Source: Clostridiales bacterium | GTDB taxonomy: Bacteria; Bacillota; Sulfobacillia; CADDZV01 | DNA: 64,000 nucleotides | Assembly: GCA_902812875.1 (NCBI GenBank) | Contig: CADDZV010000001.1 | Span: 62,001 to 126,000 of the forward strand | Direction of reading: 5' to 3' | Shown here: positions 1-64,000 of the stretch, piece by piece | How the letters are laid out: each line of letters begins with the position of its first letter | How positions within the stretch are numbered: the stretch's first letter is position 1 | Translations under genes and position numbers: made by a program | Notes under the pieces: model-generated | Database searches by the model: none | What the model was told of the DNA's origin: nothing | Seen by the model: only the letters and a program-made list of their open reading frames with translations

Positions 1-397
1 TCGCGATGCTTCGCCAGGTGGCAGCGTATGTGCCGGGGGACGGAACGAGCACAGCGTCACCTACGGCCGTCACGCTGAAAAAAAGCACCTGGGCGACGCG
101 GCTGCCGTCGATCTCGAGGAGATCCTCCGGGTTGACCGGAACGGCCACTTCCTCAGTGCGGAAATAGGCCACTGGTCGGCTATTCACAAGCACCGCCACG
201 CGCGGCTGCGGCCGGCCGCTTGCTTCGTGCAGCTGCACCCACAGGCCGGTGTCCACACCGCCGTCGGGAGAACTGGCGGCCGGCGCTATGGCGGGCACCG
301 CCCCGCTCGGCCACAGATGCCAGCTGGCCACAAAGGCAAAAAGCACGGCGGTGGCAATTAAAAACCGGCGTGCGTGGTGGGTCTTGGGGCGCAACAA
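1..397 (-). CDS. Exported protein of unknown function, C-terminus beyond window
   Basis: The minus strand stays open from about position 397 to the window edge, so only the first 132 or so residues are visible. The N-terminus is basic (LRPKTHHARRF) and is followed by a hydrophobic stretch (LIATAVLFAFVASW), which fits a signal peptide or membrane anchor. The rest looks like a beta-rich extracellular region. I chose a TTG start at 397 because a GGGGGTGG run lies about 8 bases upstream; an in-frame GTG at 406 is the alternative, and a stop lies just upstream of that. I do not recognise a family. Confidence 0.5.
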   Translation of the reverse strand, partial: MLRPKTHHARRFLIATAVLFAFVASWHLWPSGAVPAIAPAASSPDGGVDTGLWVQLHEASGRPQPRVAVLVNSRPVAYFRTEEVAVPVNPEDLLEIDGSRVAQVLFFSVTAVGDAVLVPSPGTYAATWRSIA

Positions 398-472
398 AAA
401 TACCACCCCCGCAGGGAGCCGTTACACGGCTATGCGGAAGCGGTATTTTTCATGCCCACTTTTTGGATGGCA

Positions 473-811
473 TTACCACCCGTACAGACGCGCCCTGGCC
501 TCTTCGCTCATCATGTCGGGTGTCCAAGGTGGGTCCCAGACAAGCTCCACCTGCACGTCTTTGACCCCCTCCACTTGCCGAAGGGCCCACTTGGCGTCCT
601 CCGTGATGGTGGCCGCCAGCGGGCAACCAGGAGCGGTCATCGTCATGGTCAGTACCACCGTACCGTCATCGTGGATGTCGATGTCGTAAACCAGGCCCAG
701 GTCAACGATGTCCATCCCCAGCTCCGGGTCTATCACCTGCTTCAGGGCCTCGCGTATCTCGGCCTCGTCGGGTTTCACCTGTCCCCGGGCGTCGGCTTTT
801 GTGTCATCCAT
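473..811 (-). CDS. MIP18/DUF59 family metal-sulfur cluster assembly factor
   Basis: This 112-residue protein is a single DUF59 (MIP18/SufT/PaaD-like) domain. It has the family's opening (ALKQVIDPELGMDIVDLGLVY) and the central TMTAPGCPL segment with the conserved Cys. Family members help assemble or deliver iron-sulfur clusters in the cytoplasm. The ATG at 811 is preferred over the GTG at 820, because the AGGGAG site sits only one base from the GTG. It lies 38 bases downstream of an Mrp protein that itself starts with a DUF59 domain, so the two probably share a transcript and a job. The family is clear; the client protein cannot be told. Confidence 0.88.
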   Translation of the reverse strand: MDDTKADARGQVKPDEAEIREALKQVIDPELGMDIVDLGLVYDIDIHDDGTVVLTMTMTAPGCPLAATITEDAKWALRQVEGVKDVQVELVWDPPWTPDMMSEEARARLYGW

Positions 812-849
812 GGTGCCCACGCTCCCTGGCAGACTAATGGTTCCGCATG

Positions 850-1944
850 CTATTCGGCCGCAGTGGGCTGTGGCCGCACCGGCTGGGCCTCGACCACGGC
901 TGCGGCCAGGTCGGCAAAAGCCTTGGCCGCATCATCCTGCGGAGCCACGGCCATTACCGGTGCCCCTTCGTCACTCCCACGCTGGATGGCTTCGGTCATC
1001 GGTATCCGTCCCAGCACCGGCACCGACAGGGACGTGGCTACCATGTCGCCGCCGCCGCGGCCGAACAGATAGCTCACCTCCCCGCAGTGCGGGCAGCGGA
1101 AGTAAGACATATTTTCTACCACTCCGAGCACGCCCATTCCGGCCCGGAAGGCCATGGCGCCCGCCCGCAGGGCCACGTGGGACGCCGCCTCCTGCGGGGT
1201 CGTCACGATCAGCATTTCGGAGCGAGGAATGAGCTGGACCACGTTCAGGGTCATGTCGCCGGTCCCCGGCGGCAGGTCGAGAAGAAGGTAATCGAGCTCG
1301 CCCCAGTGCACATCGGTGATCATCTGCTCAAAATACTTCCGGAGCAGCGGCGCCCGCCAGATAACGGGCTGGTCCTCGCTTTCCAGGAAAAATCCCATTG
1401 ACATGACCCGGACTCCGAACTGGACGATGGGCAACAGGGTTTCGTTAAGAACCGTGGGGTGCTCGCCCAAAAGCCCCATCAACCTGGGTACGGAAAAGCC
1501 AAGTATGTCGGCATCCAAAAGCCCCACCGAGGCACCACGCCGTGCCAGGGCAATGGCCAGGTTTACTGTGACGGTGGATTTGCCAACCCCGCCTTTGCCG
1601 CTTGCCACCGCGATCACCCGGGTGGGAGAATCCTCCTCCAGAAGAGGAGACTCCGGCTTGGGGCCGCGCAACCGGGCAGTCAGGGCCTCCAGTTCCTCTT
1701 TGGTCATCACGGTGAGATTCACATTCACCGTGCTCACGCCTGGAATTGACCGTACCGCGTCCCGCACGTCCGCACCGATGCTGCCCTGCAATGGGCAGCC
1801 TTCCACCGTCAGCGCAATGGTGACATCGACGGCCCCGTCGTCGATGGTGATGTCCTTTACCATGCCAAGTTCCACGATGCTCCGGCCGATCTCCGGATCC
1901 TTTACGCGGGCAAGCGCCTGCAAGATTTCGTCCTTGGTGGGCAC
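850..1944 (-). CDS. mrp: Mrp/NBP35 family Fe-S cluster carrier ATPase with N-terminal DUF59
   Basis: A 364-residue P-loop protein of the ApbC/Mrp class, which binds and transfers iron-sulfur clusters. Residues 1-85 or so form a DUF59 domain with a GCPL motif. The ATPase domain carries the deviant Walker A motif SGKGGVGKST, then DLPPGTGD and a CPHCG pair of cysteines expected to bind the bridging cluster. The GTG at 1944 is chosen because GGAGGTGGAGGG precedes it; a longer reading to 2007 adds residues with no family match. The downstream stand-alone DUF59 gene repeats the N-terminal domain of this protein. Confidence 0.92.
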   Translation of the reverse strand: MPTKDEILQALARVKDPEIGRSIVELGMVKDITIDDGAVDVTIALTVEGCPLQGSIGADVRDAVRSIPGVSTVNVNLTVMTKEELEALTARLRGPKPESPLLEEDSPTRVIAVASGKGGVGKSTVTVNLAIALARRGASVGLLDADILGFSVPRLMGLLGEHPTVLNETLLPIVQFGVRVMSMGFFLESEDQPVIWRAPLLRKYFEQMITDVHWGELDYLLLDLPPGTGDMTLNVVQLIPRSEMLIVTTPQEAASHVALRAGAMAFRAGMGVLGVVENMSYFRCPHCGEVSYLFGRGGGDMVATSLSVPVLGRIPMTEAIQRGSDEGAPVMAVAPQDDAAKAFADLAAAVVEAQPVRPQPTAAE

Positions 1945-2016
1945 GCCCTCCACCTCCCCAGGGCATGCTAAGCCCATCGTTTGCGGAAAGTCAAGCACGC
2001 CGGTCACGCCCCGGCG

Positions 2017-2808
2017 TCACCGGGCGGGGATGCTCACCTGTGGGCGCCGGGTCAACGGATCGACCCAGACGCTTACGTCGACATGGAACACGCGCGCGAC
2101 GGTAGGACCATCAATTACGCTGGCCGGCGGTCCGTCTCCCACCAGCCGGCCGTCGGACAGCAGCCATATGCGGTTGAAAAACTGGGCGGCCAGGTTAATG
2201 TCGTGCAAGGCCGCTATGACCGTAACTCCTTCGGCGGCCAGGGCCGACAGCCGCCGCAGCGTATCAAGCTGGTACGCCAGATCCAGGTGGGCAATAGGTT
2301 CATCCAAAAGAAGCACCCTAGGCTTTTGGGCCAAGGCCCGTGCCAGGACCGCTCGCTGCCGCTCGCCTTGGGAAAGGGTGGCAACCAGCCGGGATTCCAT
2401 GCCGGCAAGGCCAGCCGCCTCCAGCGCCTCAAAGACCACCCGCACGTCTTCGTGCGTCAGCCTGCCCCACCGTCCCAGGTACGGCACCCGTCCAAGTGCC
2501 ACGACGTCGAATACTGTGAGGGGGAAGGCACTGTCCAGTTCAGGCCTGATCATGGCGATGGCTTGCGCCCGCTCGCGGGAGAGCCACTGCGACACGGGCC
2601 GCCCCAGGAACTCCAGTTGGCCTTTGGCCGGTTTCGCAAGGCCGCCCAGCAATCCGAGCAGGGTCGACTTCCCTGCCCCGTTTGGCCCGATCAGCGCAAT
2701 CATTTCCCCGGCAACCACATGGGCTGAAACCTCGGTCACCGCGGGGACCGGGGCGTCAGGATAGCTGAAACTGACTCCATGGAGGCGGTAAACGATTTCG
2801 TCGCTCAT
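2017..2808 (-). CDS. btuD: Cobalamin ABC importer ATP-binding protein (BtuD/FecE type)
   Basis: A 263-residue ABC ATPase. Walker A is GPNGAGKST, the signature LSQGERQ and Walker B VLLLDEP, followed by the switch His in AALHDINLA. This is the arrangement of the iron-siderophore/B12 importer subfamily. The ATG at 2808 overlaps the stop of the permease gene (ATGA), which argues for coupled translation and against the GTG at 2820. Substrate assignment to cobalamin comes from the riboswitch in front of the operon, not from this subunit. Confidence 0.9.
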   Translation of the reverse strand: MSDEIVYRLHGVSFSYPDAPVPAVTEVSAHVVAGEMIALIGPNGAGKSTLLGLLGGLAKPAKGQLEFLGRPVSQWLSRERAQAIAMIRPELDSAFPLTVFDVVALGRVPYLGRWGRLTHEDVRVVFEALEAAGLAGMESRLVATLSQGERQRAVLARALAQKPRVLLLDEPIAHLDLAYQLDTLRRLSALAAEGVTVIAALHDINLAAQFFNRIWLLSDGRLVGDGPPASVIDGPTVARVFHVDVSVWVDPLTRRPQVSIPAR

Positions 2809-3881
2809 CGTGAGGCCCACCCCGCGCCGGCGCGGCGAGTGCGGTGCAACAGGTACAGGAAAAACGGCCCGCCCACCAAGGCGGTGATGACGCCGACCGG
2901 GATTTCCGCCGGCCGCATCGCTAGCCGGGCGACCAGGTCGGCCAGTACCATCAAGGCAGCTCCCCCAAGGCCGGAAGCCGGCAGTAAAAACCGGTGGTCG
3001 GGGCCAACGACCAGCCTGGCCATATGCGGCACGACGAGGCCCACAAAGCCGATCAACCCGCTTTCCGACACCGCCGCCGCCGTAAGCACGGCCGACGCCC
3101 CCAGCACGAGGTACTGGCTGCGCCTCACATCTACTCCCAGGCTGCGGGCGTCGTCGTCACCGAGGGCGAGGGCGTTCAGCGGTACCGCCTGTCCCATGAG
3201 GACAAACCCGCACACCAAAAGATACCCGGCCACCACCCCCGCCTCGGTCCAGCCGCGGCCGGAAAACCCGCCCATGAGCCAGAAAAAGACCTGCTCCAAC
3301 CGCGGCTCGTGTAGCACCATCATCAGAGACACCACCGCGGACAGTAGCGAGCTCACGGCCACGCCCGCCAGGATTAGGGGCACGACGGCCAGGGTACCGT
3401 TTACGCGTCCGAGAAAAAGAACAAGCGACAAAGCCGCGACGGCACCGGCAAAGGCAAACACGGGTACCGATCCCGACCACCACCCGATTACCGGCACACC
3501 AGCGACGATGGCGATGGTTGCACCCAGTGCTGCTCCAGACGAGACACCGGTGATGTAAGGGTCAGCCATCGGATTGCGCAAGAATCCCTGCATGGCAGCC
3601 CCGGCCAGTCCCAGGGAAGCCCCTACCAGGGCCGCCAGCAGCACACGCGGCAGTCGCAATTGCAACATGATGGTGACAAAGGACGGGTCCACCGGCCACG
3701 ACGGGAAGAGCTGCCTCCCCGACACTGCCCGTGCCAGGATGACGAGCACTGTGCGGGGGGGAATATCCACCGCGCCGATACCGGTGGCCACGATCATGAT
3801 GGCCACGGTAACAGCCAGCCCTGCCGTCATCTTCGCCGCCAGGGCCGCCTGCCTCCGCCGGTAGACCTCCGGACCCGTCAT
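2805..3881 (-). CDS. btuC: Cobalamin ABC importer permease (BtuC/FecCD family)
   Basis: A 358-residue integral membrane protein with the hydrophobic pattern of FecCD/BtuC permeases, about ten transmembrane helices. Family hallmarks are LRLPRVLLAALVGASLGLAG near the N-terminus, GFLRNPMADPYITGVSSGAA, and the C-terminal GLIGFVGLVVPHMAR segment that contacts the ATPase. It sits between the binding protein and the ATPase genes. The ATG at 3881 follows a GGAGGCGGTAGGG region. With BtuF and BtuD it would form a vitamin B12 or cobinamide importer. Confidence 0.92.
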   Translation of the reverse strand: MTGPEVYRRRQAALAAKMTAGLAVTVAIMIVATGIGAVDIPPRTVLVILARAVSGRQLFPSWPVDPSFVTIMLQLRLPRVLLAALVGASLGLAGAAMQGFLRNPMADPYITGVSSGAALGATIAIVAGVPVIGWWSGSVPVFAFAGAVAALSLVLFLGRVNGTLAVVPLILAGVAVSSLLSAVVSLMMVLHEPRLEQVFFWLMGGFSGRGWTEAGVVAGYLLVCGFVLMGQAVPLNALALGDDDARSLGVDVRRSQYLVLGASAVLTAAAVSESGLIGFVGLVVPHMARLVVGPDHRFLLPASGLGGAALMVLADLVARLAMRPAEIPVGVITALVGGPFFLYLLHRTRRAGAGWASR

Positions 3882-3909
3882 GGTACCCTACCGCCTCCAG
3901 CCTTGGGCA

Positions 3910-4857
3910 TCAGTGGAACTTGTCCGGCCAGAGGTCGCGGGCCACCTGTTCGAGGGCGTCCACCAGGCGTGGCCCGGGTCTCGACATAATATCGGCGTCA
4001 ATCAGGTAAACACGGCCGGTCTTGACCGCCTTGATATTTTCCCATCCGGGCATGGCGCCGCCCTTGAGCTTTTGGTACACATCCGGGAACGGAGTGATGA
4101 TAACGTCCGGGTTTTTGGCCACCAGCGTCTCCAGGCTGTACTGCCCCCATGGTTGCCCGAGATCCTGGGCCACGTTCACACCGCCGGCCATCTGGATGAT
4201 GCTGTCCTGGAAACTGCCCGGGCCCGTGGTCCACAGGTCAGTGGAAACCTGGTAGAAAACCGTCGGCCGTTCTGTCTGCGGAATCGTGCTTACCACATCG
4301 GTAACTGCTTTGATGCGCTGGTTGAGGCTTGACACCAGCGCATTCGCCTTGTCCGTGGTGCCGGTGATCTGCCCTACCAGGGTGATGTCATGCAACACGC
4401 CGGCCATGTCTTTCGGCTGCAACGCTACCGTGGGGATGCCAAGCTTGTCCAGTTGGGAGATTACCGATGCCACGTTGATGGTCAATACAAGATCCGGCTT
4501 CAGGGCGACGATTTTTTCGAAGTTGGTGGATTCGGCACTGTAGGCACCGCCCACCCGCTCGATGTTTTGCACCGCAGGCGGGTAATTGTCGGAGTCGGTC
4601 ACCCCGACTACCTTGTCACCGAGCCCAAGAGCGAAAAGGATCTCGGTGTTGCTCGGTGCCAGCGAGACGATCCGCTGCGGGATCTTGGCGATCGTCACTG
4701 TCCGCCCGAGGTCGTCCGTAACCTGCATGGGCTTGTGTCCAATGGGGTTGGTGCAGGCCGCCGCAAACAACGTGACCGCGAGTGATACGACGAGGAGAAC
4801 ACCCAGGAAGGCAAGGCGACGACGGTTGAAAGGCGCCGTTAAGCGGGAAACCTCCAT
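3910..4857 (-). CDS. btuF: Cobalamin-binding lipoprotein (BtuF/FecB-like)
   Basis: A 315-residue periplasmic-binding-protein family member that captures substrate outside the cell. It starts with a lipoprotein signal: basic NRRR, a hydrophobic stretch and the lipobox LFAAAC. Helical-backbone binding protein motifs follow, including RIVSLAPSNTEILFALGLGD and KPDLVLTIN. The ATG at 4857 has an AGGGGAG site 11 bases upstream. It is the first gene after the cobalamin riboswitch, and this is the main reason for calling the substrate cobalamin instead of an iron chelate. Confidence 0.9.
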   Translation of the reverse strand: MEVSRLTAPFNRRRLAFLGVLLVVSLAVTLFAAACTNPIGHKPMQVTDDLGRTVTIAKIPQRIVSLAPSNTEILFALGLGDKVVGVTDSDNYPPAVQNIERVGGAYSAESTNFEKIVALKPDLVLTINVASVISQLDKLGIPTVALQPKDMAGVLHDITLVGQITGTTDKANALVSSLNQRIKAVTDVVSTIPQTERPTVFYQVSTDLWTTGPGSFQDSIIQMAGGVNVAQDLGQPWGQYSLETLVAKNPDVIITPFPDVYQKLKGGAMPGWENIKAVKTGRVYLIDADIMSRPGPRLVDALEQVARDLWPDKFH

Positions 4858-4899
4858 GGAAAGACGCACTCCCCTTTCTCTCGAAGGTAGCACGTACGC

Positions 4900-5095
4900 G
4901 GCGTGGCAGGTCTCCTGGCTTCCGGTTCCTGGCCACCTCACGCCTTCCCGCCGGCAAAAGGCAGTGGCATCTTGTGAGGTGCTCCCCGGTTACAGTGGCG
5001 GGACCGCGCCAGACTCGCTGCCCGGGACTGTTAGCAGCTACACTGGACTTCCCTATTCTCTCCCGACCTTTTTAGGTCTGGAGCACCACGCCGGT
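4900..5095 (-). promoter_or_regulatory. Cobalamin (B12) riboswitch
   Basis: On the minus strand the leader of btuF holds the conserved boxes of a cobalamin aptamer in the right order: GGTGCTCC near 5090, GGGAA near 5053, the CCGCCACTGTAA segment near 5000, and AGCCAGGAGACCTGCC ending near 4905. The last box lies about 25 bases before the btuF ribosome binding site, so control may act on translation as well as transcription. Binding of adenosylcobalamin would shut the importer off. I did not fold it; the call rests on the boxes. Confidence 0.93.
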
Positions 5096-5132
5096 CACTA
5101 TGCATTTCGAAACGATTATAACGCGCCGGACA

Positions 5133-5339
5133 TCAAGGAGGGGTAGTAGGTTCGGGGCTGCCGGTCTCCCGGCCGCCTTCCCCCGAGTACGCCCGGTTTC
5201 CGACGGCCTCGTCCCCGGCGAGCTCCCGCGGGTCGTAATCCTCCGCGCCCTGTCCCCGGCGTCGTGCCCGCATCTCATCCGTGCTCAGGTGCCTGAGCGT
5301 CTGCGGCGGCATCTTGCGCTTTTCGTTCCGGTCGCTCAT
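5133..5339 (-). CDS. Small hydrophilic hypothetical protein
   Basis: A 68-residue, highly charged protein (MSDRNEKRKMPPQTLRHLS...) ending in a Gly/Thr/Pro-rich tail. The ATG at 5339 has a good GAGGTGG site at proper spacing; a longer in-frame reading to 5468 has no such site and would run through the terminator of the gene upstream. I do not recognise the family and see no metal ligands or membrane segment. Composition suggests a soluble, partly disordered protein. Confidence 0.55.
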   Translation of the reverse strand: MSDRNEKRKMPPQTLRHLSTDEMRARRRGQGAEDYDPRELAGDEAVGNRAYSGEGGRETGSPEPTTPP

Positions 5340-5410
5340 AAAACCACCTCGTCGTGTAATCTCTCGTGCGGCCGGTAAAAAGATACGGCGGGAAACCAAA
5401 ACCCCGGTAC

Positions 5411-5452
5411 AAAAAACCGGCACGGGCGTAGGACACTGCCTACTCCCGTGCC
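5411..5452 (-). terminator. Intrinsic terminator after the secreted helical protein gene
   Basis: An inverted repeat of 14 bases per arm with one mismatch (5419-5432 against 5439-5452, six-base loop) is followed on the minus strand by GGTTTTTT. It lies 38 bases past the stop at 5490 and so ends that transcript. Confidence 0.88.
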
Positions 5453-5489
5453 AGGTTCGCGTCAGCAATCGCGAGTGTTTTTCCCGCTC

Positions 5490-6212
5490 TCAGGTTCCGG
5501 ATCCGGACGGGTTGGTGTTTTTCTGGTTCCCCTGGTTGGGGGCCAGCTTGGATCCTGAGCGCCACCAGCGACCGAACCCGTGATGGCCGATGCCGAAACC
5601 GAGGTGAGCCTTGTTCACGAACTGGTCGATGGCAGTCTTGGCATTGTTAAGCAGGGTGTTCTCTCTGTCCTGCGTGAGCTTCCCGTCGGCCACGGCCTTG
5701 TCCAGCTGCGCTTTGAACTGCGACAGCAGGTAGGACTCGAGGTCCTGAACCGTCTTGCCGTGTTCAGTGGCGATGGCCGCCAGGGTCTTGCCCTTGGCGA
5801 GCTCATTCAGAACCGCCTTTTCGGTCATCCCGAGATAAGTAGCGACCGTCTTGATCGCGGACGGACCCAGGAACGGTCCGATACCGACACCAGGAGCCGC
5901 TCCCCGGTTCCGAAGCCCGAGCACTGCCCAAGGACCACCGTTATCAATGGCCTTGTTCAAGGCTGCTGCCCGGTCGGACGAGATCAGGCCCTGGTCCTCG
6001 GCCGCCTGCACCGCTGACTTGGCCGCCTGTGTGATGTCGTTCAAAAGCGTGTTCTGGTCCACACCCAGCTGGCCCGCCAGTTTCTGCAGGAAAAGATCCC
6101 GGAGCGAGGTTGCCGGCGCGGTGCTGCTGTTGTCAGCGTAAGCCAGGCTCATGCCGAGGGTGCCCACCACCAGAGCTACGATCACTGCCACGACTGCCGC
6201 GTTGCGCCACAC
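5490..6212 (-). CDS. Secreted helical repeat protein, function unknown
   Basis: A 240-residue exported protein. The GTG at 6212 is chosen because AAGGAGGCGG lies 8 bases upstream; a longer reading to 6350 would hide this site inside the gene. Residues 1-27 form a classic signal peptide (VIVALVVGTLGMSLAYA). The mature part has repeated helical units of the kind LAGQLGVDQNTLLNDI followed by DQGLISSDRAAALN or DGKLTQDRENTLL, common in exported proteins of Gram-positive bacteria. The last 40 residues are rich in Gly, His, Trp and Asn. It is monocistronic, with its own terminator. No enzymatic motif is visible. Confidence 0.75.
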   Translation of the reverse strand: MWRNAAVVAVIVALVVGTLGMSLAYADNSSTAPATSLRDLFLQKLAGQLGVDQNTLLNDITQAAKSAVQAAEDQGLISSDRAAALNKAIDNGGPWAVLGLRNRGAAPGVGIGPFLGPSAIKTVATYLGMTEKAVLNELAKGKTLAAIATEHGKTVQDLESYLLSQFKAQLDKAVADGKLTQDRENTLLNNAKTAIDQFVNKAHLGFGIGHHGFGRWWRSGSKLAPNQGNQKNTNPSGSGT

Positions 6213-6488
6213 ATCTACCGCCTCCTTCCACATGATTTGGGCAACGCCGGCGTGCTGGGCGCCGCCATTGACCAGTTTTCTCCACCGGGCTGAAAAAACG
6301 CTGAGAGCCAGTTGAGAAACAAATAAAACTTTCCACCCACGTGCTTCCATGGGCGCGCGTTGGTCGCGTCGATATTATGTAAAGTAGTAGCGCTTTCTGA
6401 ATGATTAGCCTGGACGCGACACCGCGGTGGCCCTACCGCATCATCCGCCCGGCCGGCACATACCTTCACATGCACAGGAGGTGTCGAT
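6213..6488. other. Divergent intergenic region
   Basis: This 276-base stretch separates the minus-strand secreted helical protein from the plus-strand glycosidase-like gene. It must hold promoters for both. A possible minus-strand promoter is CATAAT at 6374-6379 with TTCAGA 16 bases further upstream. A strong AGGAGG site lies at 6476-6481, for the plus-strand gene. I see no RNA gene or repeat in it. Confidence 0.35.
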
Positions 6489-7685
6489 CTGTCTGGACAA
6501 CCAAAGCCCAAGGCACGCCGGTCGCAACTTGTGGAACGGCTCGGACTGGTGCTGGCAGTGGTTATCGCCCTGGGAATGGCCCCGCTCGCTGCGAACGTCC
6601 CCTCCGGAACGCAGATCAAGCTGACCAAGCTTGACCTGCCAACGCCAGCCCCGGTTTTGCCCCCGATCACGATCCCAGCCGGCGCACGGCAAGCAGTAGA
6701 AAGCTGGGTCCTCGCTGCCCAGGACCCCAGCGGGGCTTTTGTGATGGCCCCCGGGAGCACGGACATCGTACCGTATTTCGCCAATCTCGCCGCCCTGGCT
6801 GTCCTGCCGGATGATCCAGCTGCCGCGCACCGTTACATGGACTGGTACCTTGCCCATGTCAATCACCCGGACAAGTATGGTTTGGACGGTACCATTTATG
6901 ATTACGTACTCGTGGGTGGCCAGACAGTGTCCACGGGCGATTACGACTCGGCCGACTCGTACGCCGCCACCTTTTTGATCCTCGTCGCACGGTATGCCGC
7001 GGTCACCGGCGATCTGAACTATGTCCGCAGTCACCTGGGTGACCTTGATGCCATGGCCGGGGTAATCCTGCGGCTCCAAGACGCCGACGGTCTCGTGTGG
7101 GCAAAGCCCGACTTTCGCATGAAATACATCATGGACAACGCGGAGAACTACCGGGGACTCATGGACTGGTCTTTCACGCTGCAGAAGCTAGGTATGGCAA
7201 GCCATGCCAAGCGGTACCTGGACGCCGCCGGGCGTATCCAGACCGGGATCGCAAGCCTGTGGGATCCGGTGCACAACACGTTTGCGTATGAGGTGACCAT
7301 TTTTGGCCTCCGCCGCTACGCCAGTGCGAGCCGCTGGTACCCGGACGTGCCTGCCCTGGTATTTCCGTTTGCGTACGGGGTGTTTCCGCCCACCGACCCG
7401 CGTGCCGCCCTCGTCTACCAGGCCCTGAACAAGGCACACCCAGGCTGGGCCCAGAACATCGACGCCGGCCAGCCCTGGGCGCCGGCGGCCTACTTGGCGG
7501 TCCTGGTCGGCGATCGTGCTACCGCCAGCGTAGCCCTGGCGACGGCCACCGATCTCGGCCCGGCTGAAGGCTCGGACTGGCAGATCAATGAGGCGGCGTT
7601 TTTGCTCTTCGCCCTTGCCGCCATCGCGAACCAACCGGCCCTCGCCCAGCCAGCGGTCTCCCTTTCGGCCCCGCCGGCCGGCTAG
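6489..7685 (+). CDS. Secreted probable six-hairpin glycosidase-like protein
   Basis: A protein of about 398 residues with an N-terminal basic segment and hydrophobic signal (GLVLAVVIALGMAPLAAN). The mature part is helical with aromatic and acidic loops such as SADSYAATFLILVARY and DNAENYRGLMDWS, reminiscent of (alpha/alpha)6 six-hairpin glycosidases or cellulase-like proteins. Family assignment is tentative and no catalytic acid can be named. The start is unusual: the only strong ribosome site (AGGAGGTG, 6476-6483) is positioned for a CTG at 6489, while the first standard start, GTG at 6531, has no site and would remove the basic leader. I therefore prefer CTG. Confidence 0.65.
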   Translation: MSGQPKPKARRSQLVERLGLVLAVVIALGMAPLAANVPSGTQIKLTKLDLPTPAPVLPPITIPAGARQAVESWVLAAQDPSGAFVMAPGSTDIVPYFANLAALAVLPDDPAAAHRYMDWYLAHVNHPDKYGLDGTIYDYVLVGGQTVSTGDYDSADSYAATFLILVARYAAVTGDLNYVRSHLGDLDAMAGVILRLQDADGLVWAKPDFRMKYIMDNAENYRGLMDWSFTLQKLGMASHAKRYLDAAGRIQTGIASLWDPVHNTFAYEVTIFGLRRYASASRWYPDVPALVFPFAYGVFPPTDPRAALVYQALNKAHPGWAQNIDAGQPWAPAAYLAVLVGDRATASVALATATDLGPAEGSDWQINEAAFLLFALAAIANQPALAQPAVSLSAPPAG

Positions 7686-7771
7686 CACGACGACTGGCCG
7701 CCCGGCGGCAGGAAACAGGCCCGTCGTCCCGTAATCTCAAGAAGACAGACATGCACAAGGAGGCATAGACC

Positions 7772-8941
7772 TTGCAGCCTTTATCCACGCGAGCCACGAG
7801 CGTACCCCGTTCCCCGATCCGCCGCATGTTCGATCTGGCCAGCCAGGTGGACAACCCCATCCGGCTTGAATTGGGAGAGCCAGATTTCCCAACGCCTGAG
7901 CACATCATGCAGGCCGCCGCAGAAGCCATGCGCCGCGGCGCCACGCATTACACGCCGACCGCAGGCACCATGGCCCTGCGCGAGGCCATCGCCGAGAAAC
8001 TTTTGCGCGAGAACGGCATCGTCGTCGACCCGGCCAGCCAAGTGATCGCCACGGTGGGAGCCGTGTCCGCACTGGCCTTGAGCATACAGGTGCTGGTGCA
8101 GGAGGGCGGCGAGGTACTGATTCCCGATCCCGGCTGGCCCAACTATGTTTCACATGTGATCTGGGCAGGCGGTACACCGGTCTATGTACCGCTGCCGGCC
8201 GACAACGGCTTCCACCTGAACCGCGAAATCGTTGCCCGTTACCTCACGCCGCAGACGAGGGCCATCATCATCAACAGTCCGGGCAATCCCACCGGGGCGG
8301 TGTTTACCCAGGAGGAGATCGAAGGCATCGCAGCCTTGTGCGTCGAGCGGGACATCATGCTCATCAGCGACGAGGTCTATGAAAAAATCCTCTTCGACGG
8401 GCACACCCACTACAGCCCCGCCTCCAACCCTGACTTCCGGGACCACGTCATCACGATCAACTCGTTCTCGAAAACGTACGCTATGACCGGCTGGCGGCTC
8501 GGATATGCCGCCGGCCCGGCACCGGTGATCAGCGCCATGACGCTTTTGCAAGAGATTTCCGTCTCATGCCCGAATGCCGCCGCGCAGGAGGCCGGCCGCG
8601 TCGCCCTCCGCGGGCCGCAGGACGCCGTGGCCGACATGGTCCGCCAGTACACGTCAAGGCGCCAGCTTCTGGTGGACGGCCTCAACCAGATCCCGGGCCT
8701 CAGCTGCCGGGCACCCGAGGGGTCGTTCTACGCCTTCGTAAACATTTCACGCTTCGGCCGGGCTGCCCACGTGGCGGAACGGCTCATCCGCGAAGCCCGC
8801 ATCGTCACGGTACCGGGCACCGGTTTTGGGCCCTCCGGGGAAGGCCATGTGCGGCTTTCGTTTGCGACCTCGGAAGAAAACTTGCGGGAAGCCTTGCGCC
8901 GCTTGGCCAGCTGGGTGAAGGCCCAGAAGAAGGATTCATGA
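7772..8941 (+). CDS. Pyridoxal-phosphate aminotransferase, class I/II (AspC-like)
   Basis: A 389-residue fold-type I aminotransferase. It shows the family's NSPGNPTG motif, the DEVYEKILFDG segment with the cofactor-contacting Asp and Tyr, and the PLP lysine in SFSKTYAMTGWRLGY. The C-terminal domain has the substrate-carboxylate Arg in GHVRLSFA. It probably transfers the amino group of aspartate, alanine or an aromatic amino acid; the sequence alone does not say which. The TTG at 7772 has AAGGAGG 8 bases upstream. Its stop overlaps the start of the P1 peptidase gene (ATGA). Confidence 0.92.
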   Translation: MQPLSTRATSVPRSPIRRMFDLASQVDNPIRLELGEPDFPTPEHIMQAAAEAMRRGATHYTPTAGTMALREAIAEKLLRENGIVVDPASQVIATVGAVSALALSIQVLVQEGGEVLIPDPGWPNYVSHVIWAGGTPVYVPLPADNGFHLNREIVARYLTPQTRAIIINSPGNPTGAVFTQEEIEGIAALCVERDIMLISDEVYEKILFDGHTHYSPASNPDFRDHVITINSFSKTYAMTGWRLGYAAGPAPVISAMTLLQEISVSCPNAAAQEAGRVALRGPQDAVADMVRQYTSRRQLLVDGLNQIPGLSCRAPEGSFYAFVNISRFGRAAHVAERLIREARIVTVPGTGFGPSGEGHVRLSFATSEENLREALRRLASWVKAQKKDS

Positions 8942-10062
8942 CGGCATCCACGGCGTGTCCGGCACCTGCCCCGCGCCCGCGGGCAAGATCGTACGGCTTG
9001 GCCATCGGACAGCTGCCGCCCGGACCGTTGAACGCTATCACCGACGTGGCCGGTGTGAGGGTGGGCCACTGCACGCTGTTCCGGGAACCGGACGTGCGTA
9101 CTGGTGTAACCGCCATCCTGCCGCACCCCGGGAATCTCTTCCGGGACAAGGTGGAGGCTGCCATCCACCAGGTTAACGGCTTTGGCAAGCCTACTGGCTT
9201 GGCACAGGTCGCCGAGCTCGGGCAGATCGAGACGCCGATCGTGCTGACGAACACCCTTTCTGTGGGCGTGGCGTTCGATGCCGTGGTACGCTACATGCTC
9301 ATGCACAATCCCGAGATCGGGGTAACGACGGGCACCGTGAACCCCGTGATCTTCGAATGCAACGACGGTTATTTAAACGACATCCGCGGCGGACACGTGA
9401 CTGGGGAGCACGTGTGGGAGGCCATTCATTCGGCCGCCAGCGGCCCGGTACCCAGCGGTGCCGTGGGAGCGGGTACCGGCATGACGGCTTTTGGTTTCAA
9501 GAGCGGCATTGGCACCAGCTCCCGACGAGTGGATACCCGGGCCGGTCAGTTCGCCGTTGGTGTTTTGGTGTTGGCAAACTTCGGCCGGCACACCGACCTG
9601 CGGATTGACGGAGTGCCGGTAGGGCTTGCGCTGGCGGACTGGAAAGACGATCCTGCCACGCCCCCGGGGTCTGTGGTGGTGGTACTGGCAACCGATGCCC
9701 CGCTCGACTCCCGGCAGCTTGGCCGGCTGGCCCGGCGGGCCGCTATCGGGCTCGCCCGCACCGGATCCACGGCATCCAACGGTAGCGGCGATTTTGTGGT
9801 GGCCTTCTCCACTACCCGGCGGACGCCCCACTTTTTTGACTCCCCGCTTCGCACGGTAACGGGGCTCATAGACGATGGCGAAACCACGGGGCTCTTGTAT
9901 GGAGCCGCCATCGAGAGTACCGAGGAAGCCGTGATTGACGCCCTTTTCTGTGCCACCAGCGTGCGGGGCCGGAACCATCACTATGTTCCGGCCCTGCCTG
10001 TAAGTGAGGTTTTGAAAATCATGGCCGCTTACGGCCGGCTGCCCCGGAGCGCAAAGCCGTAG
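8938..10062 (+). CDS. P1 family peptidase (DmpA/BapA-type N-terminal-nucleophile aminopeptidase)
   Basis: A 374-residue member of peptidase family S58 (L-aminopeptidase D-Ala-esterase/beta-peptidyl aminopeptidase). Typical features are the N-terminal NAITDVAGVRVGH, the GAVGAGTGM loop and the GIGTSSR segment around the self-cleavage site that frees the nucleophile of the beta chain. A proline-rich N-terminal extension of about 25 residues precedes the domain. The ATG overlaps the stop of the aminotransferase, so the two are co-translated; a peptidase that releases amino acids next to a transaminase makes sense. Exact substrate unknown. Confidence 0.9.
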   Translation: MTASTACPAPAPRPRARSYGLAIGQLPPGPLNAITDVAGVRVGHCTLFREPDVRTGVTAILPHPGNLFRDKVEAAIHQVNGFGKPTGLAQVAELGQIETPIVLTNTLSVGVAFDAVVRYMLMHNPEIGVTTGTVNPVIFECNDGYLNDIRGGHVTGEHVWEAIHSAASGPVPSGAVGAGTGMTAFGFKSGIGTSSRRVDTRAGQFAVGVLVLANFGRHTDLRIDGVPVGLALADWKDDPATPPGSVVVVLATDAPLDSRQLGRLARRAAIGLARTGSTASNGSGDFVVAFSTTRRTPHFFDSPLRTVTGLIDDGETTGLLYGAAIESTEEAVIDALFCATSVRGRNHHYVPALPVSEVLKIMAAYGRLPRSAKP

Positions 10063-10076
10063 CCGGCCCTCGCAAG

Positions 10077-11117
10077 CTACATGAGCGGCACCAGGCGCGG
10101 GTTGGGCGTGCGGCCGGGAATGCGGCCACGCTTGGCCACCGGATGGCCCTCAATTTCCTTTACGTCCATGGTCATGTCGATGGGCGGGGCGGCAGAAATG
10201 TAACTCCCCACCCCGAACGCCGCCGCCCCGGCCTGTACCAGAGCAGGAATGCGCTCCGGCGTGACCCGCCCGGACACGAAGACCCGCACGTGGGAGAATC
10301 CCGCCTGGTCGAGCCGCGCCCGCACCTCCCGCACAAGCTCAGGCGTCACGCCGCCGCGCTCGGATGGGGTGTCGAGCCTTACCGCCTGCAACCTGGGACC
10401 CAGGGCCTGGGCCACGCGCAGCGATTCCTCTGCCTCGTCGTGGAACGTGTCTACCAAGATGGTGCGCGGTTGCCCGGGCGGCATGATCTCGTCGTATACC
10501 TTGGCCACCGCCACCGTGTCGCCGCCCAGGAGCACGGCCGCGTGCGGTATGGTGCCGGTCGGCTCTTGCCCGGCCAACTTGGCACCGAGGATGCAGCTCG
10601 CCCCCCGCAGGCCCCCGATTACGGCCGCCCGTTCAAGCACCGGCGCCACCGCCGGGTGGACGTGCCGGGCCGCGAAGCAATACACTGGGACCTCCCCGGC
10701 AGCGTCGCGGCAGGCCCGCGCTGCCGTCGCCCAGGCGCTGGAGCTGGCCAGGATTCCGAGCAGGGCGGTCTCGTACATGCCAAAAGCGCCGTACGGCCCT
10801 TCAATCCGCATGACTACTTCTTTTTCAGCGAAACTTTCACCCTCCGGCAGGCCCCATACCTTGACGCCGGTCCCCGCGAGGAGATTTAGGCATTCGGCGG
10901 TACCGGCGAGCACCCCGGCCCTGCTCGTGAAGATCTCCGCCACCACGGGTGTATCGAGGCGGCCCATTTTCTTCAGAAGCTCGTACGTCTTGACGAAGTA
11001 CACGTCGGCGGTCAGGCCGCTTTTGATCTCGCCGTGCTCCGCCGAGAAAAACAGTCTGTCCTTTTGTGGCTTGTAGGCCGCCACCGCGGCCACGTCCAGA
11101 AACTCCTCTTTGCCCAC
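10077..11117 (-). CDS. pncB: Nicotinate phosphoribosyltransferase
   Basis: A 346-residue enzyme of NAD salvage that joins nicotinate to PRPP. It matches the short nicotinate phosphoribosyltransferase type found in archaea and Bacillota: an N-terminal GEIKSGLTADVYF segment, a VDTFHDE motif, the phosphate-binding strand VRVFVSGRVTPERIP and the GVGSYIS region near the C-terminus. The GTG at 11117 follows AGGGGAGGAG. Its first 280 bases are overlapped in another frame by the read-through tail of the upstream rluB gene (see findings). It is transcribed in the same direction, with rluB and ridA upstream. Confidence 0.87.
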   Translation of the reverse strand: MGKEEFLDVAAVAAYKPQKDRLFFSAEHGEIKSGLTADVYFVKTYELLKKMGRLDTPVVAEIFTSRAGVLAGTAECLNLLAGTGVKVWGLPEGESFAEKEVVMRIEGPYGAFGMYETALLGILASSSAWATAARACRDAAGEVPVYCFAARHVHPAVAPVLERAAVIGGLRGASCILGAKLAGQEPTGTIPHAAVLLGGDTVAVAKVYDEIMPPGQPRTILVDTFHDEAEESLRVAQALGPRLQAVRLDTPSERGGVTPELVREVRARLDQAGFSHVRVFVSGRVTPERIPALVQAGAAAFGVGSYISAAPPIDMTMDVKEIEGHPVAKRGRIPGRTPNPRLVPLM

Positions 11118-11925
11118 TCGCACTTCTCCTCCCCTGCTCCCCGCCACCGGCCGCCGCCGGTACCCCCGCCGGCCCGGCCACGCTATCCGCAGACAGCCCC
11201 GCCAGCTTTTTCAGCCGTACGACTTCGCCGGTCTCCAAAAATCGGTACTGGCCTGGCCTGAGGTTCCCCAGCCCCAAAAACCCGATCCACGTACGCTTCA
11301 GCCTTTGCACCGGATGTCCTACCGCCCCGAACATCCGCCGTACCTGCCGGTTCCGGCCCTCGCGGATACTGATCCTTACCAGCGCCTGCCCCCGCGCGGC
11401 CTCGACCAGGGTGACGCGGGCAGGGGCGGTCACGCCGTCAGGCAGCGGCACACCGCGGGAAAGCCGCTGCAAGGCCTCCGCCGAGGGTATCCCCTTCACC
11501 CACGCCTCATAGGTCTTCCACACCTGGTGCGACGGATGTGTGAGGGCATCAATGAGCGGTCCGTCATCGGTAAGTAGCAAAAGACCCTCGGTGTCATAGT
11601 CCAGCCGCCCGACCGGCACCAGCCTGGCCGGTATATCGGCCACCAGATCCATGACCGTCCGCCGCCCGCGCGGGTCGGTGGTGGTGGTAAGATACCCACG
11701 CGGCTTGTACAGGAGCACATACGCGTGCCGGCGGACAGGCCGCACCAGCCGCCCGTCCACTTCCACCCGGTCCTGCCCCGGCCGCACCTTGGTACCGAGG
11801 GCGGTAACCACGCGGCCGTTGACCGCCACGTGCCCGGATGCAATAAGGCCTTCGCAGAAACGGCGGGAACCGACGCCGCTTGCCGCCAGATACTTTTGCA
11901 GGCGTTCCGTTGCGGCTTCCGCCAT
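10837..11925 (-). CDS. rluB: Pseudouridine synthase RluB-like, apparently missing its normal stop
   Basis: Residues 1-235 or so form a standard RsuA/RluB-type 23S rRNA pseudouridine synthase: an S4 RNA-binding domain (RLQKYLAASGVGSRRFCE) and the catalytic GRLDYDTEGLLLLT motif with its Asp. The domain ends near GEVVRLKKLAGL. The frame then stays open for about 120 further residues of Arg/Gly-rich sequence that is an out-of-frame reading of pncB. Family members end at about 240 residues, so a lost stop, an indel or a sequencing error near 11130-11210 is likely. The start is uncertain: ATG at 11925, GTG at 11952 or TTG at 11970. Confidence 0.8.
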   Translation of the reverse strand: MAEAATERLQKYLAASGVGSRRFCEGLIASGHVAVNGRVVTALGTKVRPGQDRVEVDGRLVRPVRRHAYVLLYKPRGYLTTTTDPRGRRTVMDLVADIPARLVPVGRLDYDTEGLLLLTDDGPLIDALTHPSHQVWKTYEAWVKGIPSAEALQRLSRGVPLPDGVTAPARVTLVEAARGQALVRISIREGRNRQVRRMFGAVGHPVQRLKRTWIGFLGLGNLRPGQYRFLETGEVVRLKKLAGLSADSVAGPAGVPAAAGGGEQGRRSASGQRGVSGRGRGGGLQATKGQTVFLGGARRDQKRPDRRRVLRQDVRASEENGPPRYTRGGGDLHEQGRGARRYRRMPKSPRGDRRQGMGPAGG

Positions 11926-11970
11926 CCCGCCTTGGCCTGTCTCGTTGTTCACCGTGCCATCAGAACGCAA

Positions 11971-12432
11971 TCAAACCGAAACCTCGGCAATCAGCTCTAC
12001 CTCACATGCCGAGCCCAGAGGAAGTTCTGAAACCCCGACGGCAGAACGGGCATGCTGGCCGGCGTCGCCGAACACACTCGCCAAAAACTCGGAGGCGCCG
12101 TTTGCCACCTTTGGCTGGTCGGTAAAGCCCGTGGCACTGTTCACAAACACTACGACCTTGACGATCCGGCGCACCCGGTCGAGATCACCCACGGCGGCCT
12201 TTAGAGCCGCAAGGGCATTGAGTGTACACAAGCGGGCGGCCTCATACCCTTGTTCGAGGGTAAGCTCAGCCCCCACTTTGCCACGGTACTTCAGTACGCC
12301 CTCGGCCGTGGGGATTTGCCCGGCCGTAAATACCAGAGATCCGCTTTGCACCCATGATACGTAGGCTGCCACCGGCTTCGGAACTGCCGGAAGCGCATAG
12401 CCGAGGCTTCGTATCCTTTCCTCAATCTTCAC
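11971..12432 (-). CDS. ridA: RidA/YjgF family enamine/imine deaminase
   Basis: A 153-residue RidA-like protein, slightly longer than the usual 125-130 residues. It contains the FTAGQIPT strand and the ARSAVGVSELPLGSACEVE C-terminal motif with the substrate-binding Arg and Glu. RidA proteins hydrolyse reactive enamines made by PLP enzymes. The GTG at 12432 has GGGGAGGTG upstream; the longer reading to 12477 adds 15 unmatched residues. Its stop nearly touches the rluB reading frame, so the genes are probably co-transcribed. Confidence 0.88.
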   Translation of the reverse strand: MKIEERIRSLGYALPAVPKPVAAYVSWVQSGSLVFTAGQIPTAEGVLKYRGKVGAELTLEQGYEAARLCTLNALAALKAAVGDLDRVRRIVKVVVFVNSATGFTDQPKVANGASEFLASVFGDAGQHARSAVGVSELPLGSACEVELIAEVSV

Positions 12433-12522
12433 GCTGACACCTCCCCGACGTTTGTGCCCATAAAACCGTGTTTGCATTCGCCGTCGTGGAGGGCTTCCCT
12501 GCTGTGAAGCCTGCCCGGGTGA

Positions 12523-13059
12523 CTAGTGCGGGAAGAGGAGGCGAGTCGCCAGCACGGCGCCGGCGAACCCGGCCAGATCGCCGATGATACCGGCCAGAAC
12601 AGAATGGCGCGGGTTCCGGACTCCGACGGAGCCGTAATAGACGGACAGGATATAAAACGTGGTATCCGTGCTGCCCTGGATGGTAGAGCCTAGCCATCCC
12701 AAATAAGAATCGGGTCCGTAAACCCGCAAAAGGTCGGAGAGCATGCCCAAAGCCGCACTGCCAGAAAGGGGGCGCACGAGCATTAGTGGCAGCACCTCGG
12801 GCGGCACCCCAAGCCACCGGGCAGGCGCCGCCACGAGCCGCATCAAGAGATCCATGGCCCCCGAGCCGCGAAACATGCCCATGGCCGCAAAGATCGCCAC
12901 CAAGAACGGGATCATCCGCACCGCGGTCGCAAACCCCTGCTCAGCACCCTCGATGAAGGCCTCGTAGACCTTCACCCCGCGGAGGTACGCCACCAGCGGT
13001 ATGAGAAAGAACATAAGCGGCATCGCCCAACGAGAGGCTGCGTCAATGACTTCCGCCAC
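12523..13059 (-). CDS. spmB: Spore maturation protein B
   Basis: A 178-residue membrane protein of the nucleoside-recognition (Gate) family with about five hydrophobic segments. It has SpmB hallmarks: RMIPFLVAIFAAMGMFRGSG near residue 50, LMLVRPLSGSAALGM in the middle and IQGSTDTTFYILSVYYGSVG near the end. SpmA and SpmB are needed for spore core dehydration in Bacillus and Clostridium. It overlaps the end of spmA by 17 bases, as usual for this pair. Confidence 0.95.
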   Translation of the reverse strand: MAEVIDAASRWAMPLMFFLIPLVAYLRGVKVYEAFIEGAEQGFATAVRMIPFLVAIFAAMGMFRGSGAMDLLMRLVAAPARWLGVPPEVLPLMLVRPLSGSAALGMLSDLLRVYGPDSYLGWLGSTIQGSTDTTFYILSVYYGSVGVRNPRHSVLAGIIGDLAGFAGAVLATRLLFPH

Positions 13060-13642
13060 GTCCGTGCCCTCCCCGGCCCCGCAATAGCCGGTCCGCCGTC
13101 ACCGCGGCTACGGTCGAGCATACGGTGGCGATGAGGGTGGTGCCGACAATCCCGGTTGGATTACTGGAGCCGTTCGCCGCCCGCAGGGCGATGACCGTGG
13201 CCGGAATCAGGGTGATGGCCGACGTGTTGATAGCCAAGAATGTGCACATGGCGTCAGTCGCCGTGGCCGGGTCCGGGTTCAGTTTCTGCAGTTCCTCCAT
13301 GGCTTTCAAACCGAAAGGCGTGGCTGCACTCCCAAGACCAAGGAGGTTCGCACTCATGTTCAAGAGCATTGCCCCTTCGGCCGGAGTGCCGGCCGGTATA
13401 CTCGGGAATAAAAGACGCACGACCGGGCGCATGCCGCGCGACAAAAGATCGATGAGGCCGGCCCGCTGGGCCACTTCCATAAGCCCGAGCCAGAACGCCA
13501 TGATCCCGATAAAAGAAAACGCCGTCTCTACTGCACTTTTCACCGAAGTGAATGCCGCATCAGTAATGGCACTCACGTGCCCACTGGCCGCAGACACCAA
13601 AAACGATACCAACACGAGGAAGGTCCAGATCGTGTTCATCAT
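13043..13642 (-). CDS. spmA: Spore maturation protein A
   Basis: A 199-residue multi-pass membrane protein. SpmA features are the FIGIMAFWLGLMEVAQRAGL segment, the NMSANLLGLGSAATPFGLKA motif and AINTSAITLIPATVIALR. It works with SpmB in spore maturation. The ATG at 13642 has GGGGG seven bases upstream; a second ATG follows directly at 13639. The gene follows the spoVB-like flippase by about 100 bases on the same strand. Confidence 0.95.
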   Translation of the reverse strand: MMNTIWTFLVLVSFLVSAASGHVSAITDAAFTSVKSAVETAFSFIGIMAFWLGLMEVAQRAGLIDLLSRGMRPVVRLLFPSIPAGTPAEGAMLLNMSANLLGLGSAATPFGLKAMEELQKLNPDPATATDAMCTFLAINTSAITLIPATVIALRAANGSSNPTGIVGTTLIATVCSTVAAVTADRLLRGRGGHGRGGSH

Positions 13643-13739
13643 GCGGTATCCCCCTGACCGGCCTTCTTTTTGCCAGAGAAGCGTTTCTCCCCCGGTCAAG
13701 ATGTATGACCCCTGCCCACCGTGCCAGACCGACTTTCTC

Positions 13740-15116
13740 CTATGACCACAGGCGCCAAATCAGCAAAAGCGCGCCAAGCCCAGCCGCGTAGGCAGCTGGC
13801 CGCAGTGCCCCGGCCAGAGACACTCGGCGTCCGATGACACGGCTGACGGCCACATAATCGAAAACCGCCTCCACGGCCGTCGCTATCGCCCCCGCCAATG
13901 CCACGCCAGCCACGCCCCACTGTGGGCGTCCCGTCAGAAGCCATATCACCGCGAGGTTGAGTGACTCGCCCAGAAGAAAATTGCGAAACGCCACCCCCGG
14001 TTTCCCGAGGGCCTGGAGGGCGCTGGTCATGACCATGTCAAGGTGGGACATGGGACTGGCCAGTGCCAGGATGACGAGCAAGTGGCTTCCTGCCGTGTCG
14101 CCGAAGAAAAGCTTCATGAGCGGCTGGGCAGCCAGGGCCATCACGACCATGGCCGGTAGCGCCACCAAGGCGGTCAGCCCGATCGCCTTTTCCAGGGCGG
14201 CCTTTGCCCGCCGGCGCGGAGAGTTGGCCGCCGCGGCCACTTGGGGGACCATGGCGTACACGACGGCAAAACTGATGGTCACGGGAAAACCGGCCACCGT
14301 ACCGGCCATACCGGTGAGCTGTCCATAAAGCGACATGGCCTCGCTCTGTGTATAGCCCGCTTTTGCCAGCCGGTTCGGCACGAGCAGGGCGCTCACCGAC
14401 CCGCTGATGGACCCGAGCACGCGCGAGGCCGTCATCGGGAGGGCAAACCGGACGATATAAGAAAAATCATCGCCGCCAGACGGGGCCGCCGGCGGAAGGT
14501 GGTAAGCCGTCCGCATCACGATGAGGCCCGCGAGCTCACTCATCGTCACACTGGCCCCCATGGCCGCCACGATCGCCGCGGGACCCCGGGCAGCCATCAA
14601 GTAGACCAGCCCAAGACCAGCCGTTACCTGCGCCAGTTCTTCCACCAGCTGACTCCAGGCAGGTACGACGAGCCGGGCGGTGCCTTGGAAATAGGCCCGA
14701 AAAACGTTACTCACCGGCACGATGGCCAGCGCAGGCGCGATCGCCAACAATCCGGACGCCACCCGCGGCTCGTGCACCACGGCGCCGGCCAGCCAGTGGG
14801 CCGTGAACATCACGACCAGGGCCATTGCCACACCCAGGGCAGCCGTCAGATACAGGCCCAGCTGGACTACGCGGCGAACGCCCTCGTCGTCGTTGGCCTT
14901 GTGTTTCCTGGCGACCAGGTTGGCCACCGCAGGCGGAATGCCGCCCCCGATCAAAGCGGACAGCGTGCCGAAAATGGGGAAAATTACGCGGAAGACCCCC
15001 ACCAGTTCCGGGCCGGCAAGCCGGACCAGGGCCACACGGTAGCCAAAATCAATGAGCCGCGCCACCATGCCGGTGACGGCGAGTGCCGCTACTCCGCCTC
15101 CCCAACTGTCTGGCAC
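13740..15116 (-). CDS. MOP-family flippase, SpoVB/MurJ-like
   Basis: A 458-residue integral membrane protein with the repeated hydrophobic pattern of polysaccharide/lipid II flippases, probably 13-14 helices. It starts with GMVARLIDFGYRVALVRLAG and has the GGGIPPAVANLVA motif typical of the SpoVB branch. Such proteins move lipid-linked cell wall or cortex precursors across the membrane; the position upstream of spmA/spmB favours the sporulation role. The GTG at 15116 is preceded by GGGGGAGG, which is itself part of a hairpin (15128-15175). Confidence 0.85.
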   Translation of the reverse strand: MPDSWGGGVAALAVTGMVARLIDFGYRVALVRLAGPELVGVFRVIFPIFGTLSALIGGGIPPAVANLVARKHKANDDEGVRRVVQLGLYLTAALGVAMALVVMFTAHWLAGAVVHEPRVASGLLAIAPALAIVPVSNVFRAYFQGTARLVVPAWSQLVEELAQVTAGLGLVYLMAARGPAAIVAAMGASVTMSELAGLIVMRTAYHLPPAAPSGGDDFSYIVRFALPMTASRVLGSISGSVSALLVPNRLAKAGYTQSEAMSLYGQLTGMAGTVAGFPVTISFAVVYAMVPQVAAAANSPRRRAKAALEKAIGLTALVALPAMVVMALAAQPLMKLFFGDTAGSHLLVILALASPMSHLDMVMTSALQALGKPGVAFRNFLLGESLNLAVIWLLTGRPQWGVAGVALAGAIATAVEAVFDYVAVSRVIGRRVSLAGALRPAAYAAGLGALLLIWRLWS

Positions 15117-15127
15117 CGATAAAAACC

Positions 15128-15175
15128 TCCCCCGGCAGCGGGCCGACAACTAACATTACGGTCCCTGCCGGGGGA
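15128..15175 (-). promoter_or_regulatory. Hairpin covering the flippase ribosome binding site; possible terminator
   Basis: A perfect 11-base-pair inverted repeat (15128-15138 with 15165-15175, 26-base loop). On the minus strand its 3' arm holds most of the GGGGGAGG ribosome site of the flippase gene and is followed by GGTTTTT. It lies 35 bases past the stop of the ABC-2 permease. It could end part of the ABC transcript and also mask the flippase start. Confidence 0.65.
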
Positions 15176-15210
15176 AGATGCCAGGACGGGAAAGTGATGT
15201 TCCCGCTCTT

Positions 15211-15987
15211 TCAGTACTGCCCCAAAAGCCCCCGCCGCCTAGCCACCCGCTCGGCCCAGCCAAACGCGGCCAGCCCAAGGGCCAAGTAGCCGATCCCGGT
15301 GGCAAGGAGCAAAATCAAGTCCTGGCCAGGCAGCTGCCACAGACTCCGGCCGCCTGCCATGATCTGGCGCAACAGGGCGTTGCCCTCGGACATCGGCAAC
15401 AACCGCGCCCATGGCATCCTGTTCACTGGCACCACCAACAACCCCATCAGCACAAACTGCACGACCTGGAAAAACGCCTGTATCCGCTTGTAGACGAGGG
15501 CCAAGCCACCGACGGCAAAACCGATGCCGTAGGCGGGTGCCAGCGTGAAGATCAACACCGGCACGATGCTGACCAGGTCGAAATGAAGATACCGGTGTGT
15601 GGTCAGCATCATGAGGACGATCATGGCCACTTCGAAGACCGAGAAAAACAGCAGGTCCCCGATCAGGTAGCCGGCCTGTGCCCAGGCAAACCCGGCGGGG
15701 GTGAGGTACATCTGCTCAAGGGTGCCCATCTGGGCCTCGTTCGTGAGCTCCCACGACAGGTCGGAAAAGGCGAAGATCGATAGCGTCCACAGGCTGTATC
15801 CCACAATGATGCCTTCGAGCGTATCCACGGCTGATAGACTAGTGCCGCCCAGGTACTTCACGCCCAGGAATATTCCCAGGAAAATTAGATACATGGTCAA
15901 CAAGGATGATAAAAGGTTGAACGGATAACGTTTCATCAGAAGCCAGGCCTTTTTAAAGTTGACCGCAAACGACCGCCACCTAACCAT
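15211..15987 (-). CDS. ABC-2 family exporter permease
   Basis: A 258-residue membrane protein with six predicted helices, in the size and pattern of ABC-2 permeases (hydrophobic pairs around residues 30-60, 95-130, 150-180 and 230-250). The ATG at 15987 overlaps the end of the ATPase gene (shared AATGGTTAG), which shows coupling. With the ATPase it would form an exporter of drugs, lipids or polysaccharide; the substrate is not evident. Confidence 0.82.
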   Translation of the reverse strand: MVRWRSFAVNFKKAWLLMKRYPFNLLSSLLTMYLIFLGIFLGVKYLGGTSLSAVDTLEGIIVGYSLWTLSIFAFSDLSWELTNEAQMGTLEQMYLTPAGFAWAQAGYLIGDLLFFSVFEVAMIVLMMLTTHRYLHFDLVSIVPVLIFTLAPAYGIGFAVGGLALVYKRIQAFFQVVQFVLMGLLVVPVNRMPWARLLPMSEGNALLRQIMAGGRSLWQLPGQDLILLLATGIGYLALGLAAFGWAERVARRRGLLGQY

Positions 15988-16963
15988 TGCCGTTGGCACG
16001 CTCCTTCCGGACGAGCTCCACGAACGCCTTTTCAAGATCAGGCTCCTCCTGCGTGATGGAAGCGATATCGGCGTTTGCTTGCCGCATCACGTCGATCAAG
16101 CGGTAAATGTCCTGCCCGTTGATGAGCTGCACCCGCACACTCGGGTCGTGGCCGTCGCTGGTTATTACGGCCTGGGGGAATTGCTCCTGAATGATTTCCT
16201 GGCCTTCCCTGGTGAGGTCCCGAGCGAGTTTTACCAAGTACTCCCGCGTGCGGAATAGAGCCAAAAGGTTTTGCACTTGGTCGTCGGCAATGATGCGCCC
16301 GTTGGCCATGATCACCACCCGCTCGCACACGTCCTGGACGACCGCCATGTCGTGGCTGCTTATGACGATGGTGCGTCCCTCGTCGCGCACCATGTCCTTG
16401 ATCGCCTGCCGCAGTTGGTAGGAAGTCTCCACATCCAGCCCGAGGGTGGGCTCATCGAGAAAAACAAGCGGCGTCCGTTTCGCCAGTGCACAGGCCACGG
16501 CCACTTTCTGCTTGTTGCCCTGGGAAAGCTCCAACACGGTGGTGTCTTTTTTGTCCTCGAGGCCAAACCGCTGCAAAAGCTGTTGAAAATAAAGGGCCCC
16601 GTCCCGGCCCCCGATACCGTTCAAGCCGGCAAAATACTCGAGATTTTCCCACACACTCAATCGCCAGTAAATATTCCGTGCTCCTTCTAGCACTGCTGCC
16701 ACCCTGGACATGGCCGCTGCCCGCTGGCGGCGGGCATCATATCCGCAGACGCTGATCTCGCCGCCGTCCGGTTCCATAAGCCCCAAGATGCACTTGATCG
16801 TGGTGGTCTTGCCAGCACCGTTTGGACCTAGCAAACCGACGATCTTGCCGTATGCCACCTCGACGCTGATATGATCCACGGCCACGACCGGCGGCTTGTG
16901 ACGCTTGGTAAATTTCTTGTGCAGGCCGGCCACGGCCAGCGCCACGTCCGTGCGTGCCCCCAC
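15980..16963 (-). CDS. ABC exporter ATP-binding protein
   Basis: A 327-residue ABC ATPase of the DrrA/CcmA-like exporter class. Walker A is GPNGAGKTTT, the signature LSQGNKQ and Walker B LVFLDEPTLGLD, followed by a C-terminal 90-residue extension common to ABC-2 partners. The start is GTG at 16963, with AAGGGGG eight bases upstream; an ATG at 16999 lies inside the promoter and is unlikely. It is the first gene of a two-gene operon with its own sigma-A promoter. Confidence 0.9.
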   Translation of the reverse strand: MGARTDVALAVAGLHKKFTKRHKPPVVAVDHISVEVAYGKIVGLLGPNGAGKTTTIKCILGLMEPDGGEISVCGYDARRQRAAAMSRVAAVLEGARNIYWRLSVWENLEYFAGLNGIGGRDGALYFQQLLQRFGLEDKKDTTVLELSQGNKQKVAVACALAKRTPLVFLDEPTLGLDVETSYQLRQAIKDMVRDEGRTIVISSHDMAVVQDVCERVVIMANGRIIADDQVQNLLALFRTREYLVKLARDLTREGQEIIQEQFPQAVITSDGHDPSVRVQLINGQDIYRLIDVMRQANADIASITQEEPDLEKAFVELVRKERANGNG

Positions 16964-16997
16964 GGGCTCAACCCCCTTCCATAAACTTCCCTGGAGC

Positions 16998-17027
16998 ATT
17001 ATACGGACCACGTATCTACATTGTCAA
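16998..17027 (-). promoter_or_regulatory. Consensus sigma-A promoter of the ABC-2 exporter operon
   Basis: On the minus strand a perfect -35 (TTGACA, 17022-17027) and a perfect -10 (TATAAT, 16998-17003) are separated by 18 bases. Transcription would start near 16990, about 28 bases before the GTG of the ATPase. This is the best-matched housekeeping promoter I found in the window. Confidence 0.85.
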
Positions 17028-17178
17028 TCACGACTATTAACATCGTTAAGCTACCGAGTTAAAACTGTGGAGGCGGCCGGACAGCGGCCGTCGGCATGGC
17101 CCCGGCGCCGGCCAAAACTTGAACAACGATAATGCTGACTGATGATGGCGAGAGCAACCTGACAAAGCGGATGGCAAA

Positions 17179-18432
17179 TCAAGGCATAAACTTGAATTTT
17201 CCGTACAGCTGTGAGCCGCGCACAAGGGCGTGCTTGCCGAAGCGGGCACGGATTTCATCTACAACCCGATCCACCTGGCGCCTTCTGACCGCCGCGCCGG
17301 AAGCGTCAAAGTCGAGCAGTTGTTGTTGCCAGTCGGATTCAGCAATCAGGCCGCCCAGTTCCACACCCAGAAGACGCACCGCCCGGCCGGCAGGCAGGTG
17401 GCGGTCCAAGAGCTCGCAGGCAGCACGATAAATCTCGTCCGTGGTGTCCGTCGGCACTGGCAGGGTCTTCGCGTGCGTAAAGTTGCGAAACGCGGGGGTA
17501 CGGATACGGATGCCAACCGTCCGGGCCAGATACCCGTTCTCACGGAGCCGGCCAGCCACCGCATCGCAGAGGCCGAGCAACACCGCCTTCTGCTCGGCCC
17601 GGTCACTGACGTCGTGCGCAAGCGTTGTTGCGTGGCTGAGGGACTTGGCCTGGCGGTCGAGCCGTGCGTCTATGGGTTCGGTGTCATCGCCATGGGCAGC
17701 CGCCCAAATATGCCGGCCGTACTCTCCGAGCTCGGTCTGCAAAACCGACAGATCGGCTGCAGCCAAATCGCCCACGTGCCGTATGCCAAGGGCGTGAAGC
17801 TTGGGGACAGTCTTTGGACCCACCCCCCAGAGCTCGCCCACCGCAAGCGGATATACCCGCGCCGACCAGCCATCGCGATCGAGTATAGTAAGCCCGTCCG
17901 GCTTCTGGAGCTCCGCTGCCATTTTGGCACTGACCTGCGACCAGCCGATGCCTACACTGACGGTCAGGCCGATTTCCGTCCGGATGGCCTGTTTCAGCCG
18001 GATGGCCACCTGTACTGGGTCGTGCCCGAGCGGCCCGAGCGATCCCGTCCAATCAAGAAAGGCCTCGTCGATTGAGGCCGGCACCACGAGCGGAGAAAAC
18101 CGCTGCAGGATGTCATACATCTGATCGCTGATACGCTGATATAACGCGTGGTCAGGTGCCGCCACCACGACGTCCGGCGGCAACAGGCGCCGGGCTTTTC
18201 CAAGCGGCATGCCGGCATGCACAGGCCCCCGGGCCAGGCGTTTGGCTTCGTAGCTCACGGAGAGAATCACGCCGTGACGCTGTCCGGGGTCGCCAGCCAC
18301 GACCACCGGCCGCCCATGCAACTTGGGATCCTCTAACGCCGCACAGGAGGCAAAAAACGCGTTGGCGTCAACCAGGGCAATGGTGCGGTCAGACGTACCA
18401 GTATCCCCCTGCCAAACAAGGTGAAAAAACAC
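17179..18432 (-). CDS. dinB: Y-family translesion DNA polymerase (DinB/UmuC-like)
   Basis: About 400 residues of a Y-family polymerase. The catalytic carboxylates are visible in ALVDANAFFASC and in ASIDEAFLDW, with SYEAKRLARGPVHAGMPLGKAR in the fingers and the helix-hairpin-helix region LWGVGPKTVPKLHALGIRHV. It copies damaged DNA. The start is unclear. GTG codons at 18432 and 18438 lack a ribosome site, and the only good site (AGGGGG, 18405-18410) points to an ACG at 18396, which would begin TSDRTIALVDAN, close to a normal family N-terminus. It lies downstream of the SASP terminator. Confidence 0.88.
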   Translation of the reverse strand: MFFHLVWQGDTGTSDRTIALVDANAFFASCAALEDPKLHGRPVVVAGDPGQRHGVILSVSYEAKRLARGPVHAGMPLGKARRLLPPDVVVAAPDHALYQRISDQMYDILQRFSPLVVPASIDEAFLDWTGSLGPLGHDPVQVAIRLKQAIRTEIGLTVSVGIGWSQVSAKMAAELQKPDGLTILDRDGWSARVYPLAVGELWGVGPKTVPKLHALGIRHVGDLAAADLSVLQTELGEYGRHIWAAAHGDDTEPIDARLDRQAKSLSHATTLAHDVSDRAEQKAVLLGLCDAVAGRLRENGYLARTVGIRIRTPAFRNFTHAKTLPVPTDTTDEIYRAACELLDRHLPAGRAVRLLGVELGGLIAESDWQQQLLDFDASGAAVRRRQVDRVVDEIRARFGKHALVRGSQLYGKFKFMP

Positions 18433-18481
18433 TACCACAAAAATCGCGTGCTTTCCTGTCGTCGAAAAACCTAACCCCGGT

Positions 18482-18520
18482 ACCCAAAAACACTGGGAGG
18501 AGGCCAAAAGCCTCCTCCCA
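18482..18520 (-). terminator. Intrinsic terminator after the SASP gene
   Basis: A perfect 11-base-pair stem (18494-18504 with 18510-18520) with a five-base loop is followed on the minus strand by GTGTTTTTGGG. It begins 27 bases past the SASP stop. Confidence 0.88.
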
Positions 18521-18546
18521 CGGGGAAACCAACCATAAAGCCAGCT

Positions 18547-18897
18547 CTACTGCCCCGTGCCTGGTGTCCCGGCATTCTGACCAGCCAGGGCCTGCTCGGC
18601 GATGGCGATCATCCGTTTCACCATCTGGCCGCCGATCGGCCCGCCGATCCTCCCGCCAATCGCGCCGCACTCCCGCGAGGTCATCTCACCCCAGCCGACC
18701 TGCTGGATTTTGGGCAAAAGTCCGAGCTCGGCTGCCACCTCATACTTGTATTTGTCGGTCCGCTGGTCCCAGGCGGCGGGAGTGGCTTCGCTTGGCGGCA
18801 AAGCACCAATCTCGGAAGCCACTTCAAACTTCAAGCGGTCAAGCGAAGGCCGGGCCTGGGGCAGCAGGCTTTCGTTGCCGCGACGGTTGCGTGCCAT
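18547..18897 (-). CDS. Alpha/beta-type small acid-soluble spore protein with duplicated N-terminal motif
   Basis: A 116-residue spore DNA-binding protein. The C-terminal half matches alpha/beta SASPs: GEMTSRECGAIGGRIGG, then GGQMVKRMIAIAEQAL. The N-terminal motif (LKFEVASEIG), which normally occurs once and includes the germination-protease site, appears a second time as YKYEVAAELG about 33 residues later. Usual family length is 60-75 residues. These proteins coat forespore DNA and are degraded at germination. AGGGGGG precedes the ATG, and a strong terminator follows. Confidence 0.88.
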   Translation of the reverse strand: MARNRRGNESLLPQARPSLDRLKFEVASEIGALPPSEATPAAWDQRTDKYKYEVAAELGLLPKIQQVGWGEMTSRECGAIGGRIGGPIGGQMVKRMIAIAEQALAGQNAGTPGTGQ

Positions 18898-19062
18898 AAA
18901 AATCCCCCCTTCTCAGTGTTTGTGTCGTGGTTGTGCTGCGACCAACCATAGTGTGCCCGCGAATGTTACATGCCATTTTCAGTCAGCACATTATTTTGCA
19001 GGTGGCATGGGACTGGTGCAAATTCGATGGGCACCAAAATGCTGGCTATGGAAAATACAATC

Positions 19063-19962
19063 TCAGACTCGTGCGTCCAATCCGAGCTGTCGCAGCGCCC
19101 CGTCAATGTCCTGCCGTTCGCCGAGAACCTCGTGAAACAGGTCGCCCACTGTGGCCAACCGGGCAGGCATCGTACGTATCGTAAACATCTGTGGGGTAAC
19201 GCGCGGCAGTTCTTCCCAGCGCAGCGGCGCCGACACCGGGGCACCGTCCAGCGGCCGTGGGCTGTAGGGTGCCACGAGCGTTTTGCCGAGCACGTTCTGC
19301 AGGTGGTCCACGTAGAGCTTCCCGCCCCGGCGGGCGACGGTCCTTTCCCGCGTCACGAGCCACGGCACGGAGTCGCGCAGAAGGTCGCCCACTGCCCCCA
19401 CGAACGCGGCCAGGGTAGCGTAGGTGTAGCGAGGCACGACCGGCACATAGATGTGCACACCGGTCGCTCCCGAGGTTTTGGGGAAGCCGCGGAGTCCGAA
19501 TGCGTCTAACACTTGCTTGACGAGCAGGGCCGCCTGCACCGCCTCCGCGAAGCCGGCCGGCGGGTCTGGGTCAAGGTCGATAACGGCAAAGTCGGGAACG
19601 TAGGGACTTTCGGTGCGGCTTAGCCACGGGTGGATCTCGATGACCGCCTGGTTGCCCAGCCACTGCAGCGTGGCCAAGTCCTGGCACAGGATGTACCGCA
19701 CCGCGCGGTCCCCGTGTGCAAAGGTGTAAGTCTTTATCCAGCCAGGCGCGTACGCCGGAGCGTTCTTCTGGTAAAAGCCGCCGGACTGGATGCCGCGCGG
19801 AAACCGGGTGAGCGAAAGGGGCCGGTCGCGAAGATGCGGTAGCATGGCGTCTGCCACGGCGGTGAGGTAAGAAACTAGCTCAGCCTTGGTAATGCCGTCC
19901 CCGGGCCACAAAACCCGGTCCAGATGCGTGAGCTGGACGCGGCGGCTTGACAGGACGCTCAT
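19063..19962 (-). CDS. ligD: LigD-type polymerase/primase domain protein (NHEJ)
   Basis: A 299-residue stand-alone LigD polymerase domain. It has the catalytic metal-binding strand FAVIDLDPDPP, the SGATGVHIYVPV motif with the catalytic His, and RTMPARL near the end. In NHEJ it fills gaps and adds ribonucleotides at broken ends. Its ATG overlaps the ligase stop (ATGA), so both are made together. In most species this domain is fused to the ligase; here it is a separate gene. Confidence 0.93.
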   Translation of the reverse strand: MSVLSSRRVQLTHLDRVLWPGDGITKAELVSYLTAVADAMLPHLRDRPLSLTRFPRGIQSGGFYQKNAPAYAPGWIKTYTFAHGDRAVRYILCQDLATLQWLGNQAVIEIHPWLSRTESPYVPDFAVIDLDPDPPAGFAEAVQAALLVKQVLDAFGLRGFPKTSGATGVHIYVPVVPRYTYATLAAFVGAVGDLLRDSVPWLVTRERTVARRGGKLYVDHLQNVLGKTLVAPYSPRPLDGAPVSAPLRWEELPRVTPQMFTIRTMPARLATVGDLFHEVLGERQDIDGALRQLGLDARV

Positions 19963-20903
19963 TTTTCGCTGCTCCCCGGTGAAAGGACGCAGTCGGAAGG
20001 CAAAAGGTCCGGCCGCAGTCCGGCAAAAGAGGCGTGCCGGATGCGCCCGTCCGGGGTGATCTCGAGATAGCGTACCCGGCAACAGACTTGTGGTTCTACA
20101 TAGACCACCGTACCGTGCGCCTTCAGCTCGGAAGGACGCGGCCCGCGGCCAGGTGCGAAAGGGCTTTGGGCACGGGCCAAAAGCTGTTTCACAACCAGCT
20201 CCTTCTCCCGCTCCCCAAAGCCGGTGCCCACGTAACCCAGGAACCAAAGTCCGTCTTTCTGCCACCCTCCGACGAGTAGGGCCGCAAACGGACCGCCGCC
20301 AGCCGCACTTTCAGTGTAGCCGCAAATCACCGCGTCCAGGTCACGCCATGCCTTGATCTTCAGCCAGTGTGCCGTCCGCCGCCCCGGAAGGTATGGGCTT
20401 GCCAGCTCCTTCGCCATCAGTCCCTCGAGTCCGGCCTGACGGACAGATTCAAAATACTGACGGCCATACTGCTGAATGCCTTCGGAAATCACCAGTGGCG
20501 GCTTTGCCGCCACCCACTGGTGCAAAAGTTCCCGGCGTTGCCAAAGCGGCTTTTCCAGTACGGCCTGGCCATCGACGTACAGGAGATCAAAAGCAACGTA
20601 CGCCACTTGTCCTTCGCCTGCCTGCAAGGCGGAGAAGCTCGGGCGGCCGCGAACAACGGCCACGATCTCGCCATCCAGGATGAGGCGGTGGCCGGCCGCA
20701 TTTTCATGCATCCGGCCCAGGGTGGCAAATCGGTGAGTGATGTCGGCGCCGTGGCGGCTGCGGAGCCTTGTGCGATCGCCCAAAAAGGCCAGCCCCCGGT
20801 AGCCGTCCCACTTGACTTCGAACAGGTGGGCAGGGGAATCAAAAGGCTCCCGGGCTTCCTGGGCCAGCATGGGCAAAAGTCCAGTGTCAAAAAGGTCGCT
20901 CAT
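19959..20903 (-). CDS. ligD: ATP-dependent DNA ligase, LigD ligase-domain type (NHEJ)
   Basis: A 314-residue ATP-dependent ligase. The adenylated lysine lies in motif I (EVKWDGYRG, Lys31). Further nucleotidyltransferase motifs are RSRHGADITHRF, LILDGEIVA, EGLMAKE and WLKIKAWR, and an OB-fold follows. It seals double-strand breaks brought together by Ku. Its ATG overlaps the Ku stop and its own stop overlaps the polymerase-domain start. There is no phosphoesterase domain. Confidence 0.93.
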   Translation of the reverse strand: MSDLFDTGLLPMLAQEAREPFDSPAHLFEVKWDGYRGLAFLGDRTRLRSRHGADITHRFATLGRMHENAAGHRLILDGEIVAVVRGRPSFSALQAGEGQVAYVAFDLLYVDGQAVLEKPLWQRRELLHQWVAAKPPLVISEGIQQYGRQYFESVRQAGLEGLMAKELASPYLPGRRTAHWLKIKAWRDLDAVICGYTESAAGGGPFAALLVGGWQKDGLWFLGYVGTGFGEREKELVVKQLLARAQSPFAPGRGPRPSELKAHGTVVYVEPQVCCRVRYLEITPDGRIRHASFAGLRPDLLPSDCVLSPGSSEK

Positions 20904-21694
20904 GGCGGCGGCAGTGTGCCCCGCCCTTGCAGCTGTGCAACCGACGCCCGCAAGGCTTCGATGAGGTTTGCAAGTGGCACCTCCGGCGAGGGCGGCGGGG
21001 TCAGCACCGCCCGTCCAGCCAATTTGTCTGCCACCAGGTTTTGTAGCGCTTCCCGGTACGTATCATGATAGGCCGCCGGCTGGAACGGCCCCGTCAGGGC
21101 GTCCACTAGCGTCATGGCCAGGCGTTTTTCGTCCGCGCTGAATCCCGCTGCCACATCCACGCCGCGGAGTCCCGCCCATGGCCTGACCTCGTCGGGCCAG
21201 TACATGGTCTCCATCATGAGCACCTGTTCCTGGTAGACGCGCACCGTGGCCAGTGATTCGCGTGCCCGCAATGCCGATCGTGCGATCGCAACCCGAGCGG
21301 AGTCCAGCATGGCGGAACGTAGAAGGGCGTAAGGGCGCTCCCCGCCCTCGGCGGGTTCGAGGAAATATGAACGGTTGTAGTAAACCGGATCGATTTCCGC
21401 GAGGTTTACAAATCCGACGATCCTTATGACCTTGGCCTCTGGCACCGGCAGCGACGCCATTTCGTCACCGGCAACGGGTACGAACCGGCCCGGCTCGTAT
21501 TCGTAAGCATGCACGATTTCCTCGGCTGCCACCGTCCGCTCACAATGATCGCAAAACTTCACGTAACGGATGGGGGTACCGCACGCCGCATGGATGAGCC
21601 GGAGCTTGACGTCATGGTCCTCCGTAGCCGCGTACACGCGCACTGGTATATGAACAAGGCCGAAAGAAATTGCTCCCTTCCAGATGGCTCTCAT
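20900..21694 (-). CDS. ku: Ku family DNA end-binding protein
   Basis: A 264-residue bacterial Ku. It begins with the family signature MRAIWKGAISFGLVHIPVRV and continues with CGTPIRYVKFCDHC and DPVYYNRSYFLEP. Ku forms a ring on broken DNA ends and recruits LigD. No ribosome site is visible before the ATG. The 20 bases between it and ytfJ hold a small perfect hairpin instead (21700-21714), which suggests coupling to ytfJ translation. Confidence 0.96.
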   Translation of the reverse strand: MRAIWKGAISFGLVHIPVRVYAATEDHDVKLRLIHAACGTPIRYVKFCDHCERTVAAEEIVHAYEYEPGRFVPVAGDEMASLPVPEAKVIRIVGFVNLAEIDPVYYNRSYFLEPAEGGERPYALLRSAMLDSARVAIARSALRARESLATVRVYQEQVLMMETMYWPDEVRPWAGLRGVDVAAGFSADEKRLAMTLVDALTGPFQPAAYHDTYREALQNLVADKLAGRAVLTPPPSPEVPLANLIEALRASVAQLQGRGTLPPP

Positions 21695-21699
21695 GACGG

Positions 21700-21714
21700 A
21701 ACCGGCATCCGGTT
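21700..21714 (-). promoter_or_regulatory. Small hairpin between ytfJ and ku
   Basis: AACCGG at 21700-21705 pairs with CCGGTT at 21709-21714 across a three-base loop. It fills the space where the ku ribosome site should be and starts one base inside the ytfJ stop codon. Confidence 0.4.
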
Positions 21715-22269
21715 TTAGACCCGGGGCCGCCGCCGCCGGCGCTCGTGGCGGTCGGCCGTTGAGGAACCTTCCGTCCCAGCACCCGTGGCGTCGGCCGGGC
21801 CGACGTTGGCGTATTCGCCGGCCGGCGTGACCGCGCGGTGGGCGCCTTCCCCGCCGGGCCCGCGATAGGAGTGCCCGTCCCGCCCGGCCTGCCTTGCACT
21901 CCAGAGCTTTCCAAGTTCGCCGAGCAGCTCGGGAGCCATATCCAGCAGGCGTTCGGCGGCCGTGTCATTGTCCACGCCCAGGAAACGTACGCTCTCTTTG
22001 CCCACTACCAAAAAACCGACCGGCTGGATGCTCACCCCACCGCCACTGCCGCCGCCAAACGGCAGTTCGGCCTGGCTGCCGCCCGGCGACGGGGCCGTCT
22101 CGTATTCGCCCCCGCCGGCCGCGAACCCGAAACTGACCCGCGACACGGGCACAATGACATCACCCTGGGGCGTTGCAATGGCGTCCCCAACCACGGTGTT
22201 TACGTCCACCATGTCTCGCAGGTTTTCCATGGCTGTTTTCATCAGCCCCTGAATCGGGCGTTCGCCCAT
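21715..22269 (-). CDS. ytfJ: Sporulation protein YtfJ (GerW family)
   Basis: A 184-residue GerW/YtfJ protein. It starts MGERPIQGLMKTAMENLRDM and has the family core VVGDAIATPQGDVIVPVSRVSFGFAAGG and then a glycine-rich FGGGSGGGVSIQPVGFLVV. GerW is needed for proper spore germination in Bacillus. The C-terminal 60 residues are variable and end in a very basic HERRRRRPRV. GAGGTG precedes the ATG at 22269. The order DUF2953-ytfJ is conserved in Bacillota; the NHEJ genes follow directly. Confidence 0.93.
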   Translation of the reverse strand: MGERPIQGLMKTAMENLRDMVDVNTVVGDAIATPQGDVIVPVSRVSFGFAAGGGEYETAPSPGGSQAELPFGGGSGGGVSIQPVGFLVVGKESVRFLGVDNDTAAERLLDMAPELLGELGKLWSARQAGRDGHSYRGPGGEGAHRAVTPAGEYANVGPADATGAGTEGSSTADRHERRRRRPRV

Positions 22270-22310
22270 GCCGCTCACCTCACGTCTTGGTTTCTGCCGC
22301 CGCCACCACA

Positions 22311-22940
22311 TCAGGCGGCTTGGGTTGCCTTGCTGCTTTTGAAGGCGCGCGCCAGCTGCCAGCTCGCAAACATAATGTGGCCTAATGGCACGAGGGCTAT
22401 TCCTTGGATCGACAAGCCGAACGTGGGCTGGTCCCAAACCGGCAAGACAGAAAACCGCAGGCACGGCGTCTTGCGCGGACGGGTAGCCACGCGGAAATTG
22501 GCGTAGACGAACGCCTGCAACCACCCAAGCATCGTCCAGGCGGTGCCGGCGGCCAAACCGGTGGCAAACGGTTCACCGGTGCCGACCGTGACCACGACAT
22601 CGCCACGAATGATAAATATACGACGGCCGGTGCGCTGGACGACGGCTCGTACCCGGCGCCAGTCAACGCGGCCGCTGGTCTGCCGGGCCTCGTTCCGGAA
22701 GGCACGGAACCATGTCCGTGGATCGCCTGCCCGCGCAGACCACTGGTGTTCCCAGCCAAGCTCGGGCACCCAGTGCAAACGAAAGGCGATGTGGCCTGCG
22801 CCATTTCGCCCATGGCACTGCAACTGCCAGCTCACCCGCACCGGGAGCTGTCCGGCCAAAGCAGCCAGGGCAGTGACGGCGGCCAGCATAAGGAAGAAAA
22901 GAATGAGATCACGCGTGAGACCTGAGGCAGACATAACCAC
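22311..22940 (-). CDS. DUF2953 domain membrane protein
   Basis: A protein of about 209 residues with an N-terminal transmembrane helix (LILFFLMLAAVTALAALAG), basic middle region and C-terminal hydrophobic segments. It fits DUF2953, a sporulation-associated family usually found directly upstream of ytfJ and downstream of scpB, as here. The start is ambiguous: GTG at 22940 has GGGGTG six bases upstream, while ATG at 22934 is slightly further away. Function unknown. Confidence 0.78.
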   Translation of the reverse strand: MVMSASGLTRDLILFFLMLAAVTALAALAGQLPVRVSWQLQCHGRNGAGHIAFRLHWVPELGWEHQWSARAGDPRTWFRAFRNEARQTSGRVDWRRVRAVVQRTGRRIFIIRGDVVVTVGTGEPFATGLAAGTAWTMLGWLQAFVYANFRVATRPRKTPCLRFSVLPVWDQPTFGLSIQGIALVPLGHIMFASWQLARAFKSSKATQAA

Positions 22941-22985
22941 GGACAACACCCCGTCTGCCAGGATGTTGCCACGGGTTTCCAGTAT

Positions 22986-23552
22986 TTATGCAGTCTCGCC
23001 ACCGAGCGGAGGCAGATCCTCCAGGCTGCGGAGGTTGAAGGCGACCAGGAACTCCGTGGTGGTTTCGTAAAGAATGGGGCGGCCCAATGACTGTTTACGA
23101 CCAGCTTCGCGGATCAGGTGGTGTTCGATCAGCGTGTTGATGGCACTTTCGCAGCTCACGCCCCGGATAGCCTCGATCTCGCCGCGGGTTATCGGCTGGC
23201 GGTAGGCAATCACTGCCAGGGTTTCGAGGGCAGGCCCGGAGAGGTGGGCTGTCGGCACCGGCTCCCGCCGGCGATCCACAAACCGGGCAAACTCCGGCCG
23301 CGTGCGTAGCACGTACCCGCCGCCCACTTCGGCCACCTCGAGGGCATGGTGCCCCTGTGCCAAAGCATGGTTGAGCTGCATTGCGAGCACGGGCACCCGC
23401 CCCGGGTCGACCTGCAAAAGGCGTGCCAGCTCGCGGGCCGGCACCGGCTCCGTCGACACGAACAACACGGCCTCCAGCGCCGCCTGCAGCGTAAGATCTG
23501 ACGCCAGCATGCTGTCCGGCAGGTGGTCTGTCTCCGACGAATCGCTACTCAC
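22986..23552 (-). CDS. scpB: Segregation and condensation protein B
   Basis: A 188-residue ScpB with two winged-helix domains. Typical segments are LEAVLFVSTEPVPARELARLL, LSGPALETLAVIAYRQPIT and ETTTEFLVAFNLRSLEDLP near the end. With ScpA and SMC it forms the condensin that organises and segregates the chromosome. The GTG at 23552 overlaps the scpA stop (GTGA) and has GGGAG upstream. Confidence 0.95.
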   Translation of the reverse strand: MSSDSSETDHLPDSMLASDLTLQAALEAVLFVSTEPVPARELARLLQVDPGRVPVLAMQLNHALAQGHHALEVAEVGGGYVLRTRPEFARFVDRRREPVPTAHLSGPALETLAVIAYRQPITRGEIEAIRGVSCESAINTLIEHHLIREAGRKQSLGRPILYETTTEFLVAFNLRSLEDLPPLGGETA

Positions 23553-24325
23553 TGTCCGACGCTCCCTTGTTTGTGCCGCAGCCGCACACGCCACCCCGGT
23601 CCGGGGGCGATCAGAATATCGTCCCCGCGCGGAGATTGCACTACCGTGAGGCGGCCCTGATGTACAAGTTCCAAAAGGGCAAGAAATGCCGCGATTAGAT
23701 ATCGCCTCGGACGCCCCTGGCCGATCACCTCGAAAAAGCGCCCGTGCCCTCCCCGCCTGCGAAGCTCCCGCAGCCAGCTCTTGATCTGGGACAAGATGGT
23801 GGGACGTTCGGGTGTAAGCTCAGCAGGGGGGCTGTCCGCAAGGCGTGATTTGAACGGCCGCAAAGCCAACGCCAGCAGGGCGGCGTTCTGGCCCGGAGCG
23901 AGAAACCTGGCCGGCGGGGCCTCTGGCCGCCCCGACCGGTAGCCGTACTGGCTGCCAGCCAACGCCAAGGCCCGGAAAAGCCGGCCCGCCTCGGAATACC
24001 GCTCGTACTCGGCCAGCCGCCGCGAAAGCTCCTGGCGGGGATCGCCCGCCGCGTCGTCTTCGGCTTGCCCCTTGTCTCCGATCCGCGGAAACAGCATCCG
24101 GGCCTTGATATCAAGCAGGGTGGCGGCCATCACCAGAAACTCGCTGGCGATCTCCAGATCCATTTCCTCCACGGCTGTGAGATACGCCAGATATTGGTCG
24201 GTAATCTGTGCAATGGGAATATCGTAGATGTCGATCTTCTGCGCTCGGATGAGCTGGAGCAACAAGTCCAGCGGCCCTTCGAAGGTCTCCAGCCTGACTT
24301 GCAACTTGGCCGTTGTCAGCATCAT
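23549..24325 (-). CDS. scpA: Segregation and condensation protein A
   Basis: A 258-residue kleisin. The N-terminus shows the classic FEGPLDLLLQLIRAQKIDIYDI followed by FLVMAATLLDIKARML; the C-terminal winged helix follows. It bridges the SMC heads. AGGAGG precedes the ATG pair at 24325. It is co-translated with scpB and preceded by an M50 protease gene, a common order in Bacillota. Confidence 0.96.
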   Translation of the reverse strand: MMLTTAKLQVRLETFEGPLDLLLQLIRAQKIDIYDIPIAQITDQYLAYLTAVEEMDLEIASEFLVMAATLLDIKARMLFPRIGDKGQAEDDAAGDPRQELSRRLAEYERYSEAGRLFRALALAGSQYGYRSGRPEAPPARFLAPGQNAALLALALRPFKSRLADSPPAELTPERPTILSQIKSWLRELRRRGGHGRFFEVIGQGRPRRYLIAAFLALLELVHQGRLTVVQSPRGDDILIAPGPGWRVRLRHKQGSVGQ

Positions 24326-24334
24326 GCCGTCCTC

Positions 24335-24964
24335 CTAAATTCCGGCCACCGCAGCGGCCGCGTGGGCGATCAGGTTGGCAATTCCATTGGCAAGCGGGTT
24401 CAGGAACACGTCCGTGACCCCGAGACGAATCAGCACAAGAATGATGATCCACCCAAATTGTCCGATCTGGTCCATCGCTGCCCTTGCTTCATACGACAGA
24501 AATCCGTATATAGCATGCATTCCATCGAGCGGCGGAATCGGCAACAGGTTAAACGCACCCAGCCATATGTTGTAGCCAAAAATGGTAGACAAAAGTTCCT
24601 GGGCCGGTGCCAAAGCCCCGCGGCCGACGACAATCGCCAGCATAGCCAAAAACGCCAGGAAGAAGTTCATCATGGGACCTGCCAGCGACACATAGGCAAA
24701 GCCAAAGCGCCGGTCGCCCCTGAAGTTGGCCGGGTTTACTTGCACCGGCTTCGCCCAGCCAAATTGGACGATGAGGAGCATCAACAACCCGATCGGGTCA
24801 AGGTGGTGCAGGGGATTGAGGCTGAGCCTGCCCGTGTAGCGAGGTGTACTGTCCCCGAGGCGGTCGGCCACCCAGGCGTGGGCAAATTCATGAAATGTAA
24901 TACCAATAATGAGGGCTACGACGGTATACAAAACCTGCACGGGGCTCGCGCCAAACAGCCACAA
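24335..24964 (-). CDS. Site-2 protease-like M50 membrane metalloprotease
   Basis: A 209-residue membrane protease of the short M50 group. The zinc motif HEFAH lies in the first helix and the third ligand in [10 protein letters not shown], both with intact ligands. About six hydrophobic segments fit. Substrate unknown; neighbours are scpA/scpB, which is a usual context for this group. It begins with TTG at 24964 behind a GGGAGATG region, and its stop is 9 bases from the scpA start. Confidence 0.9.
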
Positions 24965-25023
24965 CGGGCATCATCTCCCTTGTCGTGTCCAGGATACACG
25001 ACACCCGTGTGGGACAACAACCT

Positions 25024-25248
25024 TCAAGGCCCATTGCGCTCGCTGATTACATAGACGTGCCCATCAACGCTGACTTCCAGCGGACCAAGGACATTTACCA
25101 GCCGCAAGACCACCGGAAGGGATGGGAAGCGTCGGCCGCTTTCGAGCCTCCAGATGTAATCGAGCGTGCAGCCTGTGGCCGCGGCGAGCTCCCGCAGGCG
25201 TAAACCCGACCGCTTCCGCGCTTCCCGGAGATGGAAAACCATGGTCAT
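25024..25248 (-). CDS. Small XRE-family HTH regulator
   Basis: A 74-residue protein that is almost entirely a helix-turn-helix domain (LREARKRSGLRLRELAAATGCTLDYIWRLE). I prefer the ATG at 25248, with GGGTG six bases upstream; ATG 25254 and GTG 25257 are alternatives. It is transcribed away from a second XRE gene and both share a control region with repeated operators. The two proteins have closely similar recognition helices (CTLDYIWRLESGRRFPSL versus CSTDYVWKLETGRARPSL), so they may bind the same sites. Confidence 0.85.
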   Translation of the reverse strand: MTMVFHLREARKRSGLRLRELAAATGCTLDYIWRLESGRRFPSLPVVLRLVNVLGPLEVSVDGHVYVISERNGP

Positions 25249-25265
25249 GCCCATCACCCTGGGCC

Positions 25266-25344
25266 ATTATACGACTACTGGTCGTAATCACACAATGTAA
25301 CATACGACATTTGGTCACTTCTGTTCATAAGACTGGCGATCGTA
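25266..25344. promoter_or_regulatory. Shared control region of two XRE genes with repeated operator
   Basis: A perfect palindrome, TACGAC-N5-GTCGTA (25270-25286), recurs as TACGAC-N5-GTCACT (25303-25319) exactly 33 bases away and as TAAGAC-N5-ATCGTA (25328-25344). The first copy overlaps a minus-strand -10 element (TATAAT, 25266-25271; TTGTGT lies 18 bases upstream of it). The third ends 10 bases before the plus-strand ATG. This layout suggests repression of both genes by one or both XRE proteins. Confidence 0.7.
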
Positions 25345-25354
25345 GAATGCAGCC

Positions 25355-25738
25355 ATGAACTCCTTCCCAGGTCCGCTCGGGCAGCGCCTACGGCGCCTGC
25401 GGCAAAGCCGACATCTGAGCATGGCCAAACTGGCGGAGGCCCTCGGCTGTTCCACCGACTATGTCTGGAAGCTGGAAACCGGCCGGGCCAGGCCATCTTT
25501 GTCCTTCCTAAACCAGATCGCAACGTTTTTCGGTGTTGACACTGCCACGCTGATCAAACCGGCCGGCGAACACGAACTGCCGGCAGACCTGCAGCAATTT
25601 GTCACCCGCGAGGACAGCCTCCCCTACCTGGTGCTGGCCAAGGAACTGGAAGAAGCCCACCTGCCGCCGGAGATGTTGCGAAGCCTCATCGAAGCCGTGC
25701 GTCTCGCCGCCAAGAATCTGAACAAGACGGAAGAATAA
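25355..25738 (+). CDS. XRE-family HTH regulator with C-terminal helical extension
   Basis: A 127-residue protein with an N-terminal HTH domain (LRRLRQSRHLSMAKLAEALG, then CSTDYVWKLETGRARPSL) and a 60-residue acidic helical tail that probably mediates dimerisation. It is divergent from a shorter paralog whose HTH is similar. The ATG at 25355 lies directly behind the third operator copy; no strong ribosome site is visible. Likely autoregulated. Targets beyond the pair are unknown. Confidence 0.88.
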   Translation: MNSFPGPLGQRLRRLRQSRHLSMAKLAEALGCSTDYVWKLETGRARPSLSFLNQIATFFGVDTATLIKPAGEHELPADLQQFVTREDSLPYLVLAKELEEAHLPPEMLRSLIEAVRLAAKNLNKTEE

Positions 25739-25775
25739 GGCCGTCTGTAGCCTAGCACACCAGGCTTTTCCATGC

Positions 25776-26660
25776 TTACCGTGCCACCAGGCCGGTGATC
25801 AACGGCAGGATCTGGTCCACTAATCCGGCAATCTCAGCCTGTGTGTTCAGGCCATAATATTTCTCCCTTTCGATGGCTTCCCCCACGGCGCGGGTTGTCG
25901 CCGACCCCAGCCTAGTTTGTTCGAGGGCATAAGCCAGACGGCTGGCCGCATCCAGTAAGCGGTACGGTCCATAATCCTTGGGTTCCCGGTACAGAAGTTT
26001 GGCAGCTGACAGCATAAAGCCGAGCACATGAAGCATATCCGGCGACCCCAAAGAGGCTTCGTTCTCCACATTGATAGGTGGTCTCGGGGCAGTAGTCTCC
26101 GTAGCCGACCCGGCCGCCGCGTTACTGGCAGTAGGCGTGTGCCGGTTCCAGTGTTGCACCTCCTCGAGTGGCCGCCGGTGTCCTACTCCAACCGGCCCAT
26201 CGGCGTAACCAATCGCGATCAGCAAGAGTGCACGGATATGGGGAGGCAGCTGCAAGATGGATTGCACCGCCTTTTCGTCGAATGAAAGCACGGGGCCGGA
26301 GCCCAAACCCATGGTGGTAGCACAAAGAAGTATGTTCTGTGTAGCCATTGCCGCATCCATGGCCGGCATGATCCCGTCAGCATCGCCAAAGGCCCGCCGG
26401 GAATCATCGACACATACGGCCACGACTGCGGGCGGACGCCCGATAATTCCTGGAGCCACCGTCCGCAACCTTGCCAGCTGAACGGGATCATCCACTACCA
26501 CGAATACGCATGGCTCTCTTCCAGACCCACTAGGAGCCCACTGACCTGCTTCCACGAGGCGGCACAGAAGGTCCCGATCCACAGGTTCGTCTCGAAACTT
26601 GCGCACGGTACGTCTATTCTTGGCCAACGCCAGAAAGTCCGATGCTGATGGTATGGCCAC
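25776..26660 (-). CDS. Nitroreductase fused to a C-terminal helical domain (DUF6092-like)
   Basis: Residues 1-165 or so form an FMN-dependent nitroreductase domain (NRRTVRKFRDEPVDRDLL; AGQWAPSGSGREPCVFVVVD; a GLGSGPVLSF loop). A linker rich in Thr, Ala and Pro follows, then about 105 residues beginning PDMLHVLGFMLSAAKLLYR and GPYRLLDAASRLAYALEQ, which recall the small DUF6092 family (from memory, unverified). It is the last gene of the long dpp operon, 34 bases past the NicX-like gene. GGGGGTG precedes a GTG at 26660; the start could also be ATG 26666. It may reduce a product of the pathway. Confidence 0.82.
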   Translation of the reverse strand: MAIPSASDFLALAKNRRTVRKFRDEPVDRDLLCRLVEAGQWAPSGSGREPCVFVVVDDPVQLARLRTVAPGIIGRPPAVVAVCVDDSRRAFGDADGIMPAMDAAMATQNILLCATTMGLGSGPVLSFDEKAVQSILQLPPHIRALLLIAIGYADGPVGVGHRRPLEEVQHWNRHTPTASNAAAGSATETTAPRPPINVENEASLGSPDMLHVLGFMLSAAKLLYREPKDYGPYRLLDAASRLAYALEQTRLGSATTRAVGEAIEREKYYGLNTQAEIAGLVDQILPLITGLVAR

Positions 26661-26694
26661 CCACATCACCCCCGTTTACCGTCTGCTATGTAAA

Positions 26695-27741
26695 TCAGGC
26701 CGTTTCGAGCTTCCGTGCCAGTTCCAAAAGCTCGGGGTGAACCACACGCCCCTCATGGAGCAGTTCTATACCGTCAAGCCAAACAGACGAGTTCAGGCAG
26801 ATCCCGTCGGTGTGGGATTTGGCCTGGATTCCGTCGGGAGGAGCGTCAATTGGCTGCAGATATCCGAGCCCCCACTCCGTCACACCCCATACCCGCTCGT
26901 CTTCGAGGACGTTACCGGTGAGCCGGGCGCCCGGGTTGAAGCCGTATGCTATGTGTGCAAGGCGAAACATGTTTGGATCGTCGAAACTGGCAAGCCAGGC
27001 CTGGTAACGGATAGCGTCCCGCCCGCCGGTGATTTCCACTACCCGTCCACGGCGCACGCCCAGGTGCACGGGGGCATCCACCAAGCGATTGATTGGCGGG
27101 CTGATGGTGCCGTCGAAAACAATGATGCCCTCGATCGTGTCGTGGATGGGTGCCCAGCTGATTTGGCCGCTCAGAAAGTGGACGCCAGGCACGTTGGCCG
27201 CGCCGGTGTCACAAGAGTACAAACGCGTGGGATCATTCTCGAAGCGGACGTCCGTACCTGCAGGAGTAGTAACGTGGACGACACGGGCAGATTTCGTAAG
27301 ATCAGTAACGCGGTTCATAAACTCCCGCAAAGTATGGTGGTCCACACGCCCGACCGTGCGAACCATCATGTCTACGTTCATGCCCACCAGACACAGATAT
27401 CTGAGGCGGGGATTGTTTGCCCGCGCGATCTCAAAAGGTGTGGAATACAGAAGCCACTCATTATTGAATTCTACCCACGCGTTTACTTTGGAAAGCACCG
27501 CCCCCAAGGCCTCCACCGGCAGGGCTGCATCGGCGGCCTTGCCAACACCGGTGGGACTCGGCATGGTAATCACCAGCGGCTTGGCCCCACAAGCGTGGGC
27601 CGCTGCCGCCACGGCCTCGACTACCTGCATGTCGGACTCGGTGTCAGCCGTGACGGCCACCACCTCACCTGGCCGCAACCCGAGCACGTCCGTAGCCAGG
27701 ATCTGGGCTGCTCTCGGTACCTCGTACTCGTACAAACGCAT
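26695..27741 (-). CDS. M29 aminopeptidase/NicX-like metalloenzyme (second of a pair)
   Basis: A 348-residue member of the superfamily that joins thermophilic M29 aminopeptidases and NicX 2,5-dihydroxypyridine dioxygenase. The N-terminal Rossmann-like half is typical (LGLRPGEVVAVTADTESD). In the C-terminal half a His in RLAHIAYGFNPGA and a His-x-Asp in KSHTDGICLNSS match, as I recall them, the three iron ligands of NicX better than the Glu-rich M29 set. ATG at 27741 has GAGGGTG upstream. It lies 22 bases after its paralog in the dpp operon. Whether it cleaves a peptide bond or a ring is open. Confidence 0.75.
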   Translation of the reverse strand: MRLYEYEVPRAAQILATDVLGLRPGEVVAVTADTESDMQVVEAVAAAAHACGAKPLVITMPSPTGVGKAADAALPVEALGAVLSKVNAWVEFNNEWLLYSTPFEIARANNPRLRYLCLVGMNVDMMVRTVGRVDHHTLREFMNRVTDLTKSARVVHVTTPAGTDVRFENDPTRLYSCDTGAANVPGVHFLSGQISWAPIHDTIEGIIVFDGTISPPINRLVDAPVHLGVRRGRVVEITGGRDAIRYQAWLASFDDPNMFRLAHIAYGFNPGARLTGNVLEDERVWGVTEWGLGYLQPIDAPPDGIQAKSHTDGICLNSSVWLDGIELLHEGRVVHPELLELARKLETA

Positions 27742-27763
27742 CCGTTCACCCTCCCCCTGGTGC

Positions 27764-28816
27764 TCAAAAAATTGCCACGCCTCGGTGCATGAATAGCTGG
27801 CCGTCAAAATAAACATCCGGCTCCGGAATGATGAAGTCTTCATGCAGGTCGGCCGGTGTCCGGCCGCCAACGTGGCTGGAATCTCCAATCGCAATATGGA
27901 TCGTGCCGCGGATCTTTTCTGCCTCGAGCACGTTGTCCGGCGTACGGGCGTTGGGGTTGGTCCCGATGCCAAGCTCGGCACAGTTGCGTCGCGCCCGCAC
28001 CGTTGTGTCAGGCATGCCGGATGACACCAAACCGAGCAGCTCGGAGAACTGGCTCCCCAGCTGGCCGCCGCCTTCGATGCGATAGACTTCTCCGTGCGAG
28101 AAGTACAGCGTCATGTTTTCCGTCAAACCAGGATACCAGCCCGCACGGACCACGAGTCGGCCTTCAGCGGTACCTTCGACCGGTGCGGTGTATGCCTCGC
28201 CCGCCGGCAGGTTGCCCCATGCACCCGGGGTAGCCAGAAAACCGTCATCGGCCTCCCCGGATCGTCCTTCGATGGAAAACGTAAGGTCAGTGCCCGTCGG
28301 ACAGGCGACGTGCACTTGGCGCGCCGCGGTCAAAAGGGCAGCGATCCGGCGTGTCTCTTCCCGTACAGCGCTGTAATCTACCGCCATAGGCCCGCCCGGT
28401 CCAAACATCGACGGGATGATTCCGGGCATGCTCGCGATCCTGGCCCCCGCCCTTGCAGCCCTGGCAGTGGCGTCGGTATGCGTCAAGGAGTACGTCGTCA
28501 GGGCCAACACCACGTCAGATTCCGCCATCTTGGCGCTCACATCGGCTGGCAGCTCTCTGCCGTGCTGGCCCACCGAGGGATAAGCCACAAACCGAACCTC
28601 TGCCGCCGGAAACGCGCGCGCCGCCAGCATCGCCACTGCTCGGGCCAACAGCACGCGATCCAGGAAATCCTGGGCGGCCGCCAAGTCTAGCTGGCTAAGC
28701 TCGAGCGCGGAAGGTACATCTGTAAGTACCAATACGTTTTCCCCATCCTTCAGCCCCATGTTCTCCCGCAGCATCGCCTGCACGGGACCGGCCAAGGTCT
28801 CAAGATCCACAGTCAC
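27764..28816 (-). CDS. M29-family aminopeptidase-like metalloenzyme (first of a pair)
   Basis: A 350-residue paralog of the next gene in the operon. Here the C-terminal half keeps M29-like metal ligands: Glu in AELGIGTNP, Glu then His in LEAEKIRGTIHIAIGD, and His-x-Asp in DLHEDFI. That points to a two-metal aminopeptidase or amidase. GTG at 28816 is preceded by AGGAGGTG; the long reading to 28981 overlaps the racemase and is rejected. Six bases separate it from the racemase stop. Confidence 0.78.
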   Translation of the reverse strand: MTVDLETLAGPVQAMLRENMGLKDGENVLVLTDVPSALELSQLDLAAAQDFLDRVLLARAVAMLAARAFPAAEVRFVAYPSVGQHGRELPADVSAKMAESDVVLALTTYSLTHTDATARAARAGARIASMPGIIPSMFGPGGPMAVDYSAVREETRRIAALLTAARQVHVACPTGTDLTFSIEGRSGEADDGFLATPGAWGNLPAGEAYTAPVEGTAEGRLVVRAGWYPGLTENMTLYFSHGEVYRIEGGGQLGSQFSELLGLVSSGMPDTTVRARRNCAELGIGTNPNARTPDNVLEAEKIRGTIHIAIGDSSHVGGRTPADLHEDFIIPEPDVYFDGQLFMHRGVAIF

Positions 28817-28821
28817 GTTCC

Positions 28822-29523
28822 TCACCTCCTGGTGGGGCAGCTGTACGCCCCAGCCTTGCTGTGCCTCAATCCTAGATCGAGAATGGCCTCCAGCAACCCC
28901 AACGCGGCCGCTGTGGGCTCCACCACCGGGATGCCGAGTGCGTGCCGAATTGCCCCGGCTACCGGGGCCATGCCGGTACACCCTAGCACTATGACCTCCG
29001 CACCGTCATTTTCGACGGCAGCCCTGGCCTTTGACGTGATTGCTCGTAACGTGGTTTCGGGGTCGGCATTCAAATCGCGTACATGGATGTCAACCCCTGA
29101 GGCCGAGGCGAGCCGCCCTTCGATGCCAAGGGCACGAGCCTGCCTTTCCGCCCAAGGGCCGCCATTGCGAAAGGTGGAGACCACCGCAAATTTGTGTCCA
29201 AGGGTGCAGGCCAGGAGCATAGAAGCCTCGCCCGGTCCGACCACAGGTATATCCACAAGCTCACGCGAGGCTTCGACGCCGGGATCGGCAAAGCAGTTCA
29301 CCACCACCCCGTCGTATCGCTGGCTGTTTTTCACTACAAGGTCCACTACCATGGGTGCCGCATAGGCTTCGTCGAAAAACGTCTCGATGGACGCCGGTCC
29401 GGCACTCAGACGGACAACATCCACCGCAAAGTCGCCGCCGGCTACAAGTTGCTGCACATAAATGCTGGCCGTTTCGTGGACGGAGGTATCTGTGACAGGG
29501 TTGATGACAAGGATTTTCTTCAT
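28822..29523 (-). CDS. Asp/Glu/hydantoin racemase family protein (second of a pair)
   Basis: A 233-residue two-domain protein of the Asp/Glu/hydantoin racemase superfamily. Both catalytic cysteines are present: VVVNCFADPGV in the N-terminal domain and IVLGCTGMAPV in the C-terminal domain. That supports a two-base racemase or isomerase, as in hydantoin racemase. Its ATG overlaps the stop of its paralog (ATGA), and GGGGGAGGTG lies upstream. Substrate unknown. Confidence 0.88.
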   Translation of the reverse strand: MKKILVINPVTDTSVHETASIYVQQLVAGGDFAVDVVRLSAGPASIETFFDEAYAAPMVVDLVVKNSQRYDGVVVNCFADPGVEASRELVDIPVVGPGEASMLLACTLGHKFAVVSTFRNGGPWAERQARALGIEGRLASASGVDIHVRDLNADPETTLRAITSKARAAVENDGAEVIVLGCTGMAPVAGAIRHALGIPVVEPTAAALGLLEAILDLGLRHSKAGAYSCPTRR

Positions 29524-30281
29524 GGCGACACCTCCCCCGGCACCTGGTTGCCCTGCGGCCAGAGGATGGCAGCAAAGTCCGGACGCCGGTACAGACCAGC
29601 CCGACTGTGGGTCAAACCCAGGTCGATCCACGTTTCCAGCATTTTCAGGGCTGCCGCGGCCGGCTCTACGACAGGCATATCCAGATTTTCCTTAATCCAC
29701 TGAGCCAGCGTGGCCATGCCAGTACAGCCCAAAACGATGACCTCGGCACCGTCCCGGTCACGGGCAAGCCGCGCCTGGGTCAGCGCCGCCTCCACAGTTT
29801 GTCCAGGCTCTTCCAGCAAAGCCACCACTGGGATTTCCAGAGACAGCACTGATGCCAGCCGCGACTCCAGCCCCAGCACCCTGGCCTGCTCCCGGTGTCT
29901 GGGAATCAGGTTTTTCGCCACCGCCAAAACGGCAAACGTGTGCCCGAGCATGGTGGCCAAGATCATGCCACTTTCCCCAGGGCCGGCGACGGGAATATCT
30001 ACCGCTTCGCGAGCCGCGACCACCCCGGGGTCCAGAAAACAGTTGATGAGAATGCCATCGTGGTCGGCAGCACCTTCCCGAACTTGCTGCAAAATCCCTG
30101 GTATGGCCTCGCTCTCGTAGCACGCCCCTTCCAAGGAGACTGGACCATGGTCGAGGCTCACGATATCAACCGTGGTACCGGCCCTGGCCTGACTACGCAG
30201 GTAGGTGACGTCAGACTCGTCCCACTCGGTTGTCCCGACAGGATTCACCACCAATATCCGCCGTGCCCGCAATCGCCTCAC
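29520..30281 (-). CDS. Asp/Glu/hydantoin racemase family protein (first of a pair)
   Basis: A 253-residue paralog of the next gene, again with both cysteines (LINCFLDPGV and IVLGCTGMATL). It starts RRILVVNPVGTTEW. The C-terminal 30 residues are longer than in the partner. The GTG at 30281 overlaps the DUF917 stop (GTGA). Divergence of the pair in the substrate loop after NPV suggests different stereo- or side-chain preference, or a heterodimer. Confidence 0.87.
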   Translation of the reverse strand: MRRLRARRILVVNPVGTTEWDESDVTYLRSQARAGTTVDIVSLDHGPVSLEGACYESEAIPGILQQVREGAADHDGILINCFLDPGVVAAREAVDIPVAGPGESGMILATMLGHTFAVLAVAKNLIPRHREQARVLGLESRLASVLSLEIPVVALLEEPGQTVEAALTQARLARDRDGAEVIVLGCTGMATLAQWIKENLDMPVVEPAAAALKMLETWIDLGLTHSRAGLYRRPDFAAILWPQGNQVPGEVSP

Positions 30282-31399
30282 CTGCCCTGGAATTTCTCTT
30301 CCACCGGCTGCCAGTCATAATCAAAACCAAAAAAGCGAGGAACGAGGATCTCCAATCCGCGCGGCGTGCGCCATTCCCTGGGAGCCGGGAAAGCCAGCAC
30401 GTCCACTTCCATTCCCTTCCTCGCCCGCGGATTGTTGATAGGTCGGCCGGTGCCTTTTTCCAGTACGCAGATCAGGTCGGGCACCGTGACATCTACCACG
30501 CCGTCTCGCCAGCTGATGATATTTTCATTTTTATACCATATTAGGTAATTACTGCCCCGAAACTCGCCGGTACCAGTAATGTTCATTTCCCCGAAAAGAA
30601 AACCACCCCGGTCCTCCCAACTCGGGTCCTGCGCGACCACCCCTTCGAAGACCAGATACCCCCCACCAGCTGTGAGGGTGGCAGCAATTGGGTCTTGGCC
30701 GGCAGCGATCGCCTCCCGCTTGGCCCGGCCGACCTTTTCTGCATAGGAGAGAGCTCCTTTGATGACCGCGCCGTTCTTGAGATCGCGACCGCGGGTGGGA
30801 TGGTCCGCGGTGGCCACCATACCGCCGCTCGCTACAGCCACGGCCCGCACGATGTCTTCGGCCCGGAAATCGTCGGCTACGCCTGCCAGCACCATCGTCT
30901 CCCCAAACCGCGTGGCCAGGCCTATAGGATCAATGCGTTGGCCATACACGTAATAGGTAGAAAACTGCAGGTCCGGCACGGCGCGTCCCGCGGCATCAGC
31001 GTCCAGAACGGGAATGCCAGCCCGTGCCGCCACCGCGAGAGCGGCGGCCGTATTCATGCCACCGTACTCGATCGACACGGTGGCCGACATAGCCTGCCCC
31101 AGGGCATCTTCCAAGGCTCGCATGGCCAGATAAGGTTCCGGTTCAGACACGCGTGGCAAGGAGACAAAACGGGCCTCTCTTTCAGGCGGGACGGGGGCAG
31201 TCGAACCCGTGAAGTAGGGAGAACAGGCCAAGTCGGAGTCGCCAAGCTCATCGAGATCCATCAGGAAAAACCGCCGGCCAGCTTCCCACTGGGACCGCAC
31301 CATGGCCAAGCCGCGGGCAGGATCTCCGCCACCACCCGTGCCCAGGGTGGTGGCGCCTTCCAGGATGTCTTCAATCGCACGCAGGTCAAGCTCTCTCAT
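30278..31399 (-). CDS. DUF917 family protein (second of a pair)
   Basis: A 373-residue DUF917 protein (family PF06032, some members of which are described as S-methyl thiohydantoin desulfurase). It opens MRELDLRAIEDILEGA and has the glycine motif LGTGGGGDP, then DADAAGRAVPDLQFST and a C-terminal beta domain (SWRDGVVDVTVPDLICVLE). Its ATG overlaps its paralog's stop (ATGA). Proteins of this family often neighbour hydantoinases and racemases. The reaction here is unproven. Confidence 0.85.
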   Translation of the reverse strand: MRELDLRAIEDILEGATTLGTGGGGDPARGLAMVRSQWEAGRRFFLMDLDELGDSDLACSPYFTGSTAPVPPEREARFVSLPRVSEPEPYLAMRALEDALGQAMSATVSIEYGGMNTAAALAVAARAGIPVLDADAAGRAVPDLQFSTYYVYGQRIDPIGLATRFGETMVLAGVADDFRAEDIVRAVAVASGGMVATADHPTRGRDLKNGAVIKGALSYAEKVGRAKREAIAAGQDPIAATLTAGGGYLVFEGVVAQDPSWEDRGGFLFGEMNITGTGEFRGSNYLIWYKNENIISWRDGVVDVTVPDLICVLEKGTGRPINNPRARKGMEVDVLAFPAPREWRTPRGLEILVPRFFGFDYDWQPVEEKFQGR

Positions 31400-32511
31400 G
31401 CCGACTTCCTGCCCTCCTCGAGCGGCGTGTACTTCCGCTCCACTCCCGCATAGGCCGGGCCAAAGATCGAGAGGCCTTTCTCTGTACGCCAGACTGGTGC
31501 CGCCGGCATACCAATGATGGTCACGGGTTGGCCTTCGCGGGCAGCCGGGTTCAAGATGGGATCGCCGGTAGTAGCATCAAACATGCAGATTAGATCCGGC
31601 ACAGTCACATCCACCTGTCCGTCACGCCAAGATGCCATGTGCTCATTCTTGAACCTAATGCGATACTCGGAGCCGTGGTCTGGCCCTGTGCCTTTTACCA
31701 CCACTTCCCCGACCGTGAAACCGCCCTCGTCCTTCCACCACGCTTCAGAAACCACCCCGCTGAAAAGGCGAAATCCGCCGCCGGCCTGGCAAACAGCTCC
31801 TACCGGATCGGCACCGTCCGCCTTGGCCTGCCGCCACGCCGCCCCCACTTTCGCCGCATGTGAAATGGCGCCTTCCACGACCTTGCCGCGTAACGACGCA
31901 GCCGTGGTGGGATGGTCAGCCACCCCCACATGGTTTTGGCTCACCACCGCCATCGCCCGGACCAGCGCCTCCGCACGGCCATCGTTGGCCACCTTTTGGA
32001 TGACCGCCACATCCCCGAACTGGTTGGCCACCGCCAACGGCGCAATCGAAATACCACCCAGGTATAGGGTAGAGTGGACGAGCTCCGGCACCGCCCGGCC
32101 AGCCGGGTCGGCGTCCAACACAGGAACCCCTAGGTGGGCAGCCGTACTTAGAGCAGTAGCGGTGTTGCCGCCTCCGAGTTCCGTTGCCAAGACGGCTCCT
32201 ACCGGGGTCTGCAGGTAAGCCGCTAATGCCCGCGCCGCCACGAGCGGCGGTTCGTCAGGGATACGAGGCAGATGCTCATAGGCCTTTATCTGTTCCGGCG
32301 ACAAGGGCGACACGGATCCCGCATAGTACGGCGAGACCACCAGCGTGTCGTCTGCCAGCTCCGAAAGGGCTGCCAGCGTCACCGTTTTTCCGGCCGCGGC
32401 GTCTTGCCGCACGGTTCTCAGTCCACGTTCGAGGCTGCCGCCCCCGCCGGTGCCCAAGATCGCACATCCTACCAGGATGTCCTCCAACTCCTGCAGTGTC
32501 AGCTCACGCAT
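31396..32511 (-). CDS. DUF917 family protein (first of a pair)
   Basis: A 371-residue paralog of the following gene with the same motifs: MRELTLQELEDILVGC, LGTGGGGSLERGL, LDADPAGRAVPELVHST, ASWRDGQVDVTVPDLICMFD. AACGGAGG precedes the ATG at 32511; the upstream extension to 32661 overlaps dppF and is rejected. A 68-base gap separates it from dppF, the widest gap in the catabolic half of the operon, so an internal promoter is possible but I see no consensus. Confidence 0.86.
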   Translation of the reverse strand: MRELTLQELEDILVGCAILGTGGGGSLERGLRTVRQDAAAGKTVTLAALSELADDTLVVSPYYAGSVSPLSPEQIKAYEHLPRIPDEPPLVAARALAAYLQTPVGAVLATELGGGNTATALSTAAHLGVPVLDADPAGRAVPELVHSTLYLGGISIAPLAVANQFGDVAVIQKVANDGRAEALVRAMAVVSQNHVGVADHPTTAASLRGKVVEGAISHAAKVGAAWRQAKADGADPVGAVCQAGGGFRLFSGVVSEAWWKDEGGFTVGEVVVKGTGPDHGSEYRIRFKNEHMASWRDGQVDVTVPDLICMFDATTGDPILNPAAREGQPVTIIGMPAAPVWRTEKGLSIFGPAYAGVERKYTPLEEGRKSA

Positions 32512-32579
32512 GTTGAAACCTCCGTTTCCACTTGGAATCACGATTTCCATGTGCACGGTATCGGCCCTTACACCCAACT

Positions 32580-33557
32580 TCATGTTCCATGGCCGGCCAG
32601 ATGGCAGGCCACCCAGTGTCCGCCTCCCCCGTCCGCAAGGACCGGAGCCTTTTCCCGACACACGGGCCGCCGGACAGGGCAGCGGGAATAAAAGCGGCAG
32701 CCCGTGGGAGGATCGACGGCGCTGGGGACGTTGCCTTCGAGGACGATCTCCCGGCCGCGCTGGCCAGGATCAGGGACCGGCACTGCCGACAAAAGAGCCT
32801 GGGCATATGGGTGCCACGGATGGGATAGGATCTCCGCCGCCGGTCCCCGCTCCACGATCTGCCCAAGATACATGACGGCGACCTCGTCCGCCATGTGCTC
32901 TACTACGCTAAGGTCATGCGATATCAGCAGATAACTCAAACCGAGGCGGGCTTGCAGGTCTTTCAGCAGGTTAAGGATCTGGGCCTGCACAGAAACGTCC
33001 AAAGCTGACGTAGGCTCGTCCAGCACGAGAAATTTGGGGTGTAACGCGAGCGCCCTGGCAATCACCACGCGCTGGCGCTGCCCTCCGCTGAACTCGTGCG
33101 GAAAGCGGTAGATGTGGCTCGCGTCTAGGCCCACCTCAGCCAGCAGTGCAGCGACCTGGTCGTCCAGCTCCCTGCCCCCGAGGTGCAGGTGGGTACGCAG
33201 AGGCTCGGCCACGATGTCTCTCACCGTGATGCGTGGATCGAGCGCGGAATAAGGGTCCTGGAAGACTATCTGCATGTCCCGCCGCACAGCACGCAGGGCC
33301 TGGTAGTTGAGCTTGAGGATGTCCCGACCCTCGAAATAGATCTCCCCGGCCGTGGCTGGGAGGAGCCTGAGGATAACCCTTCCCAGCGTGGTCTTCCCAC
33401 ACCCGGATTCCCCGGCTATCCCAAGTGTTGTGCCCGGGGCGTCTATCCGCAGGTCTACGCCGTCCACGGCATGTAACCAGGAGGTAGCCCCGCCCCACCA
33501 TGTGCGGCGGACCGGGAAATATTTCTTCAGCCCGCGGACTTCCAATAGCGGTGGCAT
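32580..33557 (-). CDS. dppF: Dipeptide/oligopeptide ABC importer ATPase DppF
   Basis: A 325-residue ATPase of the peptide importer class. Walker A GESGCGKTT, signature EFSGGQRQR and Walker B FLVLDEPTSALD are intact. The C-terminal oligopeptide extension with a Cys-rich GCRFYSRCP segment, likely an iron-sulfur site in this class, is present. The ATG at 33557 is behind GGAGAGG and sits just after the dppD stop; ATG 33575 is the alternative. Confidence 0.92.
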   Translation of the reverse strand: MPPLLEVRGLKKYFPVRRTWWGGATSWLHAVDGVDLRIDAPGTTLGIAGESGCGKTTLGRVILRLLPATAGEIYFEGRDILKLNYQALRAVRRDMQIVFQDPYSALDPRITVRDIVAEPLRTHLHLGGRELDDQVAALLAEVGLDASHIYRFPHEFSGGQRQRVVIARALALHPKFLVLDEPTSALDVSVQAQILNLLKDLQARLGLSYLLISHDLSVVEHMADEVAVMYLGQIVERGPAAEILSHPWHPYAQALLSAVPVPDPGQRGREIVLEGNVPSAVDPPTGCRFYSRCPVRRPVCREKAPVLADGGGGHWVACHLAGHGT

Positions 33558-33561
33558 CCCG

Positions 33562-34569
33562 TCATACCTCTCCATTTCCTTCCGAATTATCCGGCGGCAG
33601 CCGCCCGTCCTGTTTCCAGCAGGCTACCCAGTGTCCGTCACCAAGATCCTTTGCCTCTGGACGCTCCACCCTGCACCGCTCAATGCGCACCGGACACCGG
33701 GGGTAGAAATAGCATCCGGGCTGCGGGTGGGTGACCACTGGCACGGTACCTTCGATGACCGGCAGGGTACCGCGTTTTTGCCCGAGCCGCGGGATGGCCT
33801 GCAATAAAAGGGCGGTATATGGGTGACCCGGATTCCGGAAGATATCGGCGGTGGATCCGATCTCCACAACATCTCCGGCATACATGACCGCAACCCGATC
33901 CGCGATCCTGGCTACCACGCCCAGGTTGTGAGTGATAAACACGATCGAGGCGTTTATGTGGGCCCGCAATTCTTCAATGAGCCGCAAGATCTGCGCCTGG
34001 ATGGTCACATCCAGCGCCGTCGTGGGCTCGTCCGCCAGTAGAAGGTCAGGGTTGGACGACAGAGCCATGGCGATCATGACCCGTTGTCGCATGCCGCCAC
34101 TCAATTCGTGGGGATAAGCCGAAAGCACCTTTTCAGGGCTCGGTAGCCGGACCAGAGCCAGCATATCGATGGCACGCTGCCGGGCGGCCCGGAAGGATAC
34201 TTTTTCGTGTGCGGCAATGATCCGCACCAGTGGCTCCCCGACCGGAAACACGGGATTCAAAGATGACATGGGATCCTGGAACACCATCGTGATGCGGCGG
34301 CCGCGAATTGTCCTCATCTCGACCTCAGTCTTCTTGAGGAGGTCCTCGCCCTGGAAAATGATCTCGCCGCTTTGCACCTCGGCCTTGCGGTCGAGAAGCC
34401 TGAGAATGGACAGGGCCGTCATGCTCTTGCCCGAACCCGTTTCGCCCACGAGCCCCAGGATCTCTCCGGGCCGCACGTCCAGCCGGTGCAGGTCCAGGGC
34501 CTGCACCCGGCCACCGTAGGTGCGAAATGCCACTTTCAGGTTTCTGATCTGCAAAAGCGGTCCCGGCAA
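33562..34569 (-). CDS. dppD: Dipeptide/oligopeptide ABC importer ATPase DppD
   Basis: A 335-residue partner ATPase: Walker [11 protein letters not shown], signature ELSGGMRQR, Walker [13 protein letters not shown] and a [16 protein letters not shown]-terminal cysteine cluster. It forms a heterodimer with DppF. It begins with TTG at 34569, four bases after the dppC stop, with GGGAAG nine bases upstream. Confidence 0.92.
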
Positions 34570-34573
34570 CGTG

Positions 34574-35467
34574 TTACACTTCCCTGGTCTTAGGATCCAG
34601 AATCTCCCGCAGCCCGTCGCCCAGCAGGTTGAAGCCCAGCACGGTGATCAAAATGGCCAGCCCCGGGAAAGTGACATACCACCAGTCGGTCAAAAAAAAG
34701 TTCCGCCCCAGGCTGACCATCAGCCCCCATTCCGGCTCCGGCGGCTGTGCTCCCAAACCGAGGAAGCTCAAGGACGCCGCCTCCAGGATCACCGAACCGA
34801 AATCCATCGAAGCCTGCACGATGACGGGAGCAACGGCATTCGGCAGAATGTGGCGGAAGACAATTGTCAGGTGTGATACCCCGGTGGCACGGGCAGCCTC
34901 GACAAAGCCGCGTTCCCGCAGCGACACCGCTTGACCCCGGATTAGCCGGGTGTACCACGGCCACCACGCTATGGCGATGGCGATCATCGCGTTAACGAGG
35001 CTCGGCCCCAGCATGGCAGAGACCGCCGTCGCCAAAAGCAGAGGCGGGAAGCTCAGGAACACATCGGTTACACGCATGATCACCTCATCAACGACGCCGC
35101 CGGCATACCCGGCCACCAACCCGAGCGGCACCCCGATGAGCAGGGCCAAGCCGATCGTAAACACCCCTATGCCAAGCGATATCCTGGCCCCATAAAGCAC
35201 ACGGCTAAATATGTCACGCCCCATCTCGTCGGTTCCGAACAGGTGCGCCCAGGAAGGTGGCAAAAGCTGCTGGGACATGTGCACCTGTGTGCCCGCGTCC
35301 GCCGGATACGGCGCCAGCACCGGAGCCACAGCCGCCGCCAGAACCAAAAGGACCACCACGACCAGTCCGGCCATCGACAACACGTTTTTTCGCAACAGGT
35401 ACAGGTCGTACCGGAGGGCAGCCAGGCGCGCCCGGCGCTGTCCAGAGCTGATATCCATGACGCTCAC
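34574..35467 (-). CDS. dppC: Dipeptide/oligopeptide ABC importer permease DppC
   Basis: A 297-residue permease with six helices, the DppC N-terminal TM segment (MAGLVVVVLLVLAAAVAPVL), the HLFGTDEMGRDIFSRVLYG motif and the EAA loop (EAARATGVSHLTIVFRHILP). GTG at 35467 has AGGTG upstream and follows dppB by 16 bases. Confidence 0.93.
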   Translation of the reverse strand: MSVMDISSGQRRARLAALRYDLYLLRKNVLSMAGLVVVVLLVLAAAVAPVLAPYPADAGTQVHMSQQLLPPSWAHLFGTDEMGRDIFSRVLYGARISLGIGVFTIGLALLIGVPLGLVAGYAGGVVDEVIMRVTDVFLSFPPLLLATAVSAMLGPSLVNAMIAIAIAWWPWYTRLIRGQAVSLRERGFVEAARATGVSHLTIVFRHILPNAVAPVIVQASMDFGSVILEAASLSFLGLGAQPPEPEWGLMVSLGRNFFLTDWWYVTFPGLAILITVLGFNLLGDGLREILDPKTREV

Positions 35468-35483
35468 GGTTTCACCTGCCTCG

Positions 35484-36500
35484 TCAGCCTGTCTTTATCC
35501 GCGGGTCCACCAAGGCGTGTACGATGTCCACCGCGAGATTGAGGACGACGTACAGAGCCGCCACCAGGATGGTCACGCCCATGATGGCCGGATAGTCACC
35601 TGAAATGACGGCGTTCGCTGCGTACTGCCCCAAGCCGGGCCAGTTGAACACTGCCTCGATCAAGAATGTGCCTGCCAGCGAGTAGGCGAACGTGAGGGCC
35701 ACCACCGTTACCGTGGGCCCGATGGCATTTTTGAGGGCATACCAATAGGTGATACGACGCTCTGAGACGCCGTACGCCCGCGCCACGCGGATATAATCTT
35801 CGTTGAGCACCTCAAGCATGGACGACCGCGTCATGCGGGTAATCAAACCCAACGGGTATGCTGCCAAGGTCACTGCCGGTAAAACCAGATGCAAAAGGCT
35901 GTTCCCGAAAACCGTCCAGTTGCCTTCCAATAGTGAATCCAGCACGTATGATCCGGTGATCCGCCGCACCGGATAAGCCAGCTGGATGCTCATGTCCAGC
36001 CGTCCACCCACCGGCAAAAGGTGGAGGTGGCCGAAGAAAATGAGCTGTAAGATCATGGCCATCCAGAAGGTGGGCAACGACACGGCCCCGATCGAAAAGG
36101 TACGGCTGAGATGGTCGATGAGCCCGCCTTTGTGAGTGGCGGAGATCACACCCAGTGGAACCCCGATGATGATTGCCAGGATTATGCCACTGATGACCAA
36201 TTCCAATGAAGCCGGCAGGTAAGTAGCGATATCCTTTAACACCGGCTGGTGGGTGACAAACGAGGTGCCCCAGTTGCCGTGCAGCAGGTCAGACATGTAC
36301 CGTATGTACTGAACGTACAGGGGCTTGTCGAGTCCAAGCTCCTGACGGGCACGGGCAATCTCTTCCACGGTGGCCCGGGGCCCCACCCACCGGGCCGCCG
36401 GATCCGACGGGACCACCCTGGCCACAAAAAAGGTCACCATCGTCGTTCCCCAGAGCACCACAAGCCCCAGGGCGAGGCGGCGCACAATGTATCGCAACAA
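35484..36500 (-). CDS. dppB: Dipeptide/oligopeptide ABC importer permease DppB
   Basis: A 338-residue permease with the DppB start (LRYIVRRLALGLVVLWG), the RQELGLDKPLYVQYIRYM loop and the EAA segment (VARAYGVSERRITYWYALKN). A TTG at 36500 (or the next TTG at 36497) is chosen because GAGGTG lies 8 bases upstream and the longer reading crosses the hairpin at 36542-36575. Confidence 0.92.
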   Translation of the reverse strand: MLRYIVRRLALGLVVLWGTTMVTFFVARVVPSDPAARWVGPRATVEEIARARQELGLDKPLYVQYIRYMSDLLHGNWGTSFVTHQPVLKDIATYLPASLELVISGIILAIIIGVPLGVISATHKGGLIDHLSRTFSIGAVSLPTFWMAMILQLIFFGHLHLLPVGGRLDMSIQLAYPVRRITGSYVLDSLLEGNWTVFGNSLLHLVLPAVTLAAYPLGLITRMTRSSMLEVLNEDYIRVARAYGVSERRITYWYALKNAIGPTVTVVALTFAYSLAGTFLIEAVFNWPGLGQYAANAVISGDYPAIMGVTILVAALYVVLNLAVDIVHALVDPRIKTG

Positions 36501-36541
36501 ACCGCAGTCACCTCTAAAACGCGGGTACCAACCGCCCAACG

Positions 36542-36575
36542 CCCGGGCCCGCCGGATTTCGCAGGCGGGCCCGGG
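36542..36575 (-). promoter_or_regulatory. Intercistronic stem-loop between dppA and dppB
   Basis: A perfect 12-base-pair GC stem (36542-36553 with 36564-36575) and 10-base loop, with no T-run after it. Such stem-loops between a binding protein gene and permease genes often keep the binding protein message more abundant by protecting its 3' end or causing partial termination. Confidence 0.7.
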
Positions 36576-36638
36576 TGCCGCTGGCCTTTCGGACGGACCG
36601 GCTGCCTGGTGCCGCTAGATCAATCAGCTTTTCCGATG

Positions 36639-38210
36639 CTACTGGCTCTGCCGGTAGGTGTTATAGAAGAAGACCACATGCGGGTACGCCGGGTTGTCAA
36701 CGTAACCCTGGAAATTAGACCGCATTACCCGTACATACTGTTGGTCATAGAAGAAAATAGCCGGAGCGTCATCCACCAGCATCTGCTGGGCTTGGGCATA
36801 TTCCTGGATAGCCTTTTCCCGGTCCACGCCTGAAACGCTGTGCGCTTCATCGATCAGCTTGTCATACGCTGGGTTGTAATAATAACCCAGGTTGAAGTTG
36901 ATGCTGCTCTCGGAGTGGAACAGGTTGACCATGAAGTCGTACGGGTCGGCGTACGTAGGCCACCAGTACATGAGGAAAATGTCCTGGCGGACCTTCGGGT
37001 TCGGCGACTTGGCCAAGTCCCACTGCGGCTCCCAGACCATGCCCCGGATGTCCAAGTTTATATTCAGTTGGGCCAACGACGACTTCATGAGCTCCGCCAC
37101 GCGGCGCTCGAACTCGTCCCCCGAAGCGTACGTAAGTACCAAGGTAAACCCGCCCTTGCCATAACCCGCCTGCTGCAGAAGCTGTTTGGCTTTATCCAGA
37201 TTATAGCTGTACTGGAATAGGTTATCATCATGCCCCCACAGGCCGGCCGGGACGGGCCCCTTGGACTGGGTGGCGTAACCCTTCATGACATCCGACACAA
37301 TCTGGTCATACGGGATGGCGTAGGAAATTGCCTGCCGAACCAGCTTGTTGTTGAGGGGAGCCTTTTGCGTGTTGAAGAACCCTAGCAGGTTCTGGTACGA
37401 GGGGGTCGTGACAATCTTTATGTTCGGATTGTTTTTTAAGGCACCGACCTGTTCAAACGGTAGTGCGTCCACAAAGTCAGCCTGCCCGGACTGCAGCATC
37501 TGCACCTTGGTGGAGGCTTCGCTCACCTGCTGGAACACGACCTTGTCGAAGTGCGGACCCTTCCAGCCACCCCAGTACCCGTCGAACTTCTTGAGGACTA
37601 CCTGCTGCGTACCCTGGAAACTTTCAAGCTGGTACGGACCGGTGCCGGCTTCATGACCCTGGGAGAACCAATCCTCCCCGTTCTTTTGCACAGCCGCGGG
37701 GTCGAAGACAAACGCTCCGTAACCCGATGCCACGATCAGGTCGAGCGGAGCGGGGTATTTCAAGTCAATTTCGAGCTTGTAAGGATCAAGGACCTTGATC
37801 TCCTTTACCGGGCTCCAGATAAAGGAGGCACCCTTGCCGCGCTGGATGGTCCGTTCGAAGGAGTATTTCACGGCGTCAGCAGTAAGCTCGTTGCCGTCGT
37901 GGAATTTGACACCCTTGCGGATGTCAAAGGTCCAGGTCAGCCCATCCGGAGAAACGCTGTAGTCTGTTGCTAGGAGCGGCACCACTTTTTTCTGGACAGA
38001 GTCATAACGGAGTAGCGTCTCGTAAATGTTGTTGAGAACGATGATTTCGTTGGAAAAGCTGTCGGACGGATCCCAGAACACTACGACTTGGTTGGTGTTG
38101 GCATAAACCGCTACCTGGGGCGTGGACTGCCCCGCACCGCACCCGGCCACTGCCAAGATGACGGCGACGATGACTGCACCCAAAGTGCCCAACAAGAACC
38201 CTCTTCTCAT
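36639..38210 (-). CDS. dppA: Peptide-binding lipoprotein of the ABC importer (SBP family 5)
   Basis: A 523-residue extracytoplasmic binding protein. It has a lipobox (AVIVAVILAVAGC) and family 5 features: the TYETLLRYDS-like region after a short linker, LTWTFDIRKGVKFHDG, and GTGPYQLES. It would deliver peptides, nickel chelates or similar compounds to the Dpp permease. First gene of the operon, with GGTGGAGGGGG before the ATG. The ligand is unknown; the neighbouring enzymes suggest a cyclic or modified amide. Confidence 0.92.
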   Translation of the reverse strand: MRRGFLLGTLGAVIVAVILAVAGCGAGQSTPQVAVYANTNQVVVFWDPSDSFSNEIIVLNNIYETLLRYDSVQKKVVPLLATDYSVSPDGLTWTFDIRKGVKFHDGNELTADAVKYSFERTIQRGKGASFIWSPVKEIKVLDPYKLEIDLKYPAPLDLIVASGYGAFVFDPAAVQKNGEDWFSQGHEAGTGPYQLESFQGTQQVVLKKFDGYWGGWKGPHFDKVVFQQVSEASTKVQMLQSGQADFVDALPFEQVGALKNNPNIKIVTTPSYQNLLGFFNTQKAPLNNKLVRQAISYAIPYDQIVSDVMKGYATQSKGPVPAGLWGHDDNLFQYSYNLDKAKQLLQQAGYGKGGFTLVLTYASGDEFERRVAELMKSSLAQLNINLDIRGMVWEPQWDLAKSPNPKVRQDIFLMYWWPTYADPYDFMVNLFHSESSINFNLGYYYNPAYDKLIDEAHSVSGVDREKAIQEYAQAQQMLVDDAPAIFFYDQQYVRVMRSNFQGYVDNPAYPHVVFFYNTYRQSQ

Positions 38211-38321
38211 GGCGCCCCCTCCACCGCGAATACCCGGGTATGTTTATGTACGCGATTGTAGCACCTTGGCCAAAAGCGCTATACGCCATGGAAGACCAAA
38301 TTCGCGGCAGAGGTTTGTCCA
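38211..38321 (-). promoter_or_regulatory. Probable promoter region of the dpp catabolic operon
   Basis: Between pucR and dppA the minus strand has a possible -10 (TACAAT, near 38255-38260) preceded by the palindrome TTGGCCAA at about 38266-38273, which could be a regulator site. No good -35 is visible, as expected for an activator-dependent promoter. The PucR family often activates its neighbouring operon. Confidence 0.35.
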
Positions 38322-39563
38322 TCATGGACTAGTCAGGCGGGAGCGGGCGTCGAGGTACCGTCGGGCCTTCAGAGCCAAGAGCATGGCGGCCAGCAAGTCG
38401 CCGGAGAAGTCCTTGGTGCCAAGCAGTTGCCGTATCCGGGCCAGCCGATATTTCACTGTGCTCCGGTGCACGAAAAGGCGGGCGGCCGTAATAGTCAAGT
38501 CTTGGCCGCTATCCAGGAAAGCCTCCAGCGTATCAGCCAGTTCGGACCCGTGAGCCGTATCATAATCAAGAATGGGCTTGAGCTGGCGGTGGCAGAACTC
38601 TCGCACCTGTCCGTTGGCGTCAATCTCCCACAGCAACTGGTAAACACCCGTGTCACGGTATGAAAATACATGCCGGGGCCCAAAGACCCTGTGGCCGATG
38701 GACAAAGCCAAGTTCGCTTCCCGGAAGCTGCGGGCCAGCTCAGCCGGGTCAGAGTAGACATTGCCAATCCCTATGGATATTGATACATCTTTTATGCTCT
38801 CAGCCGCCCGGGTTTGGATCCTGTTAGCCAAAGCCTTCACGTATTCGTCGATTTCCACCGGGCCAGCCCCGGCCGGGAAGGCCGGCAGCACAACGATGCT
38901 GTCACTTTTGTCGACAATGATGTGATCTCCAGGACCATCTTGTTGGACCACCGCCGTCACTACGTCCAGCAGGGTTCCCTTGATAGCCTGGACCTCCTGT
39001 TCCGGTTTGCCCGACTTTAATATGAAGTCCTCAAAATCATCGATATCAATGATCATCACGACCCGCTTGTTGCTGATCTGCCATCCCAGGTATCTGGCCC
39101 GTGTAACAATAGCGTCCGGCGAACGAAAGTTTCCGAATAGCAAGTCGTCCAGGAAACTACTTTTGAGGTTGCGGCGCGTAACGATGGCCTCCAGGACTGG
39201 GCTAATGACATCAATGTAACCGCCCTCTTCCGGGAGCTCGATTATGGGAAAGCCGGCCGCTTCAGCAGTTTGTAGAATATCGCTTGAGATGCCATTTTGG
39301 AGGAAACTCTTTGTATCAACTGCCAGGGCTGCTGCTCCCGCACTGATAATGTTCCGCACCATTTCGAGTTGCGACTGGGGACTGTCACGGACGGCATAAA
39401 AGCTGGTCAAGAACAAGATGTTTGGCCGCAGCCATTTCTTGATATCGGGCATCTCAATCACGTCGACATGTTCGATAATGCGCGAAAGCCCCCTGCGCCC
39501 CGCCAGCACCCGGGCCTGCCGCAGCAAGCCTATGGACAGAGCTTCGCTGACCGTGATGCCCAT
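38322..39563 (-). CDS. PucR-family transcriptional regulator
   Basis: A 413-residue regulator. Residues 1-120 form the purine-catabolism PucR N-terminal domain (SIGLLRQARVLAGRRGLSRII; EMPDIKKWLRPNILFLTSFY), then a GGDEF-like central domain and a C-terminal HTH_30 (DLTITAARLFVHRSTVKYRLARI). Members control use of purines, hydantoins, amino acids or other nitrogen compounds by sensing a pathway intermediate. It is upstream of, and in line with, the dpp doublet operon. The ATG at 39563 has GGGGGATGG upstream. Confidence 0.9.
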   Translation of the reverse strand: MGITVSEALSIGLLRQARVLAGRRGLSRIIEHVDVIEMPDIKKWLRPNILFLTSFYAVRDSPQSQLEMVRNIISAGAAALAVDTKSFLQNGISSDILQTAEAAGFPIIELPEEGGYIDVISPVLEAIVTRRNLKSSFLDDLLFGNFRSPDAIVTRARYLGWQISNKRVVMIIDIDDFEDFILKSGKPEQEVQAIKGTLLDVVTAVVQQDGPGDHIIVDKSDSIVVLPAFPAGAGPVEIDEYVKALANRIQTRAAESIKDVSISIGIGNVYSDPAELARSFREANLALSIGHRVFGPRHVFSYRDTGVYQLLWEIDANGQVREFCHRQLKPILDYDTAHGSELADTLEAFLDSGQDLTITAARLFVHRSTVKYRLARIRQLLGTKDFSGDLLAAMLLALKARRYLDARSRLTSP

Positions 39564-39828
39564 GACGCCATCCCCCGGCCCCATGAAAAGGGCTGATGGA
39601 GAGCCACCAGCCCGTTAGTCCAACCTGGCCTAACAGATAGCTACTTCGTTCGCTGCTGTGGTCAATAATCCTCTCCGGGGCGGCAGACCACCACACGGGA
39701 GCTTTTCCCCCTCAACACCTCCAAGCAACTTGGTGCCTGGGCAAATCACCTGCCAGCCCCCGGGGCAGGATGACACCAGAACCGGCGCGAACTGCAATAA
39801 CACGAGACCGGATCGGGGGGATTTGGCC
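39564..39828. other. Divergent intergenic region between pucR and the hydrolase cluster
   Basis: 265 bases separating two clusters that run apart. On the pucR side a near-perfect hairpin (39590-39599 with 39604-39613, one mismatch) lies in the pucR leader. Promoters for both directions should be here, but I find no consensus pair. A GGGGGG run before 39829 serves as the ribosome site of the plus-strand gene. Confidence 0.4.
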
Positions 39829-40647
39829 ATGTTCGAGTACGACCCCGCCGTCCCGCTAGAGGTCGTGGAAAGCGGCACGTTCGACCGGGGCGGAGCGACG
39901 GTCCACGACATCACGTACGCAAACCCGCACGGCGGCACGGTGTCAGCCTACCTGGTGGTACCAGGTGTAGCAGGAAGCTGCTGGGAATGGGGATGGTTCC
40001 CGGCCGTCATCTATATGCATGGGCGCGGTCAGTCGCGGGAGAGCTTCCTGCCTGAGGCCATTACCCTGGCCCCCGCCGGTGTCATATCCCTCGTCATCGA
40101 CAGCCCATTCTTGCGGCGCCTGGTACTGCAGCCCACCGCTCCCGTCCCACAAACCAGGTATGAGAGCCTCGTGGTTGGCGTCCGGCGAGCCATCGACCTG
40201 CTGGCCACGCGGCCTGACATCGATCCCGCCCGTATCGCTTTCGTCGGCAACGGCTTCGGTGCCACCATCGGTGGGGCCCTGGCCGGCGCGGACTCCAGGA
40301 TCCGGAGCTACGTTCTCATCGAAGGGATGGCGCGCCCCAGCGCCTGGTACCGCCACCGCACCCCTTCGCCAGGAACCGCATCGGGCCATGAGGCAGTGAC
40401 CCAAGACCTGGCCGCACTGGCGACGCTGGACGCCCAACACGACATCGGCCGGGCCGCCCCCGCCGCGATACTCTTCCAGTTCGCCCGCCGCAATAAGGCC
40501 ATACCGCCAGCGGAGGCACAAAGCTATTTTGACCTCGCGAGCGCCCCCAAAGAGATCGTCTGGTACGATACCGGCCGCCCGCTGCCGGGGTTCACACCCG
40601 CTTCCCTGGATCGCATCCGCTGGCTGTCCGGGCAGCTTGGTTTTTAA
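39829..40647 (+). CDS. Alpha/beta hydrolase-fold protein lacking catalytic Ser and His
   Basis: A 272-residue alpha/beta hydrolase-like protein. The oxyanion loop YMHGRGQS and the strand before the nucleophile elbow (RIAFVG) are normal, but the elbow reads GNGFG where active enzymes have G-x-S-x-G, so the Ser is Gly. Near the C-terminus the usual GH... of the catalytic His reads YDTGRPLPG, so His is also absent. A non-hydrolytic role (binding, lyase or structural) or a new mechanism is implied. ATG 39829 follows GGGGGG. First gene of a five-gene plus-strand cluster. Confidence 0.82.
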   Translation: MFEYDPAVPLEVVESGTFDRGGATVHDITYANPHGGTVSAYLVVPGVAGSCWEWGWFPAVIYMHGRGQSRESFLPEAITLAPAGVISLVIDSPFLRRLVLQPTAPVPQTRYESLVVGVRRAIDLLATRPDIDPARIAFVGNGFGATIGGALAGADSRIRSYVLIEGMARPSAWYRHRTPSPGTASGHEAVTQDLAALATLDAQHDIGRAAPAAILFQFARRNKAIPPAEAQSYFDLASAPKEIVWYDTGRPLPGFTPASLDRIRWLSGQLGF

Positions 40648-40658
40648 AGGAGAAAAAC

Positions 40659-41471
40659 ATGCTGATCGACTACCACACCCACCTCGAGAACGGGCCCTAC
40701 ACCATGGAATGGCTGCAGCGTTTCGTCGACCAAGCGCGGGCGGCCGGCATTGCCGAGATCGGGTTCACCGAGCACGGGCACCGTTTCGTCGCGGCCCAAG
40801 GCATCGTCGATAACGACATCGTCCGCGGCTGGGGCGGGCAAGACGTGGAGGCCTACGTCCGGTTGGTGGCAGACGCCAAGAAAGAGGGCTGGCCGGTAAA
40901 ACTGGGGCTGGAAATGGACTATGTGCCCGGCAAAGAGAAGGAGATCGCGTCGTTCCTCGGATCGTACCCGTGGGATTATGTGATCGGTTCCGTGCACTGG
41001 GACGGCGATTTCGCCCTGGACCTGCCGGTGCACAAGCCGGAATGGGAGCGGCGCGGCGTGGACAACGTTTACCGGCGGTACTTCGAGCTCGTGCGACAGG
41101 CGGCAAAAACCGGCCTGTTCGACGTGATGGGACACGCTGATCTCGTGAAGATCTACGGCTACCGCCCGAGCAGCGCCTTCGATCTGGAGCAAGAATACCG
41201 GGTTACGGCACAAGCATTCGCCGTGGCCGGGGTGGCCGTGGAGGTAAGCACGGCGGGGCTTCGCCGCCCAGTGGGCGAGATTTATCCGGCCGCCAGGTTC
41301 CTGGCAGCCTGCCACGAGTGCGGTGTGCCAATAACCCTGGCTTCCGACGCCCACCATCCGGAGGATGTAGGCTTTGCCATCCAAAGTGCCGTCGCCTGGG
41401 TACGGAACTGCGGGTACGGCGATCTCGTCACCTTTACCGGCCGGCGCCCCCATCGCGCGCCGCTCGGCTGA
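40659..41471 (+). CDS. hisJ: PHP-family phosphatase, HisJ-like
   Basis: A 270-residue PHP-domain protein like histidinol-phosphate phosphatase HisJ. Metal ligands are visible in MLIDYHTHLE, FTEHGHR, LGLEMDY, VIGSVHW, DVMGHADL and LASDAHHPEDVG. AAAGGAG gives a good ribosome site. There is no other his gene nearby; its place before a kinase/lyase pair suggests it dephosphorylates an intermediate of that pathway instead, though a true HisJ placed elsewhere cannot be excluded. Confidence 0.85.
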   Translation: MLIDYHTHLENGPYTMEWLQRFVDQARAAGIAEIGFTEHGHRFVAAQGIVDNDIVRGWGGQDVEAYVRLVADAKKEGWPVKLGLEMDYVPGKEKEIASFLGSYPWDYVIGSVHWDGDFALDLPVHKPEWERRGVDNVYRRYFELVRQAAKTGLFDVMGHADLVKIYGYRPSSAFDLEQEYRVTAQAFAVAGVAVEVSTAGLRRPVGEIYPAARFLAACHECGVPITLASDAHHPEDVGFAIQSAVAWVRNCGYGDLVTFTGRRPHRAPLG

Positions 41472-41613
41472 CCCCAGCGTTACGTTCAGCAGGATAAAAT
41501 GCCGCTTTTTCGAAAATTGTATATGCTTCACGGACGTGCACCCGATCCGGTTTCCAGACCGCTGAAGGGCCACACCCGCAAGCATCTCCGAATGCACAGA
41601 GGGTGACAAGCTC

Positions 41614-42798
41614 ATGGCAACCCGGGTGAACCGCTTCGCCATCCTGGCGGCTTACGCCATCGTCGCCGCCAGCACGCAGATGTTATGGCTCACATTCGCT
41701 CCCATCACCACCGAGGCGGCCTTGGTCATGCATACCAGTGTGGGCAACGTGGGCGACCTCGCAGCCGTGTTTCCTTTCGTGTACATCGTTTTGGCCTTGC
41801 CCACCGGCCGCTGGCTTGACCGGCAGTTTGCCAAAGCGCTGGGAGCGGGTGCCATGCTCACTGGGACCGGAGCACTCTTGCGGCTTTTCGCTCCTACCGT
41901 CTATGGCTGGCAGCTTTGTGCCCAACTCTCGGTCGCCGCTGGCCAGCCGGTGGTCCTCAATGCGGTTAATCCGGTCGCCACCCGCTACTTTCCGGAACAG
42001 GAGCGGCCAGTGGCGATCGCCCTCGGCAGCGTGGCCGTGTTTTTGGGCATTCTTCTGGCCATGGTGTCCGGCCCGCTCCTTTACGCACACGGAGGACTGT
42101 GGGCTTTGTTCCTGTTCCAGGGCATGCTTGCGGCCGCCGGGGCGGTGTGGATGGTCTATGGTCTCCGCTCGCCTCCCGCCTTTGAGCCGGAGAACTTGCA
42201 AGCCCGCGGAAGCCTGGCCTGGCTTGCCAAAGACCGCCTCATGTGGCTTTTGGCCGCTCTCCTGTTCATCGGTATGGGTATATACAATGCCGTTGCCACT
42301 TGGCTGGAACCGATCCTGGCTGCTTTCGGCACCGGCGGCCAAGCCGGCAACCTGCTCGCGTTGATGACGGTGGCCGGCATCGCCGGGGCAGCCTCTCTGC
42401 CGCCCCTCGTGGCCAGCCGTGACCGCCGCCGGACGATGCTTGCCGTCGCCACGACGTTTACCGGCCTTACTTTCGCCGCCCTCGCATGGCAGCACAGCCT
42501 TTGGTGGTCGGCCGCCTGGCTCGGGCTTGATGGCTTCCTGTTGCTGGCTTGCCTGCCAGTCGTGTTGGAGTGGGCCCAACTGCACTCCGGACCCGAATAT
42601 CAGGGCGCCGCGGTCGGATTCTTGATGCTGGCAGGCAACCTGGGCGGTCTTGTGCTCGTGGTGATCGCACAGGTTCTTCTGCACAACGCTTACCTGCCGC
42701 TCCTCGTCCTCATGGTGGTCGCACTGGCAGGAGCAGGGCTCAGTTTCGGCCTTCCTGGCCATGGGAGGGAACACTTGTGGACCCATTCGATTTCATGA
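41614..42798 (+). CDS. Major facilitator superfamily transporter
   Basis: A 394-residue membrane protein with about 12 helices and the MFS pattern: a loop after helix 2 reading [17 protein letters not shown] and a central loop near residue 190. Closest in feel to the nitrate/cyanate or CynX-like importers, but the substrate is not evident. GAGGGTG precedes the ATG. Its 3' end overlaps the PLP enzyme by 22 bases, so it likely imports or exports the substrate of that pathway. Confidence 0.85.
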
Positions 42799-44189
42799 AA
42801 GAGCTCGAACGCCAGCTCAAACCGTATAAAGACGTTTTCCCCAGCACAAGCCGCTTGCCGGAGTACGGGCTTTCGCGCGAGGAGGTGCTCGGGCTCGTCC
42901 GTGCCCTCCGGGACCGCGAGCAGGCACGGTGGCAAAAAGGCTACGCCTCCGGGGCTGTGTACCACGGCGACGAGGAACACATCGATTTCCTCAATCAGGT
43001 GTATGCCTTGCAGTCTCAGAGCAATCCGCTCCATGCCGACCTATGGCCGAGCGCCCTCAAATTCGAGGCCGAAGTAGTCGCCATGACGGCCGACATGCTC
43101 GGGGCCAGGTCCGTGCCCGCCGGTGCCGGCCCAAACGCGAAGATTTGCGGCACCGTGTCGTCTGGCGGCACGGAGAGCATCCTCTTGGCCATGAAGACAT
43201 ACCGCGACTGGGCCCGCGACCGCAATGGCATCACCACCCCCGAGATCATCGCCCCGGTCAGTGCCCATGCCGCGTTCGACAAGGCCGCCCAGTATTTTGG
43301 GATGCGTCTCGTGCGGATACCCCTTGACAGCGAGTACAAGGCCGACGTGGAGGCTGTCCGGGCAGCCATCACTCCCAACACGGTGGTGATCGTCGGCTCC
43401 GCGCCTTCGTTCCCGCACGGCATTATCGATCCCATTCCCGCCCTCGCCGCCCTGGCCCAGGAGCACGGCATCGGATGCCACGTGGACGCCTGCCTGGGCG
43501 GGTTTGTCCTTCCCTGGGCGGAAAAGCTCGGCTACCCGGTACCCCCGTTTGATTTTCGTGTGCCCGGCGTCACTTCCATGTCGGCAGACACCCACAAGTA
43601 TGGCTACGCCCCCAAGGGCAGCTCGGTGGTACTTTACCGTGGCCAGGACCTGCGCCATTACCAGTACTACACGACGGCCGACTGGCCTGGCGGGCTGTAT
43701 TTTTCCCCCACTTTCGCTGGGAGCCGGCCGGGCGCTCTCAGCGCCGCGGCCTGGGCAACACTCGTGTCCATGGGCGAAAAAGGGTATATCGAAGCGACGC
43801 GCCGGATTCTCGAAACGGCAGCGGCCATAAAGGCGGGCGTCAGGGAGATTCCCGAACTGCGTATCTTGGGCGACCCGCTGTGGGTGATCGCCTTTACATC
43901 GGATACGCTCAACATCTACCAGGTGATGGACCGCATGACGGAGCGGGGCTGGAGCCTGAACGCCCTGCAACGGCCGCCAGCGGTGCACCTCGCCATCACG
44001 CTACGGCATACCCAGCCGGGCGTAGCCGAGCGGTTCGTGAACGACCTGAAAGCCGCGGTGGCGGACGTCAAGGCCCACCCGGAAGTGCAGACCGGCATGG
44101 CACCGATCTACGGGCTTGCCGCCTCGGTCCCGGCCGCCCTCGTCCAGGAAATTCTTAGAACCTACATTGACATGATGTATGAGGTGTAG
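42777..44189 (+). CDS. PLP-dependent lyase, sphingosine-1-phosphate lyase-like
   Basis: A 470-residue fold-type I PLP enzyme of the group II decarboxylase/S1P lyase family. The PLP lysine lies in [18 protein letters not shown], the same motif as in S1P lyases, preceded by [19 protein letters not shown]. The N-terminal segment [20 protein letters not shown] also matches. S1P lyases split phosphorylated amino alcohols into phosphoethanolamine and an aldehyde. Symbiobacterium thermophilum has a characterised homolog. GTG at 42777 has GGGAGG upstream. The next gene, three bases on, is a kinase that could supply the phosphate. Confidence 0.88.
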
Positions 44190-44192
44190 CTC

Positions 44193-45782
44193 ATGAGCGG
44201 CCGATACGTACTGGCAGTCGATCTGGGCACATCGGCCTGCAAGGTCGCCCTCGCCACCATCGCCGGCGACATTGCGGCCCTGGAAACTGAAGAGATTCCC
44301 CTGCATCTTTTGCCCGGGGGCGGTGCTGAGCAGGATCCGGAGGACTGGTGGAATGCCATCAAAAAGGGCACTGCCCGCCTGCTGGCACGCGGGATCGCCT
44401 CCCGGGACGAGATCGTGGCGGTGGCCTGCACGGCCCAGTGGTCCGGCACGGTGGCGGTGGACAAAAACGGCAGGCCGCTGATGCCTGCCATCATCTGGAT
44501 GGACTCCCGCGGTGCCCGCTACGCCCACACCATCACGAAGGGCCCCCTGAGCATCCAAGGTTACGGGCTTGACAAGCTATGGCGGTGGGTACGGAAGACG
44601 GCTGGTATTCCGGCCGGCTCTGGCAAGGACTCGATCGCCCACATCCTTTACCTGAAGCACGAGCGCCCCGAGATCTACCGGACCACTTATAAGTTCCTCG
44701 AGCCCAAGGACTACCTGAACCTGCGGCTCACCGGCCAGTTCGCTGCCTCTTACGATTCCATCGCCCTGCACTGGGTAACGGATAACCGCGACCTCGCCCG
44801 CGTCCACTACGACGACGAGCTGCTCCGCCTGGCCGGGATCGACCGGGAGAAACTGCCGGATCTCAAGCAGGCAGTGGACATCCTGGGTCCCTTGCGGCCG
44901 GAGGCGGCGGCCGACTTGGGCATGACCACGGACACTGTGGTGGTGATGGGCACGCCGGACGTGCAGTCGGCCGCCATCGGTTCAGGGGCGACACGCGACT
45001 TTCAGGCTCACCTCTACGTCGGTACGTCTTCCTGGCTGACCTGCCACGTCCCCTACAAGAAGACGGACCTGTTCCACAACATGGCCACCCTGCCGTCGGC
45101 CATTCCGGGCCGGTACTTTGTGGCCAACGAGCAGGAGTCGGCCGGGGTGTGCCTGACCTTTCTGCGGGACAACGTTTTCTTCCACGAGGATGAACTGCTG
45201 GCGGCGGCTGGAGAGGCGAAGCCCGCCCGTAATGCGCATCAGGCCTTCGACCGCCTGGCCGCCCAGGCTCCGCCCGGCAGCGGCGGCGTGATCTTCACGC
45301 CCTGGCTCTATGGCGAACGCACGCCGGTGGAGGACCGCTTCATTCGCGGCGGGTTCCACAACCTTTCCCTGCAGACCACACGCCCAGATCTGGTGCGGGC
45401 GGTGTTCGAGGGCGTGGCCTACAACACCCGCTGGCTGCTCGGGGCCGTGGAAGGCTTTGTGCACCGCCGCCTTGACCCCATCCGCTTCATCGGCGGCGGT
45501 GCGCGTTCGGATGTCTGGAGCCAAATCTTCGCGGACGTGCTGGACCGCACTATTGAGCAGGTGCGGGATCCCGTAGAGGCCAACGTCCGCGGCGCCGCTA
45601 TCCTGGCCGCCGTGGCACTGGGACACCTCACCTTCGACGCGGTGACGGATCGGGTGCAGGTCGCCAGCGTGTTCCATCCGAGCCCGGACAACCGCCACCG
45701 GTACGACGAGCTCTATCGTGCCTTCCTCGACCTGTATCGCCGCAACCGGAAAATACATGCCCGGCTTAACCACGGGGCTTAG
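44193..45782 (+). CDS. FGGY-family carbohydrate kinase (xylulokinase-like)
   Basis: A 529-residue FGGY kinase. The N-terminal phosphate-binding strand LAVDLGTSACKVALA, the AIIWMDSRGARYA segment, and the C-terminal IRFIGGGARSDVWSQIFADVLD signature are present. It phosphorylates a sugar or polyol; the exact substrate is unknown. GAGGTG precedes the ATG, which starts three bases after the S1P-lyase-like gene, so the two enzymes are almost certainly made together. It is the last gene of its cluster. Confidence 0.9.
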   Translation: MSGRYVLAVDLGTSACKVALATIAGDIAALETEEIPLHLLPGGGAEQDPEDWWNAIKKGTARLLARGIASRDEIVAVACTAQWSGTVAVDKNGRPLMPAIIWMDSRGARYAHTITKGPLSIQGYGLDKLWRWVRKTAGIPAGSGKDSIAHILYLKHERPEIYRTTYKFLEPKDYLNLRLTGQFAASYDSIALHWVTDNRDLARVHYDDELLRLAGIDREKLPDLKQAVDILGPLRPEAAADLGMTTDTVVVMGTPDVQSAAIGSGATRDFQAHLYVGTSSWLTCHVPYKKTDLFHNMATLPSAIPGRYFVANEQESAGVCLTFLRDNVFFHEDELLAAAGEAKPARNAHQAFDRLAAQAPPGSGGVIFTPWLYGERTPVEDRFIRGGFHNLSLQTTRPDLVRAVFEGVAYNTRWLLGAVEGFVHRRLDPIRFIGGGARSDVWSQIFADVLDRTIEQVRDPVEANVRGAAILAAVALGHLTFDAVTDRVQVASVFHPSPDNRHRYDELYRAFLDLYRRNRKIHARLNHGA

Positions 45783-45804
45783 CACCCCGGAATATAAACG
45801 GGCG

Positions 45805-47865
45805 TCACTCAATGGGCCAGGAGTGGACGGTCACCCAGTTTTGGCCGCCGTCGGTGCTTTTCAAAAGGCGCCATGTCCTCGCGTTGTTGTCCCGCAGAAG
45901 GGCGAAACCGGTTTGGTCAGATAGGAAAAACACTGAATAGGCTTCCACCACTTCCGGCTGGACGACGCCCACCGGACTCCACGTGGCGCCGCCGTTCGCG
46001 GTGGCCACAAGCGGCCCGCGCCTCATCCAAAGCCACCCGTGCCCGTCCGGGAGGAAAAACATGCCGGCCACATATCCGCCGCCGCCGGGGTTGGCAACCG
46101 CCGTCCAGGTCTTGCCCCCATCACGCGTGCGGAAAATTGACTTCATCTGCTGGCCAGCGCCTGGTTCCCCGGCGCAAGCTACGTAGCCGTCTTGGTCGTT
46201 TGCCAGGCTTATTGCCGCCACCTGGCCGGTGGATCCGGTGCACGGCGAACTGATGGTGTCCCAGTGGTGACCGCTGTCTTTCGTGGTGAAAATAACGTTA
46301 CCACTCCCCGGCTCGGCTGGCTGCGGTGGCAGCCCCCACCCTTGATCGTTGCCAGCAAAAGATACAGAGGCCAACTTTTGCTGAAGATCCTGCCATGTAT
46401 TGCCACCATCGTCTGTGTAGAGAACATCCAGTGTACAGTCTGGATACGCCTCATAGGCGCACAGTGACGACTTGACTGCCCATGCCGTGCGGGTTCCGGC
46501 CGCTGCCACGTCAAGGAATCCGGCGCCGCCCTGGCGAACCACCTGCCACGACTGGCCACCGTCGCCAGTCACCGCCACAATCCCGAGATAGCGGCTGGCG
46601 AAGCCGGCCGTCCCTGCCACAAGGCCATGATTTGCGTCCCAAAAGGCGATCGCCGTGGGTTGGAAGTTGTCTGGCAGCGAGTGGAGCACGAACTGGTTCG
46701 TTACCGGCGACCAGGTACGTCCACCGTCTTCCGTCGCGACTACGTTGCCATCTACAATGGCAAAGCCGGTGGTCGGCGAAACGAAATCCAGGCCGGTGAT
46801 CCCGTCGAGCGGAATGCTGGTGGAGACTGTTTTCCACGTCCGCGCCCCGTCCGCTGTGGCATAAAGCTTATCACCGTCGGTGGCAAAGCCGTGCGTCGCA
46901 TCCGCAAAGCTCCATAGCAAGGCGTTGTTGTTCGCCGAGCTAACCGGGGCCGTCGCCTGCCAGCTCGCGCCCCCGTCGTGGGTGGCGTAAAAGATGACCG
47001 GTTGTCCCTCCTGGTGGAAAACCACCGGCAAAAACCCGTCCTGGTTTCCAAAAAAGACGGGCGCCTGCGTCTCTGCCGCACCGCCCTCCGTGTGGTAGCC
47101 CGCCGGCGCGGTCACCGGCTGCCGCCTCCAGGTTTTGCCGCCGTCCTGCGTGGTCAAAAGAACGATGTCAGGGCCGGCGTCGCCACCCGGTATCCAGCCG
47201 TGCTGCAAGTCGTGGAAGCTCAAACCGGTTTTGTGTCCGCCGAAAGGCAACGAGCCCGCTGGGCTGCTCGGCATGCCCGAGGAAGCCAGGGTCCAGCTGG
47301 CACCGCCGTCCGTGCTCTGGTAAAGTTCGACCGCCTCGGAACCGGCAGCCACGCCGTAGCTGACCAAAAGCCAGCCGTGGAGCGGATCGATGAACTGCAA
47401 AGCCGTCACGTACGGGGCTGTGTTCGGGTCACTCGAAGGAACCTGGGTACTATGCCAAGTCTTGCCACCATCAGAGGTGGCAAAGATAGTCTCTGGCATG
47501 TCCCCGTCTTTGGAAAAGACCACCCAGGCGGTATTCGCGTCCAAAAAGGCTCCCGGGCCGGGCCTGGCGCTGGATTCGGGTTTGGGCGTCACGTCGGCCC
47601 AATGGGTGCCGCCGTCTGTCGTCCGAAGCACGCCCGCGTCAGTAAGCACCCAGCCGCTTTGGGCGTCGACCATGTGGAGGGAGGTTATGATACCGGCGGA
47701 ACCGGACGCCACCCGGCCGGTCTGGCCGGGGGAAAGATCTGCGGTCAAGGGAATTTTAGGGCTCAAACTCGCACAACCGGTGGCTAAAAGCGGCCCCGTC
47801 ATCGCCACTATGACCAGGACCGTGGCAATCGCCAAGCTTTGCTGCCTCCGAAGACGGCTCATCAT
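45805..47865 (-). CDS. YCF48/BNR-repeat lipoprotein with 13 Asp-box repeats
   Basis: A 686-residue exported protein. It has an N-terminal lipoprotein signal (MTGPLLATGC). The rest is a string of beta-propeller blades with Asp-box motifs: I count 13 of the type T-x-D-G-G-x-x-W (for example TTDGGTHW, TSDGGKTW, TRDGGKTW), three of them degenerate. Related proteins include the plant HCF136/Ycf48 photosystem factor and sortilin-like folds. In bacteria outside phototrophs the role is unknown; it probably binds proteins or glycans at the cell surface. AAGGTG precedes ATG 47865. Divergent from rmuC, convergent with the kinase. Confidence 0.85.
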   Translation of the reverse strand: MMSRLRRQQSLAIATVLVIVAMTGPLLATGCASLSPKIPLTADLSPGQTGRVASGSAGIITSLHMVDAQSGWVLTDAGVLRTTDGGTHWADVTPKPESSARPGPGAFLDANTAWVVFSKDGDMPETIFATSDGGKTWHSTQVPSSDPNTAPYVTALQFIDPLHGWLLVSYGVAAGSEAVELYQSTDGGASWTLASSGMPSSPAGSLPFGGHKTGLSFHDLQHGWIPGGDAGPDIVLLTTQDGGKTWRRQPVTAPAGYHTEGGAAETQAPVFFGNQDGFLPVVFHQEGQPVIFYATHDGGASWQATAPVSSANNNALLWSFADATHGFATDGDKLYATADGARTWKTVSTSIPLDGITGLDFVSPTTGFAIVDGNVVATEDGGRTWSPVTNQFVLHSLPDNFQPTAIAFWDANHGLVAGTAGFASRYLGIVAVTGDGGQSWQVVRQGGAGFLDVAAAGTRTAWAVKSSLCAYEAYPDCTLDVLYTDDGGNTWQDLQQKLASVSFAGNDQGWGLPPQPAEPGSGNVIFTTKDSGHHWDTISSPCTGSTGQVAAISLANDQDGYVACAGEPGAGQQMKSIFRTRDGGKTWTAVANPGGGGYVAGMFFLPDGHGWLWMRRGPLVATANGGATWSPVGVVQPEVVEAYSVFFLSDQTGFALLRDNNARTWRLLKSTDGGQNWVTVHSWPIE

Positions 47866-47973
47866 CCGCACAGCACCTTGCTTTCTTTTTACACCGCTGC
47901 CGCATCGTGTGGTCGCCGTTAGTTGGATGCTTGCCACCGGCAAAAAGTTTCCCGGCTCTCGGCCATGTGCCAC

Positions 47974-47999
47974 CACCCGCAAAGCAGGAATTGCGGGTG
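47974..47999 (+). other. Hairpin in the rmuC leader
   Basis: CACCCGCAA (47974-47982) and TTGCGGGTG (47991-47999) form a perfect nine-base-pair stem with an eight-base loop, 38 bases before the rmuC ATG. It is in the divergent region between rmuC and the YCF48 lipoprotein. Could be an operator or a leader structure. Confidence 0.4.
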
Positions 48000-48037
48000 C
48001 CGTTGCGTAATCCCCGCACATACTGGGAGGTGCCGAT

Positions 48038-49375
48038 ATGCCTGCATGGGCAACCATCGTTATCATTACGCTGTCTGTAACCAATCTCGTACTCCTTCTT
48101 GCCGTTTTCGCCCGCAGCCAACAAAACCAAACCGCGTCTATGCTCTCCGACTTGGAAAAAGCACTCGCACGCCAAGAACAAAGCGTGGCAAGCGAGCTGT
48201 CCCGCAGCCGGCAAGACTCGCTTCTGCAAGCTCAGAGCATACGCGAAGAGCTGGCCGCCGGCATCCAGCGTCTTGGCAGCACCATCGTGGAGCAGATGGC
48301 CGGCCTCGGTACCATGCAGAAAAACCAGCTCGACACCTTCGCCAACCAGCTCGGCCAACTGACTCAGATGAACGAGCAGAAGCTCACGAACATGCGGGAA
48401 GTGCTGGACCGCAACCTCAAAGAGCTCCGCGACGAGAACAGCCAAAAGCTCGAGCAGATGCGGGCGACTGTCGACGAAAAGCTCAACGCCACCCTGGAAC
48501 AGCGCCTCGGGGAATCGTTCCGGCTGGTGAGTGAACGGCTGGAACAGGTGCACAAGGGGCTCGGTGAGATGCAGAGTCTGGCGAGCGGTGTCGGTGACCT
48601 GAAAAGGGTCCTCACCAACATCAAGACCCGCGGCACGTGGGGTGAAATGCAGCTCGAGAGTCTCCTTGAGCAGGTGCTCACGCCGGAACAGTACGGCCGC
48701 AACGTCGCTACCAAGAAAGGCAGCAACGAACGCGTAGAGTTTGCCATCCGCCTGCCCGGCCGGGATTCGGAAGGACCGGTCTGGCTACCGGTGGATGCCA
48801 AATTCCCCCAGGAGGATTACCAGCGCCTCCTCGACGCCCAGGAAAAGGCGGATCCCGAGGCGGTAGAGCAAGCCGCCAGTGCCCTCGAAAAGCGGGTGCG
48901 CGAAGAAGCCAAAGACATTTACGAAAAGTACATCGACCCGCCCCACACCACCGACTTCGCCATTATGTTTCTGCCAGTGGAAGGCCTGTTTGCGGAAGTG
49001 CTGAGACGTCCGGGCCTCGTGGAGTCGCTCCAGCAGAAATACCGGGTCACGGTGACGGGGCCCACTACTTTCGCCGCCCTCCTGACCAGCCTTCAAATGG
49101 GCTTCCGCACCCTCGCGATCGAAAAGCGGTCAAGCGAAGTGTGGGCGCTGTTGGGAGCAGTGAAGACTGAATTTGGCAAGTTCGGCGACCTGCTGGACAA
49201 GACCAGGAAAAAGCTGCAGGAAGCCACCGACAGCATGGACACTGCCACGCAAAGAACAAGGCAAATCGAGCGGCGGCTCAAGGCAGTGGAGGCACTGCCG
49301 CCGGATCAGGCCCGGCAGCTTCTCGACGCCGGCCACGACACGCTTTGGGACCGCGACGAGTCCGCCGGACTTTAG
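48038..49375 (+). CDS. rmuC: RmuC family DNA recombination protein
   Basis: A 445-residue RmuC protein. One N-terminal membrane helix (WATIVIITLSVTNLVLLLAV) is followed by a long coiled coil to about residue 190, and then the nuclease-like domain (TRGTWGEMQLESLLEQVLTPEQY; VWLPVDAKFPQEDYQRLL; FAIMFLPVEGLFAEVL). RmuC limits recombination between inverted repeats in E. coli. GGGAGGTG precedes the ATG. Confidence 0.95.
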   Translation: MPAWATIVIITLSVTNLVLLLAVFARSQQNQTASMLSDLEKALARQEQSVASELSRSRQDSLLQAQSIREELAAGIQRLGSTIVEQMAGLGTMQKNQLDTFANQLGQLTQMNEQKLTNMREVLDRNLKELRDENSQKLEQMRATVDEKLNATLEQRLGESFRLVSERLEQVHKGLGEMQSLASGVGDLKRVLTNIKTRGTWGEMQLESLLEQVLTPEQYGRNVATKKGSNERVEFAIRLPGRDSEGPVWLPVDAKFPQEDYQRLLDAQEKADPEAVEQAASALEKRVREEAKDIYEKYIDPPHTTDFAIMFLPVEGLFAEVLRRPGLVESLQQKYRVTVTGPTTFAALLTSLQMGFRTLAIEKRSSEVWALLGAVKTEFGKFGDLLDKTRKKLQEATDSMDTATQRTRQIERRLKAVEALPPDQARQLLDAGHDTLWDRDESAGL

Positions 49376-49387
49376 AACGCGTCAAGG

Positions 49388-50194
49388 TCATACCCTGACC
49401 TGTTTTTTCTCAAAAAGAAATGCGGCGAGCCCAAGCCCGGCCACGCACACAGCGGCCAGGACGCCCATATGGCTCCACGGCACGGTCCCCTGGCTGAGTA
49501 TGGGCGCCGGGTCATACAGCGGCAATAAACAAAGCCCGCGGATCAACTTCAAGAGTCCGGAGGACCGCTCTGTCACCGCCTGGTAGAAAAACATGGCCAG
49601 GCCAAGGCCGACCGTGGTACCCACCGCCGCGCCGTAATCATCGATAAACACGGTGATGACAAGAAAGACGCTACTTATGGCCAACATCACCAGAAATGAG
49701 TTCAGTTCCGCGATCGCCCAGCTTCCCAACGCCAAAGACTGGCCCACAGCCAGCACGCCGACCGCCACCCCGGCCATATGTGCCACATGCAACACCAAGA
49801 GGGCCGCCGCCAGCCCGGCAAAACGCGACAACACCACCTGCCAGCGTGCTACCGGCAAAGCCAGCAAAAACTCAGCCGTGTGGCGGTCGACCTCGCGGGT
49901 TATCATCCCCGCCACGAACAGGCTCGCGTAAATGATGAGCGGCACCATCACCCAGCCGCCGAACGCGAAGGCCTGCAACCACCCGGTAATGCTGGTGAAG
50001 TCGAACCCAGCGCCGTACAAGTTCCGCAACGACTCCGGCAGGTTGCGGGTCAGAAGCTCAAGCTGACGCATGGCCCCGGAACCGACGAGTGACTGCCAGA
50101 GAAAGACAAAGTAGAACATCATGGCCCAGAGGGACGCCGACCACACCAAAAGCGACAACCATTCGGCGCGGGCCTGCTGCCGGAGCAGCGCCAT
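49388..50194 (-). CDS. ABC-2 family exporter permease (second)
   Basis: A 268-residue membrane protein with six helices in ABC-2 style, including the REVDRHTAEFLLALPVARWQ loop found in the partner permease too (REVDLHTIDFLLALPTGRKN). ATG at 50194 follows GGGAGGGG. It forms a heterodimer with the preceding permease and the ATPase at 51017. Substrate unknown. Confidence 0.82.
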   Translation of the reverse strand: MALLRQQARAEWLSLLVWSASLWAMMFYFVFLWQSLVGSGAMRQLELLTRNLPESLRNLYGAGFDFTSITGWLQAFAFGGWVMVPLIIYASLFVAGMITREVDRHTAEFLLALPVARWQVVLSRFAGLAAALLVLHVAHMAGVAVGVLAVGQSLALGSWAIAELNSFLVMLAISSVFLVITVFIDDYGAAVGTTVGLGLAMFFYQAVTERSSGLLKLIRGLCLLPLYDPAPILSQGTVPWSHMGVLAAVCVAGLGLAAFLFEKKQVRV

Positions 50195-50222
50195 AATTTC
50201 CCCTCCCACCATACGAGGACGA

Positions 50223-51017
50223 TCACGCCGTAATTTGCTTCCGCTCAAACACACGGACACTGGCGGCGAGGCTCGCGAGGCCCACGCCGACCAGCACAAG
50301 CACATCTACCCACCCAAGCCGGCCCATCCTCAGGGTCGCGACCGGGTCGACATAACTGAACGGGCTGAAGAAGCGGCCGATCCTGCTCACCCCCGCCGCG
50401 CGCATGACGAACTCCAGCACGTAACTCCCAGCGGCTAGCCCCAAAAAGAGCTTCACTGCCAAGCTGTAGTCGTCTACCCACATCGAGGCCAGCAGGCTCG
50501 TTCCGCCCATGGCAACGGCCAGGAGCCACACGTTAAACATGACCAGGCCGTAGCCGCCAAAAGATCCCTTGAGGCCCATGGCTGACAGATCAGCACACAG
50601 AAAAGCCCATATGGCAAGGCTCTGCACCGCTGTATTTACCAAAAGAACACCCACCCGGCTCAAAAGCACATTTTTCCGTCCGGTTGGCAGGGCCAGAAGA
50701 AAATCGATGGTATGAAGATCCACCTCGCGCGAGACTATCGACAGCGACAACAGCACGGCGTACAGTACCACGACCACGGCCAGGTTTTTGGTGACCTGCG
50801 TCGCCACGTAGCCGTCCAGGGGAGAAAGTCCCTCCGGAGCCCCCATCATGGCCTGGAGCGATGAGGGCAAAGCTTTCATCAGGCCGCTCATGCTGCCGCC
50901 CTCTACAAAGGCAGGTGCCGACGCAGCCGTGACCAGGGCCAGCACCACGCTTGCCCCCACCCAGACGAGCATGCCTGGCAGGCGCGCCCGGAAGTACTGC
51001 CAGAACAGTGTCTTCAT
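50223..51017 (-). CDS. ABC-2 family exporter permease (first)
   Basis: A 264-residue membrane protein with six hydrophobic segments. It shares the REVDxHTxxFLLALP motif with the second permease, so the two arose by duplication. Its ATG shares one base with the stop of the ATPase gene (TGATG), a sign of coupled translation. Confidence 0.83.
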   Translation of the reverse strand: MKTLFWQYFRARLPGMLVWVGASVVLALVTAASAPAFVEGGSMSGLMKALPSSLQAMMGAPEGLSPLDGYVATQVTKNLAVVVVLYAVLLSLSIVSREVDLHTIDFLLALPTGRKNVLLSRVGVLLVNTAVQSLAIWAFLCADLSAMGLKGSFGGYGLVMFNVWLLAVAMGGTSLLASMWVDDYSLAVKLFLGLAAGSYVLEFVMRAAGVSRIGRFFSPFSYVDPVATLRMGRLGWVDVLVLVGVGLASLAASVRVFERKQITA

Positions 51018-51901
51018 CAGGCCTCACCGCCCCCGTAGAACGCCCGGAATACTTCCTCCAGCGGGGGATCGCTCACCGTCAGATCAACGAGGTTGTTCCC
51101 GGACAAGGCCTGCACCAGCGGATCCAGACCACCGGCCCAAGTAAACTGCACCCGGTTCCCCTCGACCTGATAATCACGGATACCCAGGAGGGTGGAGAGA
51201 TCAGGTGCGGTTTCCGCAAACTCCACCCGCACGTACTTCACCCGGCGTCTTTTCAGCCCCGCCACCGTATCCACCGCGACGATGCGTCCGTCGCGGATGA
51301 TCGCCACCCGGTCGCACAAAGACTCGACTTCCGATAGCACGTGCGACGACATGAACACCGTCTTGCCGCGGCTCCGCTCTTCCCTGACCAGCTCGGCAAA
51401 CGTTTCCTGCACGAGCGGGTCCAGGCCGGTCGTGGGCTCGTCCAGAATCAGAAGATCCGGATCGTGTGCCAGTGCCGCTACCAGGGCAACCTTTTGCCGG
51501 CTGCCGCGGGAAAGCGTTTTCAGCCGCTTGTCGAGATCGACGTCCAACCGGCGGGCCAACTCGGCGACGCGGCCACGGTCCGCAAGCCCCCGCACCCGCA
51601 GCGAGAACTCGATGGTCTGCAGGCCAGTGAGAAAATCGTAGAGAGCAGGATCACTCGGAAGATACCCCACCCGCTTCCGCATCTCGCGGTTGTGAGCAAG
51701 GGCATCAACGCCCAGCACACGGATCGTGCCCGCCTGCGGGGTAAGAAATCCCATCACCGTTCTGATCAGCGTCGTCTTCCCAGCCCCGTTGGGCCCGAGA
51801 AAACCGAACACCTCACCTTCCGCCACCGACAGGTCCACGTCCCTGATCCCGCGGCCGTTCCGGTAAAGACGGGTGAGCCCCCTGATTTCCAAGGCCGACA
51901 C
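51017..51901 (-). CDS. ABC exporter ATP-binding protein
   Basis: A 294-residue ABC ATPase. Walker A GPNGAGKTTL, a signature region reading TLSRGSRQK (a mild deviation from LSGGQ), Walker B LLILDEPTTGLDP and the switch His in SSHVLSEVES. GTG at 51901 has AGGTGG upstream. The longer reading to 52249 overlaps the hemerythrin gene on the other strand and is rejected. Drug or bacteriocin-type export is likely for such YhaQ/BcrA-like sets. Confidence 0.9.
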   Translation of the reverse strand: MSALEIRGLTRLYRNGRGIRDVDLSVAEGEVFGFLGPNGAGKTTLIRTVMGFLTPQAGTIRVLGVDALAHNREMRKRVGYLPSDPALYDFLTGLQTIEFSLRVRGLADRGRVAELARRLDVDLDKRLKTLSRGSRQKVALVAALAHDPDLLILDEPTTGLDPLVQETFAELVREERSRGKTVFMSSHVLSEVESLCDRVAIIRDGRIVAVDTVAGLKRRRVKYVRVEFAETAPDLSTLLGIRDYQVEGNRVQFTWAGGLDPLVQALSGNNLVDLTVSDPPLEEVFRAFYGGGEA

Positions 51902-52027
51902 GGCGCCACCACCTTCCCCCAGCTTCTGCCTCCTCATAGATATGCCAATCCGCGGGCCAATCCTGCCCACGGCCGTGACTTGTCCACCCGCGGCGTGCGC
52001 GGACATAATAGCAAGGGGGTGTACGAC

Positions 52028-52492
52028 ATGACCGGACCCGTCTATGAACTCCTGGCAGCAGACCACCGGCGCCTGGATAATCTCTTGGCAAAAGCCCTCG
52101 CAGGACCCCAGCTTGACCACGAAGCCTTCGAGACGTTCCGTGCGGGCCTGCTTCGGCACATCGGGATGGAGGAAAAAGTCCTTTTCCCTGCCGCCCAGAA
52201 GAAGGCGGGAAAGCCTATCCCCGGCATCGACCGGCTCCGCCAGGACCACAGCCAGCTGGCCGCCATGCTAGTGCCCACGCCGTCCAAAGAGATCGCCGAA
52301 GACATAAAAGCAGTGCTGGCAGAGCATAACCAGCTGGAGGAAGGCCCGCAAGGGGTCTACGCCCTGTGCGAAGAGGCTATCGGCGAAGATGGGCAAGAGG
52401 TGCTGGACAAGGTCCGGCGTTATCCGCCGGTGCCGCTGGCGCCCCATTTTGACGGACCCGGTACCTACCGGCCTCGGCCGCGTAACCCGTAG
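52028..52492 (+). CDS. Hemerythrin HHE-domain protein
   Basis: A 154-residue four-helix-bundle protein with hemerythrin ligands: DHRRLDN, RHIGMEEKVLFP, DHSQLA and EHNQLEE provide the His and Glu residues of a di-iron site. Roles in this family are oxygen or nitric oxide sensing or iron-sulfur repair. GGGGGTG precedes the ATG. It stands alone between an exporter (divergent) and homoserine dehydrogenase. Confidence 0.88.
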   Translation: MTGPVYELLAADHRRLDNLLAKALAGPQLDHEAFETFRAGLLRHIGMEEKVLFPAAQKKAGKPIPGIDRLRQDHSQLAAMLVPTPSKEIAEDIKAVLAEHNQLEEGPQGVYALCEEAIGEDGQEVLDKVRRYPPVPLAPHFDGPGTYRPRPRNP

Positions 52493-52506
52493 AGTGAAAA
52501 TTCATG

Positions 52507-52536
52507 TTGAATTTAATGTATATGCGGTGCTAACAT
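52507..52536 (+). promoter_or_regulatory. Probable sigma-A promoter of hom-lysC
   Basis: TTGAAT (52507-52512) and TAACAT (52531-52536) are separated by 18 bases in an AT-rich stretch unlike its surroundings. Transcription would start near 52543, some 36 bases before the hom ATG. Confidence 0.6.
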
Positions 52537-52578
52537 CTTGCATCAAATGGATACAAGGTGTGATCAACAATTTCACGC

Positions 52579-53868
52579 ATGCCTGCGTTCGGTCTTTGTG
52601 GTCTCGGCAACGTCGGCTCCGGTGTGATGCGCCTGTTGCAGAAAAACGGTTCCCGGATATCCTCACGCTGGGGCATAGACTTACAGCCAAAACACATTCT
52701 GGTGCGCGATCTGCATAAACCGCGTTCTGTCGAGGTTCCGCCCGGTATGCTCACCACTGACCCCGCCACGATCATCGACGACCCCGATGTCAGTGTTGTG
52801 GTGGAGCTTATCGGTGGCCGGAGCACCGCACGCGAGATCGTGCTCGAAAGTCTGCGGCGCGGCAAAGCCGTGGTTACTGCCAACAAAGACCTTCTCGCCT
52901 ACGATGGACGGGAAATACTGGCGACGGCAGCGGCCCACGGCACCGAAGTGTTCTTCGAGGCCAGCGTGGCTGCCGGCACGCCGGTCATCCGGCCCCTGCA
53001 CTCTTCCCTGGCGTCAGACCACATCACCACGATCAGGGGCATATTGAACGGCACTACCAACTACATTCTCACCCGCATGACCCATGACGGCTGCGACTAT
53101 GCCACCGCCCTGGCTGAAGCCCAAGCGAACGGATTTGCCGAGAAAGATCCCCTCGACGATGTCGACGGCCGGGACGCCATGAGAAAACTGGCAGTCTTAT
53201 GCCTGGTCGCGTTCGGCACCGCCGTCGATCCGGAAGAAATTTACATGGAAGGCATATCGCGCGTGGACAAACGCGACATCGAATATGCACACGCACTCGG
53301 ATACGTGATAAAGCTTGTTGCCACCGGCCGCGATCACGGCGGTGCCGTTGAACTGCGCGTGCACCCGACGCTTCTGCCGGCGGGCCACCCCCTTGCCCGC
53401 GTGGACGGCTCGTTTAACAGCATCATGGTCGAAGGGGACTTCGTGGGGCCGCTGACCTTCATGGGGCGGGGTGCCGGCGGCAACGCCACGGCGACTGCCG
53501 TCGTGGCCGACATTTTGGAGGCCGTGCACCACCGGGAAAAAGGCGTAGCCTCCCTCCGTCTTAAGGAGTACCGGCGTGTGCCAGTAGTGCCGATTGACGA
53601 GGTGGCCGTTCCATATTACGTCCGGTTCACCGCCCGGGATCACCCCGGCGTACTCGGACAGATCGCCGAGGCTTTCGGCCGGCACGGGGTCAATCTGCGG
53701 TCGGTGATCCAAAAGCCCGCTCCCCAGTCGGACGACGGCCAAGCAGAACTGGTGTTTTTGACCGGGGCCACCCAAGACAAACACATCCAGGCCGCACTCG
53801 CCGAGCTCATGCAGCACCCGGAGCTTTGCCAAATTGCCAATGTAATCAGAGTCGATACAGAGGTTTAA
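52579..53868 (+). CDS. hom: Homoserine dehydrogenase with C-terminal ACT domain
   Basis: A 429-residue enzyme that reduces aspartate semialdehyde to homoserine for threonine and methionine. The NAD(P) motif is GLCGLGNVGSGV, the substrate region GILNGTTNYIL and AEKDPLDDVDGRDA with catalytic acidic and Lys residues, and the last 80 residues are an ACT domain (FTARDHPGVLGQIAEAF) for feedback by threonine. ATG 52579 has a weak site; AAGGTG sits well placed for an in-frame ATT at 52570, which would add three residues. Operon with lysC, 27 bases on. Confidence 0.95.
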   Translation: MPAFGLCGLGNVGSGVMRLLQKNGSRISSRWGIDLQPKHILVRDLHKPRSVEVPPGMLTTDPATIIDDPDVSVVVELIGGRSTAREIVLESLRRGKAVVTANKDLLAYDGREILATAAAHGTEVFFEASVAAGTPVIRPLHSSLASDHITTIRGILNGTTNYILTRMTHDGCDYATALAEAQANGFAEKDPLDDVDGRDAMRKLAVLCLVAFGTAVDPEEIYMEGISRVDKRDIEYAHALGYVIKLVATGRDHGGAVELRVHPTLLPAGHPLARVDGSFNSIMVEGDFVGPLTFMGRGAGGNATATAVVADILEAVHHREKGVASLRLKEYRRVPVVPIDEVAVPYYVRFTARDHPGVLGQIAEAFGRHGVNLRSVIQKPAPQSDDGQAELVFLTGATQDKHIQAALAELMQHPELCQIANVIRVDTEV

Positions 53869-53895
53869 ATACGGTCGTCCCTGGGAGAGAGCCTT

Positions 53896-55110
53896 TTGAG
53901 AATCGTTGTGCAGAAATACGGCGGCACCAGTGTTGCTGACGCTAGCCGCCTGCGAAACGTGGCTCGCCGCGTCATCCAAGCGCACGAAGCGGGCTTCGCA
54001 CCGGTGGTAGTGGTATCCGCCCAAGGCGATACCACCGACATCCTTTTGCAGAAGGCCTACGAAATCTCCCCCCATCCGAGTGCCCGCGAGCTTGACATGC
54101 TTTTGTCCACCGGTGAGCAGATTTCCATTGCCCTTTTGGCCATGGCCATCGAGGCTCAAGGTTATGCCGTCATCTCACTCACCGGCGGCCAGGTCGGCAT
54201 CCGCACCGACGGTACCCACACGAAAGCCAAGATCGTTGGGATTGATACCAGGCGTATTTTAAGAGAGCTCGGAACTGGGCGCATCGTCATTGTGGCTGGA
54301 TTCCAGGGGGTAAACCAGGAAGAAGACATTACTACCCTCGGGCGTGGCGGTTCGGACACCTCGGCAGTGGCGCTGGCGGCTATCCTCGCCGCCGAGACCT
54401 GTGAAATTTACACCGACGTGGACGGCGTGTACAGTGCGGACCCACGCATCGTTCCCGGCGCCCGGAAACTCACGGCCATCAGTTACGACGAGATGCTGGA
54501 GCTGGCGTCGCTCGGGGCACGGGTGCTGCACCTTCGTAGTGTGGAAATCGCCAAAAAGTACGGCGTACCCATACACGTGCGTTCGAGTTTCAGCGAATCT
54601 CCCGGCACGATGGTGGTTGAGGAGGTAAAAGACATGGAAAATGCCCCGGTGGTGACAGGGATCGCCCACACGACCGACGTGGCCAAAGTGACGGTGATGG
54701 GCGTGCCGGACAGGCCTGGAGTGGCCGCCAGTCTTTTCGCCGCCCTGGCCGGTCGAGCAGTGAACGTCGACATGATCATCCAGAGTGCCAGCCGCGCTGG
54801 CATCAACGACATTTCTTTCACCCTGGCCAAGGCCGATATGGAGGCGGCCGTAGAAGCCGCCCGTGAACTGGAACAGCAGCTGGGAGCAGAAGGCGTGGTT
54901 GCGGAGAGCGGTGTGGGCAAGGTGTCGATTGTAGGAGCCGGCATGATCAGCCATCCTGGCGTCGCCGCGGCCATGTTTCGGGTCATAGCAGACGAAGGCG
55001 TAAACATCCAAATGATCAGCACGTCAGACATCAGCATCTCGTGTGTGATCGAGGCACCGTTCGTGGAAAAGGTAGTCAGGGCGCTGCACAAAGTATTCAT
55101 CGAAACGTGA
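53896..55110 (+). CDS. lysC: Aspartate kinase with tandem ACT domains
   Basis: A 404-residue aspartokinase, first step of the aspartate family. It begins RIVVQKYGGTSVAD, with VVSAQGDTTD and LGRGGSDTSAVALA in the kinase domain and two ACT domains at the C-terminus (VMGVPDRPGVAASLFAAL and SHPGVAAAMFRVIADEGVNI) for lysine or threonine inhibition. The start is TTG at 53896 with GGGAGAGAG upstream. A strong terminator follows. Confidence 0.96.
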   Translation: MRIVVQKYGGTSVADASRLRNVARRVIQAHEAGFAPVVVVSAQGDTTDILLQKAYEISPHPSARELDMLLSTGEQISIALLAMAIEAQGYAVISLTGGQVGIRTDGTHTKAKIVGIDTRRILRELGTGRIVIVAGFQGVNQEEDITTLGRGGSDTSAVALAAILAAETCEIYTDVDGVYSADPRIVPGARKLTAISYDEMLELASLGARVLHLRSVEIAKKYGVPIHVRSSFSESPGTMVVEEVKDMENAPVVTGIAHTTDVAKVTVMGVPDRPGVAASLFAALAGRAVNVDMIIQSASRAGINDISFTLAKADMEAAVEAARELEQQLGAEGVVAESGVGKVSIVGAGMISHPGVAAAMFRVIADEGVNIQMISTSDISISCVIEAPFVEKVVRALHKVFIET

Positions 55111-55164
55111 TCCGGCTCGACCGCGGCGCGCACGTGGGCACGACGGACACCAACCGGCAAAAAC

Positions 55165-55194
55165 AACGGGGCGGATACAGTCCGCCCCGTTTTG
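55165..55194 (+). terminator. Intrinsic terminator of hom-lysC
   Basis: An 11-base-pair stem (55165-55175 with 55181-55191), five-base loop, then TTT, 54 bases past the lysC stop. Confidence 0.88.
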
Positions 55195-55282
55195 CTGTCA
55201 TTTTGCTGTCAAACCTGTCTCTGCGAGTCCGCTGGAATTTCGCCCCAGACCGCAAACCAACGTCACACTTGAGTTTCTGCTG

Positions 55283-55354
55283 TGGGCGCACGTGGATTTG
55301 AACCACGGACCTCTTGAATGTGAGTCAAGCGCTCTGCCCCTGAGCTATGCGCCC
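55283..55354 (-). tRNA. tRNA-Val (anticodon CAC)
   Basis: The minus strand folds as a cloverleaf: acceptor GGGCGCA/TGCGCCC with discriminator A, D arm GCTC-AGGGGCA-GAGC, anticodon arm CTTGA-CTCACAT-TCAAG giving anticodon CAC (reads GTG), and T arm CGTGG-TTCAAAT-CCACG. The CCA end is not encoded (genome reads ACAG). Confidence 0.94.
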
Positions 55355-55436
55355 CGGATCACCAAATCACGTGATGATTATAGCCGTCAAAATCGGCGAC
55401 GTGCAAGACCAATTTGGGCAAAACGCGTCATCAGTA

Positions 55437-56333
55437 TTATTCTACCAGATACCCAACCCCCGCCAGGCCCGGTCCAGTATGCACCCCCATCACGGGCGTA
55501 AAATCGGTAAGAAAACATTCGTCCGGCTGCAGACGCTCCTGTACCAAAGACAGAAGCCGCTCACCCCGCTCCGGCGCCCCGGCATGCATCACCCCCACCA
55601 CCAGCCGGGCCTTCCGCCCGGAAGCGTTTCCAACGCGGACGCGCTCTTCTTCCAGGCGGTGCAGCATGACCTCGAACGCATGGTCAAAGCCACGTGCCAG
55701 GCCGGCGGGAACTGGGTCGCCATGGTGAAACTGGATCAGGGGCTTGAGGTCGAGGGCAGTGGCCGCAAGCCCTGCCAGCTTGGGCACATGCCCACCACGG
55801 ATGAGGTATTCCATCGTATCTACCGCCACCAGCATGTTCGCCCGCGCCGCCACCGCGTGCACCCGGCGCAGGACTTCTGCCCATGGTGCCCCCGCCTTTA
55901 CCGCCCTGGCCGCTTCCATGGCTACAAGGCCCTGGGGGACAGCCGCCAGCCCCGTGTCGACCACCGCAATCTCAGGGGCGTGCCGGTCGGGGCCCAAGTC
56001 TTCCCGGAAAATCCTCGCTGCTTGTTGGGCCGACTGGTAAGTCCCACTCACGTTCCGGCTCAGCGACAGGACCAGGATGTGGTCAGCCCAGTCCGCAAGC
56101 TGTGAAAAGGCTTCCAGATAAACCCCGGGGGATGGCTGGGAGGTGTGGGGCAAGGATTTGGCTTTGGCGAGCCGGACGTAAAAATCATTCGGTGTTAGGT
56201 CGATGCCATCCCGGTAGATGACACCGTCGATCTCAAAGGAAAGCGGCACGACGTGGATTCCAAGCTCTCGGGCCACATGGGGAGGGACCACGGCCACACT
56301 CTCGGTAACCACCGCTATACGCTCGGACGACAT
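55437..56333 (-). CDS. DegV family fatty-acid-binding protein
   Basis: A 298-residue DegV protein. It starts IAVVTESVAVVPP (the usual Asp-Ser of TDS reads TES), then VVPLSFEIDGVIYRDGIDLTP, KSLPHTSQPSPGVYLEAF and LSLSRNVSGTYQSA, with EYLIRGGHVPKLAGL in the second domain. These proteins bind fatty acids and pass them to fatty acid kinase. AGGAGG precedes ATG 56333. The tRNA is just downstream. Confidence 0.92.
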   Translation of the reverse strand: MSSERIAVVTESVAVVPPHVARELGIHVVPLSFEIDGVIYRDGIDLTPNDFYVRLAKAKSLPHTSQPSPGVYLEAFSQLADWADHILVLSLSRNVSGTYQSAQQAARIFREDLGPDRHAPEIAVVDTGLAAVPQGLVAMEAARAVKAGAPWAEVLRRVHAVAARANMLVAVDTMEYLIRGGHVPKLAGLAATALDLKPLIQFHHGDPVPAGLARGFDHAFEVMLHRLEEERVRVGNASGRKARLVVGVMHAGAPERGERLLSLVQERLQPDECFLTDFTPVMGVHTGPGLAGVGYLVE

Positions 56334-56543
56334 GCCCAAAACCTCCTGCTGGTAACGTCTGGACAAAGTTTCACGAGCGCCGTTCTCTCTCCAGTGTAGC
56401 GCCGCACCTCCATCCAAATGACCGCCTGCCAGAAGGCTTTTCCCGCCAAGCCGCGAATACGTGTGGCAAAACGGCAAAGACTGGCTTTCCCCATACCAGG
56501 CAAAAGGAGGTGCCAGCCCACCCATCGCGGGGCGGGCAAAGCA

Positions 56544-57509
56544 ATGAAGATCGTCGCCGTGTTGCCTCCGTCTGACCAGATTCCGGCCCAGGAAAGGCTT
56601 TTGCAGGGCATGCTCAAGGATCACGAAATCCGCATCGTCACCTCTGGGGACGCGCTCGCACCACTCATACCGGAGGCAGAAATTCTGGTGTCGACTGCGT
56701 TTGTGCCCATCACGGGGGAAATGATTAGAAACGCTCCGCGGCTACGTTTTCTGCAGGTAGCGGGGGTAGGCGTGGACCATATCGACATGGAAGCCGCCCG
56801 GGCAGCCGGGATTACGGTCGCCAACGTGGCGGCCGCGAATGCCGTCAGCGTGGCGGAACATGTCGTCATGGTTGCGCTCGCCATGACCCGGGACCTGTGC
56901 AACGCACACACCGCCATGCGGGCCGGGCAGTGGTCACTGCCGCAGTGGATGAGCCGGGCCCGCGAGCTCGCCGGGCTCACCGTCGGCATCGTCGGCATGG
57001 GACGCATCGGGCGCGAGGTGGCCCGCCGGCTGTTGCCGTTCGGCGTTACCATCGTCTACTACGACGTGCAGCCGCTCGACCAGGCGACCGAAGACGAACT
57101 CGGCGTCACACTTTTGCCGCTCGACGACCTTTTGGCGGCCGCCGACATTGTCACCGTCCACGTGCCTCTGAATGAAAACACCTATCACCTTTTTGATGCG
57201 ACGCGGTTTGCCAGGATGAAGCCCGGAGCTTATTTCATCAACGCCGCCAGGGCGGAGATCGTCGACGAAAATGCTCTGATCGAGGCGCTGAAAACAAGAC
57301 TGGGGGCAGCAGCCATCGACGTCTTTAGCCCAGAACCGCCCCAGCCTGACCATCCCCTGTTCTCCCTCCCGAACGTGATCCTGACGCCCCACGGTGCCGG
57401 CGTAACGGTCAATGCCCAGCAACGCATAGCCCAGGGGGCCATCCAGAACGTCCTGCGCTACCTCGACGGGCGTCCGTTGGCCGACGTCGTGATCGCCGGC
57501 ACGCGCTAG
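56544..57509 (+). CDS. D-2-hydroxyacid dehydrogenase
   Basis: A 321-residue NAD-dependent dehydrogenase of the D-isomer-specific 2-hydroxyacid family. The NAD motif is GIVGMGRIGREVA; catalytic residues fit the INAARAEIVDENALIEAL (Arg), Glu and LTPHGAG (His) motifs. The ATG at 56544 has a modest GGCGGG site. A much stronger AAAAGGAGGTG at 56502-56512 has no start codon at useful distance in any frame. Pairs with the ThDP enzyme 20 bases downstream; together they could turn a 2-hydroxyacid into a 2-oxoacid and then an aldehyde. Confidence 0.9.
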   Translation: MKIVAVLPPSDQIPAQERLLQGMLKDHEIRIVTSGDALAPLIPEAEILVSTAFVPITGEMIRNAPRLRFLQVAGVGVDHIDMEAARAAGITVANVAAANAVSVAEHVVMVALAMTRDLCNAHTAMRAGQWSLPQWMSRARELAGLTVGIVGMGRIGREVARRLLPFGVTIVYYDVQPLDQATEDELGVTLLPLDDLLAAADIVTVHVPLNENTYHLFDATRFARMKPGAYFINAARAEIVDENALIEALKTRLGAAAIDVFSPEPPQPDHPLFSLPNVILTPHGAGVTVNAQQRIAQGAIQNVLRYLDGRPLADVVIAGTR

Positions 57510-57529
57510 TGGAAGGAGGCGGAGGTACA

Positions 57530-59137
57530 GTGAGCGGCACGGTGAGCGCGGCCGTACACCAGTTACTGTTGGAGCATGACGTCCGCCATGTCTTTGGCAA
57601 CCCAGGGTCCACAGAATTGCCGTTTTTGATCGGACTCGGTACTGACATCAAATATGTGCTCGGCCTGCAGGAAAGTGTCGTGACGGCCATGGCGGACGGT
57701 TACGCCCAGGCGTCCGGCCGGCCGGCGCTGGTGAACCTGCACACCGCCCCTGGCCTCGGGAATGCGGCTGGCGCCCTGTTCACGGCCCAGAAAAACAAGA
57801 CTCCCTTGGTGGTAACTGCCGGACAACAGGACACCCGGCACCTGGCATGGGAACCGCTTTTGTCTGGTCCGCTCGTGGAGATGGCCGCCCCCTACGTGAA
57901 ATGGGCCACCCAGCCAACGTCCCCTTCCGACGTGCCGGACGCGTTCGCCCGGGCCTTCCAGATCGCCGGTACGCCTCCCACCGGGCCGGTATTCATCAGC
58001 ATCCCGATAAATTTCTGGGATGCGGAAGCCGAAGCCCCGCCCGTCCGCCGTGTCACCGCACCCGGAGCGGCCCCACCCGGTGCGCTCGACCGGCTGGCCC
58101 GAGCCCTCGCGGCGGCCCAAAATCCGGCCATGGTGGCAGGCGCCGGCATTGACCGGGCCGGGGCCTGGGATAACGCCGTGGCCCTTGCAGAGCACCTGGG
58201 GCTGCCGGTGTACGAGGAGCCGCTCGCTCCCCGGCGCGGGTTTCCGTCCGGGCACCCGCTTTTCCGCGGCGTACTGAAACCGGCCGTGCCCATGGTGTCC
58301 CAGGACCTCGCCGGCTACGACCTCATCCTCGTGGTCGGTGCCCCGGTTTTTACCTATTACCCGTATTATCCCGGACCCCAAGTCCCGCCCGGTGCAGACA
58401 TCTACCTACTTACCGATGACCCGGCCGATGCTGCCCGGGCCCCCGTGAAGGAGGCCTTTGTCGGCGACCTGGGCGGTGCCTTGTCCTACCTGGTGACGCA
58501 CGTGGCAGCGCGGCCGCCGACCACGTTCCCTTCGCGGGCCTCTGAAGTGGCCCGCCGCCGTAGCGAAGCCGCCCGCGGGCGGGATCGGATGACCCCGGCC
58601 TACATATTCAACACCTTGGCAGCCAAGCTTCCGGAAGACAGTATCATAGTAGACGAGTCTATCACCGCCAGCCCGACGCTACGTGACTATTTGCCCGTTC
58701 ACCGGCCGGCGAGTTACTTCACCGCCGCCAGCGGCGCCCTTGGTTGGGCCATGCCGGCCGCCGTCGGCATAAAACTGGCGCAGCCGGAACGGCCCGTAGT
58801 GGCCATCGTCGGCGACGGTTCCGCCATGTACAGCATCCAGGCCCTGTGGACGGCGGCCCAGTGGCAGACGCCGGTGCTTTTCATCGTTCTCAATAACGGC
58901 CAGTACGCCATCCTCAAAAGCTACACGCAGGCGTTCTATCCCGGTACGCTTTCCCAGGTACAAGGTCTGAATCTCCCCGGCCTCGATCTCTGCGGGCTCG
59001 CCGGGGCCATGGGCGTCGCGGCGGAGCGGGTCAGCTCGCCCGATGCACTTGGCCCGGCCTTCGAGAGGGGATTGGCTGGCGGCGGTCCCTATTTGGTGGA
59101 GGTTATGAGCGACCGCACCGTGCCGGCCCTGTTCTAG
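57530..59137 (+). CDS. ThDP-dependent decarboxylase, benzoylformate decarboxylase-like
   Basis: A 535-residue thiamine diphosphate enzyme closest to benzoylformate decarboxylase: GNPGSTELPFL (active-site Ser), LGLQESVV (catalytic Glu), VNLHTAPG (His) and GDGSAMYSIQALWTAAQW with NN for ThDP-Mg binding. The second active-site His of the Pseudomonas enzyme, in a GAPVFRYHQY segment as I recall it, aligns with Tyr here (GAPVFTYYPY), so substrate or reaction may differ. GTG at 57530 is behind AAGGAGGCGGAGG. Confidence 0.9.
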   Translation: MSGTVSAAVHQLLLEHDVRHVFGNPGSTELPFLIGLGTDIKYVLGLQESVVTAMADGYAQASGRPALVNLHTAPGLGNAAGALFTAQKNKTPLVVTAGQQDTRHLAWEPLLSGPLVEMAAPYVKWATQPTSPSDVPDAFARAFQIAGTPPTGPVFISIPINFWDAEAEAPPVRRVTAPGAAPPGALDRLARALAAAQNPAMVAGAGIDRAGAWDNAVALAEHLGLPVYEEPLAPRRGFPSGHPLFRGVLKPAVPMVSQDLAGYDLILVVGAPVFTYYPYYPGPQVPPGADIYLLTDDPADAARAPVKEAFVGDLGGALSYLVTHVAARPPTTFPSRASEVARRRSEAARGRDRMTPAYIFNTLAAKLPEDSIIVDESITASPTLRDYLPVHRPASYFTAASGALGWAMPAAVGIKLAQPERPVVAIVGDGSAMYSIQALWTAAQWQTPVLFIVLNNGQYAILKSYTQAFYPGTLSQVQGLNLPGLDLCGLAGAMGVAAERVSSPDALGPAFERGLAGGGPYLVEVMSDRTVPALF

Positions 59138-59142
59138 GGCCG

Positions 59143-59162
59143 GCATGGCTTTTCAGCCATGC
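59143..59162. other. Hairpin between convergent genes
   Basis: GCATGGCT (59143-59150) pairs with AGCCATGC (59155-59162) across TTTC, between the ThDP enzyme stop and the spoVAE stop, which it overlaps. No T-run follows, so it may act as a weak two-way terminator. Confidence 0.45.
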
Positions 59163-59512
59163 GGGGTGAAAATGATGGCAGCGATATAGCCGAACAATAT
59201 TGCTGCCGTAAGGCCGGCGGATGCCGCCTTCAGCCCGCCAGTGAATACGCCTATCCATCCTCTGGTAGCCATGTCTTCCAGCATGCCCTGGACGAGCGTG
59301 TGTCCAAAACCGGTCAAAGGAACCGTCGCACCAGCGCCTGCAAAACTGACTAGGCCCTGGTACAACCCGAGACCGGACAGTACAGCTCCCAGTACCACAA
59401 AGCCCACCATCACGTGGCCGGCGTTCAGCTTGAATACATCCATTACCAGCTGGGCCACCGCACACAGTGCACCGCCGATCAAAAAGGCCCACAGAATCAC
59501 TGGCAGATTCAT
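59153..59512 (-). CDS. spoVAE: Stage V sporulation protein AE
   Basis: A 119-residue membrane protein with about four helices. It has the SpoVAE/SpoVAC-family motif VPLTGFGHTLVQGM and FTGGLKAASAGLTAAI. Part of the channel that moves dipicolinic acid into and out of the spore core. ATG at 59512 overlaps the spoVAD stop (ATGA); GGTGGGAG lies directly upstream. Confidence 0.94.
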   Translation of the reverse strand: MNLPVILWAFLIGGALCAVAQLVMDVFKLNAGHVMVGFVVLGAVLSGLGLYQGLVSFAGAGATVPLTGFGHTLVQGMLEDMATRGWIGVFTGGLKAASAGLTAAILFGYIAAIIFTPHG

Positions 59513-60552
59513 GCTCCCACCCCTCGCCCTCCTTCCACGATCACGGCGTGGCATACAGCTGGAATTGAGCCGCCCTGCTGGATCAAGGTAGGGCTGTGCA
59601 AGGCACCGGTAGCCGCGACCATGGCGCGCTGCATGTGTCCGTCCGCGAGCTGCGGCAAAAGCCAGCTGGCAAAGACCACCGCCGCGCCGGCCGCTCCGCT
59701 GGCGCCGGCATGCACGTCCTGCTCCGGGCGGTAGATGAGCATGCCAGCGTCCTGGTGACGGCTGCTCACCGGCAGACCCGATTGGGCAGTCAGCTCGTGC
59801 AACAGCTTCGTCCCCAACTCGCCGAGGTCGCCCGTGATGATGACGTCGTAGTCTTCCGGGGCGGTGCCGGTGTCGGTAAGCATACGTGTGATAGTGTCAC
59901 TGGCGGCCGGTGCCATGGCCGAGCCCATGTCATACGGGTCCTTCACACCGAGGTCGACCACCCGCCCGACAATGCCCGCCGTAATCCGCGGGCCGTCCCC
60001 ATCGCCGCCGCCAATCACCACCGCCCCCGCTCCGGTCACGGTCCACGTGGCGGTGGGCGGCCGCTGGTGGGCAAACTCGTTGGGGTAACGGTATTGCCTT
60101 TCTGCCGTTTTGTGGTGGCTGGCAGTAGCGACCAGCACATGCCGTGCGAAGCCGCCCTCAACCAGCACCGCCGCCTGGAAAAGGGCTTGGGCGAACGAAG
60201 CACAGGCGCTGTAAATCCCGAAAAGGGGGATACCGAGCTGCGCGGCTGCCACATTGCTCGTGACCATCTGGTTCAGAAGGTCTCCTGCCACGAGCACATC
60301 CACCCCGTCCGGAGCCAGTTCCGCCTTTTCCAGTGCAAGCCGGCAGGCGTCCACCATGTATACGGTCTCGGCCTGTTCCCACGATTTCTGCCCCAGAATG
60401 TCGTCCGCCGTGACCCGGTCGTACAACTGGCCAAGCGGTCCCCGTCCCTCCATGGGTCCGACCACACTTGCCGCCCCGAGTACCCGGGGGGCAGTGGGAA
60501 AAACCACCGTGTAGCGACCCTGCCGGCGTGGCGCTTTCTCCTGGACTGACAC
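59509..60552 (-). CDS. spoVAD: Stage V sporulation protein AD
   Basis: A 347-residue thiolase-fold protein that binds dipicolinic acid in the spore membrane complex. Typical segments are VLGAASVVGPMEGRGPLGQ, IYSACASFAQALFQAAVLV and DYDVIITGDLGELGTKLL, HQDAGMLIYRPEQDVHAGASG. It starts at 60552, sharing bases with the spoVAC stop. Confidence 0.96.
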   Translation of the reverse strand: MSVQEKAPRRQGRYTVVFPTAPRVLGAASVVGPMEGRGPLGQLYDRVTADDILGQKSWEQAETVYMVDACRLALEKAELAPDGVDVLVAGDLLNQMVTSNVAAAQLGIPLFGIYSACASFAQALFQAAVLVEGGFARHVLVATASHHKTAERQYRYPNEFAHQRPPTATWTVTGAGAVVIGGGDGDGPRITAGIVGRVVDLGVKDPYDMGSAMAPAASDTITRMLTDTGTAPEDYDVIITGDLGELGTKLLHELTAQSGLPVSSRHQDAGMLIYRPEQDVHAGASGAAGAAVVFASWLLPQLADGHMQRAMVAATGALHSPTLIQQGGSIPAVCHAVIVEGGRGVGA

Positions 60553-61007
60553 TAGCGGCCCACCCCGCCCAAAAGCCAGCGTAAAAGTGCCATCACGGCG
60601 GCGGACGCCAGCCCATACACGATGACCGGGCCGGCGATCGTGAACATCTTCGCCCCCACGCCCATGACATACCCCTCGCGCTTGAACTCGATGGCTGGCG
60701 ACACGATCGAGTTGGCGAAGCCGGTGATGGGCAGGTTGGCGCCCATGCCGGCGAATTTGGCCAGGCTGTCGTACACCCCGAAGCCCGTCGCCAAGGCAGA
60801 AAGCCCGATCAATACTGCACCCGTATAGCCGTAGGCATCCTTGCTGGCAAACCCGAGCCGCGTCAGTCCGCCAAAAATGAGTTGACCCAGGACGGAGATT
60901 AACCCGCCCACCACGAAGGCGGCCACCACGTTACGCACGATCGGGCGCGGCGGCGTGTGCTGCTTGACCAGGGTTTGGTACTGCTTTTTGGCTTTTTCTG
61001 TGGCCAC
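60552..61007 (-). CDS. spoVAC: Stage V sporulation protein AC
   Basis: A 151-residue membrane protein with family features NVVAAFVVGGLISVLGQL and GMGANLPITGFANSIVSPAIEFK. SpoVAC is the mechanosensitive channel part of the dipicolinic acid transporter. GTG at 61007 has GGGGGAAG upstream. It follows a dodecin gene by 15 bases. Confidence 0.95.
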   Translation of the reverse strand: MATEKAKKQYQTLVKQHTPPRPIVRNVVAAFVVGGLISVLGQLIFGGLTRLGFASKDAYGYTGAVLIGLSALATGFGVYDSLAKFAGMGANLPITGFANSIVSPAIEFKREGYVMGVGAKMFTIAGPVIVYGLASAAVMALLRWLLGGVGR

Positions 61008-61022
61008 GCAAGCTTCCCCCGC

Positions 61023-61220
61023 CTACTCTTCGGGGTAAGCCACTTTGACGTTGGCTTTGTACTCTACGATCTGGCCGTCTTTCACGTTGGCGGTCCAGTT
61101 ATACACCTCAACGCCGGTGATGTTCCTCACCTTCCTGGCAGCCTCCTGGACCGCGTTCATGGCGGCGTCCTGCCAGTCCTTCTTGGATTCACCCACGAGC
61201 TCCATGACCTTGACGACCAC
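61023..61220 (-). CDS. Dodecin (flavin-binding dodecamer)
   Basis: A 65-residue dodecin. It reads VVKVMELVGESKKDWQDAAM, then AVQEAARKVRNITGVEVYNW and VEYKANVKV, with the Trp that stacks on flavin. Dodecins store flavins. GTG at 61220 follows GGAGGTGG; the long reading to 61508 spans the small membrane protein gene and is rejected. It lies between sigF/TM gene and spoVAC, all in one direction, which suggests forespore expression. Confidence 0.93.
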   Translation of the reverse strand: MVVKVMELVGESKKDWQDAAMNAVQEAARKVRNITGVEVYNWTANVKDGQIVEYKANVKVAYPEE

Positions 61221-61267
61221 GTTTCCACCTCCGCAGAGTCGTGAACTTGTTCCCGCCGCGCATCCGT

Positions 61268-61498
61268 TCAATGGCGGCGCACCGGGCCCGGACCAGGCGG
61301 GGCGACCGGGCCCGCAGGTGCGGGTACAGACGCGCGGTCGGGCTCCGACCGCACCCGGTCCCCGGCACGCGGTGGAGGTGGCGGTGCCTGCAGGCTCGCC
61401 TGGTACCAGTACGCCCATGCCACCACCGTGACTAGCGTCACCGCGATCAGGGCAAGAAGAAACACTTGGATGGGGTACCCACGCCAGTAGGGTGCCAA
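61268..61498 (-). CDS. Small single-pass membrane protein in the sigF-spoVA interval
   Basis: A 76-residue protein with one transmembrane helix (FLLALIAVTLVTVVAWAYW) and a Pro/Ala/Arg-rich tail without structure. TTG at 61498 has GAGGTGAAGGGG upstream, a strong site. The location just after sigF suggests a sporulation role but I do not recognise a family. Confidence 0.65.
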   Translation of the reverse strand: MAPYWRGYPIQVFLLALIAVTLVTVVAWAYWYQASLQAPPPPPRAGDRVRSEPDRASVPAPAGPVAPPGPGPVRRH

Positions 61499-61574
61499 GC
61501 CCCTTCACCTCGGAGGCATCCGCAAATGAACGGCGGCGAGATTACGGGGTTAGTCTGGCTGCGGGAAGTTGGAT

Positions 61575-62240
61575 TTATGCCATACGGAGAAGGCGCTGGA
61601 GAAAAGCGAGTGCTTCGTGTTCAAGGCGGGAAACGTGGGCTTGCGAGATGCCAAGGCGGCGCGCGACCTCCTGCTGGCTCATTTCGCGGAAAAAACGGCT
61701 CACGATGACAAAACGCTGGCGGGCTGGCAGGGTCATCACAGCCTGGCGTACAGCCAGCCGATCAAGCCAGCTGTCCGTTCCAGGGGCAGGAACCGTCGCG
61801 TCAAGGTAGTCCACGAGCTCACCGGGATCAAGGCCGAGCTGCCGAGCCAGTTCACGCACCCCGGGTGGCCTGCCACCATCAGGGATGGCTGCCGAGGTAC
61901 GCAAGAACCACCGCGACGCCGTGGCGGCAGCGGCGGTACGGCGGCGGCCCCAGATTTCCTCCTGCTCGGTACGGGCACACTGGCGCACCGCCCCCATGAT
62001 GAATGGCAACGCGTAGGTGGAAAACCGTACTCCCCGCGCAGGGTTAAACCTTGCCAGCGCCTCGAAAACGCCCACATAGCCAGCCTGGACAAGGTCTTCG
62101 CGTACAATGCCCCCGGCGAACCTTCTCGCCACGGCGCGCACGAGATCAGCCAGGGCGGCGGCCAAGGCTTCGCGGGCCGCGTTGTCTTGGGCCTGTGCCC
62201 TTTGGACAAGCTCAGAGCTGACGCCGTCGCTTTCGTTCAT
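61575..62240 (-). CDS. sigF: RNA polymerase sporulation sigma factor SigF
   Basis: A 221-residue sigma factor of the SigB/F/G group. Region 2 has EDLVQAGYVGVFEALARFNP and FSTYALPFIMGAVR; region 4 the HTH MSQQEVARRLGISQAHVSRLE. It directs early forespore transcription. Overlaps spoIIAB by four bases (ATGA). Identification rests on the spoIIAA-spoIIAB context. The N-terminus is shorter than in Bacillus (about 255 residues). Confidence 0.94.
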   Translation of the reverse strand: MNESDGVSSELVQRAQAQDNAAREALAAALADLVRAVARRFAGGIVREDLVQAGYVGVFEALARFNPARGVRFSTYALPFIMGAVRQCARTEQEEIWGRRRTAAAATASRWFLRTSAAIPDGGRPPGVRELARQLGLDPGELVDYLDATVPAPGTDSWLDRLAVRQAVMTLPARQRFVIVSRFFREMSQQEVARRLGISQAHVSRLEHEALAFLQRLLRMA

Positions 62241-62725
62241 GGATCGAGTTCACGGCCGCGGTCCTTGCCCTCGCCCGTCTCCGCTGCGATGCCGGACGGA
62301 AGCCGCCTCGTCATCGTGATTTTGGTACCGCGGCCAGGGGCCGACTCGACAGCCACCGTATCCATGAATGATTCCATAAAGACGAAGCCCAACCCCATGT
62401 GATCAGGCAGGGTGGAAAACTGCGCCTCCCGGGCCTTTTCGACGTCGGCGATTCCTACCCCCTGGTCGGAAACCTCAATGACAAGCTCTTCCGCCCTGAA
62501 ATAGGCCGCGATGATCACCGGGCCCGGCCCGCCGGGGTAGGCATGCAAAACCACATTGGAGACCGCTTCCGAAACGCACAGTTTGATTTCCTCGAGGTCC
62601 GCCAGGGTGTAGTTGGCCTGGGCTGCAAACGCCGCCACCGCCACCCGGGCCAGAGCGACGTTTTCTGGCCGGGCCAAAAGCTCCAATTTCATGTAGTTTT
62701 CCGGACTACCTGTCTCAGCTGCCAT
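62237..62725 (-). CDS. spoIIAB: Anti-sigma F factor SpoIIAB
   Basis: A 162-residue GHKL-type serine kinase that binds SigF and phosphorylates SpoIIAA. ATP-binding boxes are SEAVSNVVLHAYPG (N box), DQGVGI and LGFVFMESFMD. The classical start would be the internal YMKLELLARPENVALAR; ATG at 62725 adds 11 residues but has GGGGAGGG upstream. The C-terminal 20 residues are charged and longer than usual. Confidence 0.95.
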   Translation of the reverse strand: MAAETGSPENYMKLELLARPENVALARVAVAAFAAQANYTLADLEEIKLCVSEAVSNVVLHAYPGGPGPVIIAAYFRAEELVIEVSDQGVGIADVEKAREAQFSTLPDHMGLGFVFMESFMDTVAVESAPGRGTKITMTRRLPSGIAAETGEGKDRGRELDP

Positions 62726-63077
62726 GTCCCGATCCCTCCCCGCCGGCACGCGGCCTCGGCCCGGCCGATCCCACCACCGGAATGATGCGGTCGACAAAAG
62801 CCATCTGCAGTACGCGAAGTGCGACCGGGGACACCCTCGTGATTTGCATGTGCCCGCCCCGGTGCCGCATCTTTTTGTAGCGCCCAAATATGACGCCCAA
62901 ACCGGAACTGTCGATGAAACTGACGGCACCGAGATCAAGGTCAAGCTGGCGCACAACATGGTCGTCCAAGGCGCGGTCGATGCGGTCGGCCACTTCCGCG
63001 GCCGTGTACAGGTCGAGCTCTCCCCCAATGGCCACACTCAAGGTGCCACCCAGAAAACGCGCTTCCACTCTGACCAA
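62715..63077 (-). CDS. spoIIAA: Anti-sigma F factor antagonist SpoIIAA
   Basis: A 120-residue STAS-domain protein. The phosphorylated Ser lies in SFIDSSGLGVIFGRY, as in the family. When unphosphorylated it frees SigF from SpoIIAB. It starts with TTG at 63077 with GGGGGTG upstream, which is part of a hairpin. The last 15 residues (Pro/Gly/Arg) extend beyond the domain. Confidence 0.94.
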   Translation of the reverse strand: MVRVEARFLGGTLSVAIGGELDLYTAAEVADRIDRALDDHVVRQLDLDLGAVSFIDSSGLGVIFGRYKKMRHRGGHMQITRVSPVALRVLQMAFVDRIIPVVGSAGPRPRAGGEGSGHGS

Positions 63078-63080
63078 ACG

Positions 63081-63111
63081 ATCACCCCCGGAGGGTCACT
63101 CCAGGGGTGAT
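63081..63111 (-). promoter_or_regulatory. Hairpin over the spoIIAA ribosome binding site
   Basis: ATCACCCC (63104-63111, minus strand) pairs with GGGGTGAT (63081-63088) across 15 bases. The second arm contains the GGGGTG ribosome site three bases from the TTG start of spoIIAA. Confidence 0.5.
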
Positions 63112-63154
63112 TTTCGCTCAAAGACAGCTTTTCCCTGCCTTGGCAGGATCAAAA

Positions 63155-64000
63155 TCATCTGGCTCCCAAGAAGAGCTTCACAAGCCGCAGCCAGAATCCC
63201 CACCACCCGAGGCGCCGCACGTCTTCCGCCGCCACCAATGCCACGCGCCCGAGCTCTTGCCCGCCGGCCGTCACGGCAAGCTGGCCCATTACCTGCCCCG
63301 CTTTCACAGGCGCCACGACATCCGAGGCCATCGTGATCACCTGCTGCACATCGGTTTTCGCCCCTTTCGGTACCGCCACGGTCAGGTCCTCGGCAGCAAC
63401 CAGGCGGAGGCTCGCGGGCTCACCCCTGGCCACCGGGAGCGTCGTGGCCACTTCCCCCGCCTTGATGACCGGCAGCGGGGAGAAATTCGCGAAGCCATAG
63501 TTCAGTAAGCTCACGGCCTCTGCAAAACGGGCGGATGAAGTGGGAGCCCCCAGTACCACCGCGATGAAGCGAAGGCCGCCCCGCGCTGCCGTGGCCGCAA
63601 GACAATGGCCGGCCTGATCAGTGAAACCGGTCTTCAGACCGTCGGCACCGGGGTAAAAACGCACCAGCCGGTTGCGGTTGACCAGCCACTGCTGTTTCGG
63701 TGGCTGCCGGATGTAGTACTCCCACATGCCCGTGTACTTGAGCAACTCGGGGAAACGGACAGCGTAACGCGAGAGGAGCGCAAGGTCGTACGCAGAGGTG
63801 ATGTTGGGCGTTTGGCCCGGCAGGTCAAGGCCGTGGGAGTTGACAAAAACGGTGTCGTTCATCTGCAACTCCTTGGCCTTCTGGTTCATCCGTTCGACAA
63901 AGGCTTCTTCGGTGCCGGCGACATACTCGGCGAGGGCCACCGAGGCATCGTTGGCACTGTGAACCGCCACCGCGATCACGAGATCGCGTACCGTCATCTC
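63155..64000 (-). CDS. dacF: D-alanyl-D-alanine carboxypeptidase DacF, partial
   Basis: The window ends inside this gene, so the N-terminus with the SxxK nucleophile is missing. What remains is a class A low-molecular-weight penicillin-binding protein: the SxN motif in AVHSANDAS, the KTG triad in GADGLKTGFTDQAG, and a C-terminal beta domain ending in WLRLVKLF, likely an amphipathic membrane anchor. DacF adjusts peptidoglycan crosslinking in sporulating cells. It precedes spoIIAA as in Bacillus. Confidence 0.94.
   Translation of the reverse strand, partial: EMTVRDLVIAVAVHSANDASVALAEYVAGTEEAFVERMNQKAKELQMNDTVFVNSHGLDLPGQTPNITSAYDLALLSRYAVRFPELLKYTGMWEYYIRQPPKQQWLVNRNRLVRFYPGADGLKTGFTDQAGHCLAATAARGGLRFIAVVLGAPTSSARFAEAVSLLNYGFANFSPLPVIKAGEVATTLPVARGEPASLRLVAAEDLTVAVPKGAKTDVQQVITMASDVVAPVKAGQVMGQLAVTAGGQELGRVALVAAEDVRRLGWWGFWLRLVKLFLGAR

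Follow-up and report, generated by a model that had tools for sequence, protein, structure and literature searches.

The window, the whole 64,000-nt stretch analysed here (contig CADDZV010000001.1, positions 62,001-126,000 of the forward strand, assembly GCA_902812875.1, Clostridiales bacterium, Bacillota), carries on its minus strand, in this order, ytfJ (gerW), ku, a stand-alone ligase gene, a stand-alone gene for a LigD-type polymerase, an alpha/beta-type SASP gene, and a strong terminator (Table 1). The gap between ytfJ and ku is 20 nt, ku and ligL as well as ligL and ligP overlap by 4 nt, and 165 nt separate ligP from the SASP gene. The coordinates and profile matches agree with an earlier note on this DNA, which had described ku, ligase, and polymerase as overlapping genes 20 bases behind ytfJ, with a SASP gene next. 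The end coordinate given in that note, 22269, lies 3 bases inside ytfJ.

Table 1. Features of the window, in window coordinates, with the matches that identify them.
Feature	Position	Strand	Evidence
sigF-like sigma factor, candidate promoter reader	61575..62240	-	TIGR02980 9e-40, TIGR02885 9e-37, both under cut-off
sigma-G-type comparison site, TGGCATAA-N16-CCAGACTAA	61550..61582	-	19.1 bits, reached in 0/500 shuffles
M50 peptidase, opens conserved cluster	24335..24964	-	PF02163 6.7e-14; 5' of scpA in many relatives
scpA	23549..24325	-	PF02616 3.2e-29
scpB	22986..23594	-	PF04079 7e-52
DUF2953 (ytfI-like), promoter within its 3' end	22311..22949	-	PF11167 4.6e-5, 23.9 bits, cut-off 22
predicted forespore (sigma-F-like) promoter	22373..22402	-	-35 GAATA (22402-22398), 15 nt, -10 GGCCACATTA (22382-22373)
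ytfJ (gerW)	21715..22272	-	TIGR02874 2.4e-50, 170 bits, cut-off 116.3; PF09579 1.5e-27
ku	20900..21694	-	TIGR02772 7.6e-82, 274.6 bits, cut-off 150, residues 2-252; PF02735 1.1e-48
ligL, stand-alone NHEJ ligase	19959..20903	-	TIGR02779 3.8e-72, 243 bits, cut-off 227.75; PF01068, PF04679
ligP, stand-alone LigD-type primase-polymerase	19063..19962	-	TIGR02778 8.2e-79, 264.7 bits, cut-off 214.7; PF21686 1.3e-88
alpha/beta-type SASP	18547..18897	-	PF00269 2.7e-25, 88.6 bits, cut-off 22, two stretches
intrinsic terminator 3' of SASP	18494..18520	-	12-bp stem, 8 G-C pairs, T-rich tail; fold z -3.86

The ku gene, the single match in the whole genome, encodes a bacterial Ku, as it matches the full-length Ku_bact model over the cut-off. 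Both LigD-type domains, the NHEJ ligase (TIGR02779) and the polymerase (TIGR02778), score over their cut-offs, as does GerW/YtfJ (TIGR02874). In B. subtilis, ligase and polymerase are parts of one LigD protein. The LigD phosphoesterase domain (PE, PF13298) has no match in this genome and was matched in 12 of the 154 genomes of the class. Since the ligase (LIG) and polymerase (POL) domains are encoded by two separate genes, this is not a conventional LigD, with LIG, POL, and PE in one protein; it is non-conventional NHEJ as defined in PMC7719229, a Ku accompanied by LIG and POL in different proteins, which occurs with or without PE and here has none. The unfused domains pointed out in the earlier note are confirmed as separate genes but are not special, because Firmicutes are enriched in non-conventional NHEJ (PMC7719229). 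In the SASP of the window the N-terminal half is present twice (LKFEVASEIG and YKYEVAAELG), and the NCBIfam profile search gave no match for this protein. Other families also have SASP genes 3' of ligP.

The window scan revealed neither a sigma-70-like promoter nor a terminator in the gap between ytfJ and ku, the elements that would set ku apart from the sporulation transcript proposed in the earlier note. Weak terminator-like matches, with three G-C pairs each, occur within ku (21683-21660, 21387-21372) and ligL (20805-20787); the whole scan gave 18 such sites versus 10.5 in shuffles. A sigma-70-like match (9/12) lies inside ligL (20728-20700; 3 found versus 1.8 expected).

The linkage of ytfJ and ku, for which a comparison with relatives had been suggested, extends across the class. 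Among the class genomes with both genes, ytfJ is at most 1 kb upstream of ku in 95 of 120, at 1.4-4.4 kb on the same strand in 8 more, and on a different contig in 17 (these and the other counts given here are raw and ignore kinship). Outside the class, none of the 110 placed pairs is within 3 kb: 28 are on one contig, the nearest 22 kb apart, and 82 on different contigs. This class-wide gene order implies that the layout of the ku locus is more than chance. A tree built from 66 Ku rows left 25 of its 63 inner branches open and gave no sign of whether the linkage is ancestral.

We found that Ku goes with sporulation in the sample of the phylum Bacillota, where it occurs in 170 of 246 genomes with SpoIIIAE versus 4 of 53 without. 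The values within the class are 122/136 versus 3/18 for all genomes and 91/99 versus 0/11 for those of high quality; 14 class genomes have SpoIIIAE and no Ku. The LexA control is not flat in the high-quality class genomes (98/99 with SpoIIIAE versus 8/11 without, P 0.003), and one of the matches in the SpoIIIAE-less genomes is weak and below the cut-off.

Some ku genes have other surroundings or putative sites of their own. In family f37, where ku is apart from ytfJ, 8 of 8 genomes have their best forespore-type match 17-21 nt ahead of ku (P<0.05 in 5). In all four Ku-bearing genomes of family f4, ku and ytfJ lie on separate contigs, and a significant forespore match, 103 nt from the start, precedes one of these four ku genes. 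Three f16 genomes (G015, G036, G052) have SpoIIIAE and a ku directly 3' of scpB; they lack a YtfJ match, and no forespore site ahead of their ku is significant. Sites specific to ku are in small excess (9/53 at ≥7 bits versus 3.4 expected); the family-wise counts leave out G096, whose upstream region is too short, and the linked genomes G108 and G143, which have no forespore site before ku (P 0.75 and 0.38). Outside the class the excess is also weak: 8 of 40 ku genes have a putative forespore promoter of their own at P<0.05, three of them at P<0.01.

The predicted promoter upstream of ytfJ fits 10 of the 11 sigma-F consensus positions, with one mismatch in the -35, and is one of six such matches on both strands of the window. 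When scored with a profile of ytfJ loci trained with the window kept out, it reaches 17.1 bits (shuffle P 0.0005), a score attained by 2 of 426 300-bp window tiles (P 0.002 in a 150-bp test); with a SASP-derived profile it is not significant (5.5 bits, P 0.13). Of 43 loci, 22 match at least 10/11 consensus positions upstream of ytfJ (shuffles: 0.5) and 21 fall short of this level; the lowest ytfJ-profile scores (-1.8 to 9.2 bits) are those of L120, L131, L149, L117, L162, and L132. None of the 242 regions that precede ku, ligL, ligP, scpA, scpB, or M50 reaches this consensus level, and forespore sites are not in excess before ligL, ligP, scpA, scpB, or M50. In the window, neither the SASP gene (SASP-derived profile, P 0.46) nor dinB has a significant forespore site of its own.

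Outside the class, 16 of 20 ytfJ loci have the same site at P<0.05, so the promoter is older than the linkage between ytfJ and ku. The ytfJ and ytfI genes of B. subtilis are in the sigma-F group (PMC3097244; for ytfJ also PMC3416734). In 16 of 76 SASP regions, too, the sigma-F consensus attains 10 matched positions, and, taken alone, the -10 of the window promoter resembles a sigma-E -10 given in PMC3416734; any reader of the promoter is thus a candidate. One such candidate is the sigF-like gene of the window, which sits behind dacF-like, spoIIAA, and spoIIAB genes (SpoIIAB over the cut-off, SpoIIAA and the dacF-like carboxypeptidase under). The sigma-G-type site used for comparison precedes a dodecin-like gene and spoVAC-AD-AE (SpoVAC, SpoVAD, SpoVAE, and dodecin matches).

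A plain motif count upstream of ytfJ was rejected as sole proof because the sites share one DUF2953 reading frame in most loci. A conserved motif at the C-terminus of the protein could mimic a promoter in this way. Motif learning gave 24-30 expected sites of 42 even on shuffled input, as compared with 37 on the real sequences. For these reasons we made a codon test on 35 ytfJ loci, leaving out 8 of the 43 in which the DUF2953 match does not adjoin ytfJ. A third-position A was found in 26 of 35 loci (5.7 expected, z 10.2) and a third-position T in 25 of 34 (5.9 expected, z 9.1), far above what the codon usage of each locus predicts; the next best of 192 columns has z 4.7. At the -35 column, isoleucine is encoded by ATA in 23 of 23 cases, versus 44 of 281 elsewhere in those DUF2953 genes, and the T is kept whichever residue is encoded (Ile, Ala, Val, or Leu). 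With one row per family label, both bases are kept in 19 of 26. The ytfJ promoter is constrained at the DNA level, apart from protein conservation, and an origin in the protein motif is very improbable.

Our main reading, to which we give a probability of about 0.7, is that the NHEJ genes of the class, devoid of PE in most genomes, belong to a sporulation transcription unit with an old forespore promoter. The promoter in the 3' end of the DUF2953 gene would drive ytfJ, and ku-ligL-ligP, being directly behind ytfJ in most class genomes, are likely read from this unit. Ku, ligase, and polymerase would then be produced in the forespore, which holds a single chromosome and would offer no recombination template. 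In the window, the unit may extend to the SASP gene (DNA protection) and end at the strong terminator. Adjacency, the constrained promoter, and the absence of Ku without sporulation lend comparative support to the sporulation transcript put forward in the earlier note; we infer the read-through from ytfJ into ku, sigma-F (perhaps sigma-G too) as the driver, and the action of the proteins in the spore or during outgrowth.

The main rival is that ku-ligL-ligP are transcribed chiefly together with scpA-scpB from an upstream housekeeping promoter and have a vegetative role with chromosome organisation, the ytfJ promoter serving only ytfJ. A vegetative transcript could indeed carry ku, since scpA-scpB are upstream in most loci fetched, and the f16 genomes, with ku behind scpB, are in line with it. 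Yet the window scan, with a simple consensus that can miss sites, gives no sigma-70-like promoter before scpA or M50, and all 11 high-quality class genomes lacking SpoIIIAE, those of f4 included, are also devoid of Ku; most of the 11 retain LexA. We thus regard this explanation as unlikely. Another possibility is that the gene neighbourhood is a legacy of descent with no regulatory meaning and that the ku genes have promoters of their own, mostly unrecognised here. Gene clusters may be maintained by descent, the resolution of the Ku tree is too low for dating the linkage, and the few ku genes with their own site, as in f37, would fit. Such a frozen order is harder to reconcile with the absence of Ku where sporulation is missing, with a ytfJ-ku gap of at most 60 nt in 25 of 38 loci, or with the window itself, where the gap has no sigma-70-like promoter in the scan and the 160 nt ahead of ku contain no forespore-type site (score -7.6, P 0.94); we consider it quite improbable.

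The transcription unit proposed here resembles the B. subtilis genes ku (ykoV) and ligD (ykoU), which are controlled by sigma-G and SpoVT and turned on in the forespore (PMC4245934); a gut-phage survey counts ykoV as a sporulation gene (PMC10294663). In both cases NHEJ genes are tied to the forespore, by observed activation there and by sequence here; they differ in that B. subtilis has one LigD under sigma-G, whereas the class has split genes behind ytfJ and an apparent sigma-F-like promoter. The timing may thus differ. It is possible, if somewhat short of an even chance, that NHEJ is essentially a sporulation module in Bacillota, retained almost exclusively by endospore formers, with ancestral sigma-F control in the class giving early synthesis during chromosome transfer and not late synthesis under sigma-G as in Bacillus. 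The survey of PMC7719229 associates NHEJ with genome size, growth rate, and G+C content, and reports it in non-spore-formers too. Its analysis of Ku-LigD neighbourhoods covered only LigD with the three domains in one protein, and its passages on NHEJ in B. subtilis sporulation make no mention of a ytfJ linkage. The open-access literature yielded nothing on ytfJ with scpB, on Symbiobacterium end joining, or on Ku NHEJ in Firmicutes endospores. Split NHEJ and sigma-G-controlled ku are already known; the gene order, the promoter, and the co-loss appear to be new.

The position of the NHEJ genes directly behind a spore gene and an ancient developing-spore switch, in most sampled genomes of the class, suggests a repair kit made for the spore. 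A Ku that tracks sporulation and a spore promoter that predates the linkage provide a testable reason for NHEJ, the one-chromosome compartment. This bears on why some bacteria keep error-prone end joining, and names a promoter, a proposed transcript, and lineages without either Ku or sporulation. The sigma-F genes ytfI-ytfJ are alike outside the class, where the DUF2953-ytfJ pair has the same type of promoter in the 16 loci mentioned above. They may have dacF behind ytfJ, the place taken in the class by ku-ligL-ligP; a carboxypeptidase gene follows ytfJ in G025 (Pfam match) and, judging the sequence by eye, in G002, G044, and G057.

Reading along the minus strand, the window carries an M50 peptidase gene, scpA, scpB, DUF2953, ytfJ, ku, ligL (stand-alone NHEJ ligase), ligP (stand-alone LigD-type polymerase), an alpha/beta-type SASP gene, a terminator and dinB. 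As described in the earlier note, ku, ligL and ligP are unfused, overlapping genes behind ytfJ and ahead of the SASP gene. The ytfJ-ku gap is 20 nt, and the ku/ligL and ligL/ligP overlaps are 4 nt each. YtfJ, Ku, ligase and polymerase pass the curated cut-offs of NCBIfam, and Pfam alone matches the SASP and DUF2953. We take KWDGYR in the ligase and DLDPDP and SGATGVH in the polymerase to be catalytic motifs. The phosphoesterase domain of LigD (PF13298) has no match in the organism's own genome. The split of ligL and ligP is unlike loci L127 (genome G003) and L141 (G059) of family f4, where ligase and polymerase are fused in a LigD-like frame adjoining ku. The Ku-polymerase fusion of locus L036 comprises Pfam Ku (11-172) and PF21686 (359-611), and LigL has no match within this 16.8 kb locus. 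At the ytfJ-ku gap of the window, the predicted RNA fold differs from the inverted repeat present there, and by eye no ribosome-binding site of ku is evident.

Coordinates of features in the window and in fetched loci
Feature	Sequence	Position	Strand	Remark
Predicted forespore promoter of ytfJ	window	22373-22402	-	in 3' end of DUF2953
Inverted repeat AACCGG ATG CCGGTT	window	21700-21714		perfect, 6-bp, without T run; in ytfJ-ku gap
dinB (DNA polymerase IV)	window	17179-18420		directly after SASP terminator
TTGACA-N18-TATAAT	window	16998-17027		perfect; at ABC transporter gene start
Two adjoining S-Me-THD family genes	window	28825-32661		near Asp/Glu racemase gene
Sigma-G-type site	window	61550-61582		strong, 19.1 bits; at sigF-like gene end, ahead of dodecin-like gene and spoVAC-AD-AE
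Ku and LigD-type polymerase	L036 (DAHVAF010000221.1)	8001-9908		one open frame, directly behind ytfJ
Short SASP-like gene	L156	1392-1583	opposite to ligP	Pfam match under cut-off
Short SASP-like gene	L143	7948-8265	opposite to ligP	Pfam match under cut-off

The ytfJ-ku arrangement consists of ordinary parts in an order that is class-wide. Ku is matched in 125 and YtfJ in 132 of the 154 genomes of the class Sulfobacillia (YtfJ positions were entered for 130), and we compared the 120 genomes with both. In 95 of these, ytfJ precedes ku on the same strand by under 1 kb, in 8 more by 1.4-4.4 kb, and in 17 the two are on different contigs, some at contig ends; Ku occurs without a YtfJ match in 5 class genomes. 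A D-Ala-D-Ala carboxypeptidase gene (Pfam) separates ytfJ from ku in G025, which the intervening genes of G002, G044 and G057 resemble by look. The gap is at most 60 nt in 25 of 38 fetched loci (median 27; window and L038 among them). In the phylum outside the class, Ku is present in 164 of 288 sampled genomes, and none of the 110 with both positions listed has ytfJ and ku within 3 kb (28 have them on one contig, the nearest 22 kb apart, and 82 on different contigs).

The NHEJ arrangement is tied to sporulation as a trait. We used SpoIIIAE as sporulation marker and LexA as control, counting genomes as independent despite shared descent. Among high-quality class genomes, Ku is found in 91/99 with SpoIIIAE vs 0/11 without (Fisher 1.8e-10, kinship ignored); among all class genomes, in 122/136 vs 3/18, the 3 being 71-81% complete; and in the phylum sample, in 170/246 vs 4/53 (Fisher 2e-17, kinship ignored), the four being G171, G225 and G226 (72-84% complete) and G249 (98%). 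The LexA control, retained in 98/99 vs 8/11 (with one weak match among the 8), shows a bias in this direction too (P 0.003), which stems from family f7 and G144. In families f4, f5, f25, f35 (G144, an assembly of 630 contigs) and f46, genomes lacking Ku as well as SpoIIIAE stand beside relatives with both. The joint absence in f4 need not be one deletion, because ku and ytfJ are on different contigs in its four Ku-bearing genomes. The opposite case, SpoIIIAE without Ku, occurs in 14 class genomes. Three f4 genomes without either protein (G029, G097, G100) have PF13298, which is matched in only 12/154 class genomes.

The organism itself carries the forespore switch, since a block of dacF-like, spoIIAA, spoIIAB and sigF-like genes, then spoVAC-AD-AE, lies further off in the window; SpoIIIAE and further SASPs are on other contigs of its genome. 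Forespore expression of the ku-ligL-ligP set is likely (probability roughly 0.7). A motif trained on the sequence upstream of SASP genes (73 distinct regions; loci of 61 searched genomes) resembles the sigma-G type; in five-fold cross-validation it reached at least 8 bits in 63/73 vs 13% in shuffles, and learning on shuffled input still gave 41-48 expected sites vs 64.5 real. At 7 bits or more, it occurs upstream of ytfJ in 31 of 43 loci (the window, 40 loci of the class, and L036 and L038, which were taken as named records) vs 3.8 expected, and before ku in 9/53 (the 53 include three Clostridia outside the class) vs 3.4, with none before ligL (0/47), ligP (0/47), scpA (0/30), scpB (0/34) or M50 (0/31). 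The sigma-F consensus, at 10 or more of 11 positions, is present in 22/43 ytfJ regions (9 perfect; 0.5 in shuffles), in 16/76 SASP regions and in 0/242 regions upstream of ku, ligL, ligP, scpA, scpB and M50.

Because the predicted ytfJ sites mostly share one DUF2953 reading frame, we ran a codon test on the protein alignment (35 loci, 192 columns). Two columns stand out, 24 nt apart (next best z 4.7): the last A of the -35 in 26/35 vs 5.7 expected, and a T of the -10 in 25/34 vs 5.9. Isoleucine at the -35 column is ATA in 23/23, elsewhere in these genes in 44/281. When each family label contributes a single row (L036 treated as one label), A is kept in 22/26, T in 20/26 and both in 19/26; the window has ATA and ATT. 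The predicted ytfJ promoter is, by this codon use, constrained at the DNA level. Outside the class, DUF2953 precedes ytfJ in all 20 loci picked from the listing, with a ytfJ-type site at P<0.05 in 16 and P<0.01 in 13; the putative promoter therefore belongs to ytfJ and predates the ku linkage. The window site has one -35 mismatch; a ytfJ profile built with the window left out scores it as significant, but the SASP profile does not. As its candidate reader we favour sigma-F over sigma-G or even sigma-E, because the -35 G is conserved and the B. subtilis sigma-F group lists ytfJ and ytfI in passages of PMC3416734 and PMC3097244; a passage of PMC3789822 describes sigma-F and sigma-G motifs as alike.

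Where ku stands away from ytfJ, the picture varies. In all eight f37 genomes the top forespore-type match is placed 17-21 nt upstream of ku (P<0.05 in 5); ytfJ is on a different contig in seven of these genomes, and the eighth has no YtfJ match. A match also lies 17 nt before ku in G086 (f43, P 0.010) and G075 (f42, P 0.107). A significant match precedes ku in 1/4 f4 genomes, 103 nt from the start, in 0/3 of f16 (ku directly behind scpB, no YtfJ match), and, at P<0.05, in 8/40 outside the class.

A SASP gene follows ligP within 400 nt on the same strand in 7 of 56 compared loci, window included (families f1, f5 three times, f13, f24, f40); the N-terminal half is doubled in 5, single in L161 and L162. 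It lies farther behind in L154 (1.3 kb) and L155 (4.3 kb), and in L156, L158, L165 and L143 a short SASP-like gene on the opposite strand overlaps or abuts the ligP end. The window scan lists no terminator between ligP and SASP, so the SASP may share the transcript, which may then end at 18494. Further off in the window lie a pseudouridine synthase gene and two nucleoside-gate genes (PF07670) that, we infer, resemble spmA/spmB.
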